A DNA stretch of 64,000 nt from Olsenella sp. An285 (GTDB lineage Bacteria > Actinomycetota > Coriobacteriia > Coriobacteriales > Atopobiaceae). The stretch lies in assembly GCF_002159625.1 (NCBI RefSeq), contig NZ_NFIZ01000012.1:1-64000 (forward strand). The letters run 5' to 3'. This document shows positions 1-64,000 of the stretch, piece after piece (the stretch's first letter is position 1; every line of letters begins with the position of its first letter). The notes beneath the pieces are model-generated. The model saw nothing but the letters and a program-made list of their open reading frames with translations, had not been told where the DNA came from and did not search any database. The position numbers and the translations under genes are program-made.

Positions 1-1335
1 GGTCGCGGCCGTCTCGGGGACGGGCTCCGGGGCCGGCTCGTTTGCCGGAGGTTCGGGCAGGGAGGGTGACTCGGGCTGAGGGGGCGCCGGAGATGCGGGG
101 TTCTTCTCGGCGGCTCTCTCGATGTTCTTCTCGCCATTCTCCCCAGGAGCCGGGGCGGCAACCCTGCGGGCACCGGGAACGGAGAGGATGGCCACCTGAC
201 GCTCGAGGTCAGCGACGCGCTCGGCAAGCGAGTCCAGGGTGAGGTCGCTGCTCGGGCGGGCTATGCGCGTGAAGGCTATCTCCAGCACCAGGCGCTGGTT
301 CGTGGCCGTGCGCATCTCGCTCGAGGCGTCGCCCAGGACGGTGAGCACGCGGGAGAGGCGGTCGGGCGAGCCGTACGCCGCCGCCTCCGCGCGCAGGGAG
401 TCGAGCTCCTCGCCCGTGGCGGCGACCACGCCCTCCGCACTCGGCACGACCGAGACCACGTAGACGTCCCGAACGTGGGCGGCGAGCTCGCGCGTGAACT
501 GCAGAAGGTCGCGGCCCGCGTCCGTGAGCTCGGAGACGGCGCCAAAGAGCGCCGCCACGTCGCGGTGCGCCATCGCGCGCGACACCGAGCCCAGCACGGA
601 GCCGGAGACCTCGCCCAGGAAGTCCGTTGCGGCGGAGAGGCTTATGTCCCCGGCACCAAAGACGGAGAGCTGCTCGAGCGAGGTGAGGGCGTCGCGCATG
701 CCGCCGCGCGCGTGACGAACCACGAGCTCGAGCGCGCGCTCGTCGTAGGTGAAGCCCTCCTTGCCGCAGACGAAGGCAAGGTGCGCCTGCATCTCGTCGT
801 TGCCTATCGCGTGGAAGTCGAAGCGCTGCACGCGACTGAGGATGGTGGCGAGGATCTTCTGCGGGTCGGTGGTGCACATGATGAAGACCACGTGCTCGGG
901 AGGCTCCTCGAGCGTCTTGAGCAGCGCGTTGAACGCCGCCGTCGTGAGCATGTGGACCTCGTCGATGATGTAGACCTTGCAGCGGCCGAGCGTGGGCGCG
1001 TAGCTCACGCGGGAGATGATCTCCTCGCGGACGTTGTCGACGCCCGTGCGCGAGGCAGCGTCGAGCTCGATGACGTCCGGGTGCTCGCCCGCCGCGATGA
1101 GGCGGCACTGCTCGCAGGTGCCGTCAGGAAGGGCGGCCGGGCCCTGCTCGCACATGAGGGCCTTCGCGAGGATGCGCGCCATCGTGGTCTTGCCCGTTCC
1201 GCGCGGGCCGCAGAACAGGTACGCATGGCTGGTGCGCCCCTCGAGCACCGCGCGCTTGAGGGTCTCGACCACGTGACTCTGGCCCACGACCTGCTCAAAG
1301 GTCTGCGGGCGATACTTGGTGTAGAGCGATTCCAT
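1..1335 (-). CDS. dnaX: DNA polymerase III subunit gamma/tau (3' end outside window)
   Basis: Clamp-loader ATPase of the replicative polymerase. The protein begins MESLYTKYRPQTF and has Walker A GPRGTGKT at residues 43-50, zinc-type cysteines near 62, 74 and 77, Walker B IIDEVHML, and the SRC-like arginine-finger region (LSRVQRFDF). After about residue 360 it becomes Pro/Ala/Glu-rich (PAPGENGEKN, PSLPEPPANEPAPEPVP), the usual linker toward the tau region. No stop occurs before the window edge, so the C-terminus is missing from view. The ATG at 1335 is chosen because the conserved N-terminus starts exactly there. It lies downstream of the SRP RNA and the YdbS/YdbT pair on the same strand; ffs next to dnaX is a common arrangement. 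Confidence 0.97.
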   Translation of the reverse strand, partial: MESLYTKYRPQTFEQVVGQSHVVETLKRAVLEGRTSHAYLFCGPRGTGKTTMARILAKALMCEQGPAALPDGTCEQCRLIAAGEHPDVIELDAASRTGVDNVREEIISRVSYAPTLGRCKVYIIDEVHMLTTAAFNALLKTLEEPPEHVVFIMCTTDPQKILATILSRVQRFDFHAIGNDEMQAHLAFVCGKEGFTYDERALELVVRHARGGMRDALTSLEQLSVFGAGDISLSAATDFLGEVSGSVLGSVSRAMAHRDVAALFGAVSELTDAGRDLLQFTRELAAHVRDVYVVSVVPSAEGVVAATGEELDSLRAEAAAYGSPDRLSRVLTVLGDASSEMRTATNQRLVLEIAFTRIARPSSDLTLDSLAERVADLERQVAILSVPGARRVAAPAPGENGEKNIERAAEKNPASPAPPQPESPSLPEPPANEPAPEPVPETAAT

Positions 1336-1448
1336 GCGGCCTCCGGCTCAACGGAACGTACGAAGCTCAAGTATACCCGGCGGTGCCGCGGGGCACTCGA
1401 AGGCCACAGGTTCTTCTCGCCACCTCCGCGGAGCCAGGAGGCTGGACG

Positions 1449-3158
1449 CTACCCACGCGGACGATACCAGGCCAGAATCTCGTCGGCAGCGTCGGCTGGC
1501 AGGTCGCGCAGCGTGAGGCCGTCGGCGTCGCCCGCCGCGGTGCGAACGGAGAGCGTGGCCACGCCGGCGCGACGCTGGAAGGGGCTGACGCGCACCTCCA
1601 TGCGCTGCAGGCGAGCGCGCGGAGCGATTACGGTGATCCGCGTGAGGCCGCCGGTAACGAGCACCAGCTCGTGGTTGGCGCGGCCGTATCTGGCCGCGCC
1701 CCAGGCTCGCAGCGCGTCCGCAACGAGGCCCACGAGCAGCGCCGCGCTCAGCATGCCCGCGGCAACGAGCACCGGGCGCAGCAGCCACCCCGCGCTCTCG
1801 AGCAGGCCGGAGAAGCCGAAGAGCCAGTGCGCGCCGAAGAAGATCGCCGTCGCGAACGGCCACCAGACAACCGCGCGCACCACGGCTCGCCGGCGCGCCA
1901 CGGGTCCCAGGCGCCCCAGCCTCGCGCGACCCAAGACGCCCGCGTAGTCCGGCAGGACCTCGGCGAGAAAGGCGTCGACCTCGTCAACGCGGATGAACGG
2001 GTGCAGCAGCACGCTGCCCGAGGGCTCACCGTCCTTCTCGCCGGGTGCGGCAACCACCTGCGCCGTGACCTCGGCGTACCCGATGAGCTGACGAATGATG
2101 CCCTGCCGCACCGCCACGTACTGCACGCGCCCCGCGGCGAGCGCGCGCGACGAGCGCGAGAGCAGGCCGTGCTCCACCACCACGCGGTCGGCGTAGCGCT
2201 CGACGCGATATCCCGCATAGCGCACGAGGTTGACCCCAAACGAGACGACCGCGCCCAGGAGCAGCGCGGCGGCGAGAAACGCCAGGACCACGGGCACGAT
2301 AACCGGGGAGATGCCGGCCACGAGCTCGTCGCCCCTGCCCACCACGTCGAGCAGCCCCCACTCTATGAGCTGGTTGACCCCGTTGACGAGGAGAACCACG
2401 AGCGCAAGAGCCTGGCTGCCGGCGCTCATCTGGGACGCCGCGGCGAGCGCGAGCTCGCGGCCCTCGAGCGAGAAGGTGGCGAGCGGGCGCTCCGTGGGGT
2501 TCGCGGCAGGAGCCGCCTCGTCCTTCTCGCCCTCCCTGACGGGGCCGGCGGCACGCCTGCGGCGGAAGAGCTCCGCGCGAAGGACGTTTGCCTCGTTAGC
2601 GCGCAGGCCGGAGATCTTGGAGGCGTCGCCCTCTGACGCCGCCGCCCCGGTGTCGAGGTCGAGCGTCAGGAGACCAAAGATCCGATCGAGCAGCGACGAG
2701 TTCATCGAGACTGTGTGGATGTGCTCGTAGGGAATCGTGAGGCTGCGGCGGCTGAACGGCCCCCAGCCCAGGCCCCAGCGCAGGCGAACGCCCTCGGACG
2801 TGAGCTCCCAGGTGCGAGCGCGCCAGATGGCGAGACTCAGGAGCAGGCAGGCCCCGAAGATGGCCGCGGCCGCGAGGGCAAGTTTGACGAGCGCGTCGAG
2901 GTCACCGGCAAAGAAGTCGGGCGCATGCACGAACGCGGCAAGCGTCACCAGGCCGGACGCCATCTTGAGCGCCTCGGCGAGCACCGAGAGCGGGTTGGCG
3001 CGATGCGCGCCGAGAAGCGCCTCGGGGACGGCGTTGGACTCCTCAAAGAGCGAGCGCTCCGGGACGGCCAGGCGCTCGAGGTCCTTCTCCAAGCTGCCGA
3101 CGTCCGCGCTCGGCGCGTCGGGGGCCGGCGGGCGAGCGTCCTTGTTGTCCGCGCTCAC
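1449..3158 (-). CDS. PH-domain membrane protein, YdbT-like
   Basis: A 569-residue membrane protein with three bacterial PH-like (bPH2, formerly DUF304) modules. Each follows hydrophobic segments. The modules appear at about 125-165 (RWGLGWGPFSRRSLTIPYEHIHTV), 310-370 (VERYADRVVVEHGLL then GRVQYVAVRQGIIRQ) and 490-560 (NHELVLVTGGLTRITVIAPRARLQRMEV). This three-module plan is that of B. subtilis YdbT. The start is a GTG at 3158 whose GTGA overlaps the TGA of the upstream YdbS-like gene, showing translational coupling. A YdbS/YdbT pair is reported in Bacillus to affect resistance to certain bacteriocins; that role is not shown here. The N-terminal 60 residues are low-complexity and Pro/Ala-rich. 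Confidence 0.85.
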   Translation of the reverse strand: MSADNKDARPPAPDAPSADVGSLEKDLERLAVPERSLFEESNAVPEALLGAHRANPLSVLAEALKMASGLVTLAAFVHAPDFFAGDLDALVKLALAAAAIFGACLLLSLAIWRARTWELTSEGVRLRWGLGWGPFSRRSLTIPYEHIHTVSMNSSLLDRIFGLLTLDLDTGAAASEGDASKISGLRANEANVLRAELFRRRRAAGPVREGEKDEAAPAANPTERPLATFSLEGRELALAAASQMSAGSQALALVVLLVNGVNQLIEWGLLDVVGRGDELVAGISPVIVPVVLAFLAAALLLGAVVSFGVNLVRYAGYRVERYADRVVVEHGLLSRSSRALAAGRVQYVAVRQGIIRQLIGYAEVTAQVVAAPGEKDGEPSGSVLLHPFIRVDEVDAFLAEVLPDYAGVLGRARLGRLGPVARRRAVVRAVVWWPFATAIFFGAHWLFGFSGLLESAGWLLRPVLVAAGMLSAALLVGLVADALRAWGAARYGRANHELVLVTGGLTRITVIAPRARLQRMEVRVSPFQRRAGVATLSVRTAAGDADGLTLRDLPADAADEILAWYRPRG

Positions 3159-3634
3159 ACGTCCTCCTTGGCGAGGCGCGCAAGCTCGGCCACGCGGTCG
3201 CGCAGCTCGTTGGCGTCGTCCTCCGCGAGGCCCGGAATCTCGAAGCTCTCCCCCGCCGTGGAGACGGTCACCGTTGCCAGGCCGTGCGCGCGCAGGATGG
3301 GACCCTGCTTGGTCTGCACGTGCTGGACCCTTACGAGCGGGACGAGCACGCGCTTCTTGACGAACACGCCGTGGTAGAGGTCGACGTCCGTTGGCGTGAC
3401 GTCGTAGCGCCACGTCGCGTACTCGATGCGAGGGGAGATCAGGAGGTCGAGGATGCAGACGACCTCTATGATGCCGGCAACGAGGTAGACCCAGAAGACG
3501 TCCCCGCCCAGGTGGCGAACGACGAGCCACGCGACGGCGGCGAGCACGGCGACGACGGCGATTCCGACGACGTCCGAGACGTACCAGACCCGCAGCATGC
3601 GGGGGTCAAGGCGGTGCGCGGGAAGCTGGGCCAT
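3155..3634 (-). CDS. PH-domain membrane protein, YdbS-like
   Basis: A 159-residue protein starting MAQLPAHRLDPRMLRVWYVSD. Two transmembrane segments (about 20-40 and 45-65) are followed by one bPH2 module (WRYDVTPTDVDLYHGVFVKKRVLVPLVRVQHVQTKQGPILRAHGL). This is the family's typical length and plan. The ATG at 3634 has AAGGAG about 6 bases upstream. It overlaps the next gene by four bases (GTGA) and forms a two-gene operon with the YdbT-like protein. An antisense reading frame through this region is far longer, but only this part carries family sequence. Confidence 0.85.
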   Translation of the reverse strand: MAQLPAHRLDPRMLRVWYVSDVVGIAVVAVLAAVAWLVVRHLGGDVFWVYLVAGIIEVVCILDLLISPRIEYATWRYDVTPTDVDLYHGVFVKKRVLVPLVRVQHVQTKQGPILRAHGLATVTVSTAGESFEIPGLAEDDANELRDRVAELARLAKEDV

Positions 3635-3713
3635 GCAACTCCTTTCGCGAGGGTCGAGCTGCATTATTGCACGAAGCCTGTTCCGGAGGCGGGGCGTTCG
3701 CTCCGCCTCATGC

Positions 3714-3808
3714 GAAATTAGTTCGCATTGGATTCCTGAAAACTCCCCGAATCGGGACAAAAGTCCAGTTGGCCACTTTTTGTGGGAATCCAAATGCGAA
3801 CTAATTTC
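3714..3808. repeat. 95-bp palindromic intergenic element, copy 1
   Basis: The arms are 3714-3736 and 3785-3808, complementary over 23 bases with one extra A in the right arm. The core of the arm is GAAATTAGTTCGCATTGG. A second 95-bp copy at 59541-59635 aligns end to end without gaps when reverse-complemented. The two share both arms and the internal blocks CCTGAAAAC (element positions 22-30), AAAA (46-49) and CCAGTTG (52-58). Between the blocks, small hairpins differ in sequence. It sits between the YdbS-like start and the SRP RNA. It could be a MITE-like element or a structured RNA. Confidence 0.8.
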
Positions 3809-3846
3809 CGGGAGCCGCCGTGCACCATCGAAAAACGGCACGAAAA

Positions 3847-3955
3847 GAGCGCGCTCGATGGGATCGGATGCCCGCCAGAGGCCCCTTATGGCTGCTGCCT
3901 CCCGGCCCTGACCAGGTTCGAGGTGTTGCGTCACCCGACCCCATCGAACGCGCTC
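3847..3955 (-). ncRNA. ffs: Signal recognition particle RNA, small bacterial type (4.5S)
   Basis: Read on the minus strand, the apical core GGTCAGGGCCGGGAGGCAGCAGCC-type segment (positions 3890-3914) matches the invariant SRP domain IV sequence: GGUCAGG, asymmetric loop, AGCAGCC. The ends pair in a long helix. The 5' GAGCGCGTTCGATGGGGTCGG pairs with the 3' CCGATCCCATCGAGCGCGCTC, and TTTT follows at 3846-3843. The length of about 109 nt fits the small SRP RNA without an Alu domain. Exact ends are estimated from pairing. Confidence 0.93.
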
Positions 3956-4036
3956 GCAGAACACTCTACCAAAGTTGGCCCCGGCACGCCACGTGCGCGC
4001 TACCCTTGACGAAACGCCGATGAACCGGAGGTGCCC

Positions 4037-5851
4037 ATGCGCAACAACTTCTGCAAGGCCCCGCTCTGGGAGTGCAACGACGACCTGGCGCGTGTGGCGC
4101 TGGGCGAGCGCCCCGCAGACCTCGTGATTCGCCACGCGTGCCTCGTGAGCGTGACCACCCACGAGATCTTGCCCGATGCCGACATCGCCATTTCCCGCGG
4201 CCGCATTGCCTACCTGGGCATCGAGGGGCACACGGCCGAGCACTGCATAGGCCCCGAGACGCGCGTCATCGATGCCACGGGCCTCTATGCCGCGCCCGGC
4301 CTCATGGACAGCCACATCCACGTGGAGAGCGCGATGGTCGGCGTGGCGGAGTACGCGCGCGCCGTCGTGCCCCACGGCACCACCGGCATCTTCTGCGACC
4401 CGCACGAGGTGGCCAACGTCCGCGGCATGCCCGGCGTGCGCGCGATGTTCGAGGACGCACGCAGGACGCCGCTCAAGGCCATGATGACGCCGCCCTCCTG
4501 CGTGCCCGCGGTCACGGGAGTCGAGGACACGGGCGCCGCTGTCACGGCGCGGGACATAGAGGATGCCATGGGCTGGGACAACGTGGTCGCCCTGGGGGAG
4601 ATGATGAACTTCCCGGGCATCCTGGCGCACGAGGACAACGCGCTCGGCGAGGTTCGAGTCACGCTCGCGGCAGGTCGCGTGGTGACCGGCCACTTCCCCT
4701 CCCCCGACCGCGATCGCGCCCTTGCCGCCTACGTCGCCTCCGGGGTCTCCTCCTGCCACGAGTCCGGAAGCTTCGACGAGGTGCTCGCCAAGCTCCGCAT
4801 GGGTATGCACGTTCAGCTTCGCCAGGGCTCGGCGTGGCTCAACCTCCCGGGCTATCTGCCCCAGCTCGTGGCCGCGGGCGTCGACACGCGCCTGTGCCTG
4901 CTCTGCACGGACGACTGTCACCCCGAGACGCTGGTGAGTGACGGTCACATGGACCGCGTGCTGCGCACCGCCGTCGAGCTTGGCCTCGACCCCGTGACCG
5001 CCCTCCAGATGTGCACCATCAACTGCGCGGAGTACTTCGGCCTCGCGCACGACATGGGCTCCGTCACGCCGGGCAAGTGCGCCGACATCGTCCTTCTCGA
5101 CAGCCTGCGGGACTTCCGCGCACAAGCGGTGATCATCGACGGGGAGCTCGTGGCGCAGGACGGTCGTGCCCTCTTTGACGTGCCCCCATACGAGTGGCCC
5201 GACTGGATGACCCACACCATGGACCTGGGGCTCGCGCCCACGGCGGAGACCTTCCGCGTCCCCGTCCCGGGTCGTCCGAACGGAGCGGCGCGCGTGCGCG
5301 CCATGGGCATCGAGCCCGGAGACACCCTCACGCGCGACGTCGTGGTCGAGGTCCCGGTGCGCGATGAGTCGCTTCTTGCCAGCCCCGCCGACGACATCCT
5401 CAAGGTGGCGGTCTTCGACAGGCACCACGGCGAGGCCGGGACGCACTCCTTCGGCTTTGTCACGGGGTTCGGCATCCACGGGGCGCTCGCGCAGACCGTG
5501 AGCCACGACGCGCACAACCTCCTCGTCATGGGCGACAACGACGAGGACATGGCGCTCGCCGCCCAAACGCTCGTCGAGTGCGGCGGCGGGGAGGTGGCCG
5601 TTGCCGACGGCAAGGTGCTCGCGCTCGTGGAGCTGCCCGTCTGCGGGCTCATGAGCACCGAGCGCGTGGAGACCGCGGCGGAGAAGGTTGCCGCAGCGAG
5701 AAGGGCCTGGACGCAGATGGGCTGCAAGATGCCGTCGCCCTTCATGACGATGGGCGTGATGTCGCTCGCCTGCGTGCCCGAGCTTCGCCTCACCAACCGC
5801 GGCTACGTCAACTGCCTCACCTTCGAGATGGAGGACCTGCTCGTGGAGTAG
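4037..5851 (+). CDS. ade: Adenine deaminase
   Basis: Converts adenine to hypoxanthine and ammonia (amidohydrolase superfamily, purine salvage). The 604-residue length is close to the family's usual 570-600. Metal-binding motif H93-x-H95 lies in GLMDSHIHVESAM. HGTTGIFCDPHEVANV, GEMMNFPGIL and the C-terminal Ade-family block (GGGEVAVADGKVLALVELPVCGLMS) are present. The ATG at 4037 follows CGGAGG by five bases; an in-frame GTG at 4031 overlaps that ribosome site and is less likely. No purine-riboswitch-like element is visible in the short leader after the SRP RNA. Transcribed alone. Confidence 0.96.
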   Translation: MRNNFCKAPLWECNDDLARVALGERPADLVIRHACLVSVTTHEILPDADIAISRGRIAYLGIEGHTAEHCIGPETRVIDATGLYAAPGLMDSHIHVESAMVGVAEYARAVVPHGTTGIFCDPHEVANVRGMPGVRAMFEDARRTPLKAMMTPPSCVPAVTGVEDTGAAVTARDIEDAMGWDNVVALGEMMNFPGILAHEDNALGEVRVTLAAGRVVTGHFPSPDRDRALAAYVASGVSSCHESGSFDEVLAKLRMGMHVQLRQGSAWLNLPGYLPQLVAAGVDTRLCLLCTDDCHPETLVSDGHMDRVLRTAVELGLDPVTALQMCTINCAEYFGLAHDMGSVTPGKCADIVLLDSLRDFRAQAVIIDGELVAQDGRALFDVPPYEWPDWMTHTMDLGLAPTAETFRVPVPGRPNGAARVRAMGIEPGDTLTRDVVVEVPVRDESLLASPADDILKVAVFDRHHGEAGTHSFGFVTGFGIHGALAQTVSHDAHNLLVMGDNDEDMALAAQTLVECGGGEVAVADGKVLALVELPVCGLMSTERVETAAEKVAAARRAWTQMGCKMPSPFMTMGVMSLACVPELRLTNRGYVNCLTFEMEDLLVE

Positions 5852-6163
5852 GGGGCGCAGGTACCGTGCAAAGGTGCCGGGCACTTCCGCGCGGCATCCC
5901 CGGACATGGACAGGGGCCCGTCGACGCCATGCGTCCCGGGCCCCCACTTCGGCAGCTGCCAAGCTGTTAAGCTCTACAGTGCGACGGCACGCGGATAAGG
6001 TCACCGTGCGGTCGCTCCCTGCGCAAGGAGTATCATTCCCGATTCTTCCGCCCGCAGGGCCGACGCTCCGGTGAGCGGTACCCTTCACCGGGCAAGCACA
6101 TTTCCGGGACAGCTCCTTCACGGGACGCTAGGATTTGTCAGGTAGGCAACTCAAGGGAGACTC
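5852..6163. other. Intergenic region with strong hairpin after ade
   Basis: No gene is seen. A GC-rich hairpin at 5913-5944 (GGGGCCCG, internal GACGC/GCGTC, CGGGCCCC) lacks a T-run, so it is only terminator-like. Just upstream is a short palindrome built on AAGTGCCCGGCACCTT. The ribosome site for the next gene is near 6150. Confidence 0.5.
5913..5944 (+). terminator. Terminator-like hairpin after ade, no T-run
   Basis: Stem GGGGCCCG with CGGGCCCC, extended inward by GACGC/GCGTC around a 3-base loop. Position 60-90 bases after the ade stop suggests a 3'-end role. The absence of a T-tract makes intrinsic termination uncertain. Confidence 0.4.
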
Positions 6164-6742
6164 ATGGCAAAGAAGAACGCCGCGCGCCGCAAGGCCACAA
6201 CCGACTCGCAGCCCGCGTTTGACGACAGCAAGTACGGCTACGTGCTCTACTCGATGACCTTCGACTACAACGAGCTCGGCCTTGCCCGGGCCTCCGAGCT
6301 TCTGGCCCCGCGCATGAGAGGCGCCCTCTCGACGGCCTCGTTCATCTCGCTCGCCGTGCTCGTGCTCGCGGCGCTGGCCTTTGGAAACCAGGGGTACCCG
6401 CTGCTCATCGCCCTCTTCCTCGTCTCGGTGGGCCTTCTGTACGCCTCCTCCAACATCGCCCGTCTGCGCCTGCGCTACGCGCGCACGACGACGCTCGACC
6501 CCGCCGACTACGACGGCGCCCTCCACGTTGCGGTGGGAGACGACGCGATCCACGTGCGCGACGCCCAGGGCGCGGGCGGCGACTACCCCCTCTCCGAGCT
6601 CAAGACCTCCAACAGCAGCCCCGAGGGCATCCTTGCCGGCTTTGGTGCCAAGCGCTACGTCTTTGTCCCTCGCAGCTCCATGAGCGAGGGTCGCTTCCAC
6701 GAGCTCGCCCGCATGCTCGCCGAAAGGTGCCCCAAGAAGTAG
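6164..6742 (+). CDS. Small membrane protein of unknown function, YcxB-like C-terminus
   Basis: 192 residues. A charged N-terminus (MAKKNAARRK) precedes FDDSKYGYVLYSMTFDYNE, two adjacent transmembrane helices at about 58-74 and 80-96, and a soluble C-terminal domain ending GAKRYVFVPRSSMSEGRFHELARMLAERC. The last segment resembles the YcxB-type domain (short beta-rich domain after two helices, ending F-vP...f....f...l), which has no defined function. GGGAGA precedes the ATG. Function cannot be assigned. Confidence 0.75.
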   Translation: MAKKNAARRKATTDSQPAFDDSKYGYVLYSMTFDYNELGLARASELLAPRMRGALSTASFISLAVLVLAALAFGNQGYPLLIALFLVSVGLLYASSNIARLRLRYARTTTLDPADYDGALHVAVGDDAIHVRDAQGAGGDYPLSELKTSNSSPEGILAGFGAKRYVFVPRSSMSEGRFHELARMLAERCPKK

Positions 6743-6744
6743 CG

Positions 6745-6783
6745 CATAACGTGACAAAGGGACAGTCCCTTTGTCACGTTATG
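6745..6783. repeat. Perfect palindrome, GGGAC-A-GTCCC family
   Basis: 19-bp perfect arms around one A. The left arm is CATAACGTGACAAAGGGAC. It starts three bases after the preceding stop codon. Related palindromes occur at 10587-10624, 11874-11902, 11940-11968, 28471-28502 and 59722-59750, all at gene ends. It could act as a terminator hairpin or be REP-like; no long T-run follows. Confidence 0.8.
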
Positions 6784-6789
6784 TATACT
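6784..6789 (+). promoter_or_regulatory. Candidate -10 element (TATACT) for the esterase pair
   Basis: TATACT directly abuts the palindrome at 6745-6783. The matching -35 (GACAGT at 6761, 17-base spacer) would lie inside the palindrome's right half and is weak. Confidence 0.35.
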
Positions 6790-6826
6790 GGGCGTCGTTC
6801 TTCTCGACTACACCAAGGAGGCCGAC

Positions 6827-7684
6827 ATGGCTCTCATCAGCGTTGACTACTTCTCCTCCTGCCTCATGCGCACCACCACGCTCGAGGTCATCCTCCCCTT
6901 TGACAACCAGGGCGACGCCTACGCCACGGACTCCGTGATGCGCCGCGAGGGAGGCGACCTCGAGCGCGACCTCAAGGCGTGGGCCTCGCGCCCCTACCCG
7001 CAGAAGCAGGCGCCGTACCGGACCCTCTTCCTGCTGCACGGCATCTCGGGCAACCACGCGGATTGGATCTCCGAGACCCGCATCCGCCACTGGGCGGAGT
7101 CTCGCGGCATCGCCGTGGTCATGCCCTCCGGCTACAACGCCTTCTACCTCGATCAGCCCGAGGTCCACAACTACTACGGACGCTACGTGGGCCAGGAGCT
7201 CGTCGAGGTGGCACGGTGCATGTTCCCGCTCTCGGACCGCCGCGAGGACACCTTCATCGGCGGCATCTCCATGGGCGCGTACGGCGCGCTGCGCAACGGC
7301 CTCAAGTACTGCGAGACCTTTGGCTCGGTGGTGGCTCTCTCCTCGGCCATGGTGATCGACGGGTTCGACCAGATCATCTCGGACGACCTCTTCTTCCTCT
7401 CGCGCCCGTTCCTCGAGCACACCTTCGGCGACCTCTCCCACGTGCGCGGCTCCGACAAGGACCCGGCGCGCCTGGCGGCCGACCTCGTCTACTGCGACCG
7501 CCCGCGCCCGCGCATCTTCATGAGCTGCGGCAACCAGGACCCGCTTGCCGAGCCCAACCGAGTTCTCGCCCGACGCATGCGCGACACTGGTCTAGACGTC
7601 ACGTATCATGAGATGGATGGCGGTCACGACTGGGACTTCTGGAACGCGGCGCTTCCCGAGGCGCTCAACTGGCTCGTTCGCTAG
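6827..7684 (+). CDS. Putative esterase, alpha/beta hydrolase (tributyrin-esterase/esterase D type)
   Basis: 285 residues. Oxyanion HG is in FLLHGISGNHADW, nucleophile Ser148 in GGISMGAYGA, the probable acid Asp in SCGNQDPL, and the His in DGGHDWDFW. This is the esterase-family layout related to S-formylglutathione hydrolase and tributyrin esterase EstA. No signal peptide, so cytoplasmic. The ATG at 6827 is preceded by AAGGAGG. It is followed after about 50 bases by a paralogue with the same catalytic layout, suggesting tandem duplication and co-transcription. The substrate, probably small acyl esters, cannot be read from sequence. Confidence 0.85.
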   Translation: MALISVDYFSSCLMRTTTLEVILPFDNQGDAYATDSVMRREGGDLERDLKAWASRPYPQKQAPYRTLFLLHGISGNHADWISETRIRHWAESRGIAVVMPSGYNAFYLDQPEVHNYYGRYVGQELVEVARCMFPLSDRREDTFIGGISMGAYGALRNGLKYCETFGSVVALSSAMVIDGFDQIISDDLFFLSRPFLEHTFGDLSHVRGSDKDPARLAADLVYCDRPRPRIFMSCGNQDPLAEPNRVLARRMRDTGLDVTYHEMDGGHDWDFWNAALPEALNWLVR

Positions 7685-7736
7685 GGCGCACGGCACAGGA
7701 GTCGAAACGCAAGACCTCACGAGGAGGGACGCGAGA

Positions 7737-8606
7737 ATGGCACTGTTCAGAGTCGACTTCTACTCCCACTACCTCGAGCGCAATGTGGTGCTGACCGTCG
7801 TCCTGCCCGCGGACAAGATGGACGGCAACAAGCTGGCCAAGCGGCGGCGGGGACCGTATCGCACGGTCTACCTGCTGCACGGCCTGTTTGGCCAGGACGT
7901 CGACTGGATCGACCGCACGCACGTGGTCGAGACCGCCGAGGCGCGCGACGTGGCCCTCGTCATACCGTCGGGCGAGGACGGTCTCTACCTCAACAAGCCC
8001 GAGATAAACGAGTGGCACGGCAAGTTCATCAGCGAGGAGCTCGTGGACTTCACGCGCCGCGTCTTCCCGCTCTCCGCAAAGCGCGAGGACACCGCGCTTG
8101 CCGGCATCTCCATCGGCGCGTACACCGCCCTCATCAACGGCCTGCTGCGCCCGGACCGCTTTGGCAGCATCATCATCCTCTCGGGAGCGTTCATGCGCGA
8201 CCGCGTGCTCGAGGCAGTGGACTCCCACTCTCCGCGCAAGCGCAAGTACTACGAGCGCTTCTTCGGCGATATCGACACGGTCATCGGGTCCGACAAGGAC
8301 TACGTGGCGCTCATCAACAAGTTCAAGGATGACCCCGAGCTGCCAAAGCCGCGCTTCTACGCCGCCTGCGGCCTGCACGACAACCTGTGCCAGAACAACC
8401 GCGAGCTCGTTGAGCTGCTGCGCGACGCCGACTTTGACGTGACGTACTGGGAGCCGGAGATCGGCGCGCACGAGTGGCCGTTCTGGAACGCGTGGATTGA
8501 CTGCGCCCTCGACTGGTACGCACCCGGCCCGATGAAGCCCTCCACGGTGCACGTTGACTACACGGCGCTCACGGAGCTCAGGCCGCCCGACCGCCAGAAG
8601 AGCTAG
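7737..8606 (+). CDS. Putative esterase, paralogue of the preceding gene
   Basis: 289 residues. It begins MALFRVDFYSHYLERNVVLTVVLP, parallel to MALISVDYFSSCLMRTTTLEVILP of its neighbour. YLLHGLFGQDVDW, nucleophile Ser125 in AGISIGAYTA, Asp in CGLHDN and His in EIGAHEWPFW are present. The N-terminal loop is shorter, and a C-terminal extension of about 25 residues (PGPMKPSTVHVDYTALTELRPPDRQKS) is absent from the neighbour. The ATG at 7737 is chosen because of GAGGAGGG upstream. It is probably co-transcribed with the preceding esterase. Confidence 0.85.
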   Translation: MALFRVDFYSHYLERNVVLTVVLPADKMDGNKLAKRRRGPYRTVYLLHGLFGQDVDWIDRTHVVETAEARDVALVIPSGEDGLYLNKPEINEWHGKFISEELVDFTRRVFPLSAKREDTALAGISIGAYTALINGLLRPDRFGSIIILSGAFMRDRVLEAVDSHSPRKRKYYERFFGDIDTVIGSDKDYVALINKFKDDPELPKPRFYAACGLHDNLCQNNRELVELLRDADFDVTYWEPEIGAHEWPFWNAWIDCALDWYAPGPMKPSTVHVDYTALTELRPPDRQKS

Positions 8607-8619
8607 TCTTCGCGAGCTT

Positions 8620-8689
8620 GACGGTTTGCCCGGGGCCAGCTGTCAAGTTGACAGTTTGCTCAGGGCCAACTGTCACGGGGCAAGCCGTC
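8620..8689. repeat. Nested inverted repeats, TGACAGTTTG family
   Basis: The outer arms GACGGTTTGCCC (8620-8631) and GGGCAAGCCGTC (8678-8689) enclose an inner hairpin of TTGACAGTTTG and CCAACTGTCA around CTCAGGG. The inner part is nearly the element at 27353-27379 and one arm of 49609-49666. It lies between convergent genes and overlaps the 3' end of the nucleoside hydrolase by two bases. Confidence 0.65.
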
Positions 8690-9653
8690 AGGCTCGTGCG
8701 CCAAGGGCTCGGCGCACGCGCGCGCGAAACTCCTCGAGGAAGCGAGGTGCGTCGACGGTCAGCGCGACCTCGCAGTCCTTCTCTGCATCACGCAGCCTGT
8801 CCGGGTCGCAGATCGTTCGGCCACGCGCGGATCCCTCGAGGTCTACCTGGAGATTCGCGGGAAGGCGCGTGACGAGCGTGGGGTCAAGCGCCGCGGCGAC
8901 CGCCAGCGGATCGTGCAGCGCGCAGCCTCCCATGTGCGGGTTGTTCTTCTCGTAGATACCTATGTAGTGGTCCGTCATGTCCGCGAAGAGACGAGCCGCC
9001 GGCGTTCCCAGCTCGCGCCATGCCGCGGTCTCCTCGCGCGTGAGAACGACCTGGTGGGTAACGTCGAGACCAACCATGCGGGTCTTGAGACCGGAGCGCA
9101 GCACGACATCGGCCGCCTCGGGGTCGTTGTGGATGTTGGCCTCGGAGCAAGGGGTCACGTTGCCCGGAACGGTAAGGGCGCCGCCCATGAAGGTGACGCG
9201 CGGGAGCCCGGCCATGGGGCGTGACGTCGTCCGAAGCGCCAGCGCAAGGTTGGTGAGGGGTCCCGTGGGGACGTAGTAAAGCTGCGAACCATACAACACC
9301 TCTGCCAAACGAGCGAAATCAGCCTCTCTGGCAGAGGTGTTGTATGGTCGGTCAAGGGACCCAACGTTGCCCAGGCCGTCCGCACCGTGGATGCGGACCA
9401 CCCCCGCCGGTGGCTCGAAGGGCGAGCTCGCGCACAGCGGCCGGTCGGCGCCCAGGTAGACGGGTATGTCGGGGTGTCCCAGAAGGTCGAGCAGCACGTG
9501 GGTGTTGCGCGCCGCGGTCTCCACGGTCACGTTGCCGTAGCTGCAGACCACGCCCACGAGCTCGGCCTCGGGGCTGCCGAGGACGTAGGCGAGCGCGAGG
9601 GCGTCGTCTATCCCCGTGTCGAGGTCGAGAAGAACCTTGGCCCCCTCGCTCAT
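8688..9653 (-). CDS. Nucleoside hydrolase (inosine-uridine preferring type)
   Basis: Hydrolyses ribonucleosides to base and ribose. The 321 residues contain the calcium-binding signature D12-TGID16-D17 (LLDLDTGIDDALALAYVLG), GNVTVETAARN, GPLTNLALAL and HDPLAVAAALDP. The ATG at 9653 overlaps the ribokinase stop (ATGA), so the two form an operon in which ribose released here is phosphorylated by the upstream gene product. Within it, positions 9288-9348 form a perfect 20-bp inverted repeat (see findings); the frame is uninterrupted. Exact substrate preference is unknown. Confidence 0.93.
   Translation of the reverse strand: MSEGAKVLLDLDTGIDDALALAYVLGSPEAELVGVVCSYGNVTVETAARNTHVLLDLLGHPDIPVYLGADRPLCASSPFEPPAGVVRIHGADGLGNVGSLDRPYNTSAREADFARLAEVLYGSQLYYVPTGPLTNLALALRTTSRPMAGLPRVTFMGGALTVPGNVTPCSEANIHNDPEAADVVLRSGLKTRMVGLDVTHQVVLTREETAAWRELGTPAARLFADMTDHYIGIYEKNNPHMGGCALHDPLAVAAALDPTLVTRLPANLQVDLEGSARGRTICDPDRLRDAEKDCEVALTVDAPRFLEEFRARVRRALGARA
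9288..9348. repeat. Perfect 20-bp inverted repeat inside the nucleoside hydrolase gene
   Basis: The arm at 9288-9307 (ACCATACAACACCTCTGCCA) and the arm at 9329-9348 are exact reverse complements, separated by 21 bases. The coding frame continues through both arms (residues RPYNTSAR to AEVLYG). Confidence 0.85.
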
Positions 9654-10564
9654 CGGAGCGCCTCCACCTCCTCCGCCGTCGGAATGGCCTGCTGCGCCCC
9701 CAGGCGGCTCACGGCTATGGCGGACGCCGCGGAGCCCCAGCGCATCGACTCCTCGAGCGAGAGCCCCCGCACGCGCCCCGCCACGAGCGCCCCGATGTAG
9801 GTGTCGCCCGCGCCGGTGGTGTCCACGACCGCGGGCGCCTGCGCCGCCGGAACCCGCAGCGCCGCACCGTCGCTCCCCAGGCCGAAGGAGCCCGCCGAGC
9901 CAAGCGTGATCACCACGGCGCCCGCACCCCGGCCGCGCAGCAGTCGCGCGGCCTCGAAACAGGTCGCGTCATCCACGGGCAGGACGCCGCACATGATCTG
10001 GCACTCCGTCTCGTTGAGGCAGACGAGGTCAACGCACGGCCAGAGGTCGTCGGGCACGGGACGCGCCGGAGCGGGGTTGAGGGCCGTAAAGAGGCCGAGC
10101 TCGCGGGCGGCGCGAATCGCCGCCTCGGTCGCGGCGGGGTCGCACTCGCCCTGCGTGAGGAAGACGTCACCTGGAGAGGCAATGCGCCGCAGGTTGGATA
10201 CCACGTCGTCCTGGCCGAGGGCGTGATTGGCGCCGGCGGAGAGCACGATTCTGTTCTCCCCGGCCGTGCGCACGATCACCGCGACGCCCGTGGCCGCTTC
10301 TTCGAGCCGCCGCACGTCGCTCACGTCCACACCGGCAGCCTCGAGCCCGCCCGCGAGCTCGCCGCCAAAGGCGTCCGCGCCCACGGCGGCAATCATGTGC
10401 GTGGGGGCGCCCAGTCGCGCCGAGGCAACGGCCTGGTTGGCGCCCTTGCCACCGGCGTTGGTGAGAAAGTCCGAGCCAGAGATGGTCTCGCCCGCCTCCG
10501 GCATGCGCGGAGCGCTTATGGACAGGTCCATGTTCATGCTGCCGAATACGATGACCTTGCGCAT
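9650..10564 (-). CDS. rbsK: Ribokinase (PfkB family)
   Basis: Phosphorylates ribose to ribose-5-phosphate. 304 residues. The PfkB N-terminal signature is GSMNMDLSISAPRMPEAGETISGSDFLTNAGGKGANQAVASARLG. The C-terminal signature DTTGAGDTYIGALVAG contains the catalytic Asp. The ATG at 10564 is chosen as the start of the conserved MRKVIVFGSMNMD; GAGGGG lies upstream. Its stop overlaps the nucleoside hydrolase start by four bases, so the pair forms a nucleoside-ribose salvage operon. Confidence 0.93.
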   Translation of the reverse strand: MRKVIVFGSMNMDLSISAPRMPEAGETISGSDFLTNAGGKGANQAVASARLGAPTHMIAAVGADAFGGELAGGLEAAGVDVSDVRRLEEAATGVAVIVRTAGENRIVLSAGANHALGQDDVVSNLRRIASPGDVFLTQGECDPAATEAAIRAARELGLFTALNPAPARPVPDDLWPCVDLVCLNETECQIMCGVLPVDDATCFEAARLLRGRGAGAVVITLGSAGSFGLGSDGAALRVPAAQAPAVVDTTGAGDTYIGALVAGRVRGLSLEESMRWGSAASAIAVSRLGAQQAIPTAEEVEALR

Positions 10565-10586
10565 AGTCGTCCCCTCAGTTGCGGAA

Positions 10587-10624
10587 GGGGCGTGCAAAAG
10601 TGCCTGCCCCCTTTGCACGCCCCC
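10587..10624. repeat. Imperfect palindrome between ribokinase and ferredoxin-type gene
   Basis: GGGGCGTGCAAA pairs with TTTGCACGCCCC. The central part (AGTGCCTGCCCC) is mismatched. It resembles the GTGACAAAGGGAC family in layout and position. Confidence 0.55.
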
Positions 10625-10629
10625 GTTGG

Positions 10630-11814
10630 CTACTTGACCTCGATGAGCTCGTAGTGGTTTGTGCCCAGCCCGATCTTCTCGCCGTGCTCGATCATGGACC
10701 GCCAGTTGGTGTCCGGGTGCGTCAGGTTGAAGTGGTCGTGCTGGCAGCGCTCGGGGATGCCGCCCTCGGCCTCCAGACGCTCTCGCATGTCCGTGAGCTC
10801 GGAGTTGGGGAGCGTGGGCGCGGCGAGGGCCATATCAATCGCGGCCTGGTCTATGGCCACAGGGTCAAAGCTCGCGAACATGCCCAGGTCGGGCACGATG
10901 GGCGTGTCGTTCTCGGGGTGGCAGTCGCAGTTGGGGCTGATGTCCGTCGCGATGGAGATGTGGAAGCTCGGGCGGTCCTGCACCACCGCCATCGTGTACT
11001 CGGCGATCTTGCAGTTGAGCTCGTCCACCGCGGAGTCGGAGCCCGCGACGACGGCGTCCTGGTTGCAGGCGCCGATGCAGCGCCCGCAGCCCACGCAGCG
11101 GTCGTGGTCGATCCTCGCCACGGGCACGGTGACGACCTTGCCGCTCTTGAGCTCTCGCTCGCGGGTCTCGTCAAAGGACACGGCGCCGTGGGCGCAGATG
11201 CGCTCGCACGCGTGGCACCCGATGCACCGCTCGGTCTTCACGCGCGGCTTGCCGGCGGCGTGCTGCTCCATCTTGCCCGCGCGCGAGCCTCCGCCCATGC
11301 CCAGGTTCTTCATGCAGCCGCCAAAGCCGGCCTGCTCGTGGCCCTTGAAGTGGGTGAGAGAAATCACGATGTCCGCGTCCATGAGGGCATGGCCGATCTT
11401 GGCCTCCTTCACGTACTCGCCGTTCTTCACGGGCACGAGCGTCTCGTCGGTGCCCTTGAGGCCATCAGCGATGATTACCTGGCAGCCGGTGGCGTAGGGC
11501 GTGAAGCCGTTCTGGTACGCACAGTCGAGGTGCTCGAGCGCGTTCTTGCGGCTGCCCACGTAAAGCGTGTTGCAGTCCGTGAGGAAGGGCTTGCCGCCCA
11601 GCTCCTTGACAACGTCAGCAACGGCGCGGGCGTAGTTGGGCCGCAGGAAGCTCAAGTTGCCGAGCTCCCCAAAGTGAATCTTGATGGCCACGAACTTGTT
11701 CTCGAAGTCGATCTTTTCGATGCCCGCGCGGCGGATGAGGCGCTTGAGCTTGTCGAGCTGGCTCTCCTTGGCATACGTGCGCAGGTTGGTGTAGTAGACC
11801 TTTGCGGCGTCCAT
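10630..11814 (-). CDS. DUF362-type protein with two 4Fe-4S clusters
   Basis: 394 residues. An N-terminal DUF362 domain (VYYTNLRTYAKESQLDKLKRLIRRAG, IKIHFGELGNLSFLRPNYARAVADVVKELGGKPFLTDCNTLY, LTHFKGHEQAGFGGCMKNLGMGGGSRAGK) is followed by two ferredoxin motifs: CIGCHACERICAHGA and CVGCGRCIGACNQDA. This is the standard plan of a family found in anaerobes; its biochemical role is not established. The ATG at 11814 has GAGGAGAGGGG upstream. A stand-alone gene, probably a cytoplasmic electron carrier or cofactor-handling protein. Confidence 0.85.
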   Translation of the reverse strand: MDAAKVYYTNLRTYAKESQLDKLKRLIRRAGIEKIDFENKFVAIKIHFGELGNLSFLRPNYARAVADVVKELGGKPFLTDCNTLYVGSRKNALEHLDCAYQNGFTPYATGCQVIIADGLKGTDETLVPVKNGEYVKEAKIGHALMDADIVISLTHFKGHEQAGFGGCMKNLGMGGGSRAGKMEQHAAGKPRVKTERCIGCHACERICAHGAVSFDETRERELKSGKVVTVPVARIDHDRCVGCGRCIGACNQDAVVAGSDSAVDELNCKIAEYTMAVVQDRPSFHISIATDISPNCDCHPENDTPIVPDLGMFASFDPVAIDQAAIDMALAAPTLPNSELTDMRERLEAEGGIPERCQHDHFNLTHPDTNWRSMIEHGEKIGLGTNHYELIEVK

Positions 11815-11873
11815 GCGACCCCTCTCCTCAAAAGGACGTTCCTTTGAGATTTTACGCCCCCTTCGCGGCGATA

Positions 11874-11902
11874 TGTAAATTGGGGACTGTCCCCAATTAA
11901 CA
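11874..11902. repeat. Palindrome TGTAAATTGGGGAC family
   Basis: TGTAAATTGGGGAC, central T, then GTCCCCAATT and AACA, with one missing T in the right arm. An essentially identical and perfect copy lies at 59722-59750. It lies between the DUF362 gene's promoter side and the pgi terminator. Confidence 0.75.
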
Positions 11903-11905
11903 GAA

Positions 11906-11935
11906 GGGGCCGCCGGGCGAGAAGCCCGACGGCCC
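11906..11935 (-). terminator. Probable terminator of pgi
   Basis: On the minus strand GGGCCGTCGGGC, a short loop, then GCCCGGCGGCCCC followed by TTCT. It lies about 35 bases beyond the pgi stop, with a palindrome of the GGGAC family in between. Confidence 0.65.
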
Positions 11936-11939
11936 GTAA

Positions 11940-11967
11940 CATGACAAAGGGACTGTCCCCCTGTCAC

Positions 11968-11968
<1 letters not shown>
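11940..11968. repeat. Imperfect palindrome, GTGACAAAGGGAC family, at pgi 3' end
   Basis: ATGACAAAGGGAC, central T, GTCCCCCTGTCA. Same family as 6745-6783 and 28471-28502. It touches the pgi stop codon. Confidence 0.65.
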
Positions 11969-13662
<1,694 letters not shown>

Positions 13663-13744
13663 GGGAGCTCCTTCCCCGAACTGCAACAGATGGGTTTAGG
13701 ATACCGCTCGGCGGCGCCGGGGCAGGTCAGGGAACGGCAATCGT

Positions 13745-14299
13745 TTAGAACGGCTCACCCAGCGGCGGAATTCTCTTGAGGCGCGCCCACATGACCTGCT
13801 TCTCGTGCGCATCGGAGAGCGCCGCGGCAAAGCCCCCGAGGTTGAGGACGCGCATCCCGCAGACGTGCGCCACCACGCCCGGCGCGAGCATCGCCTCGTC
13901 CAGGGAGTCGATCAGCGCGAGGTCGTCCGCATACGCCTCGCGCAGGAGCATCGCCGCGGCCTCGTCGCAGCACACGAGCGTGGCGGGGTCGAGTGCGCAC
14001 ACCGCCTCGCGCAGGAGCGCCGCGTCCAGCGGCTCGCCGCCCTCGTCGACGGAGAGCAGCCACTCCCAGTCCTCCGGGGCGTAGCCCAGCCGCTCGAGGG
14101 ACGCCCTGAGCGCCCTCCCGTCCGCGCCGGAGAACGGGGGCTCGCCGTCCTTCTCGGCCTCCGCGAGCTCCCCCTTGACGAGAAGAACCGCGGAAAACGC
14201 ATTGCCCCCCATGCGCACGCCCCGCGCGGCGAGCGCGCTTGTCTCTGCAGTCGTCTTGTCCAGGCACGCGCTGCGGCGCGCGTCACGTTCCGATGCCAC
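13745..14299 (-). CDS. Degenerate uracil-DNA-glycosylase-fold protein
   Basis: 184 residues from a GTG at 14299 (GGAGG four bases upstream); an internal ATG at 14212 is an alternative. Three blocks recall family-4-type uracil-DNA glycosylases: VLLVKGELAEAEKDGEPPFSGADGRALRASLERLGY (compare GEAPG..D..G.PFVG.AG..L), LDPATLVCCDEAAAMLL, and a C-terminal HEKQVMWARLKRI. The catalytic GE-A-PG motif and the iron-sulphur cysteines are not preserved, so glycosylase activity is doubtful. The family link is inference from pattern similarity. It is divergent from thioredoxin. Confidence 0.55.
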   Translation of the reverse strand: MASERDARRSACLDKTTAETSALAARGVRMGGNAFSAVLLVKGELAEAEKDGEPPFSGADGRALRASLERLGYAPEDWEWLLSVDEGGEPLDAALLREAVCALDPATLVCCDEAAAMLLREAYADDLALIDSLDEAMLAPGVVAHVCGMRVLNLGGFAAALSDAHEKQVMWARLKRIPPLGEPF

Positions 14300-14464
14300 A
14301 GACCCTCCATTCTGGCGAGACGCGCCCGCCCCGGCGTCACACGAGCGGTGATGGCGGGGCAAATCTGCTACGCACTCAGTGACATATATCCGATCCGCCG
14401 TATGAACCAGTGTAAATCGGGCATAAGCACAATCAAGAAGACACCCCGACCAAGGGAGGACCCC

Positions 14465-14782
14465 ATGGCCCAGGCAATCACCTCCGCAGAGTTCGACTCC
14501 GTCGTTTCCGGTTCCGACAAGCCCGTGCTCGTTGACTTCTGGGCGTCCTGGTGCGGCCCGTGCCGCGCGCTCGCGCCCGTCGTGGACCAGATCTCCCAGG
14601 AGATGGCGGACAGGCTCGTGGTCTACAAGTGCGACGTCGACGCAGAGCCCGACCTTGCCACGAAGTTCAGGATCGTCTCCATCCCCACGCTCATCCTCTT
14701 CAAGGGCGGGAGCCCCGTCCACACCATCGTCGGCAACATGCCCAAGCCCGCGCTGGTAAGCGAGCTCGAGGCAAACCTCTAG
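14465..14782 (+). CDS. trxA: Thioredoxin
   Basis: 105-residue thiol-disulphide oxidoreductase. The active site W29-CGPC-33 is in VLVDFWASWCGPCRALAPVVDQ; the cis-proline loop is SIPTLILFKGG. The ATG at 14465 follows GGGAGGA. Its stop is separated by one base from the PAP2 gene, so the two are probably co-transcribed. Confidence 0.96.
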   Translation: MAQAITSAEFDSVVSGSDKPVLVDFWASWCGPCRALAPVVDQISQEMADRLVVYKCDVDAEPDLATKFRIVSIPTLILFKGGSPVHTIVGNMPKPALVSELEANL

Positions 14783-14783
14783 C

Positions 14784-15518
14784 ATGGCCCGCGGCAAAGA
14801 CGAGTCCGCGCAGGGCGCCGGGGGAGTTCTCCACGGCGCCCTGTCGCTTGTGAGAGACAACCTGCGCCTGCTCGTTCTCCTGGTGTGCACGGTGGTCTTC
14901 CTCGCGCTTCTGGGCGAGGTGCTCGAGGGGGAGATCCTGCGTCTTGACGTGATGGCCTACGAGCTCTTTGTCGAGCGCCTGCGCTCGGACGCGCTCACGC
15001 CCGTCGTGCAGGGGGTGACCTCGCTCGCCTCGGTGGTGGTGCTCGCCGTCATGGCCGCCGTCATCGCGGCGCTTGCCCCCGGCAAGGCGCCGGGGTGGTG
15101 CGTCACGGTCAACCTGGCCTGTGTGGTGGCGCTCAACGCGCTGCTCAAGGCCATCGTGCAGCGCCCGCGGCCGGAGGGGTTCCGCCTGGTCGCGGAGAGT
15201 GGCTACAGCTTCCCCTCGGGGCACTCGATGGTGGCCATGGCCTTCTTTGGCCTGCTCATCTGGATGATCTGGCGCTACCACCGGCGCGACGCCATGCGCG
15301 TGGTCTGGTGCGCCTTCTTTGGCCTCGTGATTGTGGCGGTGGGCCTGAGCCGCGTCTACCTGGGCGTGCACTACGCCTCAGACGTGCTCGCAGGCTTCTG
15401 CGTGTCGCTCGCGTGGCTCGCCTTCTACACCAAAGCGGTGGCCCCGCTCTTCGTGGCGATAGACGCCCCGCGAGACGGGGAGCCCGAGGAAGCGCCCGAC
15501 CCCGAGGCCGACGCCTAG
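14784..15518 (+). CDS. PAP2-family membrane phosphatase
   Basis: 244 residues with about six transmembrane helices. The three phosphatase motifs are KAIVQRPRP, SFPSGHS and SRVYLGVHYASDVLAG. Members dephosphorylate undecaprenyl diphosphate, phosphatidylglycerol phosphate or phosphatidate at the membrane; sequence alone does not decide which. The C-terminus is acidic (DGEPEEAPDPEADA). It starts one base after the trxA stop and ends convergently, overlapping the following minus-strand gene by four bases. Confidence 0.9.
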   Translation: MARGKDESAQGAGGVLHGALSLVRDNLRLLVLLVCTVVFLALLGEVLEGEILRLDVMAYELFVERLRSDALTPVVQGVTSLASVVVLAVMAAVIAALAPGKAPGWCVTVNLACVVALNALLKAIVQRPRPEGFRLVAESGYSFPSGHSMVAMAFFGLLIWMIWRYHRRDAMRVVWCAFFGLVIVAVGLSRVYLGVHYASDVLAGFCVSLAWLAFYTKAVAPLFVAIDAPRDGEPEEAPDPEADA

Positions 15519-15976
15519 CCGAGCGTGATGATCTTCGCCTCGAGGATCTCGCCGTCGTCACAGATGATGCGGCCCATGGAGGGGCGCGACCGGCGCGGGT
15601 AGGTGGGGCTTCCCGGGTTCATGACGAGCGTGTCCGTCCACTCGTCCCTCTCGACGAAGGGCGTGTGCGTGTGCCCGCAGATGGCGATGTCGCTCATCTG
15701 GAGGTTGAGACGCTGCCGGTAGTGGGTGACCTGCCAGCGGAACTCGCTCGCATAGAAGATCTTGCGCGTCTTGGCGGTTGGACCGTAGTCGTAGGCCCAG
15801 TCGTTGTTCCCGAGGCACATCTGCACGCGCGCGATGTCGCTGAGCGTCCGATAGTCCGAGGGCGAGCAGATGTCCCCCGCATGGACGATGACGTCCGCCC
15901 CCTGGAGGGCATCCAGCAGCTCGGGCGAGAGGTAGCCGTGCGTGTCGGAGACGATGTCGTAGCGTTTGATGGTCAC
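15515..15976 (-). CDS. YfcE/MJ0936-type phosphodiesterase
   Basis: 153-residue calcineurin-like metallophosphoesterase. Metal ligands are in SDTHG (Asp11, His13), HAGD (Asp35), GNND and GHTHTP. This small form hydrolyses phosphodiesters in vitro; the physiological substrate is unknown. The ATG at 15976 is 23 bases downstream of the response regulator stop, so it probably belongs to the minus-strand run from queT. Confidence 0.9.
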   Translation of the reverse strand: MTIKRYDIVSDTHGYLSPELLDALQGADVIVHAGDICSPSDYRTLSDIARVQMCLGNNDWAYDYGPTAKTRKIFYASEFRWQVTHYRQRLNLQMSDIAICGHTHTPFVERDEWTDTLVMNPGSPTYPRRSRPSMGRIICDDGEILEAKIITLG

Positions 15977-15999
15977 GAGAAGCCCTTCTAGCTGGGAGC

Positions 16000-16716
16000 T
16001 TAGAGGCCGAGCGCCCTCTTGAGCGCCACGACGCGGCGACGCGAGACGGAGATCTTCTTGCCCTCGATGCCGTTGACGCCAAGCTGGAGGATGCCGGAGG
16101 AGATGACCTCGACGTCCTCGACGTACTCGAGGTTCACGATGTAGCCGCGGTGGACGCGGAAGAAGCCGTGCGGGGCGAGCTTCTGCTCGAGCTTGGCGAG
16201 GGAGATCGTGGAGAGGAAGCGGTCGTCCGCGGTGTAGATGCAGGAGTAGTCGTCTTTGGCCTCGATGTAGCGAATCTGGTCGATGGGCACGAGGACCTTG
16301 CGGCCGCTCTTGACCACGGGGATGCGCTCCACGGAGGAGTTGCTCTGGGTCTGCGGCTTCATACGGGACTGGACCTTGTCGAGGGCCTGGTTGAGCCGCT
16401 CGGGCTCCACCGGCTTCATGAGGTAGTCGAGCGCGTCCACCTCGAAGGCCTCGAGCGCGTACTCGCTGTACGCGGTCACAAAGACCACCGCGGGCGGGTT
16501 CTTGAGCTTGTGGAGCGCCTCCGCGAGCTGCATGCCCGAGGTCTTGGGCATCTGGATGTCGAGGAACATGACGTCGGCCTTGGCCTCCATGAGCTTCTCG
16601 ACCGCCTCGCGGGCGCTCGAGGCCTCCATGATGGCGTCCACCCTGCCCGTCTCCTCGAGCAGGTAGCGCAGCTCGGAGCGTGCGGGAGCCTCGTCGTCAA
16701 CGATCATTGCGCGCAT
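16000..16716 (-). CDS. LytTR-family response regulator
   Basis: 238 residues. The receiver domain at 1-118 has Asp8/Asp9, phospho-acceptor Asp53 (FLDIQMPKTSG) and Lys in the MKPVEP region. The LytTR DNA-binding domain at about 135-236 includes IRYIEAKDDYSCIYT and FFRVHRGYIVNLEYVE. It lies immediately downstream of a LytS-type kinase, the usual partner. LytTR regulators bind promoters of envelope, virulence or transport genes; the target is unknown. The neighbouring glycosyltransferase and queT are candidates by proximity only. Confidence 0.93.
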   Translation of the reverse strand: MRAMIVDDEAPARSELRYLLEETGRVDAIMEASSAREAVEKLMEAKADVMFLDIQMPKTSGMQLAEALHKLKNPPAVVFVTAYSEYALEAFEVDALDYLMKPVEPERLNQALDKVQSRMKPQTQSNSSVERIPVVKSGRKVLVPIDQIRYIEAKDDYSCIYTADDRFLSTISLAKLEQKLAPHGFFRVHRGYIVNLEYVEDVEVISSGILQLGVNGIEGKKISVSRRRVVALKRALGL

Positions 16717-16768
16717 ACTTCGTACCCTTTCGCATATCCCCCGGGCGGGTTGCCCCGCCCTTCAAGCC

Positions 16769-18136
16769 TCAGAGCTCGCCTCGCGTGGCGCCGGCGTCCA
16801 AAAGGGAGCGCCGTGCGCCAATGAGACGCAGCGTAACACACGTGCCCTCGCCCGGCTTGGAGACGATCTCCACTCCGGACCCAACGCCAAAGAAGCGCTC
16901 TATGCGCTCTGCCACGTTGCGCAGCGCCATTCCGGCCCCGCGCCCCGCGCGGGGGTCCGAGGCGGGCCTGGGCTCCGTCGCGCCGGCAAGCAGCGCCGCG
17001 GCGGCCTCCTCGCTCATGCCGAGACCGTCGTCCGCGACCGCAATAAGAATATCATCTCCGTCGGTCGCAACCTGAACGTCAACGTGAAGCGCACCCTCGT
17101 CGCGCATGGCGTGGCGCACGGCGTTCTCCACGATGGGCTGAACGAGGAAGGACGGCACGGGCAGGGCCTCACAGCCCGCCTCCACGTGCTCGGTCTCCAC
17201 GATGCGGGCCTCGCCAAAGCGCGCCTTCTCGATGCGCAGGTAGCGCCTCGTCTGCTCGAGCTCTTGGGAGAGCGGGATGAGCGTCTTCTCCGAGTTCTCG
17301 AGCGTGCGGCGGTAGAAGAGCGAGAACTCGCGCAGGAGGTCTCGCGCCCTCGTGGGGTTGGTGCGCGTGAACGAGGCGATGGTGTTGAGCGCGTTGAAGA
17401 GAAAGTGCGGGTTGATCTGGGCCTGGAGCGCCTTCACCTCGGCGCGGGCGGTGAGCTCCGCCTGGCGGTCCAGCTCGTAGGAGGAGAGCTGCGTCGAGAG
17501 GAGCAGCCCGAGGCCCTCGGCGATGGCGAGCTGCGTGCGGTCTATGTCGAGGTCGCGGCGGTAGTAGAACTTGAGGGTTCCCACGGCGCGGTCCTGCACG
17601 AGCAGAGGCACGATGATGCCGAAGATGCGCCCGTCGCGGTGGCTGCCAATGGAGAAGCGCCTCACCTCCTGGCTCTCCCGGTCCATCGAGACGAACGTCT
17701 CCATGCGGCGGCTCTCGAGGACCTCGAGCGTGGGCTTTGCGTTTGCGGTGCCGGCCACGAACGGCGTCTTGATGGAGCCCTCGTAGGCGAGCACCTCCTT
17801 GGTGTCGGTGACGGCTATGCCAGCGGCGCTCGTCTCCGGCAGCAGCAGGGTGCAGATGGCGCGTGCGTTCTTTGGGGTGAGGCCGCCGCGCAGGTGCGTG
17901 AGGGTGTTGGTGGCCACGCGCAGCGTGCGCTCCGTGGCCTCGGAGCGCGTGTCCTCGGGAACCACGTTCACCGCGCCGGAGAGCACGATGACGAAGGCGA
18001 GGCCGCACCCCACGAGCATGGCCGTCACCACCAGGCCGTCGCGCGTGCTGCGTACCAGGAGCACGGCAAGCACGACCGCGCACACGGCGAGAAGGGCGTC
18101 GACCGCCTGACGAGAGCTCAGCAACTTGCGGATCAT
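16769..18136 (-). CDS. LytS/YehU-type sensor histidine kinase
   Basis: 455 residues. Two N-terminal transmembrane helices (about 12-29 and 34-54) precede a GAF-like sensor region at about 75-215 and a His_kinase domain with phospho-acceptor His244 in ALQAQINPHFLFNALNTIASF. The ATPase domain has ENAVRHAM and the G-box VADDGLGM. The ATG at 18136 overlaps the glycosyltransferase stop (ATGA), so the two are translationally coupled. Only two membrane helices are present, not the five-helix 5TM sensor of LytS proper, so the signal is probably read by the cytoplasmic GAF-like domain. Confidence 0.92.
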   Translation of the reverse strand: MIRKLLSSRQAVDALLAVCAVVLAVLLVRSTRDGLVVTAMLVGCGLAFVIVLSGAVNVVPEDTRSEATERTLRVATNTLTHLRGGLTPKNARAICTLLLPETSAAGIAVTDTKEVLAYEGSIKTPFVAGTANAKPTLEVLESRRMETFVSMDRESQEVRRFSIGSHRDGRIFGIIVPLLVQDRAVGTLKFYYRRDLDIDRTQLAIAEGLGLLLSTQLSSYELDRQAELTARAEVKALQAQINPHFLFNALNTIASFTRTNPTRARDLLREFSLFYRRTLENSEKTLIPLSQELEQTRRYLRIEKARFGEARIVETEHVEAGCEALPVPSFLVQPIVENAVRHAMRDEGALHVDVQVATDGDDILIAVADDGLGMSEEAAAALLAGATEPRPASDPRAGRGAGMALRNVAERIERFFGVGSGVEIVSKPGEGTCVTLRLIGARRSLLDAGATRGEL

Positions 18137-19590
18137 CGGCCCTCCTCCCGGGCAGCGGGCAGGGGCCCGGTGTCGGCGTCCTCGTCCACGGCAACCAGGG
18201 GGCCGGTGTCGGCGTCGTCGCCCTCGGTGGGCAGGGGGCCGGTGTCGGCGTCGTCGGGACCCTCCATCGCCCCGGTGTCGGCGAGCTCGTCCGTGGGCTG
18301 GTCCGCCTCTTCCGAAGCCGCGACCTCGGAGGCCGCCTCGGACAGGTCCTCGGTCTCCCCCGCGACGTCGAGCTCGCCCGCCAGGGGCCGGACCTCTCCC
18401 GTGCGCCGGATGACGCCCTGCAGGAGCTCGTCCTCCCAGAGGGCGGCGGCTATCCCCGGCCACACCATCGCAAACGAGAGGTACCTCGAGCTCGCCGAGC
18501 GGGCGAACCTGTCTGCCTCGTAGCGCCCGCGCGTGAGGATGCGCAGATAGGAGAGGCGGTCGGGACCAACGAGGAAGCGGCGCAGCGCAGTCTGGAAGAC
18601 GCGGCGGCGAACCCCCGTGGAAAGCCAGGGAGCCGGGTAGGGCATGAGGGACTCGGGCGTGATGGTGCGCAGGTCGCGCCGGGCGTTCATCGCGTCAAGC
18701 TTGCGATATTCGTAGAGCCAGCGGTGGACGTCCTGCATGAAGAGCGAGGGCACGGGAGCCATCTCCTCGGGCGGCTGCGACCGCACGAACCACTCGTTGT
18801 CGAACCAGACGTCCATGCTGTTCGCGCGCAGGTTGAGAACGTAGTCGAGGTCCTCCCCGCGCGTGATGTACGGGTCAAACGGCACCCTCGTGAACGCCTC
18901 GGCGTGAAGGGCGCAGCACCCTCCGCACATGTGGTTGGAGCGCGTGATGCGCGTGGGCGCCGTCTGGGCGTGCTCCATCACCTTGTTGAAGTCGGCGGCC
19001 TTGGACCAGTACTTCTCGCTCCACTCGTCCGAGGGCTCGGCGTAGGGGCTGTCCAGCGCGTCGACAAAAAAGCCGCTCTTTGCCAGGATCTTCAGGTTCT
19101 GCCTCGTGAGGGACCCCAGCCCAAAGACGGCGTTGATGAGGAAGTTCTCGTCCAGGACGACGTTGTCGTCGTCGAGAAAGACCACCACGTCGTGCCCAAA
19201 GACCGAGGCCACGGCCAGGCCCATGTTCCGGATGGCGCCGTACCCGCGCAGGGCGACGGTCTCGCCCGCCACATGGTGCGCCACGCGGGCCACCACGCGC
19301 TCGATGTGCGCCGCCTCCTGCTCTCCCACGATGAGCGGGTTGAGGTTGGCGTGCGCGCGGCAGATGCTCGTCACACGGGCACGCGCCGCCTCGGCGCACT
19401 CGGGCGGCGCCACCACGAGCACGATGACGCGAATCACGCCGCGCACCTGCTCGAGCGAAGAGAGGCAGAGCTCGAGCTCGGGGAGGGGCTTGTCGATGGG
19501 CGTGTTGTAGTCGTAGACCCCGCGCTCGCCCAGGGCGCCCGGCTGGCTTCCCTGGTCCCAGAAGGTGGGTATGACGATCGCGGGATTCAA
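18133..19590 (-). CDS. Glycosyltransferase family 2-like protein with acidic repeat tail
   Basis: 485 residues from a TTG at 19590, preceded by AGGGGGC and eight bases after the queT stop. The GT-A domain at about 1-300 has AIVIPTFWDQGSQ, nucleotide/metal motif VVVFLDDDNVV, and ITRGEDLDYVLNLRANSMDVWFDNEWFV. No membrane helix is evident. The C-terminal 75 residues are Glu/Asp-rich and contain three copies of DADTGPL spaced 12 residues apart, plus a related LADTGAM. The sugar and acceptor are unknown. It is coupled to the LytS-type kinase gene, suggesting a shared envelope-related role. Confidence 0.8.
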   Translation of the reverse strand: MNPAIVIPTFWDQGSQPGALGERGVYDYNTPIDKPLPELELCLSSLEQVRGVIRVIVLVVAPPECAEAARARVTSICRAHANLNPLIVGEQEAAHIERVVARVAHHVAGETVALRGYGAIRNMGLAVASVFGHDVVVFLDDDNVVLDENFLINAVFGLGSLTRQNLKILAKSGFFVDALDSPYAEPSDEWSEKYWSKAADFNKVMEHAQTAPTRITRSNHMCGGCCALHAEAFTRVPFDPYITRGEDLDYVLNLRANSMDVWFDNEWFVRSQPPEEMAPVPSLFMQDVHRWLYEYRKLDAMNARRDLRTITPESLMPYPAPWLSTGVRRRVFQTALRRFLVGPDRLSYLRILTRGRYEADRFARSASSRYLSFAMVWPGIAAALWEDELLQGVIRRTGEVRPLAGELDVAGETEDLSEAASEVAASEEADQPTDELADTGAMEGPDDADTGPLPTEGDDADTGPLVAVDEDADTGPLPAAREEGR

Positions 19591-19598
19591 GCTGCCCC

Positions 19599-20219
19599 CT
19601 AGCCCTGGCTCTTCTCGGCGTCGCCGAGCTGGCGGGGGAGCGACGTCCTCCCCAGGGCGCGCGCGAGCGGCAGGCCGAGGGCGTACATCACGACGGCCTC
19701 GCCCGCGCCGGTGGCGAGCAGGCCAAACACGTACATGGCGGGATACGCCCCGTCGAGGGCGATGTTGGTGAACGGGATGGTGTAAAAGCCGATGCCCTGC
19801 AGCATGAGCGGCAGGTACGCCGGCACGATGAGCGCGTTGGCAATGACGGGGCCAAGCAGAGCGAGTGCGGGGCGGCGGCGGTTTCGCCAGGTGAACCAGG
19901 CGCCGAGCGCGGTAGCGAGCGTGCCGAAGACCACGTCGAGCATGCCGAGCATGCCCGTTCCGGAGAGGACGATGTTGGCAAGGTTGGCGATGGCGCACCC
20001 CAGGGCGAGGCCGGGCACGGCGTCGGCGGTGAAGAGCGCGAGGACGCACAGCGCCTCGGAGACGCGGAACTGCACGGGGCCCCAGGCGAGGCTGCCAAGG
20101 AACAGGAGCGCCACGAGCGTGAGCGCGGCATAGACGGCCGCGATCATGCCGATGCGCGCGACGGCGCTGGCGTCGGCCTGGGCGTTTGACGTGACTCTGG
20201 TGGCGTGAAGCTGCTTCAT
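19599..20219 (-). CDS. queT: QueT-family transporter (queuosine precursor uptake)
   Basis: 206 residues, about six transmembrane helices. Family hallmarks are WGPVQFRVSEALCVLALFTADAVPGLALGCAIANL, LGMLDVVFGTLATALGAWFTW and GPVIANALIVPAYLPL. QueT is the substrate-binding (S) component of an ECF importer for a queuosine precursor; no energizing module is encoded nearby. The start is the ATG at 20219 (MKQLHATRV) after AAAAGAGAG. gluQRS at 30.9 kb, another queuosine-linked enzyme, lies in the same window. A structured leader precedes the gene. Confidence 0.85.
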   Translation of the reverse strand: MKQLHATRVTSNAQADASAVARIGMIAAVYAALTLVALLFLGSLAWGPVQFRVSEALCVLALFTADAVPGLALGCAIANLANIVLSGTGMLGMLDVVFGTLATALGAWFTWRNRRRPALALLGPVIANALIVPAYLPLMLQGIGFYTIPFTNIALDGAYPAMYVFGLLATGAGEAVVMYALGLPLARALGRTSLPRQLGDAEKSQG

Positions 20220-20230
20220 TGGTCTCTCTT

Positions 20231-20340
20231 TTCTGTCGGAGGGCTTTTCTGTATGCCCGCACGCGGGCATGACGGCTCGCGACCAGCGGGATCCCGGTGG
20301 AAAGCACTCCAAAAGAAGCATCCCCACGAGCACGACAGAA
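20231..20340 (-). promoter_or_regulatory. Structured leader of queT (riboswitch candidate)
   Basis: On the minus strand the leader opens with TTCTGTCG and closes about 100 bases later with CGACAGAA, just before the ribosome site AAAAGAGAG. Enclosed are TGGA-GTGCTT-TCCA, the palindrome CGGGATCCCG, and the hairpin TGCCCGC-GT-GCGGGCA. A closing stem next to the ribosome site with internal hairpins is riboswitch-like. No known preQ1 class I consensus is visible, so the class is undetermined. Confidence 0.45.
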
Positions 20341-20343
20341 CTG

Positions 20344-20394
20344 ATACTAGCAGAGTTGGGGCGCGGGGCGCGGCCATGGCCGGCGTGCTAGTAT
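20344..20394. promoter_or_regulatory. Back-to-back -10 elements between queT and murT-gatD
   Basis: ATACTAGCA (20344-20352) and TGCTAGTAT (20386-20394) form an inverted repeat. On each strand the sequence GCTAGTAT gives an outward-facing -10 (TAGTAT), at 20349-20344 for queT and 20389-20394 for the MurT-GatD gene. Clear -35 elements are not seen. Confidence 0.45.
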
Positions 20395-20438
20395 TGCTGC
20401 GACGAGCACAGCCGACCAAACCGCCGGAAGGAGCCCAG

Positions 20439-22586
20439 ATGAACCCGCGGGCGAGCATCGCGTGCCTCGCGGCAGACGCCGCGCGATGGGGCACCACCAG
20501 ACTTCTTCACCGCGGCGGCGGAAACGCCCCGGGCGCCGTTGCCCTGAGGCTCGACCCGGGCATCATAGGGTCCCTGGGCGGCAGGCTCGAGCGCTCCGTC
20601 GTGGTCACCGGCACCAACGGCAAGACCACGACCACCGGCCTCGCGGCTGACGCCCTCGCGGCGGGCGGCGAGCGCGTGGCGTGCAACCGCGCCGGCAACA
20701 ACATGGAGTCGGGCATCGCCTCGGCCCTCGTGGAGTCGCGCGGGCAGCGCCCCCGCGTGGGCTGCTTCGAGTGCGACGAGCTCTACACCGTGCGCGTGCT
20801 CCCCCGCCTGCGGCCGCGGGCGCTCGTTCTTCTCAACCTCTTTCGCGACCAGCTTGACCGCTACGGCGAGATCGACCACACGCAGGACGTCATAGCCGAG
20901 GCCCTGCGCCGCTCCCCCCAGACGGCCATCGCCTACAACGCGGACGACCCCCTCTGCGCCTCCATCGCCGCGCGCGTGGACAACCCGGGCGCGCCCTTTG
21001 GCATAGACGAGCCCACCGGCCTGGAGGCGGACCGCATCTCCGACAGCCGCTTCTGCGCGCGCTGCAACGCGCCGCTCGACTACGACTACGTCCACTACGG
21101 CCAGCTGGGCAAGTACCGCTGCCCGGAGTGCGGCTGGGAGCGCCCCGAGCTCGCGTTTGCCGCCGTCAACGTAACGCTCACCTGCGGCGGGTACGAGTTC
21201 GACGTGGAGGATCGCCGCGGCGAGAAGATCGTCCGCCACCACGTCTCCACGCGCTACAACGGCCTCTATATGGTCTACAACGTCATGGCTGCCCTCGTGG
21301 CGTGCCTGCTTGGCGGTGGGAGTGCGGACGGCTTCCAGGCCGTGCTCGACGCCTACGAGCCCGCGAGCGGCCGCGGCAAGACGTATGCGCTCGACGGCGG
21401 CTACTCCGTCGTGAGCAACCTCGCGAAGAACCCCACCGGCTTCAACCGCATGATTCAGCAGGTTCGTGCGGACGACGGCCGCTACCTCGCTCTCTTCCTC
21501 AACGACAACGACGCGGACGGCCACGACGTCTCCTGGATCTGGGACATCGACCTCGAGCGCCTGCGCGACCTCTCTGACCTGCGCTGCGTCTGCGTGGGAG
21601 GCACCCGGCGCGAGGACATGGCCGTTCGCGTGAAGTACGCCGAGCTGGGCTGCCCGATCGAGCTCATCGAGGGCGTCGAGGACGCCCTGCGCTTCGTCGA
21701 CGCGGGCGAGAAGCTCCACGTGATCGCCAACTACACCGCCTTCCCCCCCGTCGTCGCCGAGCTCGAGCGCCTTGCCAGCTCCTGGAAGGCCCCCGCCCTG
21801 CAGGTCACAGCGGAGGCAGTCTCCTGGATCGAGCACGAGGAGCCGGCGCGCGTGGAGCTGGACCGACCGCTTCGCATCGTGCACCTCTACCCCGACGCGC
21901 TCAACCTCTACGGCGACGGCGGCAACATCGCCTCGCTCTCCAAGCGCTGCGCATGGCGTGGCATCCCGTGCCGCGTGGACCAGGTCCTCATGGGCCAGGA
22001 GCTCGACCTCTCCGACGCAGACGTGGTGCTCCTGGGCGGCGGCGCGGACCGCGACCAGCTGGCCGTGTGCCACGAGCTCCAGGGGCAGCGCGAGAAGCTC
22101 GCGGCCTACGTTGCGGACGGCGGCGTCCTCCTTGCCATCTGCGGCGGCTACCAGCTGCTCGGCCACTACTACATGATGGGCGAGGAGCGCGTCGAGGGCC
22201 TGCACGTGCTGGACATCGAGACCACGGCAGGAACCACGCGACTTATCGGCAACGTTGCCATCGAGTCCCCCGTGTGCGAGCGCCCCATCGTGGGCTTTGA
22301 GAACCATGCCGGGCGCACGCTGCTCGGCGCGGGCGAGAAGCCCCTGGGTCGCGCGATGGTCCACGGCACCGGCAACAACGGCGAGGACGGCGGCGAGGGC
22401 GTGCTGCACGACGGCGTGGTGGGCACGTACCTGCACGGCCCGATCCTGCCCAAGAACCCCAGCGTCACGGACTGGCTCCTCGAGCGCGCGCTGCGCCGCC
22501 GCGGCCTGGACGTGAAGCTCGCGCCGCTCGCAGACGACATCGAGACGCTCGCCCACGACGTGGCCATGAGGATCGCCACGCACTAG
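20439..22586 (+). CDS. Fused lipid II isoglutaminyl synthase, MurT-GatD
   Basis: MurT and GatD are normally two proteins that amidate D-Glu of lipid II to D-isoglutamine. Here they form one 715-residue chain. The MurT part (1-about 465) has the Mur-ligase P-loop TGTNGKTTT (57-65), four zinc cysteines (206, 209, 228, 231) and the DUF1727 block FLNDNDADGHDVSWIWDID. The GatD part (about 477-715) has IVHLYPDALNLYGDGGNIASL, nucleophile Cys568 in LLAICGGYQLLGHYY and catalytic His666 in GTYLHGPILPKNP. The frame is continuous with no stop or weak region at the junction. The ATG at 20439 follows GGAAGGAG. A clear hairpin terminator follows. Confidence 0.93.
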   Translation: MNPRASIACLAADAARWGTTRLLHRGGGNAPGAVALRLDPGIIGSLGGRLERSVVVTGTNGKTTTTGLAADALAAGGERVACNRAGNNMESGIASALVESRGQRPRVGCFECDELYTVRVLPRLRPRALVLLNLFRDQLDRYGEIDHTQDVIAEALRRSPQTAIAYNADDPLCASIAARVDNPGAPFGIDEPTGLEADRISDSRFCARCNAPLDYDYVHYGQLGKYRCPECGWERPELAFAAVNVTLTCGGYEFDVEDRRGEKIVRHHVSTRYNGLYMVYNVMAALVACLLGGGSADGFQAVLDAYEPASGRGKTYALDGGYSVVSNLAKNPTGFNRMIQQVRADDGRYLALFLNDNDADGHDVSWIWDIDLERLRDLSDLRCVCVGGTRREDMAVRVKYAELGCPIELIEGVEDALRFVDAGEKLHVIANYTAFPPVVAELERLASSWKAPALQVTAEAVSWIEHEEPARVELDRPLRIVHLYPDALNLYGDGGNIASLSKRCAWRGIPCRVDQVLMGQELDLSDADVVLLGGGADRDQLAVCHELQGQREKLAAYVADGGVLLAICGGYQLLGHYYMMGEERVEGLHVLDIETTAGTTRLIGNVAIESPVCERPIVGFENHAGRTLLGAGEKPLGRAMVHGTGNNGEDGGEGVLHDGVVGTYLHGPILPKNPSVTDWLLERALRRRGLDVKLAPLADDIETLAHDVAMRIATH

Positions 22587-22645
22587 CCCCTCTCGGCACG
22601 GCGCGCAGGCACACGCCCCACAAACTCTGAGTTTTCTGTACACTG

Positions 22646-22677
22646 CGCGAGGCCCCCAGATGAGGGCCTCGCGTTTT
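22646..22677 (+). terminator. Intrinsic terminator of murT-gatD
   Basis: 10-bp stem CGCGAGGCCC with GGGCCTCGCG, followed by TTTT. About 60 bases after the stop codon. Confidence 0.85.
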
Positions 22678-22785
22678 ACCTGTTCAGGAGCTCGACGGTT
22701 CTTCTCGCCCCTCCTCCCACGGCCGCAGTGTACAGAAATCCCGGGGTTTACACGGGGCACGCGCAGACACCTGCGCACCGCGACA

Positions 22786-22819
22786 CAAAACGGGCCCCCG
22801 ACCAGCGTCGGGGGCCCGC
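22786..22819 (-). terminator. Intrinsic terminator of PFOR
   Basis: On the minus strand CGGGCCCCCGAC pairs with GTCGGGGGCCCG and is followed by TTTT. About 40 bases beyond the PFOR stop. Confidence 0.85.
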
Positions 22820-22857
22820 GTGCTCACGCTATGAGCTCAGCGAGAAGAACCTGGTGA

Positions 22858-26394
<3,537 letters not shown>

Positions 26395-26655
26395 ATCCTC
26401 TCCTTCTGACGTACCGACCCTGAGGACCCCCATGGCCCCAGGCAGCTCTCACTCACAAAACGCATGACTGAGTCGGGCCATAGGCCCACGCACGCTGTTA
26501 GTGTACTCTGCTCGCCCGCGTTTTATTCACGACTTTTGAGCCCGTTCGGTCGAGCGACTCAATTTTTCGCCCAAAAGTGTCCGTAATAACAAAGCGCTGG
26601 TAAAATACCTTACGTAAGTAGGGTTTCGCAGGACATTGCGACGAGGGGAGGATGG
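26395..26655. other. Divergent intergenic region between PFOR and the C39-like lipoprotein
   Basis: 261 bases without a gene, AT-richer near 26520-26640. It holds a 10-bp palindrome CTTACGTAAG (about 26609-26618) and a plus-strand TAAAAT near 26600. A minus-strand TACACT near 26505 could be a PFOR -10. No convincing -35 is visible for either. Confidence 0.35.
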
Positions 26656-27351
26656 GTGCGCGGAGCGGACAAGAAGGGCGTCTCTCGTGGTAGGCGGGCC
26701 GTCGTCGCGCTGCTGGCGCTCGCCCTTCTCGCACCCGTAACCGCCTGCTCGGGCGACGCCGGGAGAACGCCCGACCCCGTGGAACAGGATGGGCAGCTGC
26801 TCCCCGCCACCGCGGACGAGCCCGCCGTCACGAGCACGCCAAAAGACCAGTGGGCCAAGGGCGAGATGCCCTACCTCTACCAGATAGACCCCCAATGGTC
26901 GGAGACGGAGTACGGCGGGGGCCGCTTTGCCAAGCAGGGATGCGGGCCCACCGCGCTCAGCATGGTCTACATCTACCTCACGGGAGAGACCGACCTCGAC
27001 CCCGTGCAGATGGCGGAGTTCAGCACCGAGAGCGGCTACGCCACCGACGAGCAGGGCACCTCCTGGGCGCTCATGTCCGAGGGAGCGGCCCAGCTGGGGC
27101 TCTACAGCGAGACGCTTCCCGCCGTGCCCTCGACTCTGCAGGCCAGCCTCGAGGCGGGCCACCCGCTCATCTGCGTCATGGCGCCCGGAACCTTTACCGA
27201 GGTGGGGCACTACATCGTGGTCGAGCGCATGGCCTCGGACGGCAAGGCCGTCGTTCACGACTCCAACAGCGTGGGGCGCAGCATGCGCACGTGGGACCTC
27301 GAGCTCATCTGCGCCGAGGCCGAGAACATCTGGAGCTTCTCCGCCGCGTAG
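26656..27351 (+). CDS. Lipoprotein with peptidase C39-like (papain-fold) domain
   Basis: 231 residues from a GTG at 26656 (GGAGG four bases upstream). Basic N-terminus, hydrophobic stretch and lipobox VTAC give lipidated Cys31. After a Thr/Pro-rich linker, the domain starts at about 72 (PYLYQIDPQWSETEYGGGRFAKQGCGPTALSMVY), with catalytic Cys96, His185 (GHYIVVE) and Asp202 (HDSN). This is the Peptidase_C39_2 pattern, found in exported cysteine peptidases or amidases. Extracytoplasmic and membrane-anchored. The substrate is unknown. Confidence 0.85.
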   Translation: MRGADKKGVSRGRRAVVALLALALLAPVTACSGDAGRTPDPVEQDGQLLPATADEPAVTSTPKDQWAKGEMPYLYQIDPQWSETEYGGGRFAKQGCGPTALSMVYIYLTGETDLDPVQMAEFSTESGYATDEQGTSWALMSEGAAQLGLYSETLPAVPSTLQASLEAGHPLICVMAPGTFTEVGHYIVVERMASDGKAVVHDSNSVGRSMRTWDLELICAEAENIWSFSAA

Positions 27352-27352
27352 A

Positions 27353-27379
27353 TGACAGTTTGCTCAGGTCAAACTGTCA
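27353..27379. repeat. Palindrome TGACAGTTTG/CAAACTGTCA
   Basis: 10-bp perfect arms around CTCAGGT. Same family as 8648-8675 and 49609-49666. It lies between convergent genes, immediately after the lipoprotein stop and overlapping the last codon of the next gene, and could serve both as a terminator hairpin. Confidence 0.75.
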
Positions 27380-28060
27380 ACCCCGGCGAGCGTGCGTCTT
27401 CTCGAGCAGCCTGGCATAGTCGTCAGAGAAGCGGGCGGAACGCGGACCCGAGGCGTTGCTCGCGGGGACGATGCCGTGCTCATCCGAGACGAGAAACGCC
27501 TCGTCATAGGAAATCGTACCGGCAAGCACCTCCTGAGAAAGCTCCGACCGGCGCTCCACGGCGATTCCCAGGGTCTTTGCCAGGTCGCACATGAGGGAAG
27601 CGGCGCCGGACGGCAGGTCCCGCTGACCGGCCCCCCAGACGAGGCCGTCCCCGCGAACGACCCAGAGGGACTCCGGGGCGATTCCCGTTGCGCCCGCCTC
27701 TCGCTCCGCAGCGGCTGCCCGGTCCGCGAGGAGGGAGACGGTCCTCGTCTTCAGCGGCTCGTACGGGCCCACCGTCATCGCGGCCCTGCCCTTGCCGTCG
27801 ACTATGACCATGAGAACGCCGTCCGGGTGCTCGAGGGCGCCCGCGGAGAGGGTCCACTCGATGTGCTGCTTTGCCCAAGCCACGAGCTGCGGAGAGACGG
27901 GGGCGCCCCCCAGCATGCGCCTGCTCAGCGCACGCAGATGCCTGTTTTCCAGAGGGAGCGCCCTGTCCGCGAGCCTCCAGCGGCACACCAGCGCAGGACG
28001 GCCGAGCTCGAAGCCCTCCATCTCCAACGCGTTCTCCTGCAGCACGGTCTTCTTGGTCAT
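27377..28060 (-). CDS. Unknown protein, possibly degenerate class IV aminotransferase fold
   Basis: 227 residues, starting MTKKTVLQENALEMEGFELGRPALVC; GGGGGA lies five bases before this ATG. The C-terminal half (MTVGPYEPLKTRTVSLLADRAAAAEREAGATGIAPESLWV, then LAGTISYDEAFLVSDEHGIVPASNASG) faintly recalls class IV aminotransferases, where ADEVFLTGTAAGV-type blocks occur. No clear PLP lysine motif is visible, so enzymatic function is not claimed. Cytoplasmic, no membrane segment. A long AT-rich region precedes it. Confidence 0.6.
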   Translation of the reverse strand: MTKKTVLQENALEMEGFELGRPALVCRWRLADRALPLENRHLRALSRRMLGGAPVSPQLVAWAKQHIEWTLSAGALEHPDGVLMVIVDGKGRAAMTVGPYEPLKTRTVSLLADRAAAAEREAGATGIAPESLWVVRGDGLVWGAGQRDLPSGAASLMCDLAKTLGIAVERRSELSQEVLAGTISYDEAFLVSDEHGIVPASNASGPRSARFSDDYARLLEKTHARRG

Positions 28061-28179
28061 GCTATCCCCCATCCCTGACGGACACCCATTCTACCGCCGG
28101 CGGCGGAGCGGCTTCGGGGATCGGCCCCTGTCGCCGAAGTCCCTTCGCAAACGAGAGCTCTTCCTCCGAGCATCGTTCA

Positions 28180-28250
28180 TTCTATACATCTTTTGCTATA
28201 AGTATATACTGTCTATACTGATTGTCTATAGTTTGATAATGATAATCTTC
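28180..28250. promoter_or_regulatory. AT-rich island with repeated CTATA boxes and a Fur-like box
   Basis: CTATA occurs at 28182, 28196, 28213 and 28226, followed by GATAATGATAATC at 28235-28247. The last is the left 13 bases of the 19-base Fur consensus; the right part does not match well. It lies 120-190 bases upstream of the minus-strand gene starting at 28060. No plus-strand gene follows. The base composition contrasts sharply with the flanks. Confidence 0.4.
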
Positions 28251-28307
28251 TCATTTTGCAGAGCCAACCTCATGCAGAGACGGCGACCCGCCGCCGGGAT
28301 GTCGCTC

Positions 28308-28434
28308 GTTTGCAGGGTGTTTCGAGGGCGCCAGGGCAGATACACTACAAACGCGCCAGCTCGTCTAGCTGCGGCTTTGCCGCTCTTTTGTTTGTGGTGT
28401 ACTTCGACCTTGCCCCATGAAATACCCTACAAAC
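28308..28434. repeat. Inverted pair of 45-bp repeat units
   Basis: Unit 1 (28308-28352) and unit 2 (28390-28434, inverted) are both 45 bp, and match at 30 of 45 positions when unit 2 is reverse-complemented. Each begins GTTTG and ends CAAAC. The 37-base spacer contains a small hairpin (AGCTGCGGC...GCCGCTC). No coding potential. REP/BIME-like. Confidence 0.6.
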
Positions 28435-28436
28435 GC

Positions 28437-28470
28437 AAAGTGCCCCGGACGGCGAATGCCGTCCGGGGCA
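28437..28470 (-). terminator. Probable terminator of purH
   Basis: 13-bp stem TGCCCCGGACGGC with GCCGTCCGGGGCA around GAAT; minus-strand CTTTGC follows. About 35 bases beyond the purH stop, after a GGGAC-family palindrome. Confidence 0.65.
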
Positions 28471-28502
28471 TAACGTGACAAAGGGACTGTCCCCCTGTCA
28501 AC
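28471..28502. repeat. Imperfect palindrome, GTGACAAAGGGAC family, at purH 3' end
   Basis: AACGTGACAAAGGGAC, central T, GTCCCCCTGTCAAC. Nearly identical to 11940-11968 and close to 6745-6783. It abuts the purH stop codon. Confidence 0.7.
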
Positions 28503-30134
28503 CTAGTGGCGGAAGTGGCGGTTGCCGGTGAAGACCATCGCGATGCCGTGCTCGTTGCAGGCCTCAACGGACTCATCGTCGCGCTTGGAGCCGCCGGGCT
28601 GGATGATGCAGGTCACGCCATGCTCCGCAAGCACGTCCACGTTGTCGCGGAACGGGAAGAACGCGTCGGACGCGCAGGCGTAGCCGCCCTTCCCCACGCC
28701 CATGCGCTCGCAGGCCTCGTCTGCACGCTGGCAGGCAAGAAGCGCGGAGTCCACGCGATTGGGCTGCCCGGGGCCCATGCCGATGCCGGCCTTGTCCTTG
28801 GAGACGAGGATGGCGTTTGACTTGACACCCTTGCAGACGCGCCAGGCAAACATGAGCTCGTCCATCTCCTCGGGCGTGGGCTTGCGCTCGGTCGGGCAGG
28901 TGAACGTCTCGGGATCCTCAGAGACGGTGTCCACGTTCTGCACGAGCACGCCGCCGTCCACGGTGCGTAGCTCATAGCGCGCGTGGCCCTCGGCGCCGCC
29001 GGTTGCCAGGACGCGCAGGTTGGGGCGCTTGGCCATGCGCTCGAGCGCCTCGGGGGTGTAGCTCGGGGCAATGATGACCTCGACGAACTGGCCGTTCTCG
29101 TCAAAGGCGTGCTCAACAAGGTCGAAGGGCACCTCGCGGTTACAGGCGATGATGCCGCCGAAGGCGCTCTTGGGGTCGCACGCGAAAGCGCGGTCGTAGG
29201 CGCAGGTGATGTCCTCGGCCACCGCGGAGCCGCAGGGGTTCTGGTGCTTGAGGATCACGCAGGCGGGGCCGTCGAACTCGCGCACGAGGTTCCACGCGGC
29301 GTCCGCGTCGAGGTAGTTGTTGTAGGAGAGCGGCTTGCCCTGAACCTGCTCCGCTCCCACGAGCGGGTTGGCGGAGGAGAAGGCGTCGGCCGCCTCATCC
29401 GCAAAGCGATAGACGGCGGCGGACTGCTGGGGGTTCTCGCCGTAGCGCAGGTCGTCGACCTTCTCCAGATAGAGGCCGAGCTCCTCGGGCAGCTCGGGCT
29501 CGTCCTCGCACTCCTCGTCGGCGAAGTCCTCGTCGTAGCGGTCGGCGAGCCACATCGCGATGGCGGCATCGTAGTTGGCAGTGGTCTCGTAGACCTTGAG
29601 CTGCAGGTAGCGACGCAGCTCGAGCGAGGTGCAGCCCTCGTTGGCGCGCATCTCCTCGAGGATCTCGTCGTAGTCCGCCGGGTCGGAGACCACGGTCACG
29701 GAGTCGGCGTTCTTGGCCGCGGAGCGCAGCATGGAGGGGCCGCCGATGTCGATGTGCTCGATGGCGTCGTCGAAGGTGACGTCCGGCTTGGCCACGGTCT
29801 TCTCGAACTCGTAGAGGTTCACGCAGACGAGGTCGATCATGCCGATGCCGTGCTCGGCCGCCTCGGCCATGTGGTCCGGGTTGTCGCGACGGGCGAGAAG
29901 CCCGCCGTGCACCTTGGGGTGCAGCGTCTTCACGCGGCCGTCCATCATCTCCGGGAAGCCCGTGTACTGCTCGATGGGCACGACGTGGACGCCGGCCTCC
30001 TCGAGCACGCGCGCGGTGCCGCCCGTCGAGATGACCTCGACGCCGAACTCGTCCTCGAGCGCCTTGACGAAGTCGACGACGCCCGTCTTGTCCGTCACCG
30101 AGACGAGCGCCCTCTTGATGGGAGTATCTGCCAT
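28503..30134 (-). CDS. purH: Bifunctional AICAR formyltransferase/IMP cyclohydrolase
   Basis: Catalyses the last two steps to IMP. 543 residues; the family norm is about 520. The N-terminal MGS-like cyclohydrolase domain has [58 protein letters not shown] and [15 protein letters not shown]. The transformylase domain has [40 protein letters not shown] and the C-terminal [32 protein letters not shown] Glu/Asp-rich insert ([17 protein letters not shown]) lies near 205-220. The ATG at 30134 has GGAGGGG upstream. Confidence 0.97.
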
Positions 30135-30204
30135 GGCCCCTCCTTGGGTTTGACGACGACATGTTGTACCGTCATCTCTTACGATACCGCAGCTGGAGGA
30201 TAAG

Positions 30205-30858
30205 ATGGCCCAAATAGATGCAGAGTTGACCTTCAGGCCCTTTGACGAGAAGGACTTCGAGCCCCTGGCGGAACTCGTGGGGCGCACCTGGCTCTCGGAG
30301 TTCCCCGCACGCGCGCAAGAGGCCGCGGGCGGGGTGGAGCTCGCGCACTACCTGGCGCCGGCCACCTGGTCGATGGTCGCCGAGCTCGGAGGCAAGATCA
30401 TGGGAGCCGTGCTCGTGGTGGAGCGGGGACGCGAGAACCCCGACGCCCAGGCGTGGTCGTCCCTCGAGGCACGCCTCACCGCAGAGGCCGAGAAGGACCC
30501 GGAGCTTGCCGAGGCCATCCGTGTGGAGATGAGCGGGGTCGAGGAGGAGGCCCTGCTCGAGAGCGAGTACGCCGCCACGGACGCCCCGGGCACCGACGCC
30601 ACGATCAAACTGCTCATCGTCTCCCCCGACGCCAAGGGCCTGGGCATCGGGGGCAGGCTCTTCTCGGCCGCCGCCGAACACCTGAGGGAGACCGGCGCGA
30701 GGGGCTACCACCTGCTCACGGACGATGCCTGTGACGTGGGCTTCTACGAGCACAAGGGGCTCGAACGCGCCATGCGCCGACGCTCGCGGGCCTTCTGGCC
30801 GGGAGCCGACCCCGCAACGGACGAGTTCTACGTCTACGTCTTCGAGCAGGCACTGTAG
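30205..30858 (+). CDS. GNAT-family N-acetyltransferase
   Basis: 217 residues. The acetyl-CoA-binding region VSPDAKGLGIGGRLFSAAAEHLRETGARGYHLLTDDACDVGFYEHKGLER is a typical GNAT motif A/B run, with an N-terminal FRPFDEKDFEPLAELVGRTW. A roughly 45-residue helical insert (ENPDAQAWSSLEARLTAEAEKDPELAEAIRVEMSGVEEEALLE) sits between the halves. Acceptor unknown. Its TAG shares its last base with the GTG of gluQRS, so the two are translationally coupled. Confidence 0.88.
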   Translation: MAQIDAELTFRPFDEKDFEPLAELVGRTWLSEFPARAQEAAGGVELAHYLAPATWSMVAELGGKIMGAVLVVERGRENPDAQAWSSLEARLTAEAEKDPELAEAIRVEMSGVEEEALLESEYAATDAPGTDATIKLLIVSPDAKGLGIGGRLFSAAAEHLRETGARGYHLLTDDACDVGFYEHKGLERAMRRRSRAFWPGADPATDEFYVYVFEQAL

Positions 30859-31808
30859 TGCGCGGCAGGTTTGCGCCGACGCCTTCCGGGCGGATGCACC
30901 TGGGAAACGTCTTCGCCGCGCTCGTGGCCTGGCTCTCGGCGCGGGCGGAGGGCGGCTCGATCGTGCTGCGCATCGAGGACCTGGATCCGCGCGCCCAGCA
31001 CCCCGGGGTCGCCGAGACGCTCATGCGCGACCTCGAGTGGCTGGGGCTCACGTGGGACGAGGGGCCGTTCTGGCAGAGCGAGCGCGGCGAGGTCTACGCC
31101 GAGGCGCTCGAGCGCCTCTCCGAGCAGGGGCTGCTCTACCCCTGCTTCTGCACGCGGGCGGACCTGCGCGCGGCATCGGCGCCGCACGCCTCCGACGGGG
31201 CGCTCGTGTACCCGGGGACCTGCCGCGGGCTCTCCCCCAAGGAGGTCGCGCGCCGCTCGGCGGAGCGAGCCCGCTCGTTGCGCCTCCTCGTGCCGGACGC
31301 TGGCGACCCCGCCGGCACCATCGAGTTTTGCGACCTCGCGTACGGGCCGCACCGCGAGGTGCTCGCGCGCGACTGCGGGGACTTCCTCGTGCGCCGCAGC
31401 GACGGCGTAGTGGCCTACCAGCTTGCCGTAGTGGTGGATGACGCCCTCATGGACGTGACCCAGGTGGTGCGCGGGCACGACCTGCTCCCCTCCTGCGCGC
31501 GGCAGACCTACCTGGCGCGGCTGCTCGGCTGGGAGCCGCCGCAGTACGGACACGTTCCGCTGCTGGTGGCGCCCGACGGCCGCCGCCTGGCAAAGCGAGA
31601 CCGAGACCTCGACCTCGGGGCGCTGCGGAAGCGCGGCGTGCATGCCGAGAAGATCATCGGCACGCTTGCCGCAGCGGCGGGCCTTGCCGATCCCGGGTGC
31701 GAGGCCTCGCCCGCCGAGCTGGTGCAGGGCTTCTCCTGGAACAAGGTTGCCGCTCATCACGAGGACGTGATTGTGGACGAGGTTTTTCTCGACGGGCTTC
31801 TGAGTTGA
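30858..31808 (+). CDS. gluQ: Glutamyl-Q tRNA(Asp) synthetase
   Basis: Attaches glutamate to queuosine in tRNA(Asp). 316 residues, the length of a GluRS catalytic domain without the anticodon-binding domain. HIGH-equivalent PTPSGRMHLGNV; zinc cysteines in YPCFCTRADLR and YPGTC; KMSKS-equivalent RLAKRDRDLDLGALR. A GTG at 30858 overlaps the GNAT stop. Together with queT it indicates that this organism has queuosine-modified tRNA, probably by precursor salvage. The final two-thirds of the ORF is closely spaced before a tRNA gene with its own promoter. Confidence 0.93.
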   Translation: MRGRFAPTPSGRMHLGNVFAALVAWLSARAEGGSIVLRIEDLDPRAQHPGVAETLMRDLEWLGLTWDEGPFWQSERGEVYAEALERLSEQGLLYPCFCTRADLRAASAPHASDGALVYPGTCRGLSPKEVARRSAERARSLRLLVPDAGDPAGTIEFCDLAYGPHREVLARDCGDFLVRRSDGVVAYQLAVVVDDALMDVTQVVRGHDLLPSCARQTYLARLLGWEPPQYGHVPLLVAPDGRRLAKRDRDLDLGALRKRGVHAEKIIGTLAAAAGLADPGCEASPAELVQGFSWNKVAAHHEDVIVDEVFLDGLLS

Positions 31809-31810
31809 AG

Positions 31811-31839
31811 TTGTGAGTTGCCGCGTTGTGGGGTATTAT
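31811..31839 (+). promoter_or_regulatory. Promoter of tRNA-Ser
   Basis: -35 TTGTGA (31811-31816), 17-base spacer, -10 TATTAT (31834-31839). It ends 17 bases before the mature 5' end. Confidence 0.65.
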
Positions 31840-31856
31840 TCTCTAGCACCATTCAC

Positions 31857-31948
31857 GGAGAGCTGACCGAGAGGCCGAAGGTGCTCGCCTGCTAAGCGAG
31901 TATAGGATGCAAATCCTATCTGGGGTTCGAATCCCCAGCTCTCCGCCA
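31857..31948 (+). tRNA. tRNA-Ser (anticodon GCT)
   Basis: 92 nt including encoded GCCA. Acceptor GGAGAGC with its complement before GCCA; anticodon stem CTCGC/GCGAG with loop CTGCTAA; long variable arm (class II) TATAGGATGCAAATCCTATC; T-arm GGGGTTCGAATCCCC. Confidence 0.97.
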
Positions 31949-32054
31949 GACGGCTCAGGGCCCGTTCCGCCACGCGCGGGACGGGCCTTCTTCGTTAACG
32001 ACGCCGGGGACGACATCTCCATCCCCACATCTCCAACATTTTTTGGATTCTCGC

Positions 32055-32083
32055 TTGACGGGCGCCGGGTGCCGTGGCATTAT
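32055..32083 (+). promoter_or_regulatory. Promoter of tRNA-Arg(ACG)
   Basis: -35 TTGACG (32055-32060), 17-base spacer, -10 CATTAT (32078-32083). 12 bases before the tRNA. Confidence 0.65.
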
Positions 32084-32095
32084 TCTCAACTGCAC

Positions 32096-32172
32096 GCGGC
32101 GTTACCTCAGCTGGATAGAGGACCTGACTACGAATCAGGGCGTCATAGGTTCGAATCCTATACGCCGCACCA
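32096..32172 (+). tRNA. tRNA-Arg (anticodon ACG)
   Basis: 77 nt with encoded CCA. Acceptor GCGGCGT/ACGCCGC; anticodon stem CCTGA/TCAGG with loop CTACGAA; T-arm ATAGGTTCGAATCCTAT. The ACG anticodon is expected to be read as ICG after deamination. Confidence 0.97.
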
Positions 32173-32181
32173 CGCAAACTA

Positions 32182-32207
32182 AGGGGCTCCTTCGGGAGCC
32201 CCTTTTT
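32182..32207 (+). terminator. Intrinsic terminator of tRNA-Arg(ACG)
   Basis: Stem AGGGGCTCC with GGAGCCCCT around TTCG, then TTTTT. Ten bases after the tRNA. Confidence 0.9.
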
Positions 32208-32448
32208 GCACGGACGCTGCCCCCTCCCCATAAAGCCAGGTTGTCGGAGTCCGGCGTAGGCGCCGGTGGCATCCCGCACTTCTTATCATGCGCCGAGAGC
32301 TTGGTCGCACCCAACGCCCGCACTCATGGGTGCGGGCCGTCACGCACCTAGAAGCCGCACCTGCGAGCATATGGCGAGAAGAACATCGCACTTGACGCCC
32401 CCGGCCCCTCAAACTGCCCGCACTCCTTGCCCGCACTCGTGAGCGCGG
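32208..32448. other. Intergenic region with repeated CCCGCACTC boxes
   Basis: No gene seen. CCCGCACTT at about 32273, then GCCCGCACTC at about 32313, 32417 and 32427. The second is paired with GGTGCGGGC to form a hairpin. A CGAGAAGAAC motif lies at 32375-32384. A similar cluster of boxes occurs at 49470-49592. Confidence 0.5.
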
Positions 32449-32479
32449 AAAACGGGCGCCGACCCACGCCGGCGCCCGT
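32449..32479 (-). terminator. Intrinsic terminator of the deoC-manA-rmlD operon
   Basis: On the minus strand ACGGGCGCCG, a short loop, CGGCGCCCGT, then TTTCC. Located 28 bases after the stop of the last gene. Confidence 0.8.
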
Positions 32480-32506
32480 CAGCAGAACTCTCGCCAGTCG
32501 AAATCT

Positions 32507-33373
32507 CTACAGCAGGCCGAAGTCGCGCAGGCAGAGGTCGAGGTCCTCCTCGAACGTGCCGAGCTCGATGCCCGCCGCGCGAATCTTGTCCGACGCAAGG
32601 CGGAAGTCGCGAGGGGCGTCTGCATACGTGACCTCGTCCGGGAGGATGAGACGGTCGACCTCGGTCTCCGGGCAGCCGAGCCGCTCGGCCACGAGGCGGG
32701 CGGTCTCGTACGTGGTGCGCCCGTTCTGGCTGGCAAAGTGGTACGCACCGGACGGGAGCTCCAGGATCTGAGGAAGCTGGCCGGCGAAGCGCTGCGCGTA
32801 GGTCATGTTGCGCCGCTCGTGCACGCGGAACCCGGCGGGCTCACCCGTACGCAGGACCCGCATCACGTTGGTGAGGATGTTGGGGGAGGGGTGCACGCCC
32901 GGCATACCGAGGCCAAACATCCAGGAGAAGCGGAGGATGAGGTAGTCCTCGACGTTCTCGCGAATCCAAGCGTCAGCCTCCATCTTCTGCTGGCCGTAGC
33001 GGGTGGTGGACGCCTGCTCGTCCTCCTCTGAGAAGGGCGCCTCGCCCGGGGAGGCGTTGAAGCACTGCTCCGTGGAGATGAAGACCACGCGCCTGCCCCT
33101 GTTCCGGCACGCGCGGGCGATGGCGATCGCGGACTCCGTGTTCACGCGGTGCGTCCCCTCGGGGTCCTGCTCGCAGTGGGCCGTGGTGGCGTCGGCCGCC
33201 ATGTGGAGGCAGACGTCGAAGTCCGCCGCGCGGAAGAAGTCCTCCACGCCCGCCGGGTCGCGGAAGTCGACGTCGGTGTGGGAGATGCACAGGAACTCGT
33301 AGGTTCCCGTGTTATAGAGACGCGCGAGGCTCGCGAGGTACCCGCGCGCGCCGGTGACGAGAATTCGCTTCAT
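32507..33373 (-). CDS. NAD(P)-dependent sugar-nucleotide reductase, RmlD-like
   Basis: 288-residue extended SDR. The Rossmann motif is VTGARGYLASLARL; VCLHMAADATTAHCEQDP and the catalytic STEQCFN...TTRYGQQKMEAD (Tyr-x3-Lys) follow. The layout is that of dTDP-4-dehydrorhamnose reductase (RmlD_sub_bind). No other rhamnose genes are nearby, so the true substrate is open. It is third in a minus-strand run after deoC and manA, 61 bases beyond manA, and ends with a strong terminator. The ATG at 33373 follows GGAG by nine bases. Confidence 0.8.
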   Translation of the reverse strand: MKRILVTGARGYLASLARLYNTGTYEFLCISHTDVDFRDPAGVEDFFRAADFDVCLHMAADATTAHCEQDPEGTHRVNTESAIAIARACRNRGRRVVFISTEQCFNASPGEAPFSEEDEQASTTRYGQQKMEADAWIRENVEDYLILRFSWMFGLGMPGVHPSPNILTNVMRVLRTGEPAGFRVHERRNMTYAQRFAGQLPQILELPSGAYHFASQNGRTTYETARLVAERLGCPETEVDRLILPDEVTYADAPRDFRLASDKIRAAGIELGTFEEDLDLCLRDFGLL

Positions 33374-33434
33374 GAGATGGTCTCCGTTCCCTTTGTATGA
33401 CAAAGCTTCCTGGCAAAGCACCCTGGCACCTTTG

Positions 33435-34373
33435 TCAGGATCGCGTGGCGTAGCTGCGCAGAACCCGGCATGTGCCCTCGATCGTATACGACCCCACGCA
33501 CGCCGGCACGAGCACGGAGCGCGTGAACGGAAGCTCCGTCACGCCCTCAGCAGTGCGCACGCGCGCCTCGCCGGCGACGCAGGAGAGCACCTCGTAGCGA
33601 CCGTCCATCTCCTGCTCCCACGTGCCGCGCACGTCGATGGCATCGGAGACGAAGAGGCGGTGAGTCACGCCGCGCCTGACGCCGGCGGGCGCGGAGGGAT
33701 CGAAGGCCCCCAGATGGTTGGGCACGGGACGGCTCTTGGTCCGCAGGACGTCGAAGCCCTGCTCAACGTGGAGCTCTCGGCCGCGGCCCCAGTCACAGAT
33801 GCGATAGGTCTTGAAGCCGAGGCTGCCCACCTCAAGAGCAAAGACTCCGGCGCCCAGCGCGTGGATGGTGCCGGCGGGGATGAGGACGAAGTCCCCCTCC
33901 TGCACCGGAACCTTGCGGCAGTAGCGCTCACCGATGGTGTCGTCAGCGGCCGCGGCGCGCAGGGCGTCCACGTCGTCCGTGGTGGAACCGCAGTATATGA
34001 AGGCGCCGGGCTCGGCACCAAGTATGTACCAGGACTCGGTCTTCTCGTGGTCGCTCTCGTGCTCCCGAGCGTACGCCTCGTCGGGGTGGACCTGAACGGA
34101 GAGGCTCTCTCCGGCATCCATCACGATGACCTGGACGATGCCGTCCTCGCCTGAAAGGTCGCCCATGACCTCGGCACGGTGGTCCCGGATGAGCTCGTCG
34201 AGCGGCGTCCCGTCATACGGGCCGCCCTCGACGACGTTGACGAGGCCCTCGTGCACGGAGACGTCGAACGACTCACCGTAGAGCGTGTCGCCCTCGATCC
34301 CGCGCGCCTCGTTCACGCGCCGCCCCGACCACACGGGCGAGATGTAGTTGGGCCTCAGGAGAAGCGGTTCCAT
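33435..34373 (-). CDS. manA: Mannose-6-phosphate isomerase, class I type
   Basis: 312-residue zinc cupin interconverting mannose-6-P and fructose-6-P, close to the short Firmicutes form. Zinc-binding blocks are LSVQVHPDEAYA, KTESWYILGAEPGA and VLIPAGTIHALGAGVFALEVG. The N-terminal NYISPVWSGRRVNE is family-typical. It starts nine bases after the deoC stop, so they are co-transcribed. Pairing with deoC and a UTRA regulator suggests use of a phosphosugar or nucleoside sugar, but no transporter is in the run. Confidence 0.92.
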   Translation of the reverse strand: MEPLLLRPNYISPVWSGRRVNEARGIEGDTLYGESFDVSVHEGLVNVVEGGPYDGTPLDELIRDHRAEVMGDLSGEDGIVQVIVMDAGESLSVQVHPDEAYAREHESDHEKTESWYILGAEPGAFIYCGSTTDDVDALRAAAADDTIGERYCRKVPVQEGDFVLIPAGTIHALGAGVFALEVGSLGFKTYRICDWGRGRELHVEQGFDVLRTKSRPVPNHLGAFDPSAPAGVRRGVTHRLFVSDAIDVRGTWEQEMDGRYEVLSCVAGEARVRTAEGVTELPFTRSVLVPACVGSYTIEGTCRVLRSYATRS

Positions 34374-34382
34374 CTCCGCCCC

Positions 34383-35093
34383 CTAGAGCTCGTAGGAGTC
34401 GACGCCCTCGGCCCCCATGCGGGCCTTGAGCTCCTCGATGATGGGGACGCCGGCGCTGCAGCCGATGCGCTCCGCGCCGGCACGCACCATGTCGAGGAAG
34501 GCGTCCGCGGTGCGGATGCCGCCCGCCGCCTTGACCTTCACGCGCTCGTCCACGTTCTCGCGCATGAGGCGGACGTCCTCGACCGTGGCCCCGCCGGTGG
34601 AGAACCCCGTGGAGGTCTTGACGAAGGTCGGGAGCACCTTGCTCGCGACCTCGCAGAGCTTGAGCTTCTCGTCCTGCGTGAGCAGGCAGTTCTCGAAGAT
34701 GACCTTGGAGGGGACGCCCGCCTCGCGGCAGATGTCGACGATCTGCGTCATCTCGTCCTCGACGTAGCCCCAGTTGCCCGCCTTGACCTCGGTGAGGTTG
34801 ACGACGTAGTCGATCTCGTTGGCACCGTTGGCGAGCGCGTCTCTTGTCTCGAAGGCCTTGACGGCAATCGAGGTCTGCCCCAGGGGAAAGCCAATGGCGG
34901 CGCCGGTGTGGACGTCTGTGCCGGCAAGCAGCTCCGAGCAGAGCCTTGACTGGACCGAGTTCACCGCCACCATCCTGAAGCGGTAGCGCCTCGCCTCATC
35001 GCAGAGCCGCTCCATGTCCGCGCGCGTGGCATCCGGGCGCAGGTTGGTGTGGTCAACCAGGAGAGCAAAATCGTCAATCGTATAGCGCCTCAT
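34383..35093 (-). CDS. deoC: Deoxyribose-phosphate aldolase
   Basis: Cleaves 2-deoxyribose-5-phosphate to acetaldehyde and glyceraldehyde-3-phosphate. 236 residues. [40 protein letters not shown], the Schiff-base lysine in [14 protein letters not shown], and [17 protein letters not shown]. The ATG at 35093 has AGGAG seven bases upstream. First gene of a probable deoC-manA-rmlD operon, divergent from the GntR/UTRA regulator. Confidence 0.95.
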
Positions 35094-35137
35094 GGGGATT
35101 CTCCTATCCACTTCGACTGGGCTGCACTCATGCTATC

Positions 35138-35184
35138 ATATGTCTGACTTATCGAATCGAGAATTCCTAATATGTCTGTCATAT
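35138..35184. promoter_or_regulatory. Paired operator candidates between deoC and the GntR regulator
   Basis: ATATGTCTGAC at 35138-35148 and ATATGTCTGTCATAT at 35170-35184 are direct repeats offset by 32 bp, about three helical turns. The second has dyad arms ATATG/CATAT. Both lie between the two divergent starts, and the first overlaps a minus-strand TATGAT-type -10. HutC-type GntR proteins bind short dyads of this kind. Confidence 0.5.
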
Positions 35185-35211
35185 TCATCATGCGAGACTA
35201 AGGCCGGGAAC

Positions 35212-35922
35212 ATGACCCTCTACGACACGATCAAGGAAGACCTCCTCTCCAAGATCAAGGACGGCACCTATCGCGAGGGGGAGACCATCCCATCGGAGAT
35301 GGAGCTTGCCAAGGAGTACGGCGTGAGCCGCCCCACCATCCGACAGGCGGTCCAGATCCTCGCGAGCGACGGGTACCTCGAGAAGCGACGGCGTCGCGGC
35401 ACCGTGGTGACCAGGCCAAAGGTGAGTCAGTCGTTCACCATGTCCATCTCCAGCTTCGAGGACGCCATGCGCCTGGCGGGCCGCATGCCAAGGACCAACG
35501 TCCTCGTCTTCAAGCGCGAGAAGGCAGACGAGGACGCAGCAAGCCACCTCGAGCTCCCCCGCGGAAGCGAGGTCTACAAGCTCGTGCGCCTTCGCTATGC
35601 CGACGATCTGCCCAACGTCTTTGTGGAGAGCTACGTCCCCTGCGACCGCTACCCCGGTCTCGAGTCATACGACTTCAACGTCACGAGCCTCTATGCGGCC
35701 ATGGACCGGTGCGGCGGCACGGTCGTCTCTGCCCGGCGCCGCCTCGAGGCCGTCCGGGCGGACGGGACGACCGCCGCCCTCCTCGACGTCGAGGAGGGCG
35801 ATCCCCTGCTGCTGTTCCACACCGTCGCGCGCGACGCAACCGGCGCTGCCGTCGAGTACTCCATCGCCACCTACCGAGGCGAGAGCAACAGCTTCGAGAT
35901 AGACGTCCGCAGGCTCCCCTAG
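35212..35922 (+). CDS. GntR-family (HutC/UTRA) transcriptional regulator
   Basis: 236 residues. N-terminal wHTH at 5-70 (GETIPSEMELAKEYGVSRPTIRQAVQILASDGYLEKRRRRGTVV). UTRA effector domain at about 85-235 (EVYKLVRLRYADDLPNVFVESYVPCDRYPGLESYD, ending VEYSIATYRGESNSFEI). UTRA domains bind phosphosugars or similar small ligands. The ATG at 35212 has only a weak ribosome site (AAGG). Divergent from deoC-manA-rmlD, the likely target. Convergent with the next gene, overlapping by four bases at CCTAGG. Confidence 0.9.
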   Translation: MTLYDTIKEDLLSKIKDGTYREGETIPSEMELAKEYGVSRPTIRQAVQILASDGYLEKRRRRGTVVTRPKVSQSFTMSISSFEDAMRLAGRMPRTNVLVFKREKADEDAASHLELPRGSEVYKLVRLRYADDLPNVFVESYVPCDRYPGLESYDFNVTSLYAAMDRCGGTVVSARRRLEAVRADGTTAALLDVEEGDPLLLFHTVARDATGAAVEYSIATYRGESNSFEIDVRRLP

Positions 35923-36257
35923 GCCTTGGGGCCCCGCGTCTCCCCGGATGCGCCCACAGTACAGGGAATCCCGCGCCCGGCACAGAGGCACGCAAGGTCC
36001 GTGAGGTCATAGCGCGCGTCCGCCAGATAATCCCACAGGGAGCCCTCAGGGCCCGCAAAGCCTATCTCCGCCACGACCTCGGACACCGCCTCCGGCGTGA
36101 GCCTAACCGACAGCACGTGGTTCTTCTCGCCAAACGCAACCTGCGCAGAGGGGCCGGAGACCTCCTCGCACAGCACCACGTCATCGCCATCGAGCCCCAC
36201 GAACACCTCGCGCACGTCCCCCGCGCTCTCAAACCCCGCGACCCTCAGCCTCTCCAT
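35919..36257 (-). CDS. Small protein of unknown function behind SOS-box-like sites
   Basis: 112 residues (MERLRVAGFESAGDVREVFVGLDGDDVVLCEEVSGPSAQVAFG...). No motif is recognised. It looks soluble and acidic, with alternating beta/alpha character and a C-terminal YDLTDLACLCAGRGIPC segment with three cysteines. Codon usage matches its neighbours. GGGAGGCATG gives an ATG at 36257 with tight ribosome-site spacing. Two tandem GAAC-N4-GTTC dyads lie 40-66 bases upstream, so damage-inducible expression is a possibility. Confidence 0.65.
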   Translation of the reverse strand: MERLRVAGFESAGDVREVFVGLDGDDVVLCEEVSGPSAQVAFGEKNHVLSVRLTPEAVSEVVAEIGFAGPEGSLWDYLADARYDLTDLACLCAGRGIPCTVGASGETRGPKA

Positions 36258-36296
36258 GCCTCCCGCCTTTCCTCGCTCCGTGGCGACATGATAACA

Positions 36297-36324
36297 GAAC
36301 TTTTGTTCGTAGAACAGTTGTTCT
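36297..36324 (-). promoter_or_regulatory. Two tandem LexA/DinR-box-like dyads
   Basis: GAACTTTTGTTC at 36297-36308 and AGAACAGTTGTTCT at 36311-36324 both fit GAAC-N4-GTTC, the core of the Gram-positive SOS box. Their centres are 15 bp apart. They would overlap a promoter with a -10 near TTATCA (36288-36293 on the minus strand) for the 112-residue gene. Confidence 0.5.
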
Positions 36325-36345
36325 CACAAAAGAAGTACGAGTCGA

Positions 36346-36379
36346 GAAAAAACGGGGCCGTCCCCTCGGACGACCCCGC
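36346..36379 (-). terminator. Intrinsic terminator of serS
   Basis: On the minus strand CGGGGTCGTCC, loop, GGACGGCCCCG, then TTTTTT. About 30 bases beyond the serS stop. Confidence 0.85.
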
Positions 36380-36407
36380 AGCGAGCAGAAGGCATGAGCG
36401 CTGGCCC

Positions 36408-37703
36408 TTACGCCTCCGGGCGAATGACCTCCACGCCGCCCATGTAGGGGCGCAGCGCCTCGGGCACCGTGATGGAGCCGTCGGCGTTCTGGTAGTTCTC
36501 CATGATGGCGGCCATGGTACGGCCAACGGCGAGGCCGGAGCCGTTGAGGGTGTGGACGTAGCGCGTGCCCTTGAACTCGGAGGGGTCCTTGTAGCGGATG
36601 TTGGCGCGACGCGCCTGGAAGTCCCAGCAGTTGGAGCAGGACGAGATCTCCTTGTAGGCGTTGTAGCTGGGCAGCCACACCTCGAGGTCGTAGCACTTGC
36701 ATGCGGAGAAGCCGATGTCGCCGGTGCAGAGCGTGACCACGTGATAGGGCAGCCCCAGGGCCTGGAGCACGGCCTCAGCCTCGGCGACCATGCTCTCGAG
36801 CTGGTTCATCGAGTCCTCGGGCTTGGCGAACTTGACCATCTCCACCTTGTCGAACTGGTGAACGCGGATGATGCCGCGCGTGTCGCGACCGGCGGAGCCC
36901 GCCTCCTCGCGGAAGCACGGGGTGAACGCGGTGTACCAGAGCGGCAGCTGGGAGGCGTCGAGCACCTCGCCGCGGTGGAGGTTGGTGAGCATGACCTCGG
37001 CCGTGGGAATGAGGTAGAGGTCGGGGTTCACGTGATAGAGGTCGTCCTCGAACTTGGGGAGCTGGCCCGTGCCGAAGAGGGTCTCGCGGTTGGTGATGAC
37101 GGGCATCCACCACTCCTTGAAGCCCGCCTTGACGTGCATGTCCACCATGAAGCTGATGAGGGCGCGCTCCATGCGAGCGCCCATGCCGCCCAGCACGTAG
37201 AAGCGGGCGCCGGAGACCTTGACGCCGCGGTCGAAGTCGATCATGCCGGTCTCCGGACCAAGGTCCCAGTGCGCCTTGGGCTCGAAGCCGTCCGCGGAGA
37301 AGTCGCGCGGGGTGCCCCAGCGGCGCACCTCGGGGTTGTCAGAGTCATCCTTGCCATAGGGGACGCTCTCGTGCGGGATGTTGGGGATGCGGGACACCAG
37401 GTCAAAGAGGGCGTCCTCCACCTCGCCGCGACGGGCGTCCAGGTCTGCGATGCGCTCCTTGTTGGCGGCGACGCGCGCCTTGGCGGCCTCGGCCTCGTCC
37501 CTCTTGCCCTCGCGCATGAGCTGGCCGATCTCCTTGGAGACGGAGTTGCGCTCGGCCTGGAGCTTCTCGACCTCGGAGATGACGGAGCGGCGCTCCTCGT
37601 CAAGCTCGAAGAACTTCTCGCGGTCCCAGTGTGCGTTCTGGCGGGACTCGCAGGCCTTGTCCACGACGTCGGGGTTCTCGCGGACGAACTTGATGTCAAG
37701 CAT
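36408..37703 (-). CDS. serS: Seryl-tRNA synthetase
   Basis: 431-residue class II synthetase. N-terminal coiled-coil arm at about 30-100 (EERRSVISEVEKLQAERNSVSKEIGQLMREGKRDEAEAAKARVAANKERI). Motif 2 is FTPCFREEAGSAGRDTRGIIRVHQFDKVEM. Motif 3 is LNGSGLAVGRTMAAIMENYQ. The start is the ATG at 37703 (MLDIKFVRENPD) with TAGGAG six bases upstream. No T-box leader is visible. A shared palindromic -10 region separates it from the divergent small membrane gene. Confidence 0.98.
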   Translation of the reverse strand: MLDIKFVRENPDVVDKACESRQNAHWDREKFFELDEERRSVISEVEKLQAERNSVSKEIGQLMREGKRDEAEAAKARVAANKERIADLDARRGEVEDALFDLVSRIPNIPHESVPYGKDDSDNPEVRRWGTPRDFSADGFEPKAHWDLGPETGMIDFDRGVKVSGARFYVLGGMGARMERALISFMVDMHVKAGFKEWWMPVITNRETLFGTGQLPKFEDDLYHVNPDLYLIPTAEVMLTNLHRGEVLDASQLPLWYTAFTPCFREEAGSAGRDTRGIIRVHQFDKVEMVKFAKPEDSMNQLESMVAEAEAVLQALGLPYHVVTLCTGDIGFSACKCYDLEVWLPSYNAYKEISSCSNCWDFQARRANIRYKDPSEFKGTRYVHTLNGSGLAVGRTMAAIMENYQNADGSITVPEALRPYMGGVEVIRPEA

Positions 37704-37759
37704 GCTTGCTCCTAGCTCTGACTGCGTGCACTTTGCCGGCGCTCGCGCGGCGACCCTCC

Positions 37760-37771
37760 AAGTATATACTT
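37760..37771. promoter_or_regulatory. Palindromic bidirectional -10 region (AAGTATATACTT)
   Basis: A perfect 12-bp palindrome that reads TATACT on both strands, midway between serS and the small membrane protein. Matching -35 elements are not obvious. Confidence 0.4.
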
Positions 37772-37808
37772 GTGCGGTGATTCTTCGAACGTGCTTGGGA
37801 GGCAAGGC

Positions 37809-38000
37809 ATGCAGGCGATCGGCGACTTCGTAACGTGGCTCTTCAACGACCAGACGGGCGTCCTCGTCCTCATTGCCGGCGGAATCGTGATCTGCCTCAT
37901 CATCGCCCTGCTCATGGAGCGCAAGACCAAGGAGCGCTACTTCAATCACGAGAAGAGCGATGAGGACTGGGACCTCTTCGGGGGAGACGAGGACGAGTAG
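37809..38000 (+). CDS. Small single-pass membrane protein, unknown function
   Basis: 63 residues. MQAIGDFVTWLFNDQTG, one transmembrane helix at about 20-40 (VLVLIAGGIVICLIIALLM), then a basic turn (ERKTKER) and an acidic tail SDEDWDLFGGDEDE. GGGAGG lies upstream of the ATG at 37809. The positive-inside rule predicts the tail is cytoplasmic. Its neighbour, the SLH protein, starts 58 bases later; they may be co-transcribed. Confidence 0.7.
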   Translation: MQAIGDFVTWLFNDQTGVLVLIAGGIVICLIIALLMERKTKERYFNHEKSDEDWDLFGGDEDE

Positions 38001-38058
38001 CCGCTCTCCCCGAGGCCCCGGAGCCGCCGCCCCGGCACCCCAATCGAAAGGTGTTCGC

Positions 38059-39294
38059 ATGAAGTCAAAGGCCCTTCTCGCCCTGACGCTCGCTGCCGCG
38101 CTGGCGGCGCCCGTCCTGGCCCCCGCGACCGCGCTGGCCGACGGCGCCGACCTCGCGGGCGCGCTCGCGGAGCTCGAGGCCGCGGCGCCCGCAGGCACGC
38201 GAGACTCCGAGGGGGAGGTCGACATCGCGTCCCTGACCGAGGGGGCGGACGCGCTCACGCGCGCCGTGTCCCAGCTCGGCGGCGGCGCCGAGCTGCTGGC
38301 AGTCGAGGACTTCTCCGACTGCGACCCCTCCCTGTGGTACGCCGAGTACGTCACCTACGTCTCCGACCACGGAATCATCACGGGTCGCGAGGACGGGACC
38401 TTTGCCCCCGCCGCCAACGTGAGCCGGGCGGACCTCGCGACCATCCTCTGGCGTCTGGCCGGAAAGCCCGCGGTGACGAGCGACGGCTTCCCCGACGTCA
38501 CCAACCCGTCCGCCTACTACTATCAGGCGGCGCTCTGGGCACAGAGTACTGGCGTCGTCGGGGGCGCTACACACGCCGACGGTCTTCTGTACTTCGAGGG
38601 CGAGCGCTCGGTCACGCGCGAGGAGTGCGCCGCGATGCTCGCCCGCTACGCACGACTCTGCGGCCTCAGCACCCTGAGCAACGGAAACGCCCTCAAGGGC
38701 ATACCCGGGTGGGAGAGCTCGAGTGCCTGGGCGCGCGACGACCTTGGCTGGGCCGTTGACAAGGGCCTCGTGAGCGGCAAGCAGAGCGAGTCGGGCCTCG
38801 AGCTCGCCCCTCTCGCCAGCACGGACCGCGCCTCCATCGCAAAGATGATCACCGTGCTCCACCGCGACGTTCTCGGCAGTAGGACTCCCATCTACGACGG
38901 CAGCGACCCCCAGACCGAGGCCGAGAGGTACGTCCTCTCCGGGCTCCAGGCAACCATCGACCTCCTCAACGCGAGCGGCGGGAGCAACGGCACCTGGAGG
39001 ACCTACATCTCCGAGCCCACCCGCCACTGGGGCCGCTCGTTCTTCATCACGCTGCAGACCGACGTCTCGTTCGCCGCGATTCGTGCCGCGTACCACAAGG
39101 GCGGGGAGACGCTCCTGAGGATCGACGAGCTGGCAGAGTCCTTCGACGACCTCTCCGGCACGGTCCGCGACCTCAGCCTCAGCGAGGGCGCCGGACTCGA
39201 CGGGTTTGCCGTCATCTACTCTTCGGACGGCGAGGTCATCCACGCCTCCAGGAACGGCGAGAGCTACGTCCCGTACTGGTACACCCTGGAGTAG
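38059..39294 (+). CDS. Exported S-layer-homology (SLH) domain protein
   Basis: 411 residues. Signal peptide 1-27 (ALLALTLAAALAAPVLAPATALA, AxA cleavage). Three SLH-type modules follow: about 90-145 (WYAEYVTYVSDHGIITGREDGTFAPAANVSRADLATILWRLAG), 153-213 (FPDVTNPSAYYYQAALWAQSTGVVGG...VTREECAAMLARYARL) and 224-280 (SSAWARDDLGWAVDKGLVSG...TDRASIAKMITVLHR). The C-terminal domain (about 290-411) is unknown. SLH modules bind cell-wall polymers, so this is a wall-attached protein. The ATG at 38059 follows GAAAGG. Confidence 0.88.
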   Translation: MKSKALLALTLAAALAAPVLAPATALADGADLAGALAELEAAAPAGTRDSEGEVDIASLTEGADALTRAVSQLGGGAELLAVEDFSDCDPSLWYAEYVTYVSDHGIITGREDGTFAPAANVSRADLATILWRLAGKPAVTSDGFPDVTNPSAYYYQAALWAQSTGVVGGATHADGLLYFEGERSVTREECAAMLARYARLCGLSTLSNGNALKGIPGWESSSAWARDDLGWAVDKGLVSGKQSESGLELAPLASTDRASIAKMITVLHRDVLGSRTPIYDGSDPQTEAERYVLSGLQATIDLLNASGGSNGTWRTYISEPTRHWGRSFFITLQTDVSFAAIRAAYHKGGETLLRIDELAESFDDLSGTVRDLSLSEGAGLDGFAVIYSSDGEVIHASRNGESYVPYWYTLE

Positions 39295-39327
39295 CCCGCG
39301 GCAGACCCCCCCTGCACCCGCGCACGC

Positions 39328-39358
39328 AAAAGGGCCCCGACCGAAGTCGGGGCCCTTT
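39328..39358. terminator. Bidirectional terminator between the SLH gene and tRNA-Leu
   Basis: AAAAGGGCCCCGAC pairs with GTCGGGGCCCTTT around CGAA. T-rich on both strands, it serves the SLH gene (+) and the tRNA (-). Confidence 0.85.
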
Positions 39359-39365
39359 GATTTCA

Positions 39366-39452
39366 TGGTGCGGGCGAAAGGACTTGAACCTTCATGGAGT
39401 TGCCCCCATACGGACCTGAACCGTACGCGTCTGCCAATTCCGCCACGCCCGC
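39366..39452 (-). tRNA. tRNA-Leu (anticodon CAG)
   Basis: 87 nt with encoded CCA. Acceptor GCGGGCG with its complement CGCCCGC; anticodon stem TACGG/CCGTA with loop TTCAGGT; class II variable arm TGGGGGCAACTCCA; T-arm AGGTTCAAGTCCT. Confidence 0.96.
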
Positions 39453-39463
39453 GTGCGTAGGAC

Positions 39464-39492
39464 ATTCTATCGCAAGCTCTTCTCGCTGCCAA
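39464..39492 (-). promoter_or_regulatory. Promoter of tRNA-Leu
   Basis: On the minus strand -35 TTGGCA (39492-39487), 17-base spacer, -10 TAGAAT (39469-39464). 11 bases before the tRNA. Confidence 0.75.
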
Positions 39493-39602
39493 GGGGTTTT
39501 CTTCAAGAACGGCGCTGGGAGGCCGCGGGGCGGGCACGAGCCGGGCGGGACGGGGTAGAATAGCCCCACCACGGCACACGCAGCACAAACGAAGGAGGCG
39601 CC

Positions 39603-41366
39603 GTGAGCACGTCAACGCCACCAGCGTCGCGCGCGAGCGCGCCGCACCAGCAGGGGGGCGCTCCCCGCGACGAGATCCTCCTTGGGAGGTACCGCGTCCT
39701 CGAGCGGAGGGGCACCGGGGGGTTCGGCACCGTCTGCACCTGCTGGGACCTGCGCCTTCAGAGGCGCGTTGCGATAAAGCGCATGCCCATCGTGGACGCC
39801 GCGGCCACCACCACGGCCGAGGAGGCCCTTGCCGAGGCGCGCACCGCCTGCATGCTCGCCCACCCCAACATCGTCACCGTCTACGACTTCGAGTCCGACG
39901 GGACCTACGCCTACCTCGTGATGGAGTACGTCGACGGACTCAACCTCGCGGAGCTCCTCGCTCGCGTAGAGGGCGGCCGCCTCACGCCCGAGGAGTGCGC
40001 CCACGTCCTGGACTCCGTCACCAAGGCCCTGGCCTACGCGCACGAGAACCTCGTCCTCCACCTCGACATCAAGCCCACGAACATCATGGTCGACCGCCGC
40101 GGCGTGGTTAAGCTCGCGGACTTTGGCATGGCAACGCTCGCCTCCGCCGCGGGCTACGGCGGCGCGCGGGGCGGGACCGTCGGCTACATGCCGCCGGAGC
40201 AGATCCAGGGGATGCTTGTGGACGAGCGCGCCGACGTCTTCTCCCTCGCCGTGGTGGTGTGGCAGGCCCTCACCGGGCAGTGTCCCTTCGCCGCGGACTC
40301 CGCGTCCGGCTCGCTCAAGATGATCGAGCGCGGCCCGGCGCGGCCCCTCGGGAAGGACTGCCCCGAGCTCGCCGGCGAGCCCGCGCTCGCCCTCGGCGAG
40401 GCCGTCTCCGCCCACCCGGCAGACCGCCCCGCGGACGTGCGCGACCTCGCGGAGGAGCTCCTGCCCTATCTCGGGGACCCGCGCGACGGCGCCGAGTCGC
40501 TCCGCGAGCTCGTGGAGCAGGCCGAGAAGGACGACGGCTCGCTGGACTCCTCCCGAAACGACGGCCTCCCGCCCCTCCTTGTTCGCATGCCCTGGCTCCC
40601 CGGCGCGGTCGCGCGCTGCCTGACCGCGCTTGCCGTGTTTGCGACGGCGAGGCTCGTCCTCCCCGCGCTCCCCGGGGCAACAGCGCAGTTCGTTGCCGTC
40701 GCCTCTCTCGCGGGCGGCGCGGCCTCGGCGCTCTGGCCGCCCCTCGGGTCCGCCCTCGTGGGCCTCTCCCTCGTGGCTGCCATCGGATGCGCCGGCCCCA
40801 CGCCCGCGTCCTTCCCCCTCGCCCTCCTCCTGGGCGTGGTGCTTGCCGCCTGGTGGGCGCTCGTGGGGAGGCGTGGTCGCCTCACGAGCCTCGCGATGCT
40901 CCTTCCGTGCTGCCTCCCCTCGCCCGTGACGGGAGCCGCCCTCGCCGGCTACGCGCTGCACCCCCTCCCCGCCGCGGCAACGGGCCTGGTGGGCTACGCG
41001 CTCGGGACGCTCTTCCACGCCGCCGTCTCGCAGGGCTTTGTCGCGACGTCCGTGGTGGCGGACCTCGCCGCCCTGGCCGCCGAGCCGCGTCTGTGGGTGG
41101 TCGCGGCGGGCTGCGCGGCGTGCGGTCTCGTGAGCTCCGCCGTCTCCGGCAGGGGCACGGTTGCGGCGGGCGTCCTCGGGCAGGCGCTTGGCCTTGCGTG
41201 CCTTCTGGGCTCTGAGGTTCTCGCAGCTAGAATGGAGAATGACGGTATATGGGCCTCCCTCGACGGAGAGGCGGCCCTCCTTGCGGTACTCTTGTTTGTG
41301 CTTTTGTGCATCGCGACGGCCCTTGGCGGGCCGCTCGTTGAAGATATGGAAGGCGAGGATACGTGA
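39603..41366 (+). CDS. Ser/Thr protein kinase with polytopic membrane domain (non-RD)
   Basis: 587 residues, GTG at 39603 after AAGGAGG. The kinase domain (about 27-290) has a glycine loop RGTGGFGTV, Lys59 in VAIKR, catalytic loop HLDIKPTN (Asp155), DFG at 173-175 and PPEQ in place of APE. Leu replaces Arg in HRD, a non-RD kinase. Residues about 340-570 form roughly eight hydrophobic helices rather than a single helix with PASTA domains. First gene of a coupled run with FhaA, FhaB, PP2C and SEDS-PBP, so it probably acts in wall-synthesis control. The ligand sensed by the membrane domain is unknown. Confidence 0.9.
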   Translation: MSTSTPPASRASAPHQQGGAPRDEILLGRYRVLERRGTGGFGTVCTCWDLRLQRRVAIKRMPIVDAAATTTAEEALAEARTACMLAHPNIVTVYDFESDGTYAYLVMEYVDGLNLAELLARVEGGRLTPEECAHVLDSVTKALAYAHENLVLHLDIKPTNIMVDRRGVVKLADFGMATLASAAGYGGARGGTVGYMPPEQIQGMLVDERADVFSLAVVVWQALTGQCPFAADSASGSLKMIERGPARPLGKDCPELAGEPALALGEAVSAHPADRPADVRDLAEELLPYLGDPRDGAESLRELVEQAEKDDGSLDSSRNDGLPPLLVRMPWLPGAVARCLTALAVFATARLVLPALPGATAQFVAVASLAGGAASALWPPLGSALVGLSLVAAIGCAGPTPASFPLALLLGVVLAAWWALVGRRGRLTSLAMLLPCCLPSPVTGAALAGYALHPLPAAATGLVGYALGTLFHAAVSQGFVATSVVADLAALAAEPRLWVVAAGCAACGLVSSAVSGRGTVAAGVLGQALGLACLLGSEVLAARMENDGIWASLDGEAALLAVLLFVLLCIATALGGPLVEDMEGEDT

Positions 41367-41367
41367 C

Positions 41368-42501
41368 ATGAGCTTCCTCAGTGATTTCGAGGGGCGCATA
41401 GGCTCCGTGTTCGGGGCGGCCCCCCAGGGATACACCGAGCCCTTCTCCTTCAAGAAGCTTGCCAAGCGCGCTGCGCGCGAGATGGAGAACGAGACCTACG
41501 AGATCGACGGCGTTGACACCGCGCCGGCGCTCTACACCGTGCTCGTCTCCGCCTCAGACGACTCCCTCATGCGCCCCCTCTACGAGCAGATCACCTACGA
41601 GGTCTCCGCCTTCGTGACCGCCCAGGCGCAGAAGCGCGGCTATGCCTTCGTGGGCAGCCCCCTCGTGCGCTTCATGGTGGACCCCTCCCTGAGGTCCGGG
41701 AAGTTCGCCGTGTTTGCCGAGAACGTGGACGCCCGCACCCTCACGCGCCTTCGCGAGGAGGAGCGCGCCTTCCTGGCGGGAAGCTCGAGCTCGGGCGGGG
41801 CCGCCGCGCAGATCAACCGTCGACCCTCCGCGCCCACGCCGAGGCAGTCCCTCGACGGCGCGGACCGCGGCCCCGCGCGGTCCCAGGCCGAGCCCGCGGC
41901 CGCCTCGGGCACCGACGCCGGGCTTGACGTCATGCCCTCCGACTTTGACGCGGCGCCCGCATCCGTGGCCGCCGCCTCCGAGTCCACCCCCATGCCCATT
42001 CCCATGGCGTCCGACACGCCGCTGGTGGCTCCCTCGGGCAAGCATGCAGCCGTTCCCGTGCCGCAGACCCAGCGTCGCAGCGTGCCCCTCGTGGACGTGA
42101 GGAGAGGCGTCGGCGCCGAGGCCGTGGCCGGCGTGGCAACCGCCGGCTCTCCCATCGCCGCCGCCATGGACTCCGTCCCCCAGCAGGCGCGCGGGGTCGA
42201 GGACGACTACGCCTCCTGCCTGCTCATCGACCGGCAGACCGGCAGGACCTTCACCGCAAAGGCCCCGTCCACGGTCATCGGCCGCGAGCGCTCCAAGGCC
42301 GGCATCGTCCTGCGCGACCCCAATGTCTCCCGCGCCCACGCCGAGCTCTCCTTCGACGGCCGCGACTGGCGCATCACCGACCTCAACTCCACCAACGGCA
42401 CGCTCGTCAACGACGTGGACATCCACGAGTGCGCGCTTCGCGACGGCGACCTGATCACCCTCGGCCTCGTGAACCTTGAGTTCAGGGAGAACCGCCGATG
42501 A
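41368..42501 (+). CDS. fhaA: FhaA-like protein (DUF3662 plus FHA domain)
   Basis: 377 residues. The N-terminal DUF3662 domain (about 1-130: FLSDFEGRIGSVFGAAPQGYTEPFSFKKLAKRAAREMEN) is followed by a long Ala/Pro/Ser-rich linker (about 145-280). The C-terminal FHA domain (about 285-377) has VIGRERSKAGIVLRDPNVSRAHAELSFDGRDWRITDLNSTNGTLVND. FHA domains bind phosphothreonine; in mycobacteria FhaA links PknB signalling to peptidoglycan precursor flipping. It starts one base after the kinase stop and overlaps FhaB by ATGA. Confidence 0.93.
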   Translation: MSFLSDFEGRIGSVFGAAPQGYTEPFSFKKLAKRAAREMENETYEIDGVDTAPALYTVLVSASDDSLMRPLYEQITYEVSAFVTAQAQKRGYAFVGSPLVRFMVDPSLRSGKFAVFAENVDARTLTRLREEERAFLAGSSSSGGAAAQINRRPSAPTPRQSLDGADRGPARSQAEPAAASGTDAGLDVMPSDFDAAPASVAAASESTPMPIPMASDTPLVAPSGKHAAVPVPQTQRRSVPLVDVRRGVGAEAVAGVATAGSPIAAAMDSVPQQARGVEDDYASCLLIDRQTGRTFTAKAPSTVIGRERSKAGIVLRDPNVSRAHAELSFDGRDWRITDLNSTNGTLVNDVDIHECALRDGDLITLGLVNLEFRENRR

Positions 42502-42911
42502 TCGACCTCGTCCTGTTTGCGGGACGCGTCCTTCTTGTCGTCGTCCTCTACATCTTCCTCTTTGCCGTCATGCGCTCGGGCGTGGGGCTCGTGCGCGGGC
42601 AGCGCCGGGACGCCGCCATCTGGTCGGTCGACGTCGAGAAGGGCACGCGCTCGCTTCGCGGCCTGCACGTCGACATCCTCGGCCCCGTCGTCATAGGGCG
42701 CTCCCCCTCCTCCGACATCGTCATCGACGAGCCGTACGTCTCGTCCTCCCACGCGCGCTTCACGCTCCAGGGCCCCGCCCTCGTGCTCGAGGACCTTGGC
42801 TCCACCAACGGCACCATGGTCAACGGCCACCCCATCGACCAACCGGTCACCCTGAGGGAGGCTGACGAGGTCCAGGTGGGCGACACCATCATGAGGGTGA
42901 GCCGCGGATGA
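42498..42911 (+). CDS. fhaB: FhaB/FipA-like membrane-anchored FHA protein
   Basis: 137 residues. One N-terminal transmembrane helix (about 4-27), a basic linker, and an FHA domain (about 60-137: VVIGRSPSSDIVIDEPYVSSSHARFTLQGPALVLEDLGSTNGTMVNGHPI). In actinobacteria this protein is part of the kinase/division cluster. ATGA overlaps at both ends (42498 and 42908) show tight translational coupling with FhaA and the phosphatase. Confidence 0.93.
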   Translation: MIDLVLFAGRVLLVVVLYIFLFAVMRSGVGLVRGQRRDAAIWSVDVEKGTRSLRGLHVDILGPVVIGRSPSSDIVIDEPYVSSSHARFTLQGPALVLEDLGSTNGTMVNGHPIDQPVTLREADEVQVGDTIMRVSRG

Positions 42912-44182
42912 CGACCGAGGAGCTTCAGGTCACGTCCGTCGAGGAGCCCGTCAACGCCCCCGGACGCGCCGAGATGCCCGTCGAGGGCCGCGCGGGCGCA
43001 GACGCCGTCTCCGGCGCCAACGAGTTCATCTCGTGGGGCGCCCGCAGCGACGTGGGCCTCGTGCGCGGTCACAACGAGGACTCCTTCCTCCTGAGGGCAC
43101 CGCTCTTCGTGGTCTCCGACGGCATGGGCGGACACGCCGCCGGCGAGGTCGCCAGCTCCATCGCCGTGGAGACCGTGGGCGAGCTCGCCCCCGGCACGGC
43201 TGACGACGTTCTTCTTGGCGCGGCCGTCGAGGCCGCCAACAAGGCCGTCATCAGGGGTGCCGAGGAGGGAATCGGCAAGCCCGGCATGGGCTGCACCGCG
43301 ACCTCCGTCCTTATCGAGAAGAACCACGTTGCCGTGGCACACGTGGGAGACTCGCGCGTCTACCTGCTCCGTCAGGGAACGCTCGTGCGCATAACGCACG
43401 ACCACTCCTACGTGGAGGAGCTCGTGGACTCCGGCCAGATCACCGCCGACGAGGCGCGCACGCACCCCTCGCGCTCCATCATCACCCGCGCCCTGGGGTC
43501 TGACCCGGACATGTACGCGGACCACTTCACCCTCGAGGTCAACACCGGGGACCGTCTCATCCTGTGCTCCGACGGCCTCTCCGGCATGATTCCCGACAGC
43601 GAGATCGAGTCCCTCGCCGTCTCCAGCGCCACGCCCCAGCAGGCGGCCGACAACCTCGTGGCCGCTGCCCTCACGGCAGGCGGCGCGGACAACGTGACCG
43701 TGGTCGTGGTCGACGTGCTGAACGACGGCCTTGCGGCAGAGGCGCGCAAGAGGCTCGCCCGAGGCGCGGCCTTCGTGACCGGCGTCATAGCCGCCATGCT
43801 CGCCGTCGTGGCGCTCATCTCCTTCGCCTTCATCCGGAGCGAGTGGTACCTCGCCGCCAACGGGGACACCGTCGCCATCTATCGCGGCATCAACGGCAGC
43901 TTCCTCGGCATTCCCCTGAACGAGCTCGTGGGGACGAGCGCCGTCGAGGTGAGCGACCTGCCCGCCGCCATACAGGACCAGCTCAAGGCCGGAATCCGCG
44001 TGCAGAACGAGGACGCTGCCTTCGAGACCATAGACTCCTACCACCGCCAGATCGACGCCGAGGCCGAGCGCGCGGCGCAGATTGCCGAGGAGGCAACTGC
44101 CGGCAGCTCTCAGGACGGCGAGGCGGCTGACGGCGCCCAGGCCGAGAGCCCGGAAGAGACGGCAGCGGAAGGGGGCGAGTAG
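42908..44182 (+). CDS. PP2C-family Ser/Thr phosphatase, membrane-anchored (PstP-like)
   Basis: 424 residues. PP2C domain (about 40-272) with metal ligands in [20 protein letters not shown] (Asp71), [19 protein letters not shown] and ADNVTVVVV. One transmembrane helix at about 287-309, then an extracellular domain of about 75 residues ([31 protein letters not shown]) and an acidic Gln/Glu/Ala-rich tail. It is expected to dephosphorylate the two kinases and FHA-bound substrates. Overlaps FhaB by four bases; the SEDS-PBP GTG begins one base after its stop. Confidence 0.94.
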
Positions 44183-44183
44183 C

Positions 44184-47156
44184 GTGGCATTTCGCAAGAG
44201 AAGATACTCCGGCGGGCAGTCCCGCGCGACCGTTGAGGCCATGGCCTCCTCGTCCTTCTCGCCCGTCGGGGAGCGCGAGCGCGGCCTCTCGAGGCGCAAC
44301 GCCGAGCTCTTCCTGCTCTTCCTGGCCGCGATCCCGGTGCTTCTGCTCTACGCGCTCTACGTGGTCAACTCCGGCGTGGCGCTCTCCGCGTCCACCCTGG
44401 CGGTCCCCCTCGGGCTCCTGGGCGCGTTCGCGGCGGCGCACGTTGCCATCCGCTTCCTCGCGCCAGCTGCCGATCCGGCCATCCTCCCCATAGTCTTTGC
44501 CCTCTCGGGCACGGGCATCACCTTCCTCACGAGGCTCGCCCCGGCGCTCGCGATCAACCAGGTGGTGTGGCTCTTCGTCTCCGTCTGCGCGATGGTGGCG
44601 GTGCTCGCCGTGGTGCGCAACCTCGACAGGCTTGCCGGCTTCAAGTACACCCTCGGGCTCGTGGGCATCGTCCTCCTGGTGCTGCCCATGCTCGTGGGCA
44701 CCGAGCGCGGCGGGTCCAAGCTCTGGGTCTACATAGGCGGCTTTGGCTTCCAGCCCGGCGAGTTCGCCAAGATCGCGCTCGTGCTCTTCCTCGCGTTCTA
44801 CCTGGCCGCCAACAGGGAGGCCCTCTCCGCCTCCATGCACCGGTTTGGCCCCTTTAGCCTGCCGCGCCTGCGCATGCTGCTCCCCCTCTTCGTGATGTGG
44901 GGCGTGAGCCTGCTCGTGGTGGTCTTCGAGACGGACCTCGGCAGCGCTCTCCTCTTCTTCACGTTCTTCCTCATCATGCTCTACGTCGCCACCGGACGAG
45001 CAAGCTACGTCGTCGTGAGCCTCCTGCTCCTGGCCGTGGGCGGAGTTGCGTGCTACGGCCTCTTCGGCCACGTCCAGACGCGCGTGAACATCTGGATCGA
45101 CCCTTGGGCCGACGCCTCGGGCGGCGGCTACCAGATCGTGCAGTCGCTCTACTCGCTCGCCGACGGCGGGCTCGTGGGAACGGGCGTCGGCAAGGGCCTC
45201 GCGACCCTTATCCCCGTGGTCGAGTCCGACTTCATCTTCTCGGCGATAGGCGAGGAGATGGGTCTTCTGGGCTCCTCCGCCATCCTGATGCTCTACCTGC
45301 TCCTGTGCGTGCGCGGCCTCGCCACCGCGGCTCGGGCCAAGTCCGACACCTCCGCCTTTGCCGCCGTGGGCCTCACGAGCGCCCTCGTGTTCCAGGCCTT
45401 CCTCATCGTGGGAGGCGTCACCAAGCTGCTGCCGCTCACGGGCGTGACCCTGCCCTTCATGAGCCAGGGCGGCACCTCGCTGCTCGCCTGCTTCATCATC
45501 GTGGGCCTGCTCCTGCGCGCTGGCGACGAGGGCACGGGGCATGGCGCCGAGATGGCAAGCGGCCTCGCGGGCGGCGAGAAGAACGTGGACCCGGTGCTCT
45601 CCCTCACGGGGAAGATCGGCTCCGCAGGCCCCCGCGCCGGCTCGGTCGTGCGCGGCAGCCACGCGCGCGGAAGGTTCTCCCTTCAGACGGCCGAGTCCGG
45701 CCTTCTGGGCCGCGTTGCGCTGGGCAAGCGCCTGACGAATCTCATCACGGTCTTCGCCGTGCTCTTTGCCGTGCTCATCGCCAACCTCACGTACGTGATG
45801 GAGGTCGACGCCCAGCGCATCAGGGACCTCCCCACCAACAACCACACCATCGCCAGGAGCGCCTACGTCCAGCGCGGCGCCATCATCACCTCCGACGGCG
45901 TCACCCTCGCGGAGAGCATCCAGCAGGCCGACGGCACCTACGCGCGCTCCTACCCCCAGGGCAGCCTCGCGCAGCACACGGTGGGCTACGTCTCCACGCA
46001 GTACGGCAGCTCCGGCGTCGAGGCCACCATGAACGACACCCTCACGGGCCATGCGGACTACTCCAACTGGAGAAGCGCGCTCTTCTCGCTCGCCGGTGTC
46101 CAGCAGGCCGGCTCGACCGTCGCCCTCACCATCAACTCCCAGATCCAGCGGGCGGCAGAGGAGGCCCTGCGCGGCTACACCGGCGCGATCGTGATCCTCG
46201 ACCCCAAGACGGGAGCGGTTCTGGCCAAGGCCTCGAGCCCCACCTACACGGTCGACGAGCTCGATACCGTCATGGCCTCCGGCTCGGGCGGCGAGCTCCT
46301 GGACCGCGCGACGCAGGCCCTCTACGCACCTGGCTCCACGTTCAAGGCGCTCACCCTCTCCGCCGCGCTCGACTCCGATACCACGGAGCTCGACCGCACT
46401 TACGACGCCAACTCCCCCATTGAGATTGGCGGCGGGGAGCTCACCAACTACGGCGGGGACTCCTACGGTGAGCTCAGCCTCGCGGATGCCTTCGCGCTCT
46501 CGTCCAACACCGCCTTTGGGCAGGTGGGCGTCGAGGTTGGCGCGAGCACGCTCGTGAGCTACGCCAACGCCTTTGGCTACGGCCGGAACGTGGGCCAGGA
46601 CTTTGCCACCATGGCGTCCCTCATGCCCTCCGCCTCCGAGATGACGGAGTGGGAGACGGCATGGGCCGCCTGCGGGCAGCCCGTGGGCCAGCACGAGAGT
46701 CCCGCCGGCCCCCAGACCACCGTCATGCAGAACGCGATGGTGGCGCAGGCGATCGCCAACGGCGGCGTGGTCATGGACCCCTACGTCGTTGACCACGTGC
46801 TCTCTCCGGAGGGCGTCGTCACCTCTACCACCCAGCCGCGCTCCCTCGGCCAGGCCATCTCCGCAGAGACCGCGGAGCAGGTGAAGGGCGCCATGCTCGA
46901 CGTTGTCGACCACGGGACCGGCGTCGCCGCCCAGGTCTACGGGGTCCAGGTGGCCGGCAAGACCGGCACGGCCGAGGTCGAGAACGGAAACGTCAACTCG
47001 CTCTTCATCGGCTTTGCCCCCTACGACAACCCGACCCTCGTGGTCTCCGTCTGCGTTGAGGGCAACGGGACCGACGTCGAGGGCCTGGCGGCATCGCTGG
47101 CAGGACAGGCGCTCAGCCGGGCGCTTGCCGTCCAGACGGCAGGAGCCGGCGGATGA
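44184..47156 (+). CDS. SEDS glycosyltransferase fused to class B penicillin-binding protein
   Basis: 990 residues in one frame, GTG at 44184. Residues about 38-445 form a RodA/FtsW (SEDS) domain with about ten helices, the probable catalytic Asp251 (FETDLGS), the block [11 protein letters not shown], and [10 protein letters not shown] roughly 65-residue linker and another helix (about 517-540) lead into a class B PBP. Its transpeptidase motifs are S718TFK721, S773SN775 and K926TGT929. Normally rodA and pbpA are separate neighbouring genes in this actinobacterial cluster. The fusion places polymerase and crosslinker in a 1:1 chain. The upstream phosphatase and FHA genes and the downstream PASTA kinase imply phospho-control. 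Confidence 0.95.
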
Positions 47157-47265
47157 CGGGGCACGGGATTCAGGACGCGCGAGCTAGAGGGGCTCGCGGC
47201 GCGGCGCGAGGCGCCATCAGACGTACGACACGCGGCCGGGCCGCGAGCGGGGATAGGAGAGAGCA

Positions 47266-49362
47266 ATGCCAGGGATGATTCTCGGCGGGCGCTACCAGGT
47301 TCAGGACAAGATCGGAACGGGCGGCATGGCCACCGTGTTCCGTGGTCTTGACGAGGTGCTCGGCCGGACCGTCGCCATCAAGACGATGCTGCCGCAGTAT
47401 GCGAGCGACCCATCCTTCGCCGCGCGCTTCAAGCAGGAGGCACAGGCTGCCGCAGCCCTCCAGAGCCCCTACATCGTGAGCGTCTACGACTGGGGCAAGG
47501 ACGCGGACACCTACTACATCGTCATGGAGTACCTGCGCGGCACCGACCTCAAGAGCGGCATCCGCAAGCACGGCGCGCTCGACTGCAAGAAGGTCGCGCA
47601 GATCGGCTCGCAGATCGCGCAGGCGCTCTCCGTGGCCCACAAGCACGACATCATCCACCGCGACATCAAGCCGCAGAACATCATGGTGCAGCCCGACGGC
47701 AACATCAAGGTGATGGACTTCGGCATCGCGCGCGCCAAGAACAGCCACCTCACCCAGGACAACTCCGTCCTGGGCACGGCGCACTACGTCTCGCCCGAGC
47801 AGACGCAGGGCAAGGCGCTCGGCCCCACCACGGACATCTACTCCCTCGGCATCGTGATGTACGAGGCCGCCACGGGGCAGGTCCCCTTCCAAGGCGACGA
47901 CGCCATCTCCGTGGCCCTCAAGCAGGTGAACGAGCAGCCCAAGCCGCCGAGCCAACTCAACCCCGCGGTCGACCCGGCGCTCGAGGCCATCATCCTCAAG
48001 TGCATGCAGAAGAGCCCGGCAGACCGCTTCCAGACGGCAGACGAGCTTCACCGTACCCTGAGGGACTACCTCGCCGGGCGCGTGCAGGCCGTCAACAACG
48101 CCACGGCCCTGCTGCCCACCAACAAGATAGAGAGCGGCACCGGCGTCCAGCCCGTGAAGGGCGGCACCGCCTCCATGCCCCGGGTCGAGCGCACCAACCG
48201 CTATCGCCCGCAGAGCGCCACGGAGCAGGCGGCGGAGATGGAGGCGGAGCGCGAGCGAAAGCACCGTCGCAACGTCATCCTTGGCGCCATCGGGGCGGTG
48301 GCGCTCATCGCCGCGATCGTGTTTGCCGCCTTCTCCGCCTTTGGCTCCAGCGCGGCAGAGAAGGCCGTACCCAGCCTCGTGGGCATGATGCAGGATGACG
48401 CCATAGCCACCATCCGCGAGGAGGGATTCGAGGTGGGCACCGTCGACCCCGTGGCGAGTGACCGTCCCGAGGGCGAGGTCATCGACCAGTCCCCCTCCGC
48501 CACGAGCATGAGGCCCGAGGGCACGAGGATCAACCTCATCGTCTCCAAGGGCGCTGAGACCGCAACGGAGGTCGAGGTCCCCGACCTCAAGAACCTCTCG
48601 CCCGAAGATGCCGAGGCGCGGCTCCTGGAGCGTCAGCTCATCCCCCAGAAGGGCGAGGACCAGGCGAGCGACGAGGTGGAGGCCGGCAAGGTCTGCGGCC
48701 AGGACACCGCCGCCGGCGAGAAGGTCGAGGCGGGCACCACCATCACCTACCACGTCTCCACCGGCGCCGACGCCGTGGCCGTGCCCGACGTCATCGGCGA
48801 TGACCAGAACACCGCGCGCGACCGCCTCTCCAACGGCGACGGCCAGTTCGTCGTCACCGTTGAGCACGAGTACTCGAGCTCCGTTGCCGAGGGCCGCGTC
48901 TGCCGCGTGGAGCCCGGGGTGGGCACGACCCTCGAGAAGGGCTCTGCGGTCACCATCTACGTCTCCGACGGACCCCAGCCCGTCCAGCAGGTCACGGTGT
49001 ACGACGTCAGAAATTGGCCATATGCCGACGCCAAGGCCACGCTCGAGCTCTACGGATTCAAGGTGACCCTTGGGTCCGGCCCCGCCGACGGCGTTGTGAC
49101 CTATCAGTCGGTCTCCGGCTCCGCCCCGTACGGCTCCGAGATCGTGCTTACCACCGAGCCCAGCCACTCCGGCGGCGGCACGGACTACGGCAACGGCGGC
49201 AGCGGCACAGGCACCGGCACGGGTACGGGAACGAATACTGGAGATTCCGGAAACGGCGGGCAGACCGGCAACGAGGGCACCGGTGAGACCACCGGCGACA
49301 ACGGCTCGAGCCAGACCGGTAGCGGCGCCTCGACCGCCGGGAACGGCGCCTACACCAACTAG
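47266..49362 (+). CDS. pknB: PASTA-domain Ser/Thr kinase (PknB/PrkC type)
   Basis: 698 residues. Kinase domain 8-270 with GTGGMATVFRG, Lys39, HRD (131-133) IKPQN, DFG at 151-153, GTAHYVSPEQ. TM helix about 336-360. Four PASTA repeats follow: about 365-428, 435-499, 503-568 and 572-632. The tail at 633-698 is Gly/Thr/Asn-rich with GTGTGTGTGT. PASTA domains bind muropeptides or lipid II. The ATG at 47266 follows AGGAGA. The gap of 109 bases from the SEDS-PBP gene is the largest in the run and contains GC-rich palindromic sequence but no clear promoter. Confidence 0.97.
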   Translation: MPGMILGGRYQVQDKIGTGGMATVFRGLDEVLGRTVAIKTMLPQYASDPSFAARFKQEAQAAAALQSPYIVSVYDWGKDADTYYIVMEYLRGTDLKSGIRKHGALDCKKVAQIGSQIAQALSVAHKHDIIHRDIKPQNIMVQPDGNIKVMDFGIARAKNSHLTQDNSVLGTAHYVSPEQTQGKALGPTTDIYSLGIVMYEAATGQVPFQGDDAISVALKQVNEQPKPPSQLNPAVDPALEAIILKCMQKSPADRFQTADELHRTLRDYLAGRVQAVNNATALLPTNKIESGTGVQPVKGGTASMPRVERTNRYRPQSATEQAAEMEAERERKHRRNVILGAIGAVALIAAIVFAAFSAFGSSAAEKAVPSLVGMMQDDAIATIREEGFEVGTVDPVASDRPEGEVIDQSPSATSMRPEGTRINLIVSKGAETATEVEVPDLKNLSPEDAEARLLERQLIPQKGEDQASDEVEAGKVCGQDTAAGEKVEAGTTITYHVSTGADAVAVPDVIGDDQNTARDRLSNGDGQFVVTVEHEYSSSVAEGRVCRVEPGVGTTLEKGSAVTIYVSDGPQPVQQVTVYDVRNWPYADAKATLELYGFKVTLGSGPADGVVTYQSVSGSAPYGSEIVLTTEPSHSGGGTDYGNGGSGTGTGTGTGTNTGDSGNGGQTGNEGTGETTGDNGSSQTGSGASTAGNGAYTN

Positions 49363-49386
49363 CTCAGCCTGAGACACTCAGACCAT

Positions 49387-49421
49387 GCGACCCGCGCGGG
49401 CACGTCGCCCGCGCGGGTCGC
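49387..49421 (+). terminator. Hairpin terminator of the kinase/FHA/SEDS-PBP operon
   Basis: 15-bp perfect stem GCGACCCGCGCGGGC with GCCCGCGCGGGTCGC around ACGTC, followed by TCATTAT (short T content). About 25 bases after the pknB stop. Confidence 0.7.
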
Positions 49422-49608
49422 TCATTATCTCGAGGGTCACCCCGTCTCAAGAATCGCTCCGTCTCAAGGAGTGCGGCTTCCCCCGCACTCTTGGCGAGCA
49501 CTTGCGGACGTCTTCCGAGAGACCGCCCGCACTTGATGGGCATAACGCGCCATCATGCCCGCACTTCTCGGCCGCACTCATAGGTGCGGCCCCTCCCAGG
49601 CTTTGGCG
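49422..49608. other. Intergenic region with CCGCACTC boxes
   Basis: No gene seen. Boxes are GAGTGCGG at about 49470 with CCGCACTC at about 49483 (a hairpin), GCCCGCACTT at about 49524 and 49557, and GCCGCACTCATAGGTGCGGC near 49571. Two direct copies of CCGTCTCAAG lie near 49443 and 49460. The boxes match those at 32270-32440. Confidence 0.5.
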
Positions 49609-49666
49609 TGACAGATTGCTCAGGTCAAACTGTCAATCTTGACAGTTTGACCTGAGCAATCTGTCA
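49609..49666. repeat. Perfect 28-bp-arm palindrome, TGACAGTTTG family
   Basis: Arms 49609-49636 and 49639-49666 are exact complements around TC. Each arm is itself nearly palindromic (TGACAGATTG, CTCAGGT, CAAACTGTCA), the unit seen singly at 27353-27379. The whole is therefore two units head to head. Confidence 0.85.
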
Positions 49667-49677
49667 ACCCAACAGAA

Positions 49678-49720
49678 AGCGGGTCATCGGGGGAGACAAG
49701 CCCGATGACCCGCTGTTTTT
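49678..49720. terminator. Bidirectional terminator beside tRNA-Arg(CCT)
   Basis: 14-bp stem AGCGGGTCATCGGG with CCCGATGACCCGCT. Plus-strand GTTTTT follows; on the minus strand TTTCTGTT follows. It lies immediately 3' of the minus-strand tRNA. Confidence 0.85.
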
Positions 49721-49721
49721 C

Positions 49722-49797
49722 TGGTGCCCCCGGGCCGATTCGAACGGCCGACACCCGCTTTAGGAGAGCGGTGCTCTATCCCCTGAGCTACGAAGGC
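49722..49797 (-). tRNA. tRNA-Arg (anticodon CCT)
   Basis: 76 nt with encoded CCA. Acceptor GCCTTCG with CGGGGGC (two G-U pairs); anticodon stem CCGCT/AGCGG with loop CTCCTAA; T-arm CGGCCGTTCGAATCGGCCC. Confidence 0.95.
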
Positions 49798-49807
49798 GTG
49801 AAACCAC

Positions 49808-49835
49808 ATTCTAGCACCACAGGGGTGCCCGGCAA
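49808..49835 (-). promoter_or_regulatory. Promoter of tRNA-Arg(CCT)
   Basis: Minus-strand -35 TTGCCG (49835-49830), 16-base spacer, -10 TAGAAT (49813-49808). The -35 falls close to the stop of the upstream membrane-protein gene. Confidence 0.7.
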
Positions 49836-49839
49836 AACC

Positions 49840-50487
49840 CTACTTCTTCTCGTTCTTCTCGGTACCCTTGCCCTTCTTGGCGAGCTCGCCGGCACGGGCG
49901 TCCTCGAGGAGCTGCGCGAGCTTCTTGTCGGACAGGCCGCGCACGCGAGCCTCGGCCTCCTTGCGGAAGGGGCGACGCTTGGCAAGGTCGTAGATGAACG
50001 AGGCAATGATGAAGGCATAGGCCAGGACGAGCGAGGCCACGGAGACGAGGCCCTGCCAGGTGGAGACGTCCATCGTCTGGCCGAACATGCCAGCGCACAC
50101 GAGCGAGATCACGGCAAGGAGCATGCCCACGCCAAGGAGGCCCCAGAAGAACTTCTCGGTCTTGCGGTAGCCGGGGATGCTGCGCATCATGATGTCGTAG
50201 GCGCGGTTGCGAAGGTCCTGCTCCTCGCGCTCGCGACGCTTGCGCTCCTTCTTCTCCTCCTTGGTCTCGACCGTGTTGCCGAAGGCGTCCTTCTGCTTGG
50301 TCTTACCAGCGGTCCTCACGGAGGAGCCCGCCTCGCGGGCAGGCTTGGCCTTGGCGGTGGAGCTCCTCACGAAGCCCTTCTTCTCCTCCTCGCCGGCCCC
50401 GATGGCCTCGGCCTCCTTCTTGGGGCGGCCGACGACGTTGCCCTCGGCCTCGCGTCGGGCCCCCTCGATGGTGTCTCGCAGTGACAT
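49840..50487 (-). CDS. Membrane protein of unknown function, charged N-terminal domain
   Basis: 215 residues. Residues 1-95 are Lys/Glu/Arg-rich and likely disordered to coiled coil (TKEEKKERKRREREEQDLRNRAYD). Two transmembrane helices follow at about 113-133 and 143-165, then a charged C-terminus (LSDKKLAQLLEDARAGELAKKGKGTEKNEKK). No family is recognised. It starts nine bases after the purC stop, so it is probably co-transcribed; no link to purine synthesis is apparent. Confidence 0.75.
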   Translation of the reverse strand: MSLRDTIEGARREAEGNVVGRPKKEAEAIGAGEEEKKGFVRSSTAKAKPAREAGSSVRTAGKTKQKDAFGNTVETKEEKKERKRREREEQDLRNRAYDIMMRSIPGYRKTEKFFWGLLGVGMLLAVISLVCAGMFGQTMDVSTWQGLVSVASLVLAYAFIIASFIYDLAKRRPFRKEAEARVRGLSDKKLAQLLEDARAGELAKKGKGTEKNEKK

Positions 50488-50496
50488 CTCTCTCCC

Positions 50497-51378
50497 TTAC
50501 GCGCGCACGGGCTTGAACTCGGTGCCGGTGATGATCTGGAACGCCTCCTGGTAGCGCTTGGAGGTTCCCTCGATGACCTCGGCGGGGATGCGGGGCGGCT
50601 CGCCCGTCATGTCCCAGTTGGCGCGCAGCCAGTCGCGCACGTACTGCTTGTCGTAGCTCGGCTGAACCTTGCCCTCCTCGTAGGAGTCGGCCGGCCAGAA
50701 GCGGCTGGAGTCGGGCGTGAGGCACTCGTCGATGAGCGTGAGCTTGCCGTCGATGAAGCCGAACTCGAACTTGGTGTCCGCGATGATGATGCCGCGGGTG
50801 GCGGCGTAGTCGGCCGCGGCCTTGTAGATGGCGAGGGAGGCGTCGCGAAGCTGCTCGGCAACGTCCGTGCCCACGATCTCGCAGCAGCGCTCGAAGGAGA
50901 TGTTCTCGTCGTGGTCGCCGATCTCGGCCTTGGTGGACGGGGTGAAGAGGGGCTCGGGAAGCTTGGATGCCTCGGTGAGGCCGTCCGGGAGCTTGATGCC
51001 GCAGACGGTGCCGTCCTGGTCGTAGGTCTTCTTGCCGGAGCCGGTGAGATAGCCGCGGACGATGCACTCGATGGGCACGGTCTGGGCCTTCTTCACGAGC
51101 ATGGAGCGGCCGGCGAGGTAGTCGGCGTAGGGCTTGAACTCCTCGGGGAGGTCCGCCACGTCGCAGCTGATCATGTGGTTGGGAACGAGGTCGGCAAAGC
51201 GCTCGAACCAGAACGCAGAGATGCGCGTGAGGATCTCGCCCTTGTGGGGAATCTCGTCGGGAAGAATGAAGTCATAGGCGCTGATGCGGTCGGACGCCAC
51301 CATGAGGAGGCTGTCACCGCAGTCGTAGATGTCGCGAACCTTGCCCTGCGAGTCCGGACGGAGCTCCATCTCAGCCAT
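50497..51378 (-). CDS. purC: SAICAR synthase (phosphoribosylaminoimidazole-succinocarboxamide synthase)
   Basis: Joins aspartate to CAIR in purine synthesis. 293 residues, the longer eukaryote/actinobacteria-like form. GKVRDIYDCGDSLLMVASDRISAYDFILPDEIPHKGEILTRIS, VECIVRGYLTGSGKKTY (here IECIVRGY), IADTKFEFGFIDGKLTLIDECLTPDSSRFWP and SYDKQYVRDWL. The ATG at 51378 (MAEMELRPDS) has AAGGTGG upstream. A minus-strand TATACT near 51425 and flanking inverted repeats suggest a regulated promoter. Confidence 0.97.
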   Translation of the reverse strand: MAEMELRPDSQGKVRDIYDCGDSLLMVASDRISAYDFILPDEIPHKGEILTRISAFWFERFADLVPNHMISCDVADLPEEFKPYADYLAGRSMLVKKAQTVPIECIVRGYLTGSGKKTYDQDGTVCGIKLPDGLTEASKLPEPLFTPSTKAEIGDHDENISFERCCEIVGTDVAEQLRDASLAIYKAAADYAATRGIIIADTKFEFGFIDGKLTLIDECLTPDSSRFWPADSYEEGKVQPSYDKQYVRDWLRANWDMTGEPPRIPAEVIEGTSKRYQEAFQIITGTEFKPVRA

Positions 51379-51403
51379 AACCGGTCCACCTTTCGTCGTT
51401 GTA

Positions 51404-51453
51404 CTTACAACCCACCAGTATACGACAGCCCGCCGCCCCAAAATGGTTGTAAG
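51404..51453 (-). promoter_or_regulatory. purC promoter flanked by inverted CTTACAACC/GGTTGTAAG
   Basis: CTTACAACC (51404-51412) and GGTTGTAAG (51445-51453) flank a minus-strand TATACT -10 (about 51421-51416). Nine-base arms 41 bp apart resemble a repressor operator pair. No match to the Bacillus PurBox is seen. Confidence 0.4.
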
Positions 51454-51516
51454 CAGAACCCGGCCGCGCCGTCACGCTGCGCGCGGACCCGAAGGCGACA
51501 CGAGCCCCGGCGGCAC

Positions 51517-51574
51517 GTTCTTCTCGCCGCGAGTTCTTTGCGCAGCAAAGCTGTTTGAGCACGGCGAGAAGAAC
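51517..51574 (-). terminator. Hairpin after the histidine kinase gene
   Basis: GTTCTTCTCGCCG (51517-51529) and CGGCGAGAAGAAC (51562-51574) pair as a 13-bp stem. The 32-base loop has its own CTTTGC/GCAAAG hairpin. It lies 22 bases past the kinase stop, with no T-run. The arms are copies of the recurrent GTTCTTCTCG motif. Confidence 0.4.
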
Positions 51575-51596
51575 CGTCGGCTCGCGGCCAGAGCGC

Positions 51597-53111
51597 CTAC
51601 TTGTCCTGCGACTTGCGTGCCTGCCGCTGGGGAATGCGCAGCGTGAAGGTGGTGCCGCGGCCAAGCTCGGACTCCACGAGGATGGTGCCGTTGTGGCGGT
51701 CGATGATCTCTTTGGTGATGGCCAGGCCCACGCCCAGGCCCCCGGAGACGCGCTCGCGGCTCACGTCGGAGCGCCAGAAGCGCGAGAAGGTCTGCGGGAT
51801 GTCCTCCTTGGCGATGCCGATGCCGGTGTCCTGGACCGAGACGAGCACGTCCGAGCGGTCCTGCCGCAGGGAGACCTTCACCCAGCCGTCCTCGTTGGTG
51901 TAGCGCATCGCGTTGCTCATGAGGTTGACCACGGCCTCGCGGATGAGGTCGGGATCGACGTCGGCATAGAGCTCACCATGGGGGGTCTCGTCCACGAAGC
52001 GCAGGTGCAGGCCCTTCTCGTGGAAGAGCTGGTGCTGGGAGGAGACGAGCGTCTTCACGAGGTAGACCATGTCCGTGTGCTCGCACTTGAGCTCGGTGGT
52101 ACCGTTCTCCAGGCGGGAGAGCTTGAGCATGGCGTCGATGAGGCGGGAGAGGCGGCGCACCTCGACGGCCACGACCTCGAGGTGCTCGTCATCTGCGGGC
52201 AGGACGCCGTCCTGCATGGCCTCGACCGTGGCCTGCATGGCCATGAGCGGGGTACGCAGCTCGTGCGCCACGTCACCCGTGAGGCGGTGCTCGAGCTTGA
52301 TGTCGCGCTCGATCGTGGTGGCCATGTCGTCGAAGGTCTCGCCGAGCTGGCCGATCTCGTCCTCGCCCGTCACGCCCGTGCGGGCGGTGAGGTCACCGTT
52401 TCTGATCTGCTTGGCCGTGGAGGTGATGCGCTGGATCGGCTCTGCCATCCAGCGGGAGACGAAGTAGCCTATCACGCAGGCGAGGATCGCCGCGATTGCC
52501 GCCGCGGTGACGATGGCGCCGTACGAGTTGGAGCGAAACGACGCGTCCGTCTTGGTGAGCAGCGCCTCGGAGCCAAAGGCCCACATGCGCACGCTGCCCA
52601 CGACGCTTCCGTCGCGGGCGAGGATGGGCGAGGCGACGAGGTCCTCCGCCGCGGTGGGCGGGGACGACGAGGTGGGGCCGCCGACGGTTCCGTCGGACCT
52701 CCCCGGGCGCGCCCAGGTGTCGTCATAGAGGACCTTGCCGTCGGCGTCCAGAACCTGGACCACAATGTCCGAGGAGATAGAGGACGTGGCAGCAGCGGCG
52801 GAGTCAGCGGCCTCGTCGAGGTCCCCCGTCACCGCATAGGCGTCCGAGATGTTGGCAGCGGTCGAGTCCGCGATGGACTGCATGTTTTGCCGCGTGTAGG
52901 CCATGAACTGGCCCTCCCACACCACGGCGAGAACGACGGCGAGCACCGCCGCCGTCATGATGGCGGTGAGCGCGCAGACGAGCGTGAGGCTCGTGGAGAA
53001 CGGGCGGCCCCCCTTGGGGACGGGCCGGATGGTGTTCCACGAGCCGCGAGAGGACGACCCTTCCGAGCCGCCCTCCTCGGCGCTCTTTCCTATGACGAAG
53101 CGCGCCGACAC
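51597..53111 (-). CDS. Two-component sensor histidine kinase (HAMP, HisKA)
   Basis: 504 residues. TM helices about 40-65 and 198-219 flank an extracellular domain of about 130 residues. HAMP at 220-272; HisKA with His283 in GDVAHELRTPL; ATPase motifs NLMSNAMRYTNED, VQDTGIGIAKED and GGLGVGLAITKEII. An N-terminal 38-residue cytoplasmic tail is Ser/Gly-rich. A GTG at 53111, nine bases after the response-regulator stop, is chosen, though its ribosome site is weak. The signal and regulon are unknown. Confidence 0.92.
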   Translation of the reverse strand: MSARFVIGKSAEEGGSEGSSSRGSWNTIRPVPKGGRPFSTSLTLVCALTAIMTAAVLAVVLAVVWEGQFMAYTRQNMQSIADSTAANISDAYAVTGDLDEAADSAAAATSSISSDIVVQVLDADGKVLYDDTWARPGRSDGTVGGPTSSSPPTAAEDLVASPILARDGSVVGSVRMWAFGSEALLTKTDASFRSNSYGAIVTAAAIAAILACVIGYFVSRWMAEPIQRITSTAKQIRNGDLTARTGVTGEDEIGQLGETFDDMATTIERDIKLEHRLTGDVAHELRTPLMAMQATVEAMQDGVLPADDEHLEVVAVEVRRLSRLIDAMLKLSRLENGTTELKCEHTDMVYLVKTLVSSQHQLFHEKGLHLRFVDETPHGELYADVDPDLIREAVVNLMSNAMRYTNEDGWVKVSLRQDRSDVLVSVQDTGIGIAKEDIPQTFSRFWRSDVSRERVSGGLGVGLAITKEIIDRHNGTILVESELGRGTTFTLRIPQRQARKSQDK

Positions 53112-53120
53112 GCGAGGCGC

Positions 53121-53843
53121 CTAGCGGGAGCCGCCGTCGGCCGCCTTCTCCGAGGCCTCGAAGCGGTAGCCGACCCCGTGCACGGTGTAGAGCCAGCGCG
53201 GGTTGCGCGGGTCGTCGCCCAGCTTGGCGCGCAAGTTCTTGACGTGGGAGTCAATCGTGCGCTCGTAGCCCTCGAAGTCGTAGCCGAGGACCTTCTCAAC
53301 GAGCTCCATGCGCGTGTAGACGCGGCCGGGATAGCGGGCGAGCGTGGTGAGGAGCTTGAACTCGGAGGCCGTGAGGTCAACCTCCCTGCCCTCAACGAGC
53401 ACCTTGTGGCCGGAGATGTCGATGACCAGGTCGCCGAAGTCGAGGACCTCGAGCTGGGGCTCGGCCTCGGTGTGGGCGCGGCGCAGGAGGGCGCGCACGC
53501 GGGCGACGAGCTCTCGCGGCGAGAAGGGCTTGATGAGGTAGTCGTCGGCACCGAGCTCGAGGCCGATGATCCTGTCCTCGACCTCGCCCTTTGCCGTGAG
53601 CATGATGATGGGCACGTTGGAGGTCTCGCGAATCGCGCGGCACACACGCTCGCCCGAGAGCTTGGGGAGCATCAGGTCAAGGATGACGAGGTCGAACGTG
53701 TGCTTCTCGAACTCCTCGACCGCGCTCTGGCCGTCGCCGACCCCTCGCACAATGTAGCTCTCGCGCTCGAGGTATGCCGCAACGGCGTCGCGGATGGCCT
53801 TCTCGTCCTCAACCAGCAGGATCTTCTTCTCGTCCGAAGCCAT
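53121..53843 (-). CDS. OmpR/PhoB-family response regulator
   Basis: 240 residues. Receiver domain 1-120 with acidic pocket LVEDE, phospho-acceptor Asp56 (VILDLMLPKLSG) and Lys in LTAKGE. Winged-helix DNA-binding domain about 135-230 (DLTASEFKLLTTLARYPGRVYTRMELVEKVLGYDFEGYERTIDSHVKNLRAKLGDD). AAGGAGG precedes the ATG. First gene of a response regulator-kinase pair. An upstream TTGAAT/TACACT on the minus strand (about 53934-53905, long spacer) may be its promoter. Confidence 0.95.
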   Translation of the reverse strand: MASDEKKILLVEDEKAIRDAVAAYLERESYIVRGVGDGQSAVEEFEKHTFDLVILDLMLPKLSGERVCRAIRETSNVPIIMLTAKGEVEDRIIGLELGADDYLIKPFSPRELVARVRALLRRAHTEAEPQLEVLDFGDLVIDISGHKVLVEGREVDLTASEFKLLTTLARYPGRVYTRMELVEKVLGYDFEGYERTIDSHVKNLRAKLGDDPRNPRWLYTVHGVGYRFEASEKAADGGSR

Positions 53844-53934
53844 GGGCGGCCTCCTTGTGTGTTTTCAGCTTCACCGAAAAAACAGGTTCGTGGGTATACC
53901 TAGTGTACCCCACCGAGCCGCGCTCAATTCAACT

Positions 53935-55149
53935 TTACAGGCGGAAGGTGCGCACGACGACGGAGGCGGGGTAGCCCGTGTCCGGATCCTTCACGGTGGA
54001 GAAGGTGACAAAGAGGCTGCACTCGCCCTCACGGGCCGGGAATTCCCCATAGTCGACCGATCGGTCGACGGAGGAGATGGTCGCATAGGTCTTGTTGGCC
54101 AGGTCCATGACGTAGTAGAACGAGTTGCACTTGACCACGAACTTGTCGCCCTTGCCGCACCCGCACTCCGACGGCTCCTGGCCGAGCCTCACGAACCCCA
54201 TCGAGGGAGTGCCCATGTAGGTGCCCATCTGTCCGAGCAGGCCGCCCGAGTTGTAACTCGCCTCCACGGACACGAGAAAGCGGTCGCCCACGCGCGTGGC
54301 CCTGAAGGGGCGGACGCCAGCAGGCATGACGAGCTGGTCCTCCCTTGTGGCGAGGTCATCGGACAGTGAATACGCGGAGACGCCGTAGAAGGTGCCCGCC
54401 TCGTCCCTGGTGACGCGAGGAACGAGGATGGCGGAGCCGCCGGAGACGCTCGGACGCGTGGCAAAGCGGCCCGGGGACTCTATGACGGCCTTCGCGTCGG
54501 AGTCTCCCGCGCGCCAGAGATAGCAGAATGAGCTCTCTGTGGTCTTGGACCCGCTCAGGGATGGCTGCACCTGCCAGATGACGCGCGTTCCGGCAACGGC
54601 AAAGGGCGCCGGATCGTAGTCCGAGGTTCCCTCCCAGAGCGTCTTGGTGTCACCGGAGAGCTGTCCGTCAGAGAACTCGGACGCGTAGAGCGCCCAGGCG
54701 CGCGAGACGAGATCGAGCTCCACCCACGCGTACACGTCGTCCGAGCAGCGGGCGTCATAGATGACCGTCGTCGACGCCGGGCCGAGGGGAGCGGAGACCA
54801 CCTCTACGAGCTGGCCCGATGAGAGCGAGAGCGCTGCGGCCCTCACCATGGGAGACGCCGAGGAGCCCGCAGACGTCACGGGTATCCAGGTGCCCTCGGC
54901 CGGGTGCAGGACGCTCCCCAGAGGAAGCGTCCAGGAGCTCTCCTCCGCGGGAGCCAGATCCGAGGAGACCTCGAAGGAGTCGAGCACGCTCTCAGCCGAG
55001 TCCTCGTCGACGACGGTGGGGTCCGCGTCGACCTCTCCCTGCCCGTGTGTGCAGCCCGGGAGGATGCTCACCGCAGCCGCCACAGCGCCGCCCGCAGCAG
55101 CTGCCTTGAAGAGGGAGCGCCTTGATATCTTGAGCTTGGGGACGCGCAC
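53935..55149 (-). CDS. Exported lipoprotein with Tat-like signal, beta-propeller-like
   Basis: 404 residues from a GTG at 55149 (GGAG six bases upstream). The twin-arginine-like signal SRRSLFKAAAAGGAVAAAVSILPGC ends in a lipobox (Cys near 31). The mature part has repeated short beta-strand blocks (AGTRVIWQVQPSLSG, SGGSAILVPRVT, VGDRFLVSVEASYN, GDKFVVKCNSFYYVMDL), suggesting a propeller fold; that is inference. It follows the TSCPD gene directly and precedes the response regulator-kinase pair, so it may be a sensor accessory or target. Confidence 0.75.
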   Translation of the reverse strand: MRVPKLKISRRSLFKAAAAGGAVAAAVSILPGCTHGQGEVDADPTVVDEDSAESVLDSFEVSSDLAPAEESSWTLPLGSVLHPAEGTWIPVTSAGSSASPMVRAAALSLSSGQLVEVVSAPLGPASTTVIYDARCSDDVYAWVELDLVSRAWALYASEFSDGQLSGDTKTLWEGTSDYDPAPFAVAGTRVIWQVQPSLSGSKTTESSFCYLWRAGDSDAKAVIESPGRFATRPSVSGGSAILVPRVTRDEAGTFYGVSAYSLSDDLATREDQLVMPAGVRPFRATRVGDRFLVSVEASYNSGGLLGQMGTYMGTPSMGFVRLGQEPSECGCGKGDKFVVKCNSFYYVMDLANKTYATISSVDRSVDYGEFPAREGECSLFVTFSTVKDPDTGYPASVVVRTFRL

Positions 55150-55165
55150 GCGCAGCTCCGCGGGC

Positions 55166-55426
55166 CTAGTGCGCCGCGGCCGCGGCCTCGACGAGCGCGC
55201 GGGAGAGCTGGTCCGCGCAGGAGGTGGGACGAGGCCCGCAGGTGTTGCCGGCAAGGATGCCCACGATCTCGTCAACGGAATGGCCGGCGACGAGCTTGCT
55301 CACGGCCTTGAGGTTGCCGTTGCAGCCGCCCTCGAAGGACACCTGCTCGATGGTCTTGCCGTCGTCGGAAAGGTCAATGTGAATGGCGCGCGAGCAGACG
55401 CCGCGCGGCGTGTAGTCGAAGTGCAT
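55166..55426 (-). CDS. TSCPD-domain protein (TIGR03905 type)
   Basis: 86 residues. It begins MHFDYTPRGVCSRAIHIDLSDDGKTIEQVSFEGGCNGNLKAVSKLVAG and contains the TSCADQL version of the TSCPD motif. Four cysteines (in GVCS, GGCNGN, TCGPRP, TSCADQ) suggest metal binding. Related domains occur at the C-terminus of class II ribonucleotide reductases, but this stand-alone form has no assigned role. It sits between purB and the lipoprotein gene. The start is the ATG at 55426. Confidence 0.88.
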   Translation of the reverse strand: MHFDYTPRGVCSRAIHIDLSDDGKTIEQVSFEGGCNGNLKAVSKLVAGHSVDEIVGILAGNTCGPRPTSCADQLSRALVEAAAAAH

Positions 55427-55446
55427 GTTCTTCTCCTCTGCTAGTC

Positions 55447-55471
55447 GATGAAAAGCGACCGCCGCTTTTCA

Positions 55472-55473
<2 letters not shown>
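55447..55473 (-). terminator. Hairpin overlapping the purB stop
   Basis: GATGAAAAGCG with CGCTTTTCATC, around a 5-base loop. It includes two bases of the purB TGA. No T-run beyond the stem; it may attenuate read-through into the TSCPD gene. Confidence 0.4.
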
Positions 55474-56818
<1,345 letters not shown>

Positions 56819-56866
56819 TGAGGCCTCCTCGGCGTCCGTCGCGCGTTCGCTTGTTCCGGTCTGATT

Positions 56867-58258
56867 CTAGCGCAGGGCGCCCTCGTCCTTCTCGATAGTG
56901 GCACGCGCCTCGTCAAGCTGCACCACAACGGCATCATGTCCGGTGCCGCCGTAGGTCACCCGGGCGTTGGCGATGCCCGCCGGATCGAGGTCGCGCGCGA
57001 TGTCCTCCCCAAAGAGCGGGCTCGCGGCGGCAAACTCCTCGGCGGTGAGGTCCTCGAGGCTCTTGCCGTGCTTCTCGCAGTAGAGCACGAGCTCGCCCAC
57101 CACGCGGTGCGCCTCGCGGAAGGGCATGCCCTTCTTGGCCAGGTAGTCCGCCACGTCGGTGGCGGCGGAGAAGCCCGTGCCCGCCTGCGCGAGCATGGTG
57201 TCGGCGTTGACCGTCATGGTCTCGATCATGCCCGCCGCGATCTCCATGCAGTCGGAGAGCGTGCGGGCGGCGTCGAGCGGGCCCTCCTTGCACTCCTGGA
57301 GGTCCTTGTTGTAGGCAAGCGGGAGAGACTTCATGGTGGTGAGAAGCGCCATGAGGTCACCGTAGACGCGGCCCGTCTTGCCGCGCGTGAGCTCGGCGAA
57401 GTCAGGGTTCTTCTTCTGGGGCATGATGGACGAGCCCGTGGAGTAGCTGTCCGAGAGCGTGATGAAGCCGAACTCCGTGGAGCTCCAGAGGACGATCTCC
57501 TCGCAGAGGCGCGAGAGGTGCATCATGCTCACGGCGCAGGCGTACTCGAGGTCGAGCAGGTAGTCACGGTCGGAGACGGCGTCGAGCGAGTTGGGGATCG
57601 CGCGGGCGAAGCCCAGGAGCTCCGTGGTGCGCTGGCGGTCGAGGGGGTATGTGGTGCCGGCGAGGGCGGCGGCGCCCAGCGGGTTGGCGTCAGCGGCGGC
57701 GTGGGCGGCGGCGAGGCGCGTGAAGTCGCGAGCGAACATCCAGAAGTACGCGAGCAGGTGGTGGGAGAGCAGCACCGGCTGGGCATGCTGGAGGTGCGTG
57801 TAGCCGGGCATCACGACGTCGAGGTTCTGGGCGGCGGCGTCGAGGAGCACGCGGCGCAGGGCCACGTTGCCGGCCATGAGCTGCTCGCAGAGGTCCTTGG
57901 CGAGCAGGCGGATGTCGGTCGCCACTTGGTCGTTGCGCGAGCGGCCGGTGTGAAGGCGGCCGCCAGGCGTGCCGATGTTGCGCGTGAGCGCGCCCTCCAC
58001 GGCCATGTGGACGTCCTCGTCGTTGACGTCCCAGACGAAGGTTCCGGCCTTGATCTGCGCCGCGATCTCCGCCAGGCCCTCGTCGATGGCGGCCTGGTCC
58101 TCGGCCGAGATGATGCCCTGCTCGGCGAGCATGCGCGCGTGAGCGCGGCTGCCGGCGATGTCCTGCTCCGCCATGTTCTTGTCAACCTCGAGGCTCGCGC
58201 CGAACTCCTGCGTGAACTGGTCCACGCCCTTCTCAAACCTGCCGCCCCACAGCGCCAT
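56867..58258 (-). CDS. argH: Argininosuccinate lyase
   Basis: Last step of arginine synthesis. 463 residues. ALWGGRFEKGVDQFTQEFGASLEVDKN, TGRSRNDQVATD, GYTHLQHAQPV and superfamily signature GSSIMPQKKNPDFAELTRGKTGRVYG. The ATG at 58258 has GAGGAAGGGAG upstream. argG lies 1.5 kb away on the same strand, separated by an atypical gene of opposite orientation, suggesting an interrupted argGH operon. Confidence 0.97.
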   Translation of the reverse strand: MALWGGRFEKGVDQFTQEFGASLEVDKNMAEQDIAGSRAHARMLAEQGIISAEDQAAIDEGLAEIAAQIKAGTFVWDVNDEDVHMAVEGALTRNIGTPGGRLHTGRSRNDQVATDIRLLAKDLCEQLMAGNVALRRVLLDAAAQNLDVVMPGYTHLQHAQPVLLSHHLLAYFWMFARDFTRLAAAHAAADANPLGAAALAGTTYPLDRQRTTELLGFARAIPNSLDAVSDRDYLLDLEYACAVSMMHLSRLCEEIVLWSSTEFGFITLSDSYSTGSSIMPQKKNPDFAELTRGKTGRVYGDLMALLTTMKSLPLAYNKDLQECKEGPLDAARTLSDCMEIAAGMIETMTVNADTMLAQAGTGFSAATDVADYLAKKGMPFREAHRVVGELVLYCEKHGKSLEDLTAEEFAAASPLFGEDIARDLDPAGIANARVTYGGTGHDAVVVQLDEARATIEKDEGALR

Positions 58259-58430
58259 TTTGGCTCCCTTCCTCGCGTTTTGTCCCGTAAAGCTTATCAG
58301 AGGCGGTTTGTGTCCGTAAGGAGTTCGCGGACTTCGCTGAACAACAGAATTTCTTAGTTTTATAGATTCATTACATCCATTTTATACTAGAATATTTTTA
58401 CATTAATTGATTCTATCTAAGGAAGTAGCA
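58259..58430. other. AT-rich divergent intergenic region, argH / atypical gene
   Basis: The stretch 58320-58430 is strikingly AT-rich for this window (ATTTCTTAGTTTTATAGATT and following). It contains TATACT at 58383-58388, a candidate -10 for the atypical gene. The contrast suggests foreign DNA starting near 58320. Confidence 0.5.
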
Positions 58431-59531
58431 TTGCATCTATGCGTTAACAGGCTATCTGCATTGGCTCTTTTGAGGTGGATGCGCTCAACCGGCGAGCCTC
58501 TCGAATATGAGCCCTGTGGCATCCCCTTGCCCGACCCTTGGCCGCAGCGGCGCTGGAGCACGAGAATAGTTCCCTACCAGCAGCTCGGACGCTCCGAGCG
58601 GCCGAGCGCGCAGAGGCCCATCGACGTCGCGGTTCCGGACGCCGGCTCTCGCTCGCGAGCGCGCTTCTTCCGCATGACCGTCTATGGAGACGGGCTGCCA
58701 GCGGGGTCGTTCGCACGCGTCTCGAGTGAGTTTACGATTCCTTGTCCTGAACTGCTGTTTCTTGAGCTTGCAGCCGTCATGGACCCTGCGGCGCTCGAGC
58801 TTGTGGGCTACGAGCTTTGCGGGACCTTCTCGCGCGATCCCGCAAACCCGCGCACGGGAGGCGTTGTCCATGGGCTAAGTTCCCTTACCAGCGTGCAGAA
58901 AATCAAGGACTACCTGGCAAAGTGCTCTGGTATACGCGGGCTGACCGCCGCGCGCCGGGCAATCGAGCGCGTTCGCGACGACGCGTGGTCCGCTATGGAG
59001 GCGATCGTGGCGCTGCTGCTTGTCCGACCTCAGGAAGAGGGCGGATACGGCATCGGTGAACTCATCCTTAATGAAAGAGAGAATGCGCCACACGAGCTCA
59101 AGCAGCAAGGCGTGACGGAGTCGCGCGTGCCTGATATAGGACTGATCAATCTTCCCACGGGCTTTAACTACGACGGCTATGGACACCTCGATCTCAGCTC
59201 AATCCCGGTGGAGAGCCAAAACGCTGGAGAAATCAAGGCGAGGCTTGCAGAAGTGCGGGAAAAGTACGTCGATGACCTGCGGCGCAACCGAGAGCTGCTC
59301 GCAAGCGGACGCATAGTCATGCCCATCGTGGCGGAGGACCTCATGGAGCGCGGCGGGCTCGACACGGTTGTCCTCGAGGCGGTCCTCGCGGCAGAGCGGC
59401 TCACCGGTCGCCGTAGCGAGGAGGGCGCTCGCGTACGCCACGCGCTCGACAAGCGGCTCTCGGCTAAAAGGCAGCAGCTCATCTGGTCGCTTTACCCTTG
59501 GACGGGCGGGCAGTCGCTCGGGGACTACTGA
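58431..59531 (+). CDS. Atypical protein, possibly related to AbiEi/VSR-like nuclease-domain families
   Basis: 366 residues from a TTG at 58431 (AAGGAAG five bases upstream); an in-frame TTG at 58407 is an alternative. The N-terminus (MHLCVNRLSALALLRWMRS) and the block RVSSEFTIPCPELLFLELAAVMDPAALELVGYELCGTF recall coriobacterial proteins of the AbiEi-like type. The C-terminal half (SAMEAIVALLLVRPQEEGGYGIGELILNER...VPDIGLINLPTGFNYDGYGH) recalls a VSR-type nuclease core, but acidic catalytic residues are not clearly kept. This relation is from memory of family patterns. Isolated, with AT-rich upstream DNA, and followed by a 95-bp repeat element. Confidence 0.6.
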   Translation: MHLCVNRLSALALLRWMRSTGEPLEYEPCGIPLPDPWPQRRWSTRIVPYQQLGRSERPSAQRPIDVAVPDAGSRSRARFFRMTVYGDGLPAGSFARVSSEFTIPCPELLFLELAAVMDPAALELVGYELCGTFSRDPANPRTGGVVHGLSSLTSVQKIKDYLAKCSGIRGLTAARRAIERVRDDAWSAMEAIVALLLVRPQEEGGYGIGELILNERENAPHELKQQGVTESRVPDIGLINLPTGFNYDGYGHLDLSSIPVESQNAGEIKARLAEVREKYVDDLRRNRELLASGRIVMPIVAEDLMERGGLDTVVLEAVLAAERLTGRRSEEGARVRHALDKRLSAKRQQLIWSLYPWTGGQSLGDY

Positions 59532-59540
59532 GGGGCCCCG

Positions 59541-59635
59541 GAAATTAGTTCGCATTGGAAACGAAGCTCGTGTAGATCAACTGGGGTTTTCCTGACCGTA
59601 GCGTCGTTTTCAGGTTTCCAATGCGAACTATTTTC
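59541..59635. repeat. 95-bp palindromic intergenic element, copy 2
   Basis: Arms 59541-59562 and 59614-59635 differ at one position. Reverse-complemented, it aligns base for base with copy 1 (3714-3808): same length, same arms, and shared blocks CCTGAAAAC, AAAA and CCAGTTG. It lies just after the stop of the atypical gene and before the argG terminator. Confidence 0.8.
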
Positions 59636-59667
59636 TAGGCACCCCGTCAAAGCGCGCGCCAGGTACA

Positions 59668-59704
59668 CAAAGAACGGCCTGTCGGGGATACCCGGCAGGC
59701 CGTT
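59668..59704 (-). terminator. Intrinsic terminator of argG
   Basis: On the minus strand AACGGCCTGCCGGG, loop TATC, CCCGACAGGCCGTT, then CTTTGTG. One mismatch in the stem. Confidence 0.75.
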
Positions 59705-59721
59705 CGAACGAAAATCGCATA

Positions 59722-59750
59722 TGTAAATTGGGGACTGTCCCCAATTTACA
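59722..59750. repeat. Perfect palindrome TGTAAATTGGGGAC/GTCCCCAATTTACA
   Basis: 14-bp perfect arms around a single T, two bases beyond the argG stop. Near-identical to 11874-11902. Confidence 0.85.
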
Positions 59751-59752
59751 GG

Positions 59753-60982
<1,230 letters not shown>

Positions 60983-61345
60983 GATGCTTCCCTTCTATCG
61001 GGTTGGTTGCCACTTGGTTGTTTGCCGTTTCACAGAAATGCCCCGACGTCGCGGGGCGCAGGAGCTCGGTCTGTCGAGAAGAACCGTCAAGCTAGAGCGT
61101 CGCACGCGACATCGCGGGCGTGATTCGTCGGTTCTGGCGTCGGGTGAGCTGGGAGGAGGCGGCGCACGCGTGCGCGCTGTGAACGTTCATCAACGTTGGC
61201 CTCCTCAGTAGTTGAGCGGGCGCGGGCTATTGGCCCGCGGCTGTCTGACGTGGCTGACTATAGGCCACGCACGAGGACTCGGCGAGAAGTGACTTCTTCT
61301 TGAAACATTGCGCCCAGAACGGCCCGGTCCGCCCGGCCCCCTCGC
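60983..61345. other. Intergenic region between argG and glgB
   Basis: About 360 bases without a gene. Visible are a CGAGAAGAACCGTC motif (61075-61088), the 14-bp palindrome GCGCACGCGTGCGC (61162-61175), and TGAACGTTCA (61180-61189) followed by a second AACGTT. The last pair could be an operator for argG. No ArgR box of the AT-rich type is seen. A GGCGAGAAGTGACTTCTTC dyad lies near 61280. Confidence 0.45.
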
Positions 61346-63148
61346 TCACCGTAACTGCACGAGAATGCCCGAGAGCGGCGCGAGCTCGCACTCGAGGCGG
61401 CCCGCCTCGGAGCGACACGCAGTGGCGCCGTCTGGCGTTGAGCCGCCAAAACGCCGCCAGTCCGTGTCGAGAAGGACCTCGGCCTCGCAGCCCGCGAGCT
61501 CCACCGGGAGCGGGACCTCGTACGCATGGCGCTCGTCGTCAAGGTTGAGCAGCGCGGCCACGCGCTCCCCTCCGCCGCGGCGCAGGATGGCCCAGCAGCA
61601 GGGCGCCAGCTGGTCGCAGTCGAGCCAGGCAAAGCCGTCCTGCCGGTAGTCCCCCTCCCAGAGGGCGGGGTGAGCACGGTACGCGGAGCCCAGCTCGCGG
61701 CGGAACCGAAGGAACGCGTCGTGAACCGGGTAGGAGAGAAGGCACCAATCCTGCTCGCGGCGCTCATCCCACTCTCTGAGCTGCGCAAACTCGTTGCCCA
61801 TGAAGTCGAGCGTCTTGCCCGGGTGCGCCGCCATGTAGAGGTAGAGGGCGCGGACCTGGGGGAACTTGCCCTCGTAGTCGCCGTTCATCTTCTGGGTAAT
61901 CGTGGCCTTGCCGTGCACCACCTCGTCGTGGCTGAGGGGCAGCAGGTAGCGCTCGTTCCAGTAGTACATCATCGAGAACGTGAGGCGGCCAGGGACGTTC
62001 CGGCGCTCCTCGGGGGGCGCCTGGAAGTACGAGAGCGTGTCGTGCATCCAGCCGAGGTCCCACTTGTAGTCGAAGCCCAGGCCGCCCGCGGCCGCGTTGC
62101 GCGTGACCTCGGGAAAGCCGCTCGAGTCCTCGGCTATGAGCATGCAGCCCGGGTGTCGCTCATGAAGCCCCCGGTTGAGCTCGCGCAGGAAGTCCGCGCC
62201 CATGCCGTTGACACCGCGCCGCTCGTCCCCCTGCCAGTAGACGATGCGGCTCACCGCGTCCATGCGCAGGCCGTCAAAGTGATAGGCGCCCAGCCAGAGG
62301 TCCGCGGCGGAGGCCAGGAGGCTGCGCACCTCGCCGCGTGAGTGCATGAAGTTGTGGCTGCCCCACTCGGAGACGCCCACGGCGTCGTTGGGGTACTCGT
62401 AGAGCGGGGTGCCGTCAAAGTCGGCGAGCGCCCAGGCGTCCGTGGCAAAGTGCACCGGCACGAAGTCCAGGATGACGCCCACCCCCGCCTGGTGCAGCCG
62501 GTCAACGAGGGTCATGAGCTGCTCGGGCGTGCCGTAGCGACTCGTTGCCGCAAAGGGGCCGCTCACCTGGTAGCCCCAGCTCCCGTCGAAGGGATGCTCC
62601 GCCAGCGGCAGGAACTCGATATGCGTGCAGCCCAGCGAGCGCACGTGCTCCGCAAGCGGGTCGGCGAGCTCGTCGTAGGCATACCAGGCGTCCTCCTCCG
62701 CGCCGGGCTTTCTCCAGGAGCCCGCGTGCAGCTCGTAGATGGCGAGGGGCCGATCGAGGCACGCGGTTCGGGAGGACATCCAGTCGGCGTCGTCCCAGTC
62801 GTGGACGGAGAGGTCGCGGATGACGGAGCGGTGACGCGGGCGCAGCTCGGAGCCAAAGGCATAGGGGTCGGCGTGGTCCTGGGACCCGCCGTTCGGGCGC
62901 CAGACGCGGTACTCGTAGGCGTCCCCCTCGCGCACGCCCGCAACGTGGGCCTCGAAGAAGCACCCGTTGAGACAGCGGGACATGGGCACCTCGCGCCCGG
63001 AAACGAGAACGTCCACGCCCGAGGCTGCCGGGGCAAAGACGCGAAAGTCCGCGCCATCTCCCGAGAGGCGAGAGCCCATCCAGCGCCACGCCTCGAAGTC
63101 CCGCCCGTCATAGAAGGCCCTCAGGTCGACGTCATCCCACGTGCTCAC
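61346..63148 (-). CDS. glgB: 1,4-alpha-glucan branching enzyme
   Basis: Makes alpha-1,6 branches in glycogen. 600 residues, the short form. N-terminal CBM48-type domain (DFRVFAPAASGVDVLVSG...YEYRV). GH13 barrel motifs are ILDFVPVHFA, GLRMDAVSRIVY (nucleophile Asp), LIAEDSSGFPEVT (acid/base Glu) and LPLSHDEVVHGK, with MGNEFAQLREWDE. A GTG at 63148 (GGGGAGGG six bases upstream) is chosen. No other glycogen genes are nearby. It is divergent from a TetR-type regulator with paired operators between them. Confidence 0.94.
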   Translation of the reverse strand: MSTWDDVDLRAFYDGRDFEAWRWMGSRLSGDGADFRVFAPAASGVDVLVSGREVPMSRCLNGCFFEAHVAGVREGDAYEYRVWRPNGGSQDHADPYAFGSELRPRHRSVIRDLSVHDWDDADWMSSRTACLDRPLAIYELHAGSWRKPGAEEDAWYAYDELADPLAEHVRSLGCTHIEFLPLAEHPFDGSWGYQVSGPFAATSRYGTPEQLMTLVDRLHQAGVGVILDFVPVHFATDAWALADFDGTPLYEYPNDAVGVSEWGSHNFMHSRGEVRSLLASAADLWLGAYHFDGLRMDAVSRIVYWQGDERRGVNGMGADFLRELNRGLHERHPGCMLIAEDSSGFPEVTRNAAAGGLGFDYKWDLGWMHDTLSYFQAPPEERRNVPGRLTFSMMYYWNERYLLPLSHDEVVHGKATITQKMNGDYEGKFPQVRALYLYMAAHPGKTLDFMGNEFAQLREWDERREQDWCLLSYPVHDAFLRFRRELGSAYRAHPALWEGDYRQDGFAWLDCDQLAPCCWAILRRGGGERVAALLNLDDERHAYEVPLPVELAGCEAEVLLDTDWRRFGGSTPDGATACRSEAGRLECELAPLSGILVQLR

Positions 63149-63196
63149 GTTCCCTCCCCGCGCCACGAGCCCAAACGACCGAGCTTCCGTACTACC

Positions 63197-63280
63197 GTCC
63201 AGTAATTGATTACAATCCAATCTAGTACCCGTGCGAGCGTTGTGCCATCGGCACCTTTGCTCATGCGTCAATTACTGGAC
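63197..63280. promoter_or_regulatory. Paired operator candidates between glgB and the TetR regulator
   Basis: GTCCAGTAATTGA (63197-63209) and TCAATTACTGGAC (63268-63280) are perfect 13-bp inverted copies. The first continues as GTAATTGATTAC, a dyad in itself. They bracket the divergent promoter region. Confidence 0.55.
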
Positions 63281-63302
63281 ACCCATCACAAGGAGGCCAG
63301 AA

Positions 63303-63851
63303 GTGGACCTTCGAGAGAAGAAGACCCGCCGTGCACTTCGCACCGCGTTCAAGGAGCTGAGAAGGACCACGCCCCTCGAGCGCGTGGCGGTCAAGACGCT
63401 CTGCGAGCGCGCCGAGGTGGGCAAGGCCACCTTCTACCTCCACTATCACAGCGTCTACGACCTCTCCCACGAGCTCCAGAACGAGGTCGTCGACGAGATG
63501 ATGAACGACCTCGCGGACCCGATGGCACTCCTCGAGCGCCCGGCGGAGGCGACGCGGGCGCTCTTCTCGTCGGTAGCCGCGCGGCGCGAGGAGCTCGACA
63601 CCCTCTTCTCCCAGGGCCAGGAGCACGTGCTTGCCGAGAGCCTGGAGCGCGAGCTGCGCCGGCGCATCGAGGAGGCTGCGCCCGAGCGCAGGGGCGACGT
63701 GCGCCTGGACGTCCTGCTCACGTATCTCGTGGAGGGCGGGTATCACTCCTACATGAGGCTCGCCCGCTCATCCGAACCCGAGCACGCGGACCGCGTGATA
63801 GAGGCAATCGGCGAGGCGAGCGAGGCCGTCGTCCGCACCATGCTCCGGTAG
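63303..63851 (+). CDS. TetR-family transcriptional regulator
   Basis: 182 residues from a GTG at 63303, AAGGAGG seven bases upstream. N-terminal HTH at about 5-50 (KKTRRALRTAFKELRRTTPLERVAVKTLCERAEVGKATFYLHYHSVYDL). The C-terminal helical ligand domain is of the type seen in DhaS/TetR_C_8 regulators. Likely autoregulated and possibly controlling glgB through the paired inverted sites; that is inference from position. Confidence 0.9.
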   Translation: MDLREKKTRRALRTAFKELRRTTPLERVAVKTLCERAEVGKATFYLHYHSVYDLSHELQNEVVDEMMNDLADPMALLERPAEATRALFSSVAARREELDTLFSQGQEHVLAESLERELRRRIEEAAPERRGDVRLDVLLTYLVEGGYHSYMRLARSSEPEHADRVIEAIGEASEAVVRTMLR

Positions 63852-63902
63852 CGCGATCCGCAGGAGCTCCCCAGACCCGCGCCAAGCCGTACGCACGAAA
63901 GC

Positions 63903-63935
63903 GCCCCCGCCCCCTCGGGGAAGAGGGGCGGGGGC
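63903..63935. terminator. GC-rich hairpin after the TetR gene
   Basis: Stem GCCCCCGCCCC with GGGGCGGGGGC. On the minus strand GCTTTCG follows. It may end the TetR transcript and a minus-strand gene entering from beyond the window. Confidence 0.6.
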
Positions 63936-63957
63936 AGTCGCAAGAAAGGAGGCAACG

Positions 63958-64000
63958 CTACGGGCGCATGGCCCGCGGGGCACGGGCTACCGCGTCAGCC
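63958..64000 (-). CDS. Possible C-terminus of a gene beyond the window edge
   Basis: Minus-strand frame reading ADAVARAPRAMRP then TAG at 63958-63960, followed by the hairpin at 63903-63935. Only 13 codons are visible, so this is tentative. The plus-strand alternative (AAGGAGG then ATG at 63968) has a spacer of about 15 bases, too long. Confidence 0.3.
   Translation of the reverse strand, partial: ADAVARAPRAMRP

Follow-up and report, generated by a model that had tools for sequence, protein, structure and literature searches.

RodA-type enzymes, which build peptidoglycan strands, and PbpA-type class B penicillin-binding proteins (bPBPs), which link them, are normally two separate proteins. 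Class A PBPs hold a polymerase and a crosslinker in one chain, the polymerase there being a Transgly (GT51) domain. In mycobacteria, rodA and pbpA are described as separate genes that are co-transcribed with pstP (PMC6554272). Lifelong pairing of a SEDS protein with its bPBP is hard to test against partner swapping, and the structural work reported so far in the sources cited here has used artificial fusions (PMC6207328, PMC10449877). These engineered Escherichia coli RodA-PBP2 chains, joined by short Gly-Ser linkers (GGGSx3 and TSGSGSGS), are reported to restore rod shape largely, to be active in vitro, and to have served for cryo-electron microscopy (PMC6207328, PMC10449877); a change in the PBP2 pedestal still stimulates RodA within them, and a minor fraction of the fusions is cleaved (PMC6207328).

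Here, we describe a gene of Olsenella sp. An285 whose product is very probably a natural single-chain SEDS-bPBP peptidoglycan synthase. The window analyzed was a stretch of 64,000 nucleotides (contig NZ_NFIZ01000012.1, positions 1 to 64,000). The gene has the same order as the engineered fusions, SEDS and then bPBP, but whereas those were made in the laboratory with E. coli PBP2, this one is natural, PbpA-type, and conserved. It shares its cluster genes and domains with actinobacterial RodA and PbpA encoded beside pstP and pknB, for example those of Mycobacterium (PMC6554272), but these are encoded by two genes and lack the linker anchors described below. Its polymerase is a SEDS protein rather than a Transgly domain, and it represents a route to the coupling seen in class A PBPs that is independent of theirs.

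The components and the cluster are already known, as are the C-terminal halves of orthologues in the PDB. Those of Atopobium parvulum (4JBF, 4N1X, 4QJG, 4R0Q, 4R1G, 4R23, 4R3J, and 4RA7; 64 to 65% identity in the aligned part) and Eggerthella lenta (4MNR; 49% in the aligned part) were crystallized in 2013 and 2014, several with beta-lactams according to their titles. The entries cover the transpeptidase half only, and their titles, which make no mention of a SEDS half, read (putative) "peptidoglycan glycosyltransferase". The residue numbers of the A. parvulum crystals, 523 to 953, imply that the parent protein is a fusion, and this suggests that the beta-lactam structures of the 4JBF series show half of a larger enzyme. 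We found no paper that names a natural SEDS-bPBP fusion from Coriobacteriia in a search that left out most subscription papers, which does not imply absence from print. Within the material searched, a fusion ancestral to the class, its restriction to one of the three SEDS-bPBP pairs in this genome, and two conserved linker anchors look new.

The fusion gene, its cluster, and the other synthases of the genome

An earlier note on this DNA, written from the letters alone, had read one SEDS-bPBP fusion in a single frame, and that reading held: the frame stays open for 990 residues without an internal stop, and both halves score above their Pfam gathering thresholds. FTSW_RODA_SPOVE (PF01098) matched the first half at 3.1e-74 (250.5 bits against a gathering score of 26.4), and PBP_dimer_2 (5.9e-22; 78.2 bits against a cut-off of 27) and the transpeptidase domain (8.1e-54, above its gathering score) matched the second (Table 1). 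Among the 25 listed of the 28 matching NCBIfam models (ftsW, rodA, pbp2, spoVD, and others), each match was partial and fell below the model's own cut-off. The note was also right about the motif positions, which are D251 (FETD251LGSA), PGEFAKI at residues 191 to 197, MSQGGTS at 426 to 432, S718TFK, S773SN, and K926TGT; we take D251 to be the catalytic aspartate of the SEDS extracellular loop. Across the 179 rows of an alignment built from 178 distinct sequences, in which the window protein appears twice, D251, S718, K721, S773, N775, K926, and G928 were invariant (179/179), and it follows that neither half is decaying.

The second half has the features of a PbpA-type class B PBP, namely, the SxxK, SxN, and KTG motifs, a PBP_dimer_2 domain, and a location in an FHA-PstP-RodA-PbpA-PknB cluster. 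The Transgly (GT51) domain (PF00912) had no Pfam match in the fusion protein at 0.001, so the protein is not a class A PBP. Where a two-chain complex of the RodA-PBP type is encoded by two separate genes, here there is one frame and no stop. The PbpA half superimposes on Mycobacterium tuberculosis PbpA (3upo) over 407 aligned residues with a Z score of 49.7 and an rmsd of 2.0, and 3un7 matches it by sequence. The Foldseek and VIA-align matches listed are filled by the transpeptidase half, with the SEDS half barely represented among them; by sequence, the SEDS half matches RodA and FtsW chains.

The start codon of the fusion is uncertain, with two candidates (Table 1), and the alignment of many relatives to the fusion begins only at about residue 27 to 36. 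Separate translation of PbpA from an internal start was considered and found to be unsupported, as no start signal stands out in the linker: the linkers of 9 of 119 genes had an in-frame start codon preceded by a Shine-Dalgarno-like match of at least 5 nt, compared with 96 of 714 control windows taken within PbpA and 76 of 119 RodA start regions.

Table 1. Coordinates of the fusion gene, its parts, and its neighbors in the window
Feature	Position	Strand	Details
Ser/Thr kinase, first of cluster	39603..41366	+	Pfam
FhaA-like protein (FhaA_N + FHA)	41161..42501	+	Pfam; true start probably later than ORF start
FhaB/FipA-like FHA protein	42498..42911	+	Pfam; NCBIfam FhaB model below its cut-off
PstP (Stp1-type PP2C phosphatase)	42908..44182	+	Pfam, NCBIfam
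rodA-pbpA fusion gene	44184..47156	+	990 aa; start GTG 44184 or ATG 44241
RodA/SEDS half	44286..45527	+	Residues 35-448; Pfam PF01098 at 101-446; 12 long helices predicted (AlphaFold2 helix list)
Catalytic Asp D251 (presumed)	44934-44936	+	Present in 179/179 alignment rows
First linker anchor, D-x-x-T451-G	45525..45539	+	Residues 448-452; T451 97%, G452 98% of 179 rows
Variable linker, long form, with GSHARGRF and T502	45537..45698	+	Residues 452-505; predicted disordered, pLDDT <50
Second linker anchor, juxtamembrane, 12 residues	45699..45734	+	Residues 506-517; predicted extension of PbpA transmembrane helix
PbpA transmembrane helix	45732..45806	+	Residues 517-541; inside AlphaFold2 helix 506-541
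PBP_dimer_2 (PbpA-type pedestal) domain	45873..46121	+	Residues 564-646; Pfam
Transpeptidase domain	46182..47075	+	Residues 667-964; Pfam
Transpeptidase motifs	S718xxK 46335-46346; SSN 46500-46508; KTG 46959-46967	+	Motif residues in 179/179 rows
PknB-type PASTA kinase, 4 PASTA stretches	47266..49362	+	Pfam, NCBIfam

A kinase, FhaA, FhaB, and PstP precede the fusion, and PknB follows it; this is the actinobacterial pstP cluster. Placement among kinase, FHA, and phosphatase genes, with two adjacent genes in relatives, was thus as previously claimed, the relatives outside the class being split. The neighbors are kept in those of 40 class regions that extend far enough to show them (PstP and FhaB, 34/34 each; FhaA, 31/34; the first kinase, 30/34; PknB, 38/38). 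A protein with an SLH (S-layer homology) domain, at 37960-39294, adjoins the cluster. Three long frames beside it (35709-37715, 49705-50484, and 51555-53903) had no Pfam match at 0.001 and may be chance frames.

The genome holds three SEDS and four transpeptidase matches, the fusion included. An unfused bPBP-SEDS pair, whose members were called PBP2 and RodA for their position, follows MreB and MreC. A further bPBP and SEDS protein, likewise called FtsI and FtsW for their position, stand apart from each other in one region with a Mur ligase, and the fourth transpeptidase match belongs to a class A PBP with a Transgly (GT51) domain. PBP_dimer_2 rises above its cut-off of 27 only in the fusion, the two other class B PBPs scoring 22.1 and 23.9. 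The check proposed in the earlier note, that no separate cognate rodA or pbpA exists in the genome, came out positive in part: there is no second PbpA-type protein among the three other transpeptidases, but there are two other complete SEDS-bPBP pairs. Since these two conventional two-gene pairs have been kept, the fusion is a third SEDS-bPBP synthase, and the pair of the kinase cluster is the only one fused in this genome. With a fixed pairing next to two unfused pairs in the same cell, the question of partner exchange becomes testable.

Distribution and origin of the fusion

We read the junction on the DNA at 219 Coriobacteriia loci, a redundant set in which some genomes are repeated and which reduces to 178 distinct closed sequences, and found both halves in one frame at 218 of them. 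The sampling covers at least 120 genomes from 74 genera in 22 families, together with 80 named contigs that possibly repeat some of these genomes. The sole exception (L131, genome G255; again as L361) is a single assembly in which the junction is intact and a frameshift lies further on, inside PbpA. An intact frame at 218 of 219 loci is neither chance nor assembly error. Twenty further regions, 15 of them chosen because their search row showed a stop, gave 17 intact junctions (one of which, L360, is a contig-edge piece that begins at residue 300), two contig-edge halves of genome G094 in which the junction is not visible, and G255 again. When the 15 stop-flagged genomes (L342 to L356) were read again, no stop was found between RodA residue 35 to 39 and the end of the PbpA match, and the same held for further flagged genomes included in the set of 219 loci.

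A search of 296 class genomes gave matches in 294 at 1e-30, paralogue matches included. Of 80 class genomes from outside the three large families, 68 gave a match at 1e-45, and 67 of these have both halves in one open frame, the other (G093) showing residues 34 to 270 only. The remaining 12 of the 80 had no match to the fusion at 1e-45, and four of them are at least 90% complete (G065, G069, G101, and G131); thus, the fusion gene is not universal in the class and may have been lost in some lineages. In 58 of the 60 genomes of family f2, a single frame spans the junction and holds both halves; of the other two, G297 has no close match and G259 has the RodA half only.

Open frames of more than 1,300 amino acids in several genomes were checked for triple fusions. 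PknB was in the same frame in none of 40 class regions and 80 named loci. Collinsella phocaeensis (L213, again as L114), where PstP, RodA, and PbpA share an open frame of 1,625 codons, is the only species in those regions and loci with PstP in the fusion frame. The 3′ end of its pstP looks frameshifted in a short repeat, so either a triple fusion or an error could account for the long frame, and we do not claim the former.

In the other classes of the phylum, the two genes were separate at all 89 loci at which both halves were seen. These come from 91 loci examined in two samples: 40/40 were split in the first, 20 of which had been picked as the likeliest fusions for their long or equal open frames, and 49/51 in the second, the remaining two lacking one half. 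By handle, the 89 split loci represent 88 genomes, G369 being counted twice. At split loci, the RodA frame is closed by a stop, and PbpA lies out of continuous frame, often overlapping or abutting RodA. A plasmid search for other natural fusions matched 25 records, and H4 to H6, the rows with both halves annotated, are two products each.

In trees built from 51 fused loci and 40 split ones, the fused proteins group as a single clade (support of 0.906 for RodA, 0.814 for PbpA, and 0.985 for the two joined), which is most simply explained by one fusion event no later than the base of the class. The domain order and the tree thus bear out what the earlier note had proposed to look for across Coriobacteriia, and they point to a single ancient fusion that probably arose in the ancestor of the class and has since been kept. 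The natural fusion is confined to one cluster and is maintained across a class to which gut genera, Collinsella and Olsenella among them, belong.

Predicted arrangement and working of the tethered synthase

AlphaFold2, run with 81 sequences, gave a model of the fusion protein with a mean pLDDT of 82.4 and a pTM of 0.64, in which residues 452 to 505 fall below 50 and the second linker anchor forms a single helix with the PbpA membrane segment, prolonging it inward. Because the long helices of the RodA half are even in number, the linker should lie on the same side of the membrane as the N terminus, the cytosolic side. The C terminus of RodA and the N terminus of PbpA would then both be cytosolic, and a cytosolic linker could join the two proteins without a topological problem. 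Coevolution was weak overall: the RodA-PbpA pairs L325-V538 and L322-Y537 ranked 1 and 4, and 65 of the 100 best pairs fall in the transpeptidase domain, about what background would give for a domain that makes up 225 of 357 columns. The two RodA-PbpA pairs would fit a contact between a RodA loop helix and the membrane helix at its outer end.

In the single-chain synthase, as predicted from its sequence, the RodA half would polymerize lipid II by means of D251, and the transpeptidase, by means of S718, would crosslink the new strand. The PbpA transmembrane helix would pack in cis against the RodA of the same chain, which the pedestal would activate. Fusion would guarantee equal synthesis and pre-paired assembly of the two halves and would limit exchange with the two other SEDS-bPBP pairs. 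Activity would still be gated by the conformation of the pedestal and probably also by the neighboring PASTA kinase, PstP, and FHA proteins, which the earlier note had conjectured to be the necessary source of control. The 1:1 ratio that had been proposed for the fusion stands for synthesis, provided that the one-chain product stays uncleaved, but the accompanying proposal of a constitutive complex finds no support in the engineered E. coli fusions. Since these are reported to remain open to stimulation through the pedestal (PMC6207328), a tether alone does not fix an "on" state, and covalent joining is not the same as constitutive activity. For structural and in vitro work, the fused chain offers a ready-made stoichiometric synthase.

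The linker and alternative readings of the fusion

Between its two anchors the linker is variable, and its length (447 to 517) is two-humped, with 26 to 34 amino acids in 75 of the 179 rows and 42 to 103 in the other 104. In the second anchor, L508, G509, and R510 are each conserved in 99% of the 179 rows and R516 is conserved in 98%, and its LGRx[AS]L pattern was found before the PbpA helix in 0 of 89 split loci. The 11-residue stretch to which the earlier note had drawn attention does lie in the linker, at residues 490 to 500; RGSHARGRF belongs to the long form only and is missing from the 75 short-linker rows. Within the 104 long-linker rows, H493 is conserved in 79%, R495 and T502 in 88% each, E504 in 99%, and S505 in 100%.

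The earlier note had suggested that the linker may be a phospho- or FHA-contacted hinge. In such a phospho-switch, PknB would phosphorylate Thr451 and/or Thr502, FhaA or FhaB would bind the phosphothreonine, and PstP would reverse the mark, so that the tethered synthase is gated. T451 is nearly invariant in the fused rows (Table 1), T502 and E504 are well conserved where the linker is long, the FHA, phosphatase, and kinase genes stay beside the fusion in the class regions counted above, and D-x-x-T-G follows RodA in 0 of 89 split loci. However, 95% of the 75 short-linker rows have a gap at position 502, and a Thr near position 451 is found in 17 of the 89 split RodA tails, so that a Thr at this place does not set the fusion apart; the idea that the first anchor is wholly new was rejected on the same count. 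Moreover, a conserved residue need not be phosphorylated, and one close to a membrane may be kept for structural reasons; the partners named for mycobacterial FhaA in the literature consulted are MviN and CwlM, not RodA. We regard the switch as doubtful. In the fullest form of the proposal, Coriobacteriia would have a dedicated third synthase, apart from the MreB-linked and division pairs, that is an obligate single chain with the linker as its control point: the neighboring PASTA kinase would phosphorylate Thr451 (and Thr502 in long-linker families), the neighboring FHA proteins would recognize the mark, and the neighboring phosphatase would remove it. We consider this form unlikely.

The same disordered linker could instead be a site of cleavage after membrane insertion, which would make the fusion a biosynthetic convenience and the working complex an ordinary one of two chains. 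Its predicted disorder and very variable length, 26 to 103 residues, agree with this, as does the report that a minor fraction of the engineered RodA-PBP2 fusions is cut (PMC6207328). Yet two conserved anchors flank the variable part, and no gene fission was seen at the readable junctions of the class, although fission should be easy were the chain cut anyway; we consider cleavage quite improbable and favor a synthase that works as one chain. An artefact of assembly, or a frameshift, that merges two ordinary genes, which the overlapping or abutting genes of relatives outside the class might bring to mind, has a negligible probability in view of the same frame in assemblies from 22 families, the conserved anchors between the halves, and a crystal numbering in A. 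parvulum that is consistent with a fused parent chain. Among the split loci, the RodA tails of L261, L275, L277, and L281 share a T-x-EILIGGR-like ending, possibly a conserved tail element of another lineage.
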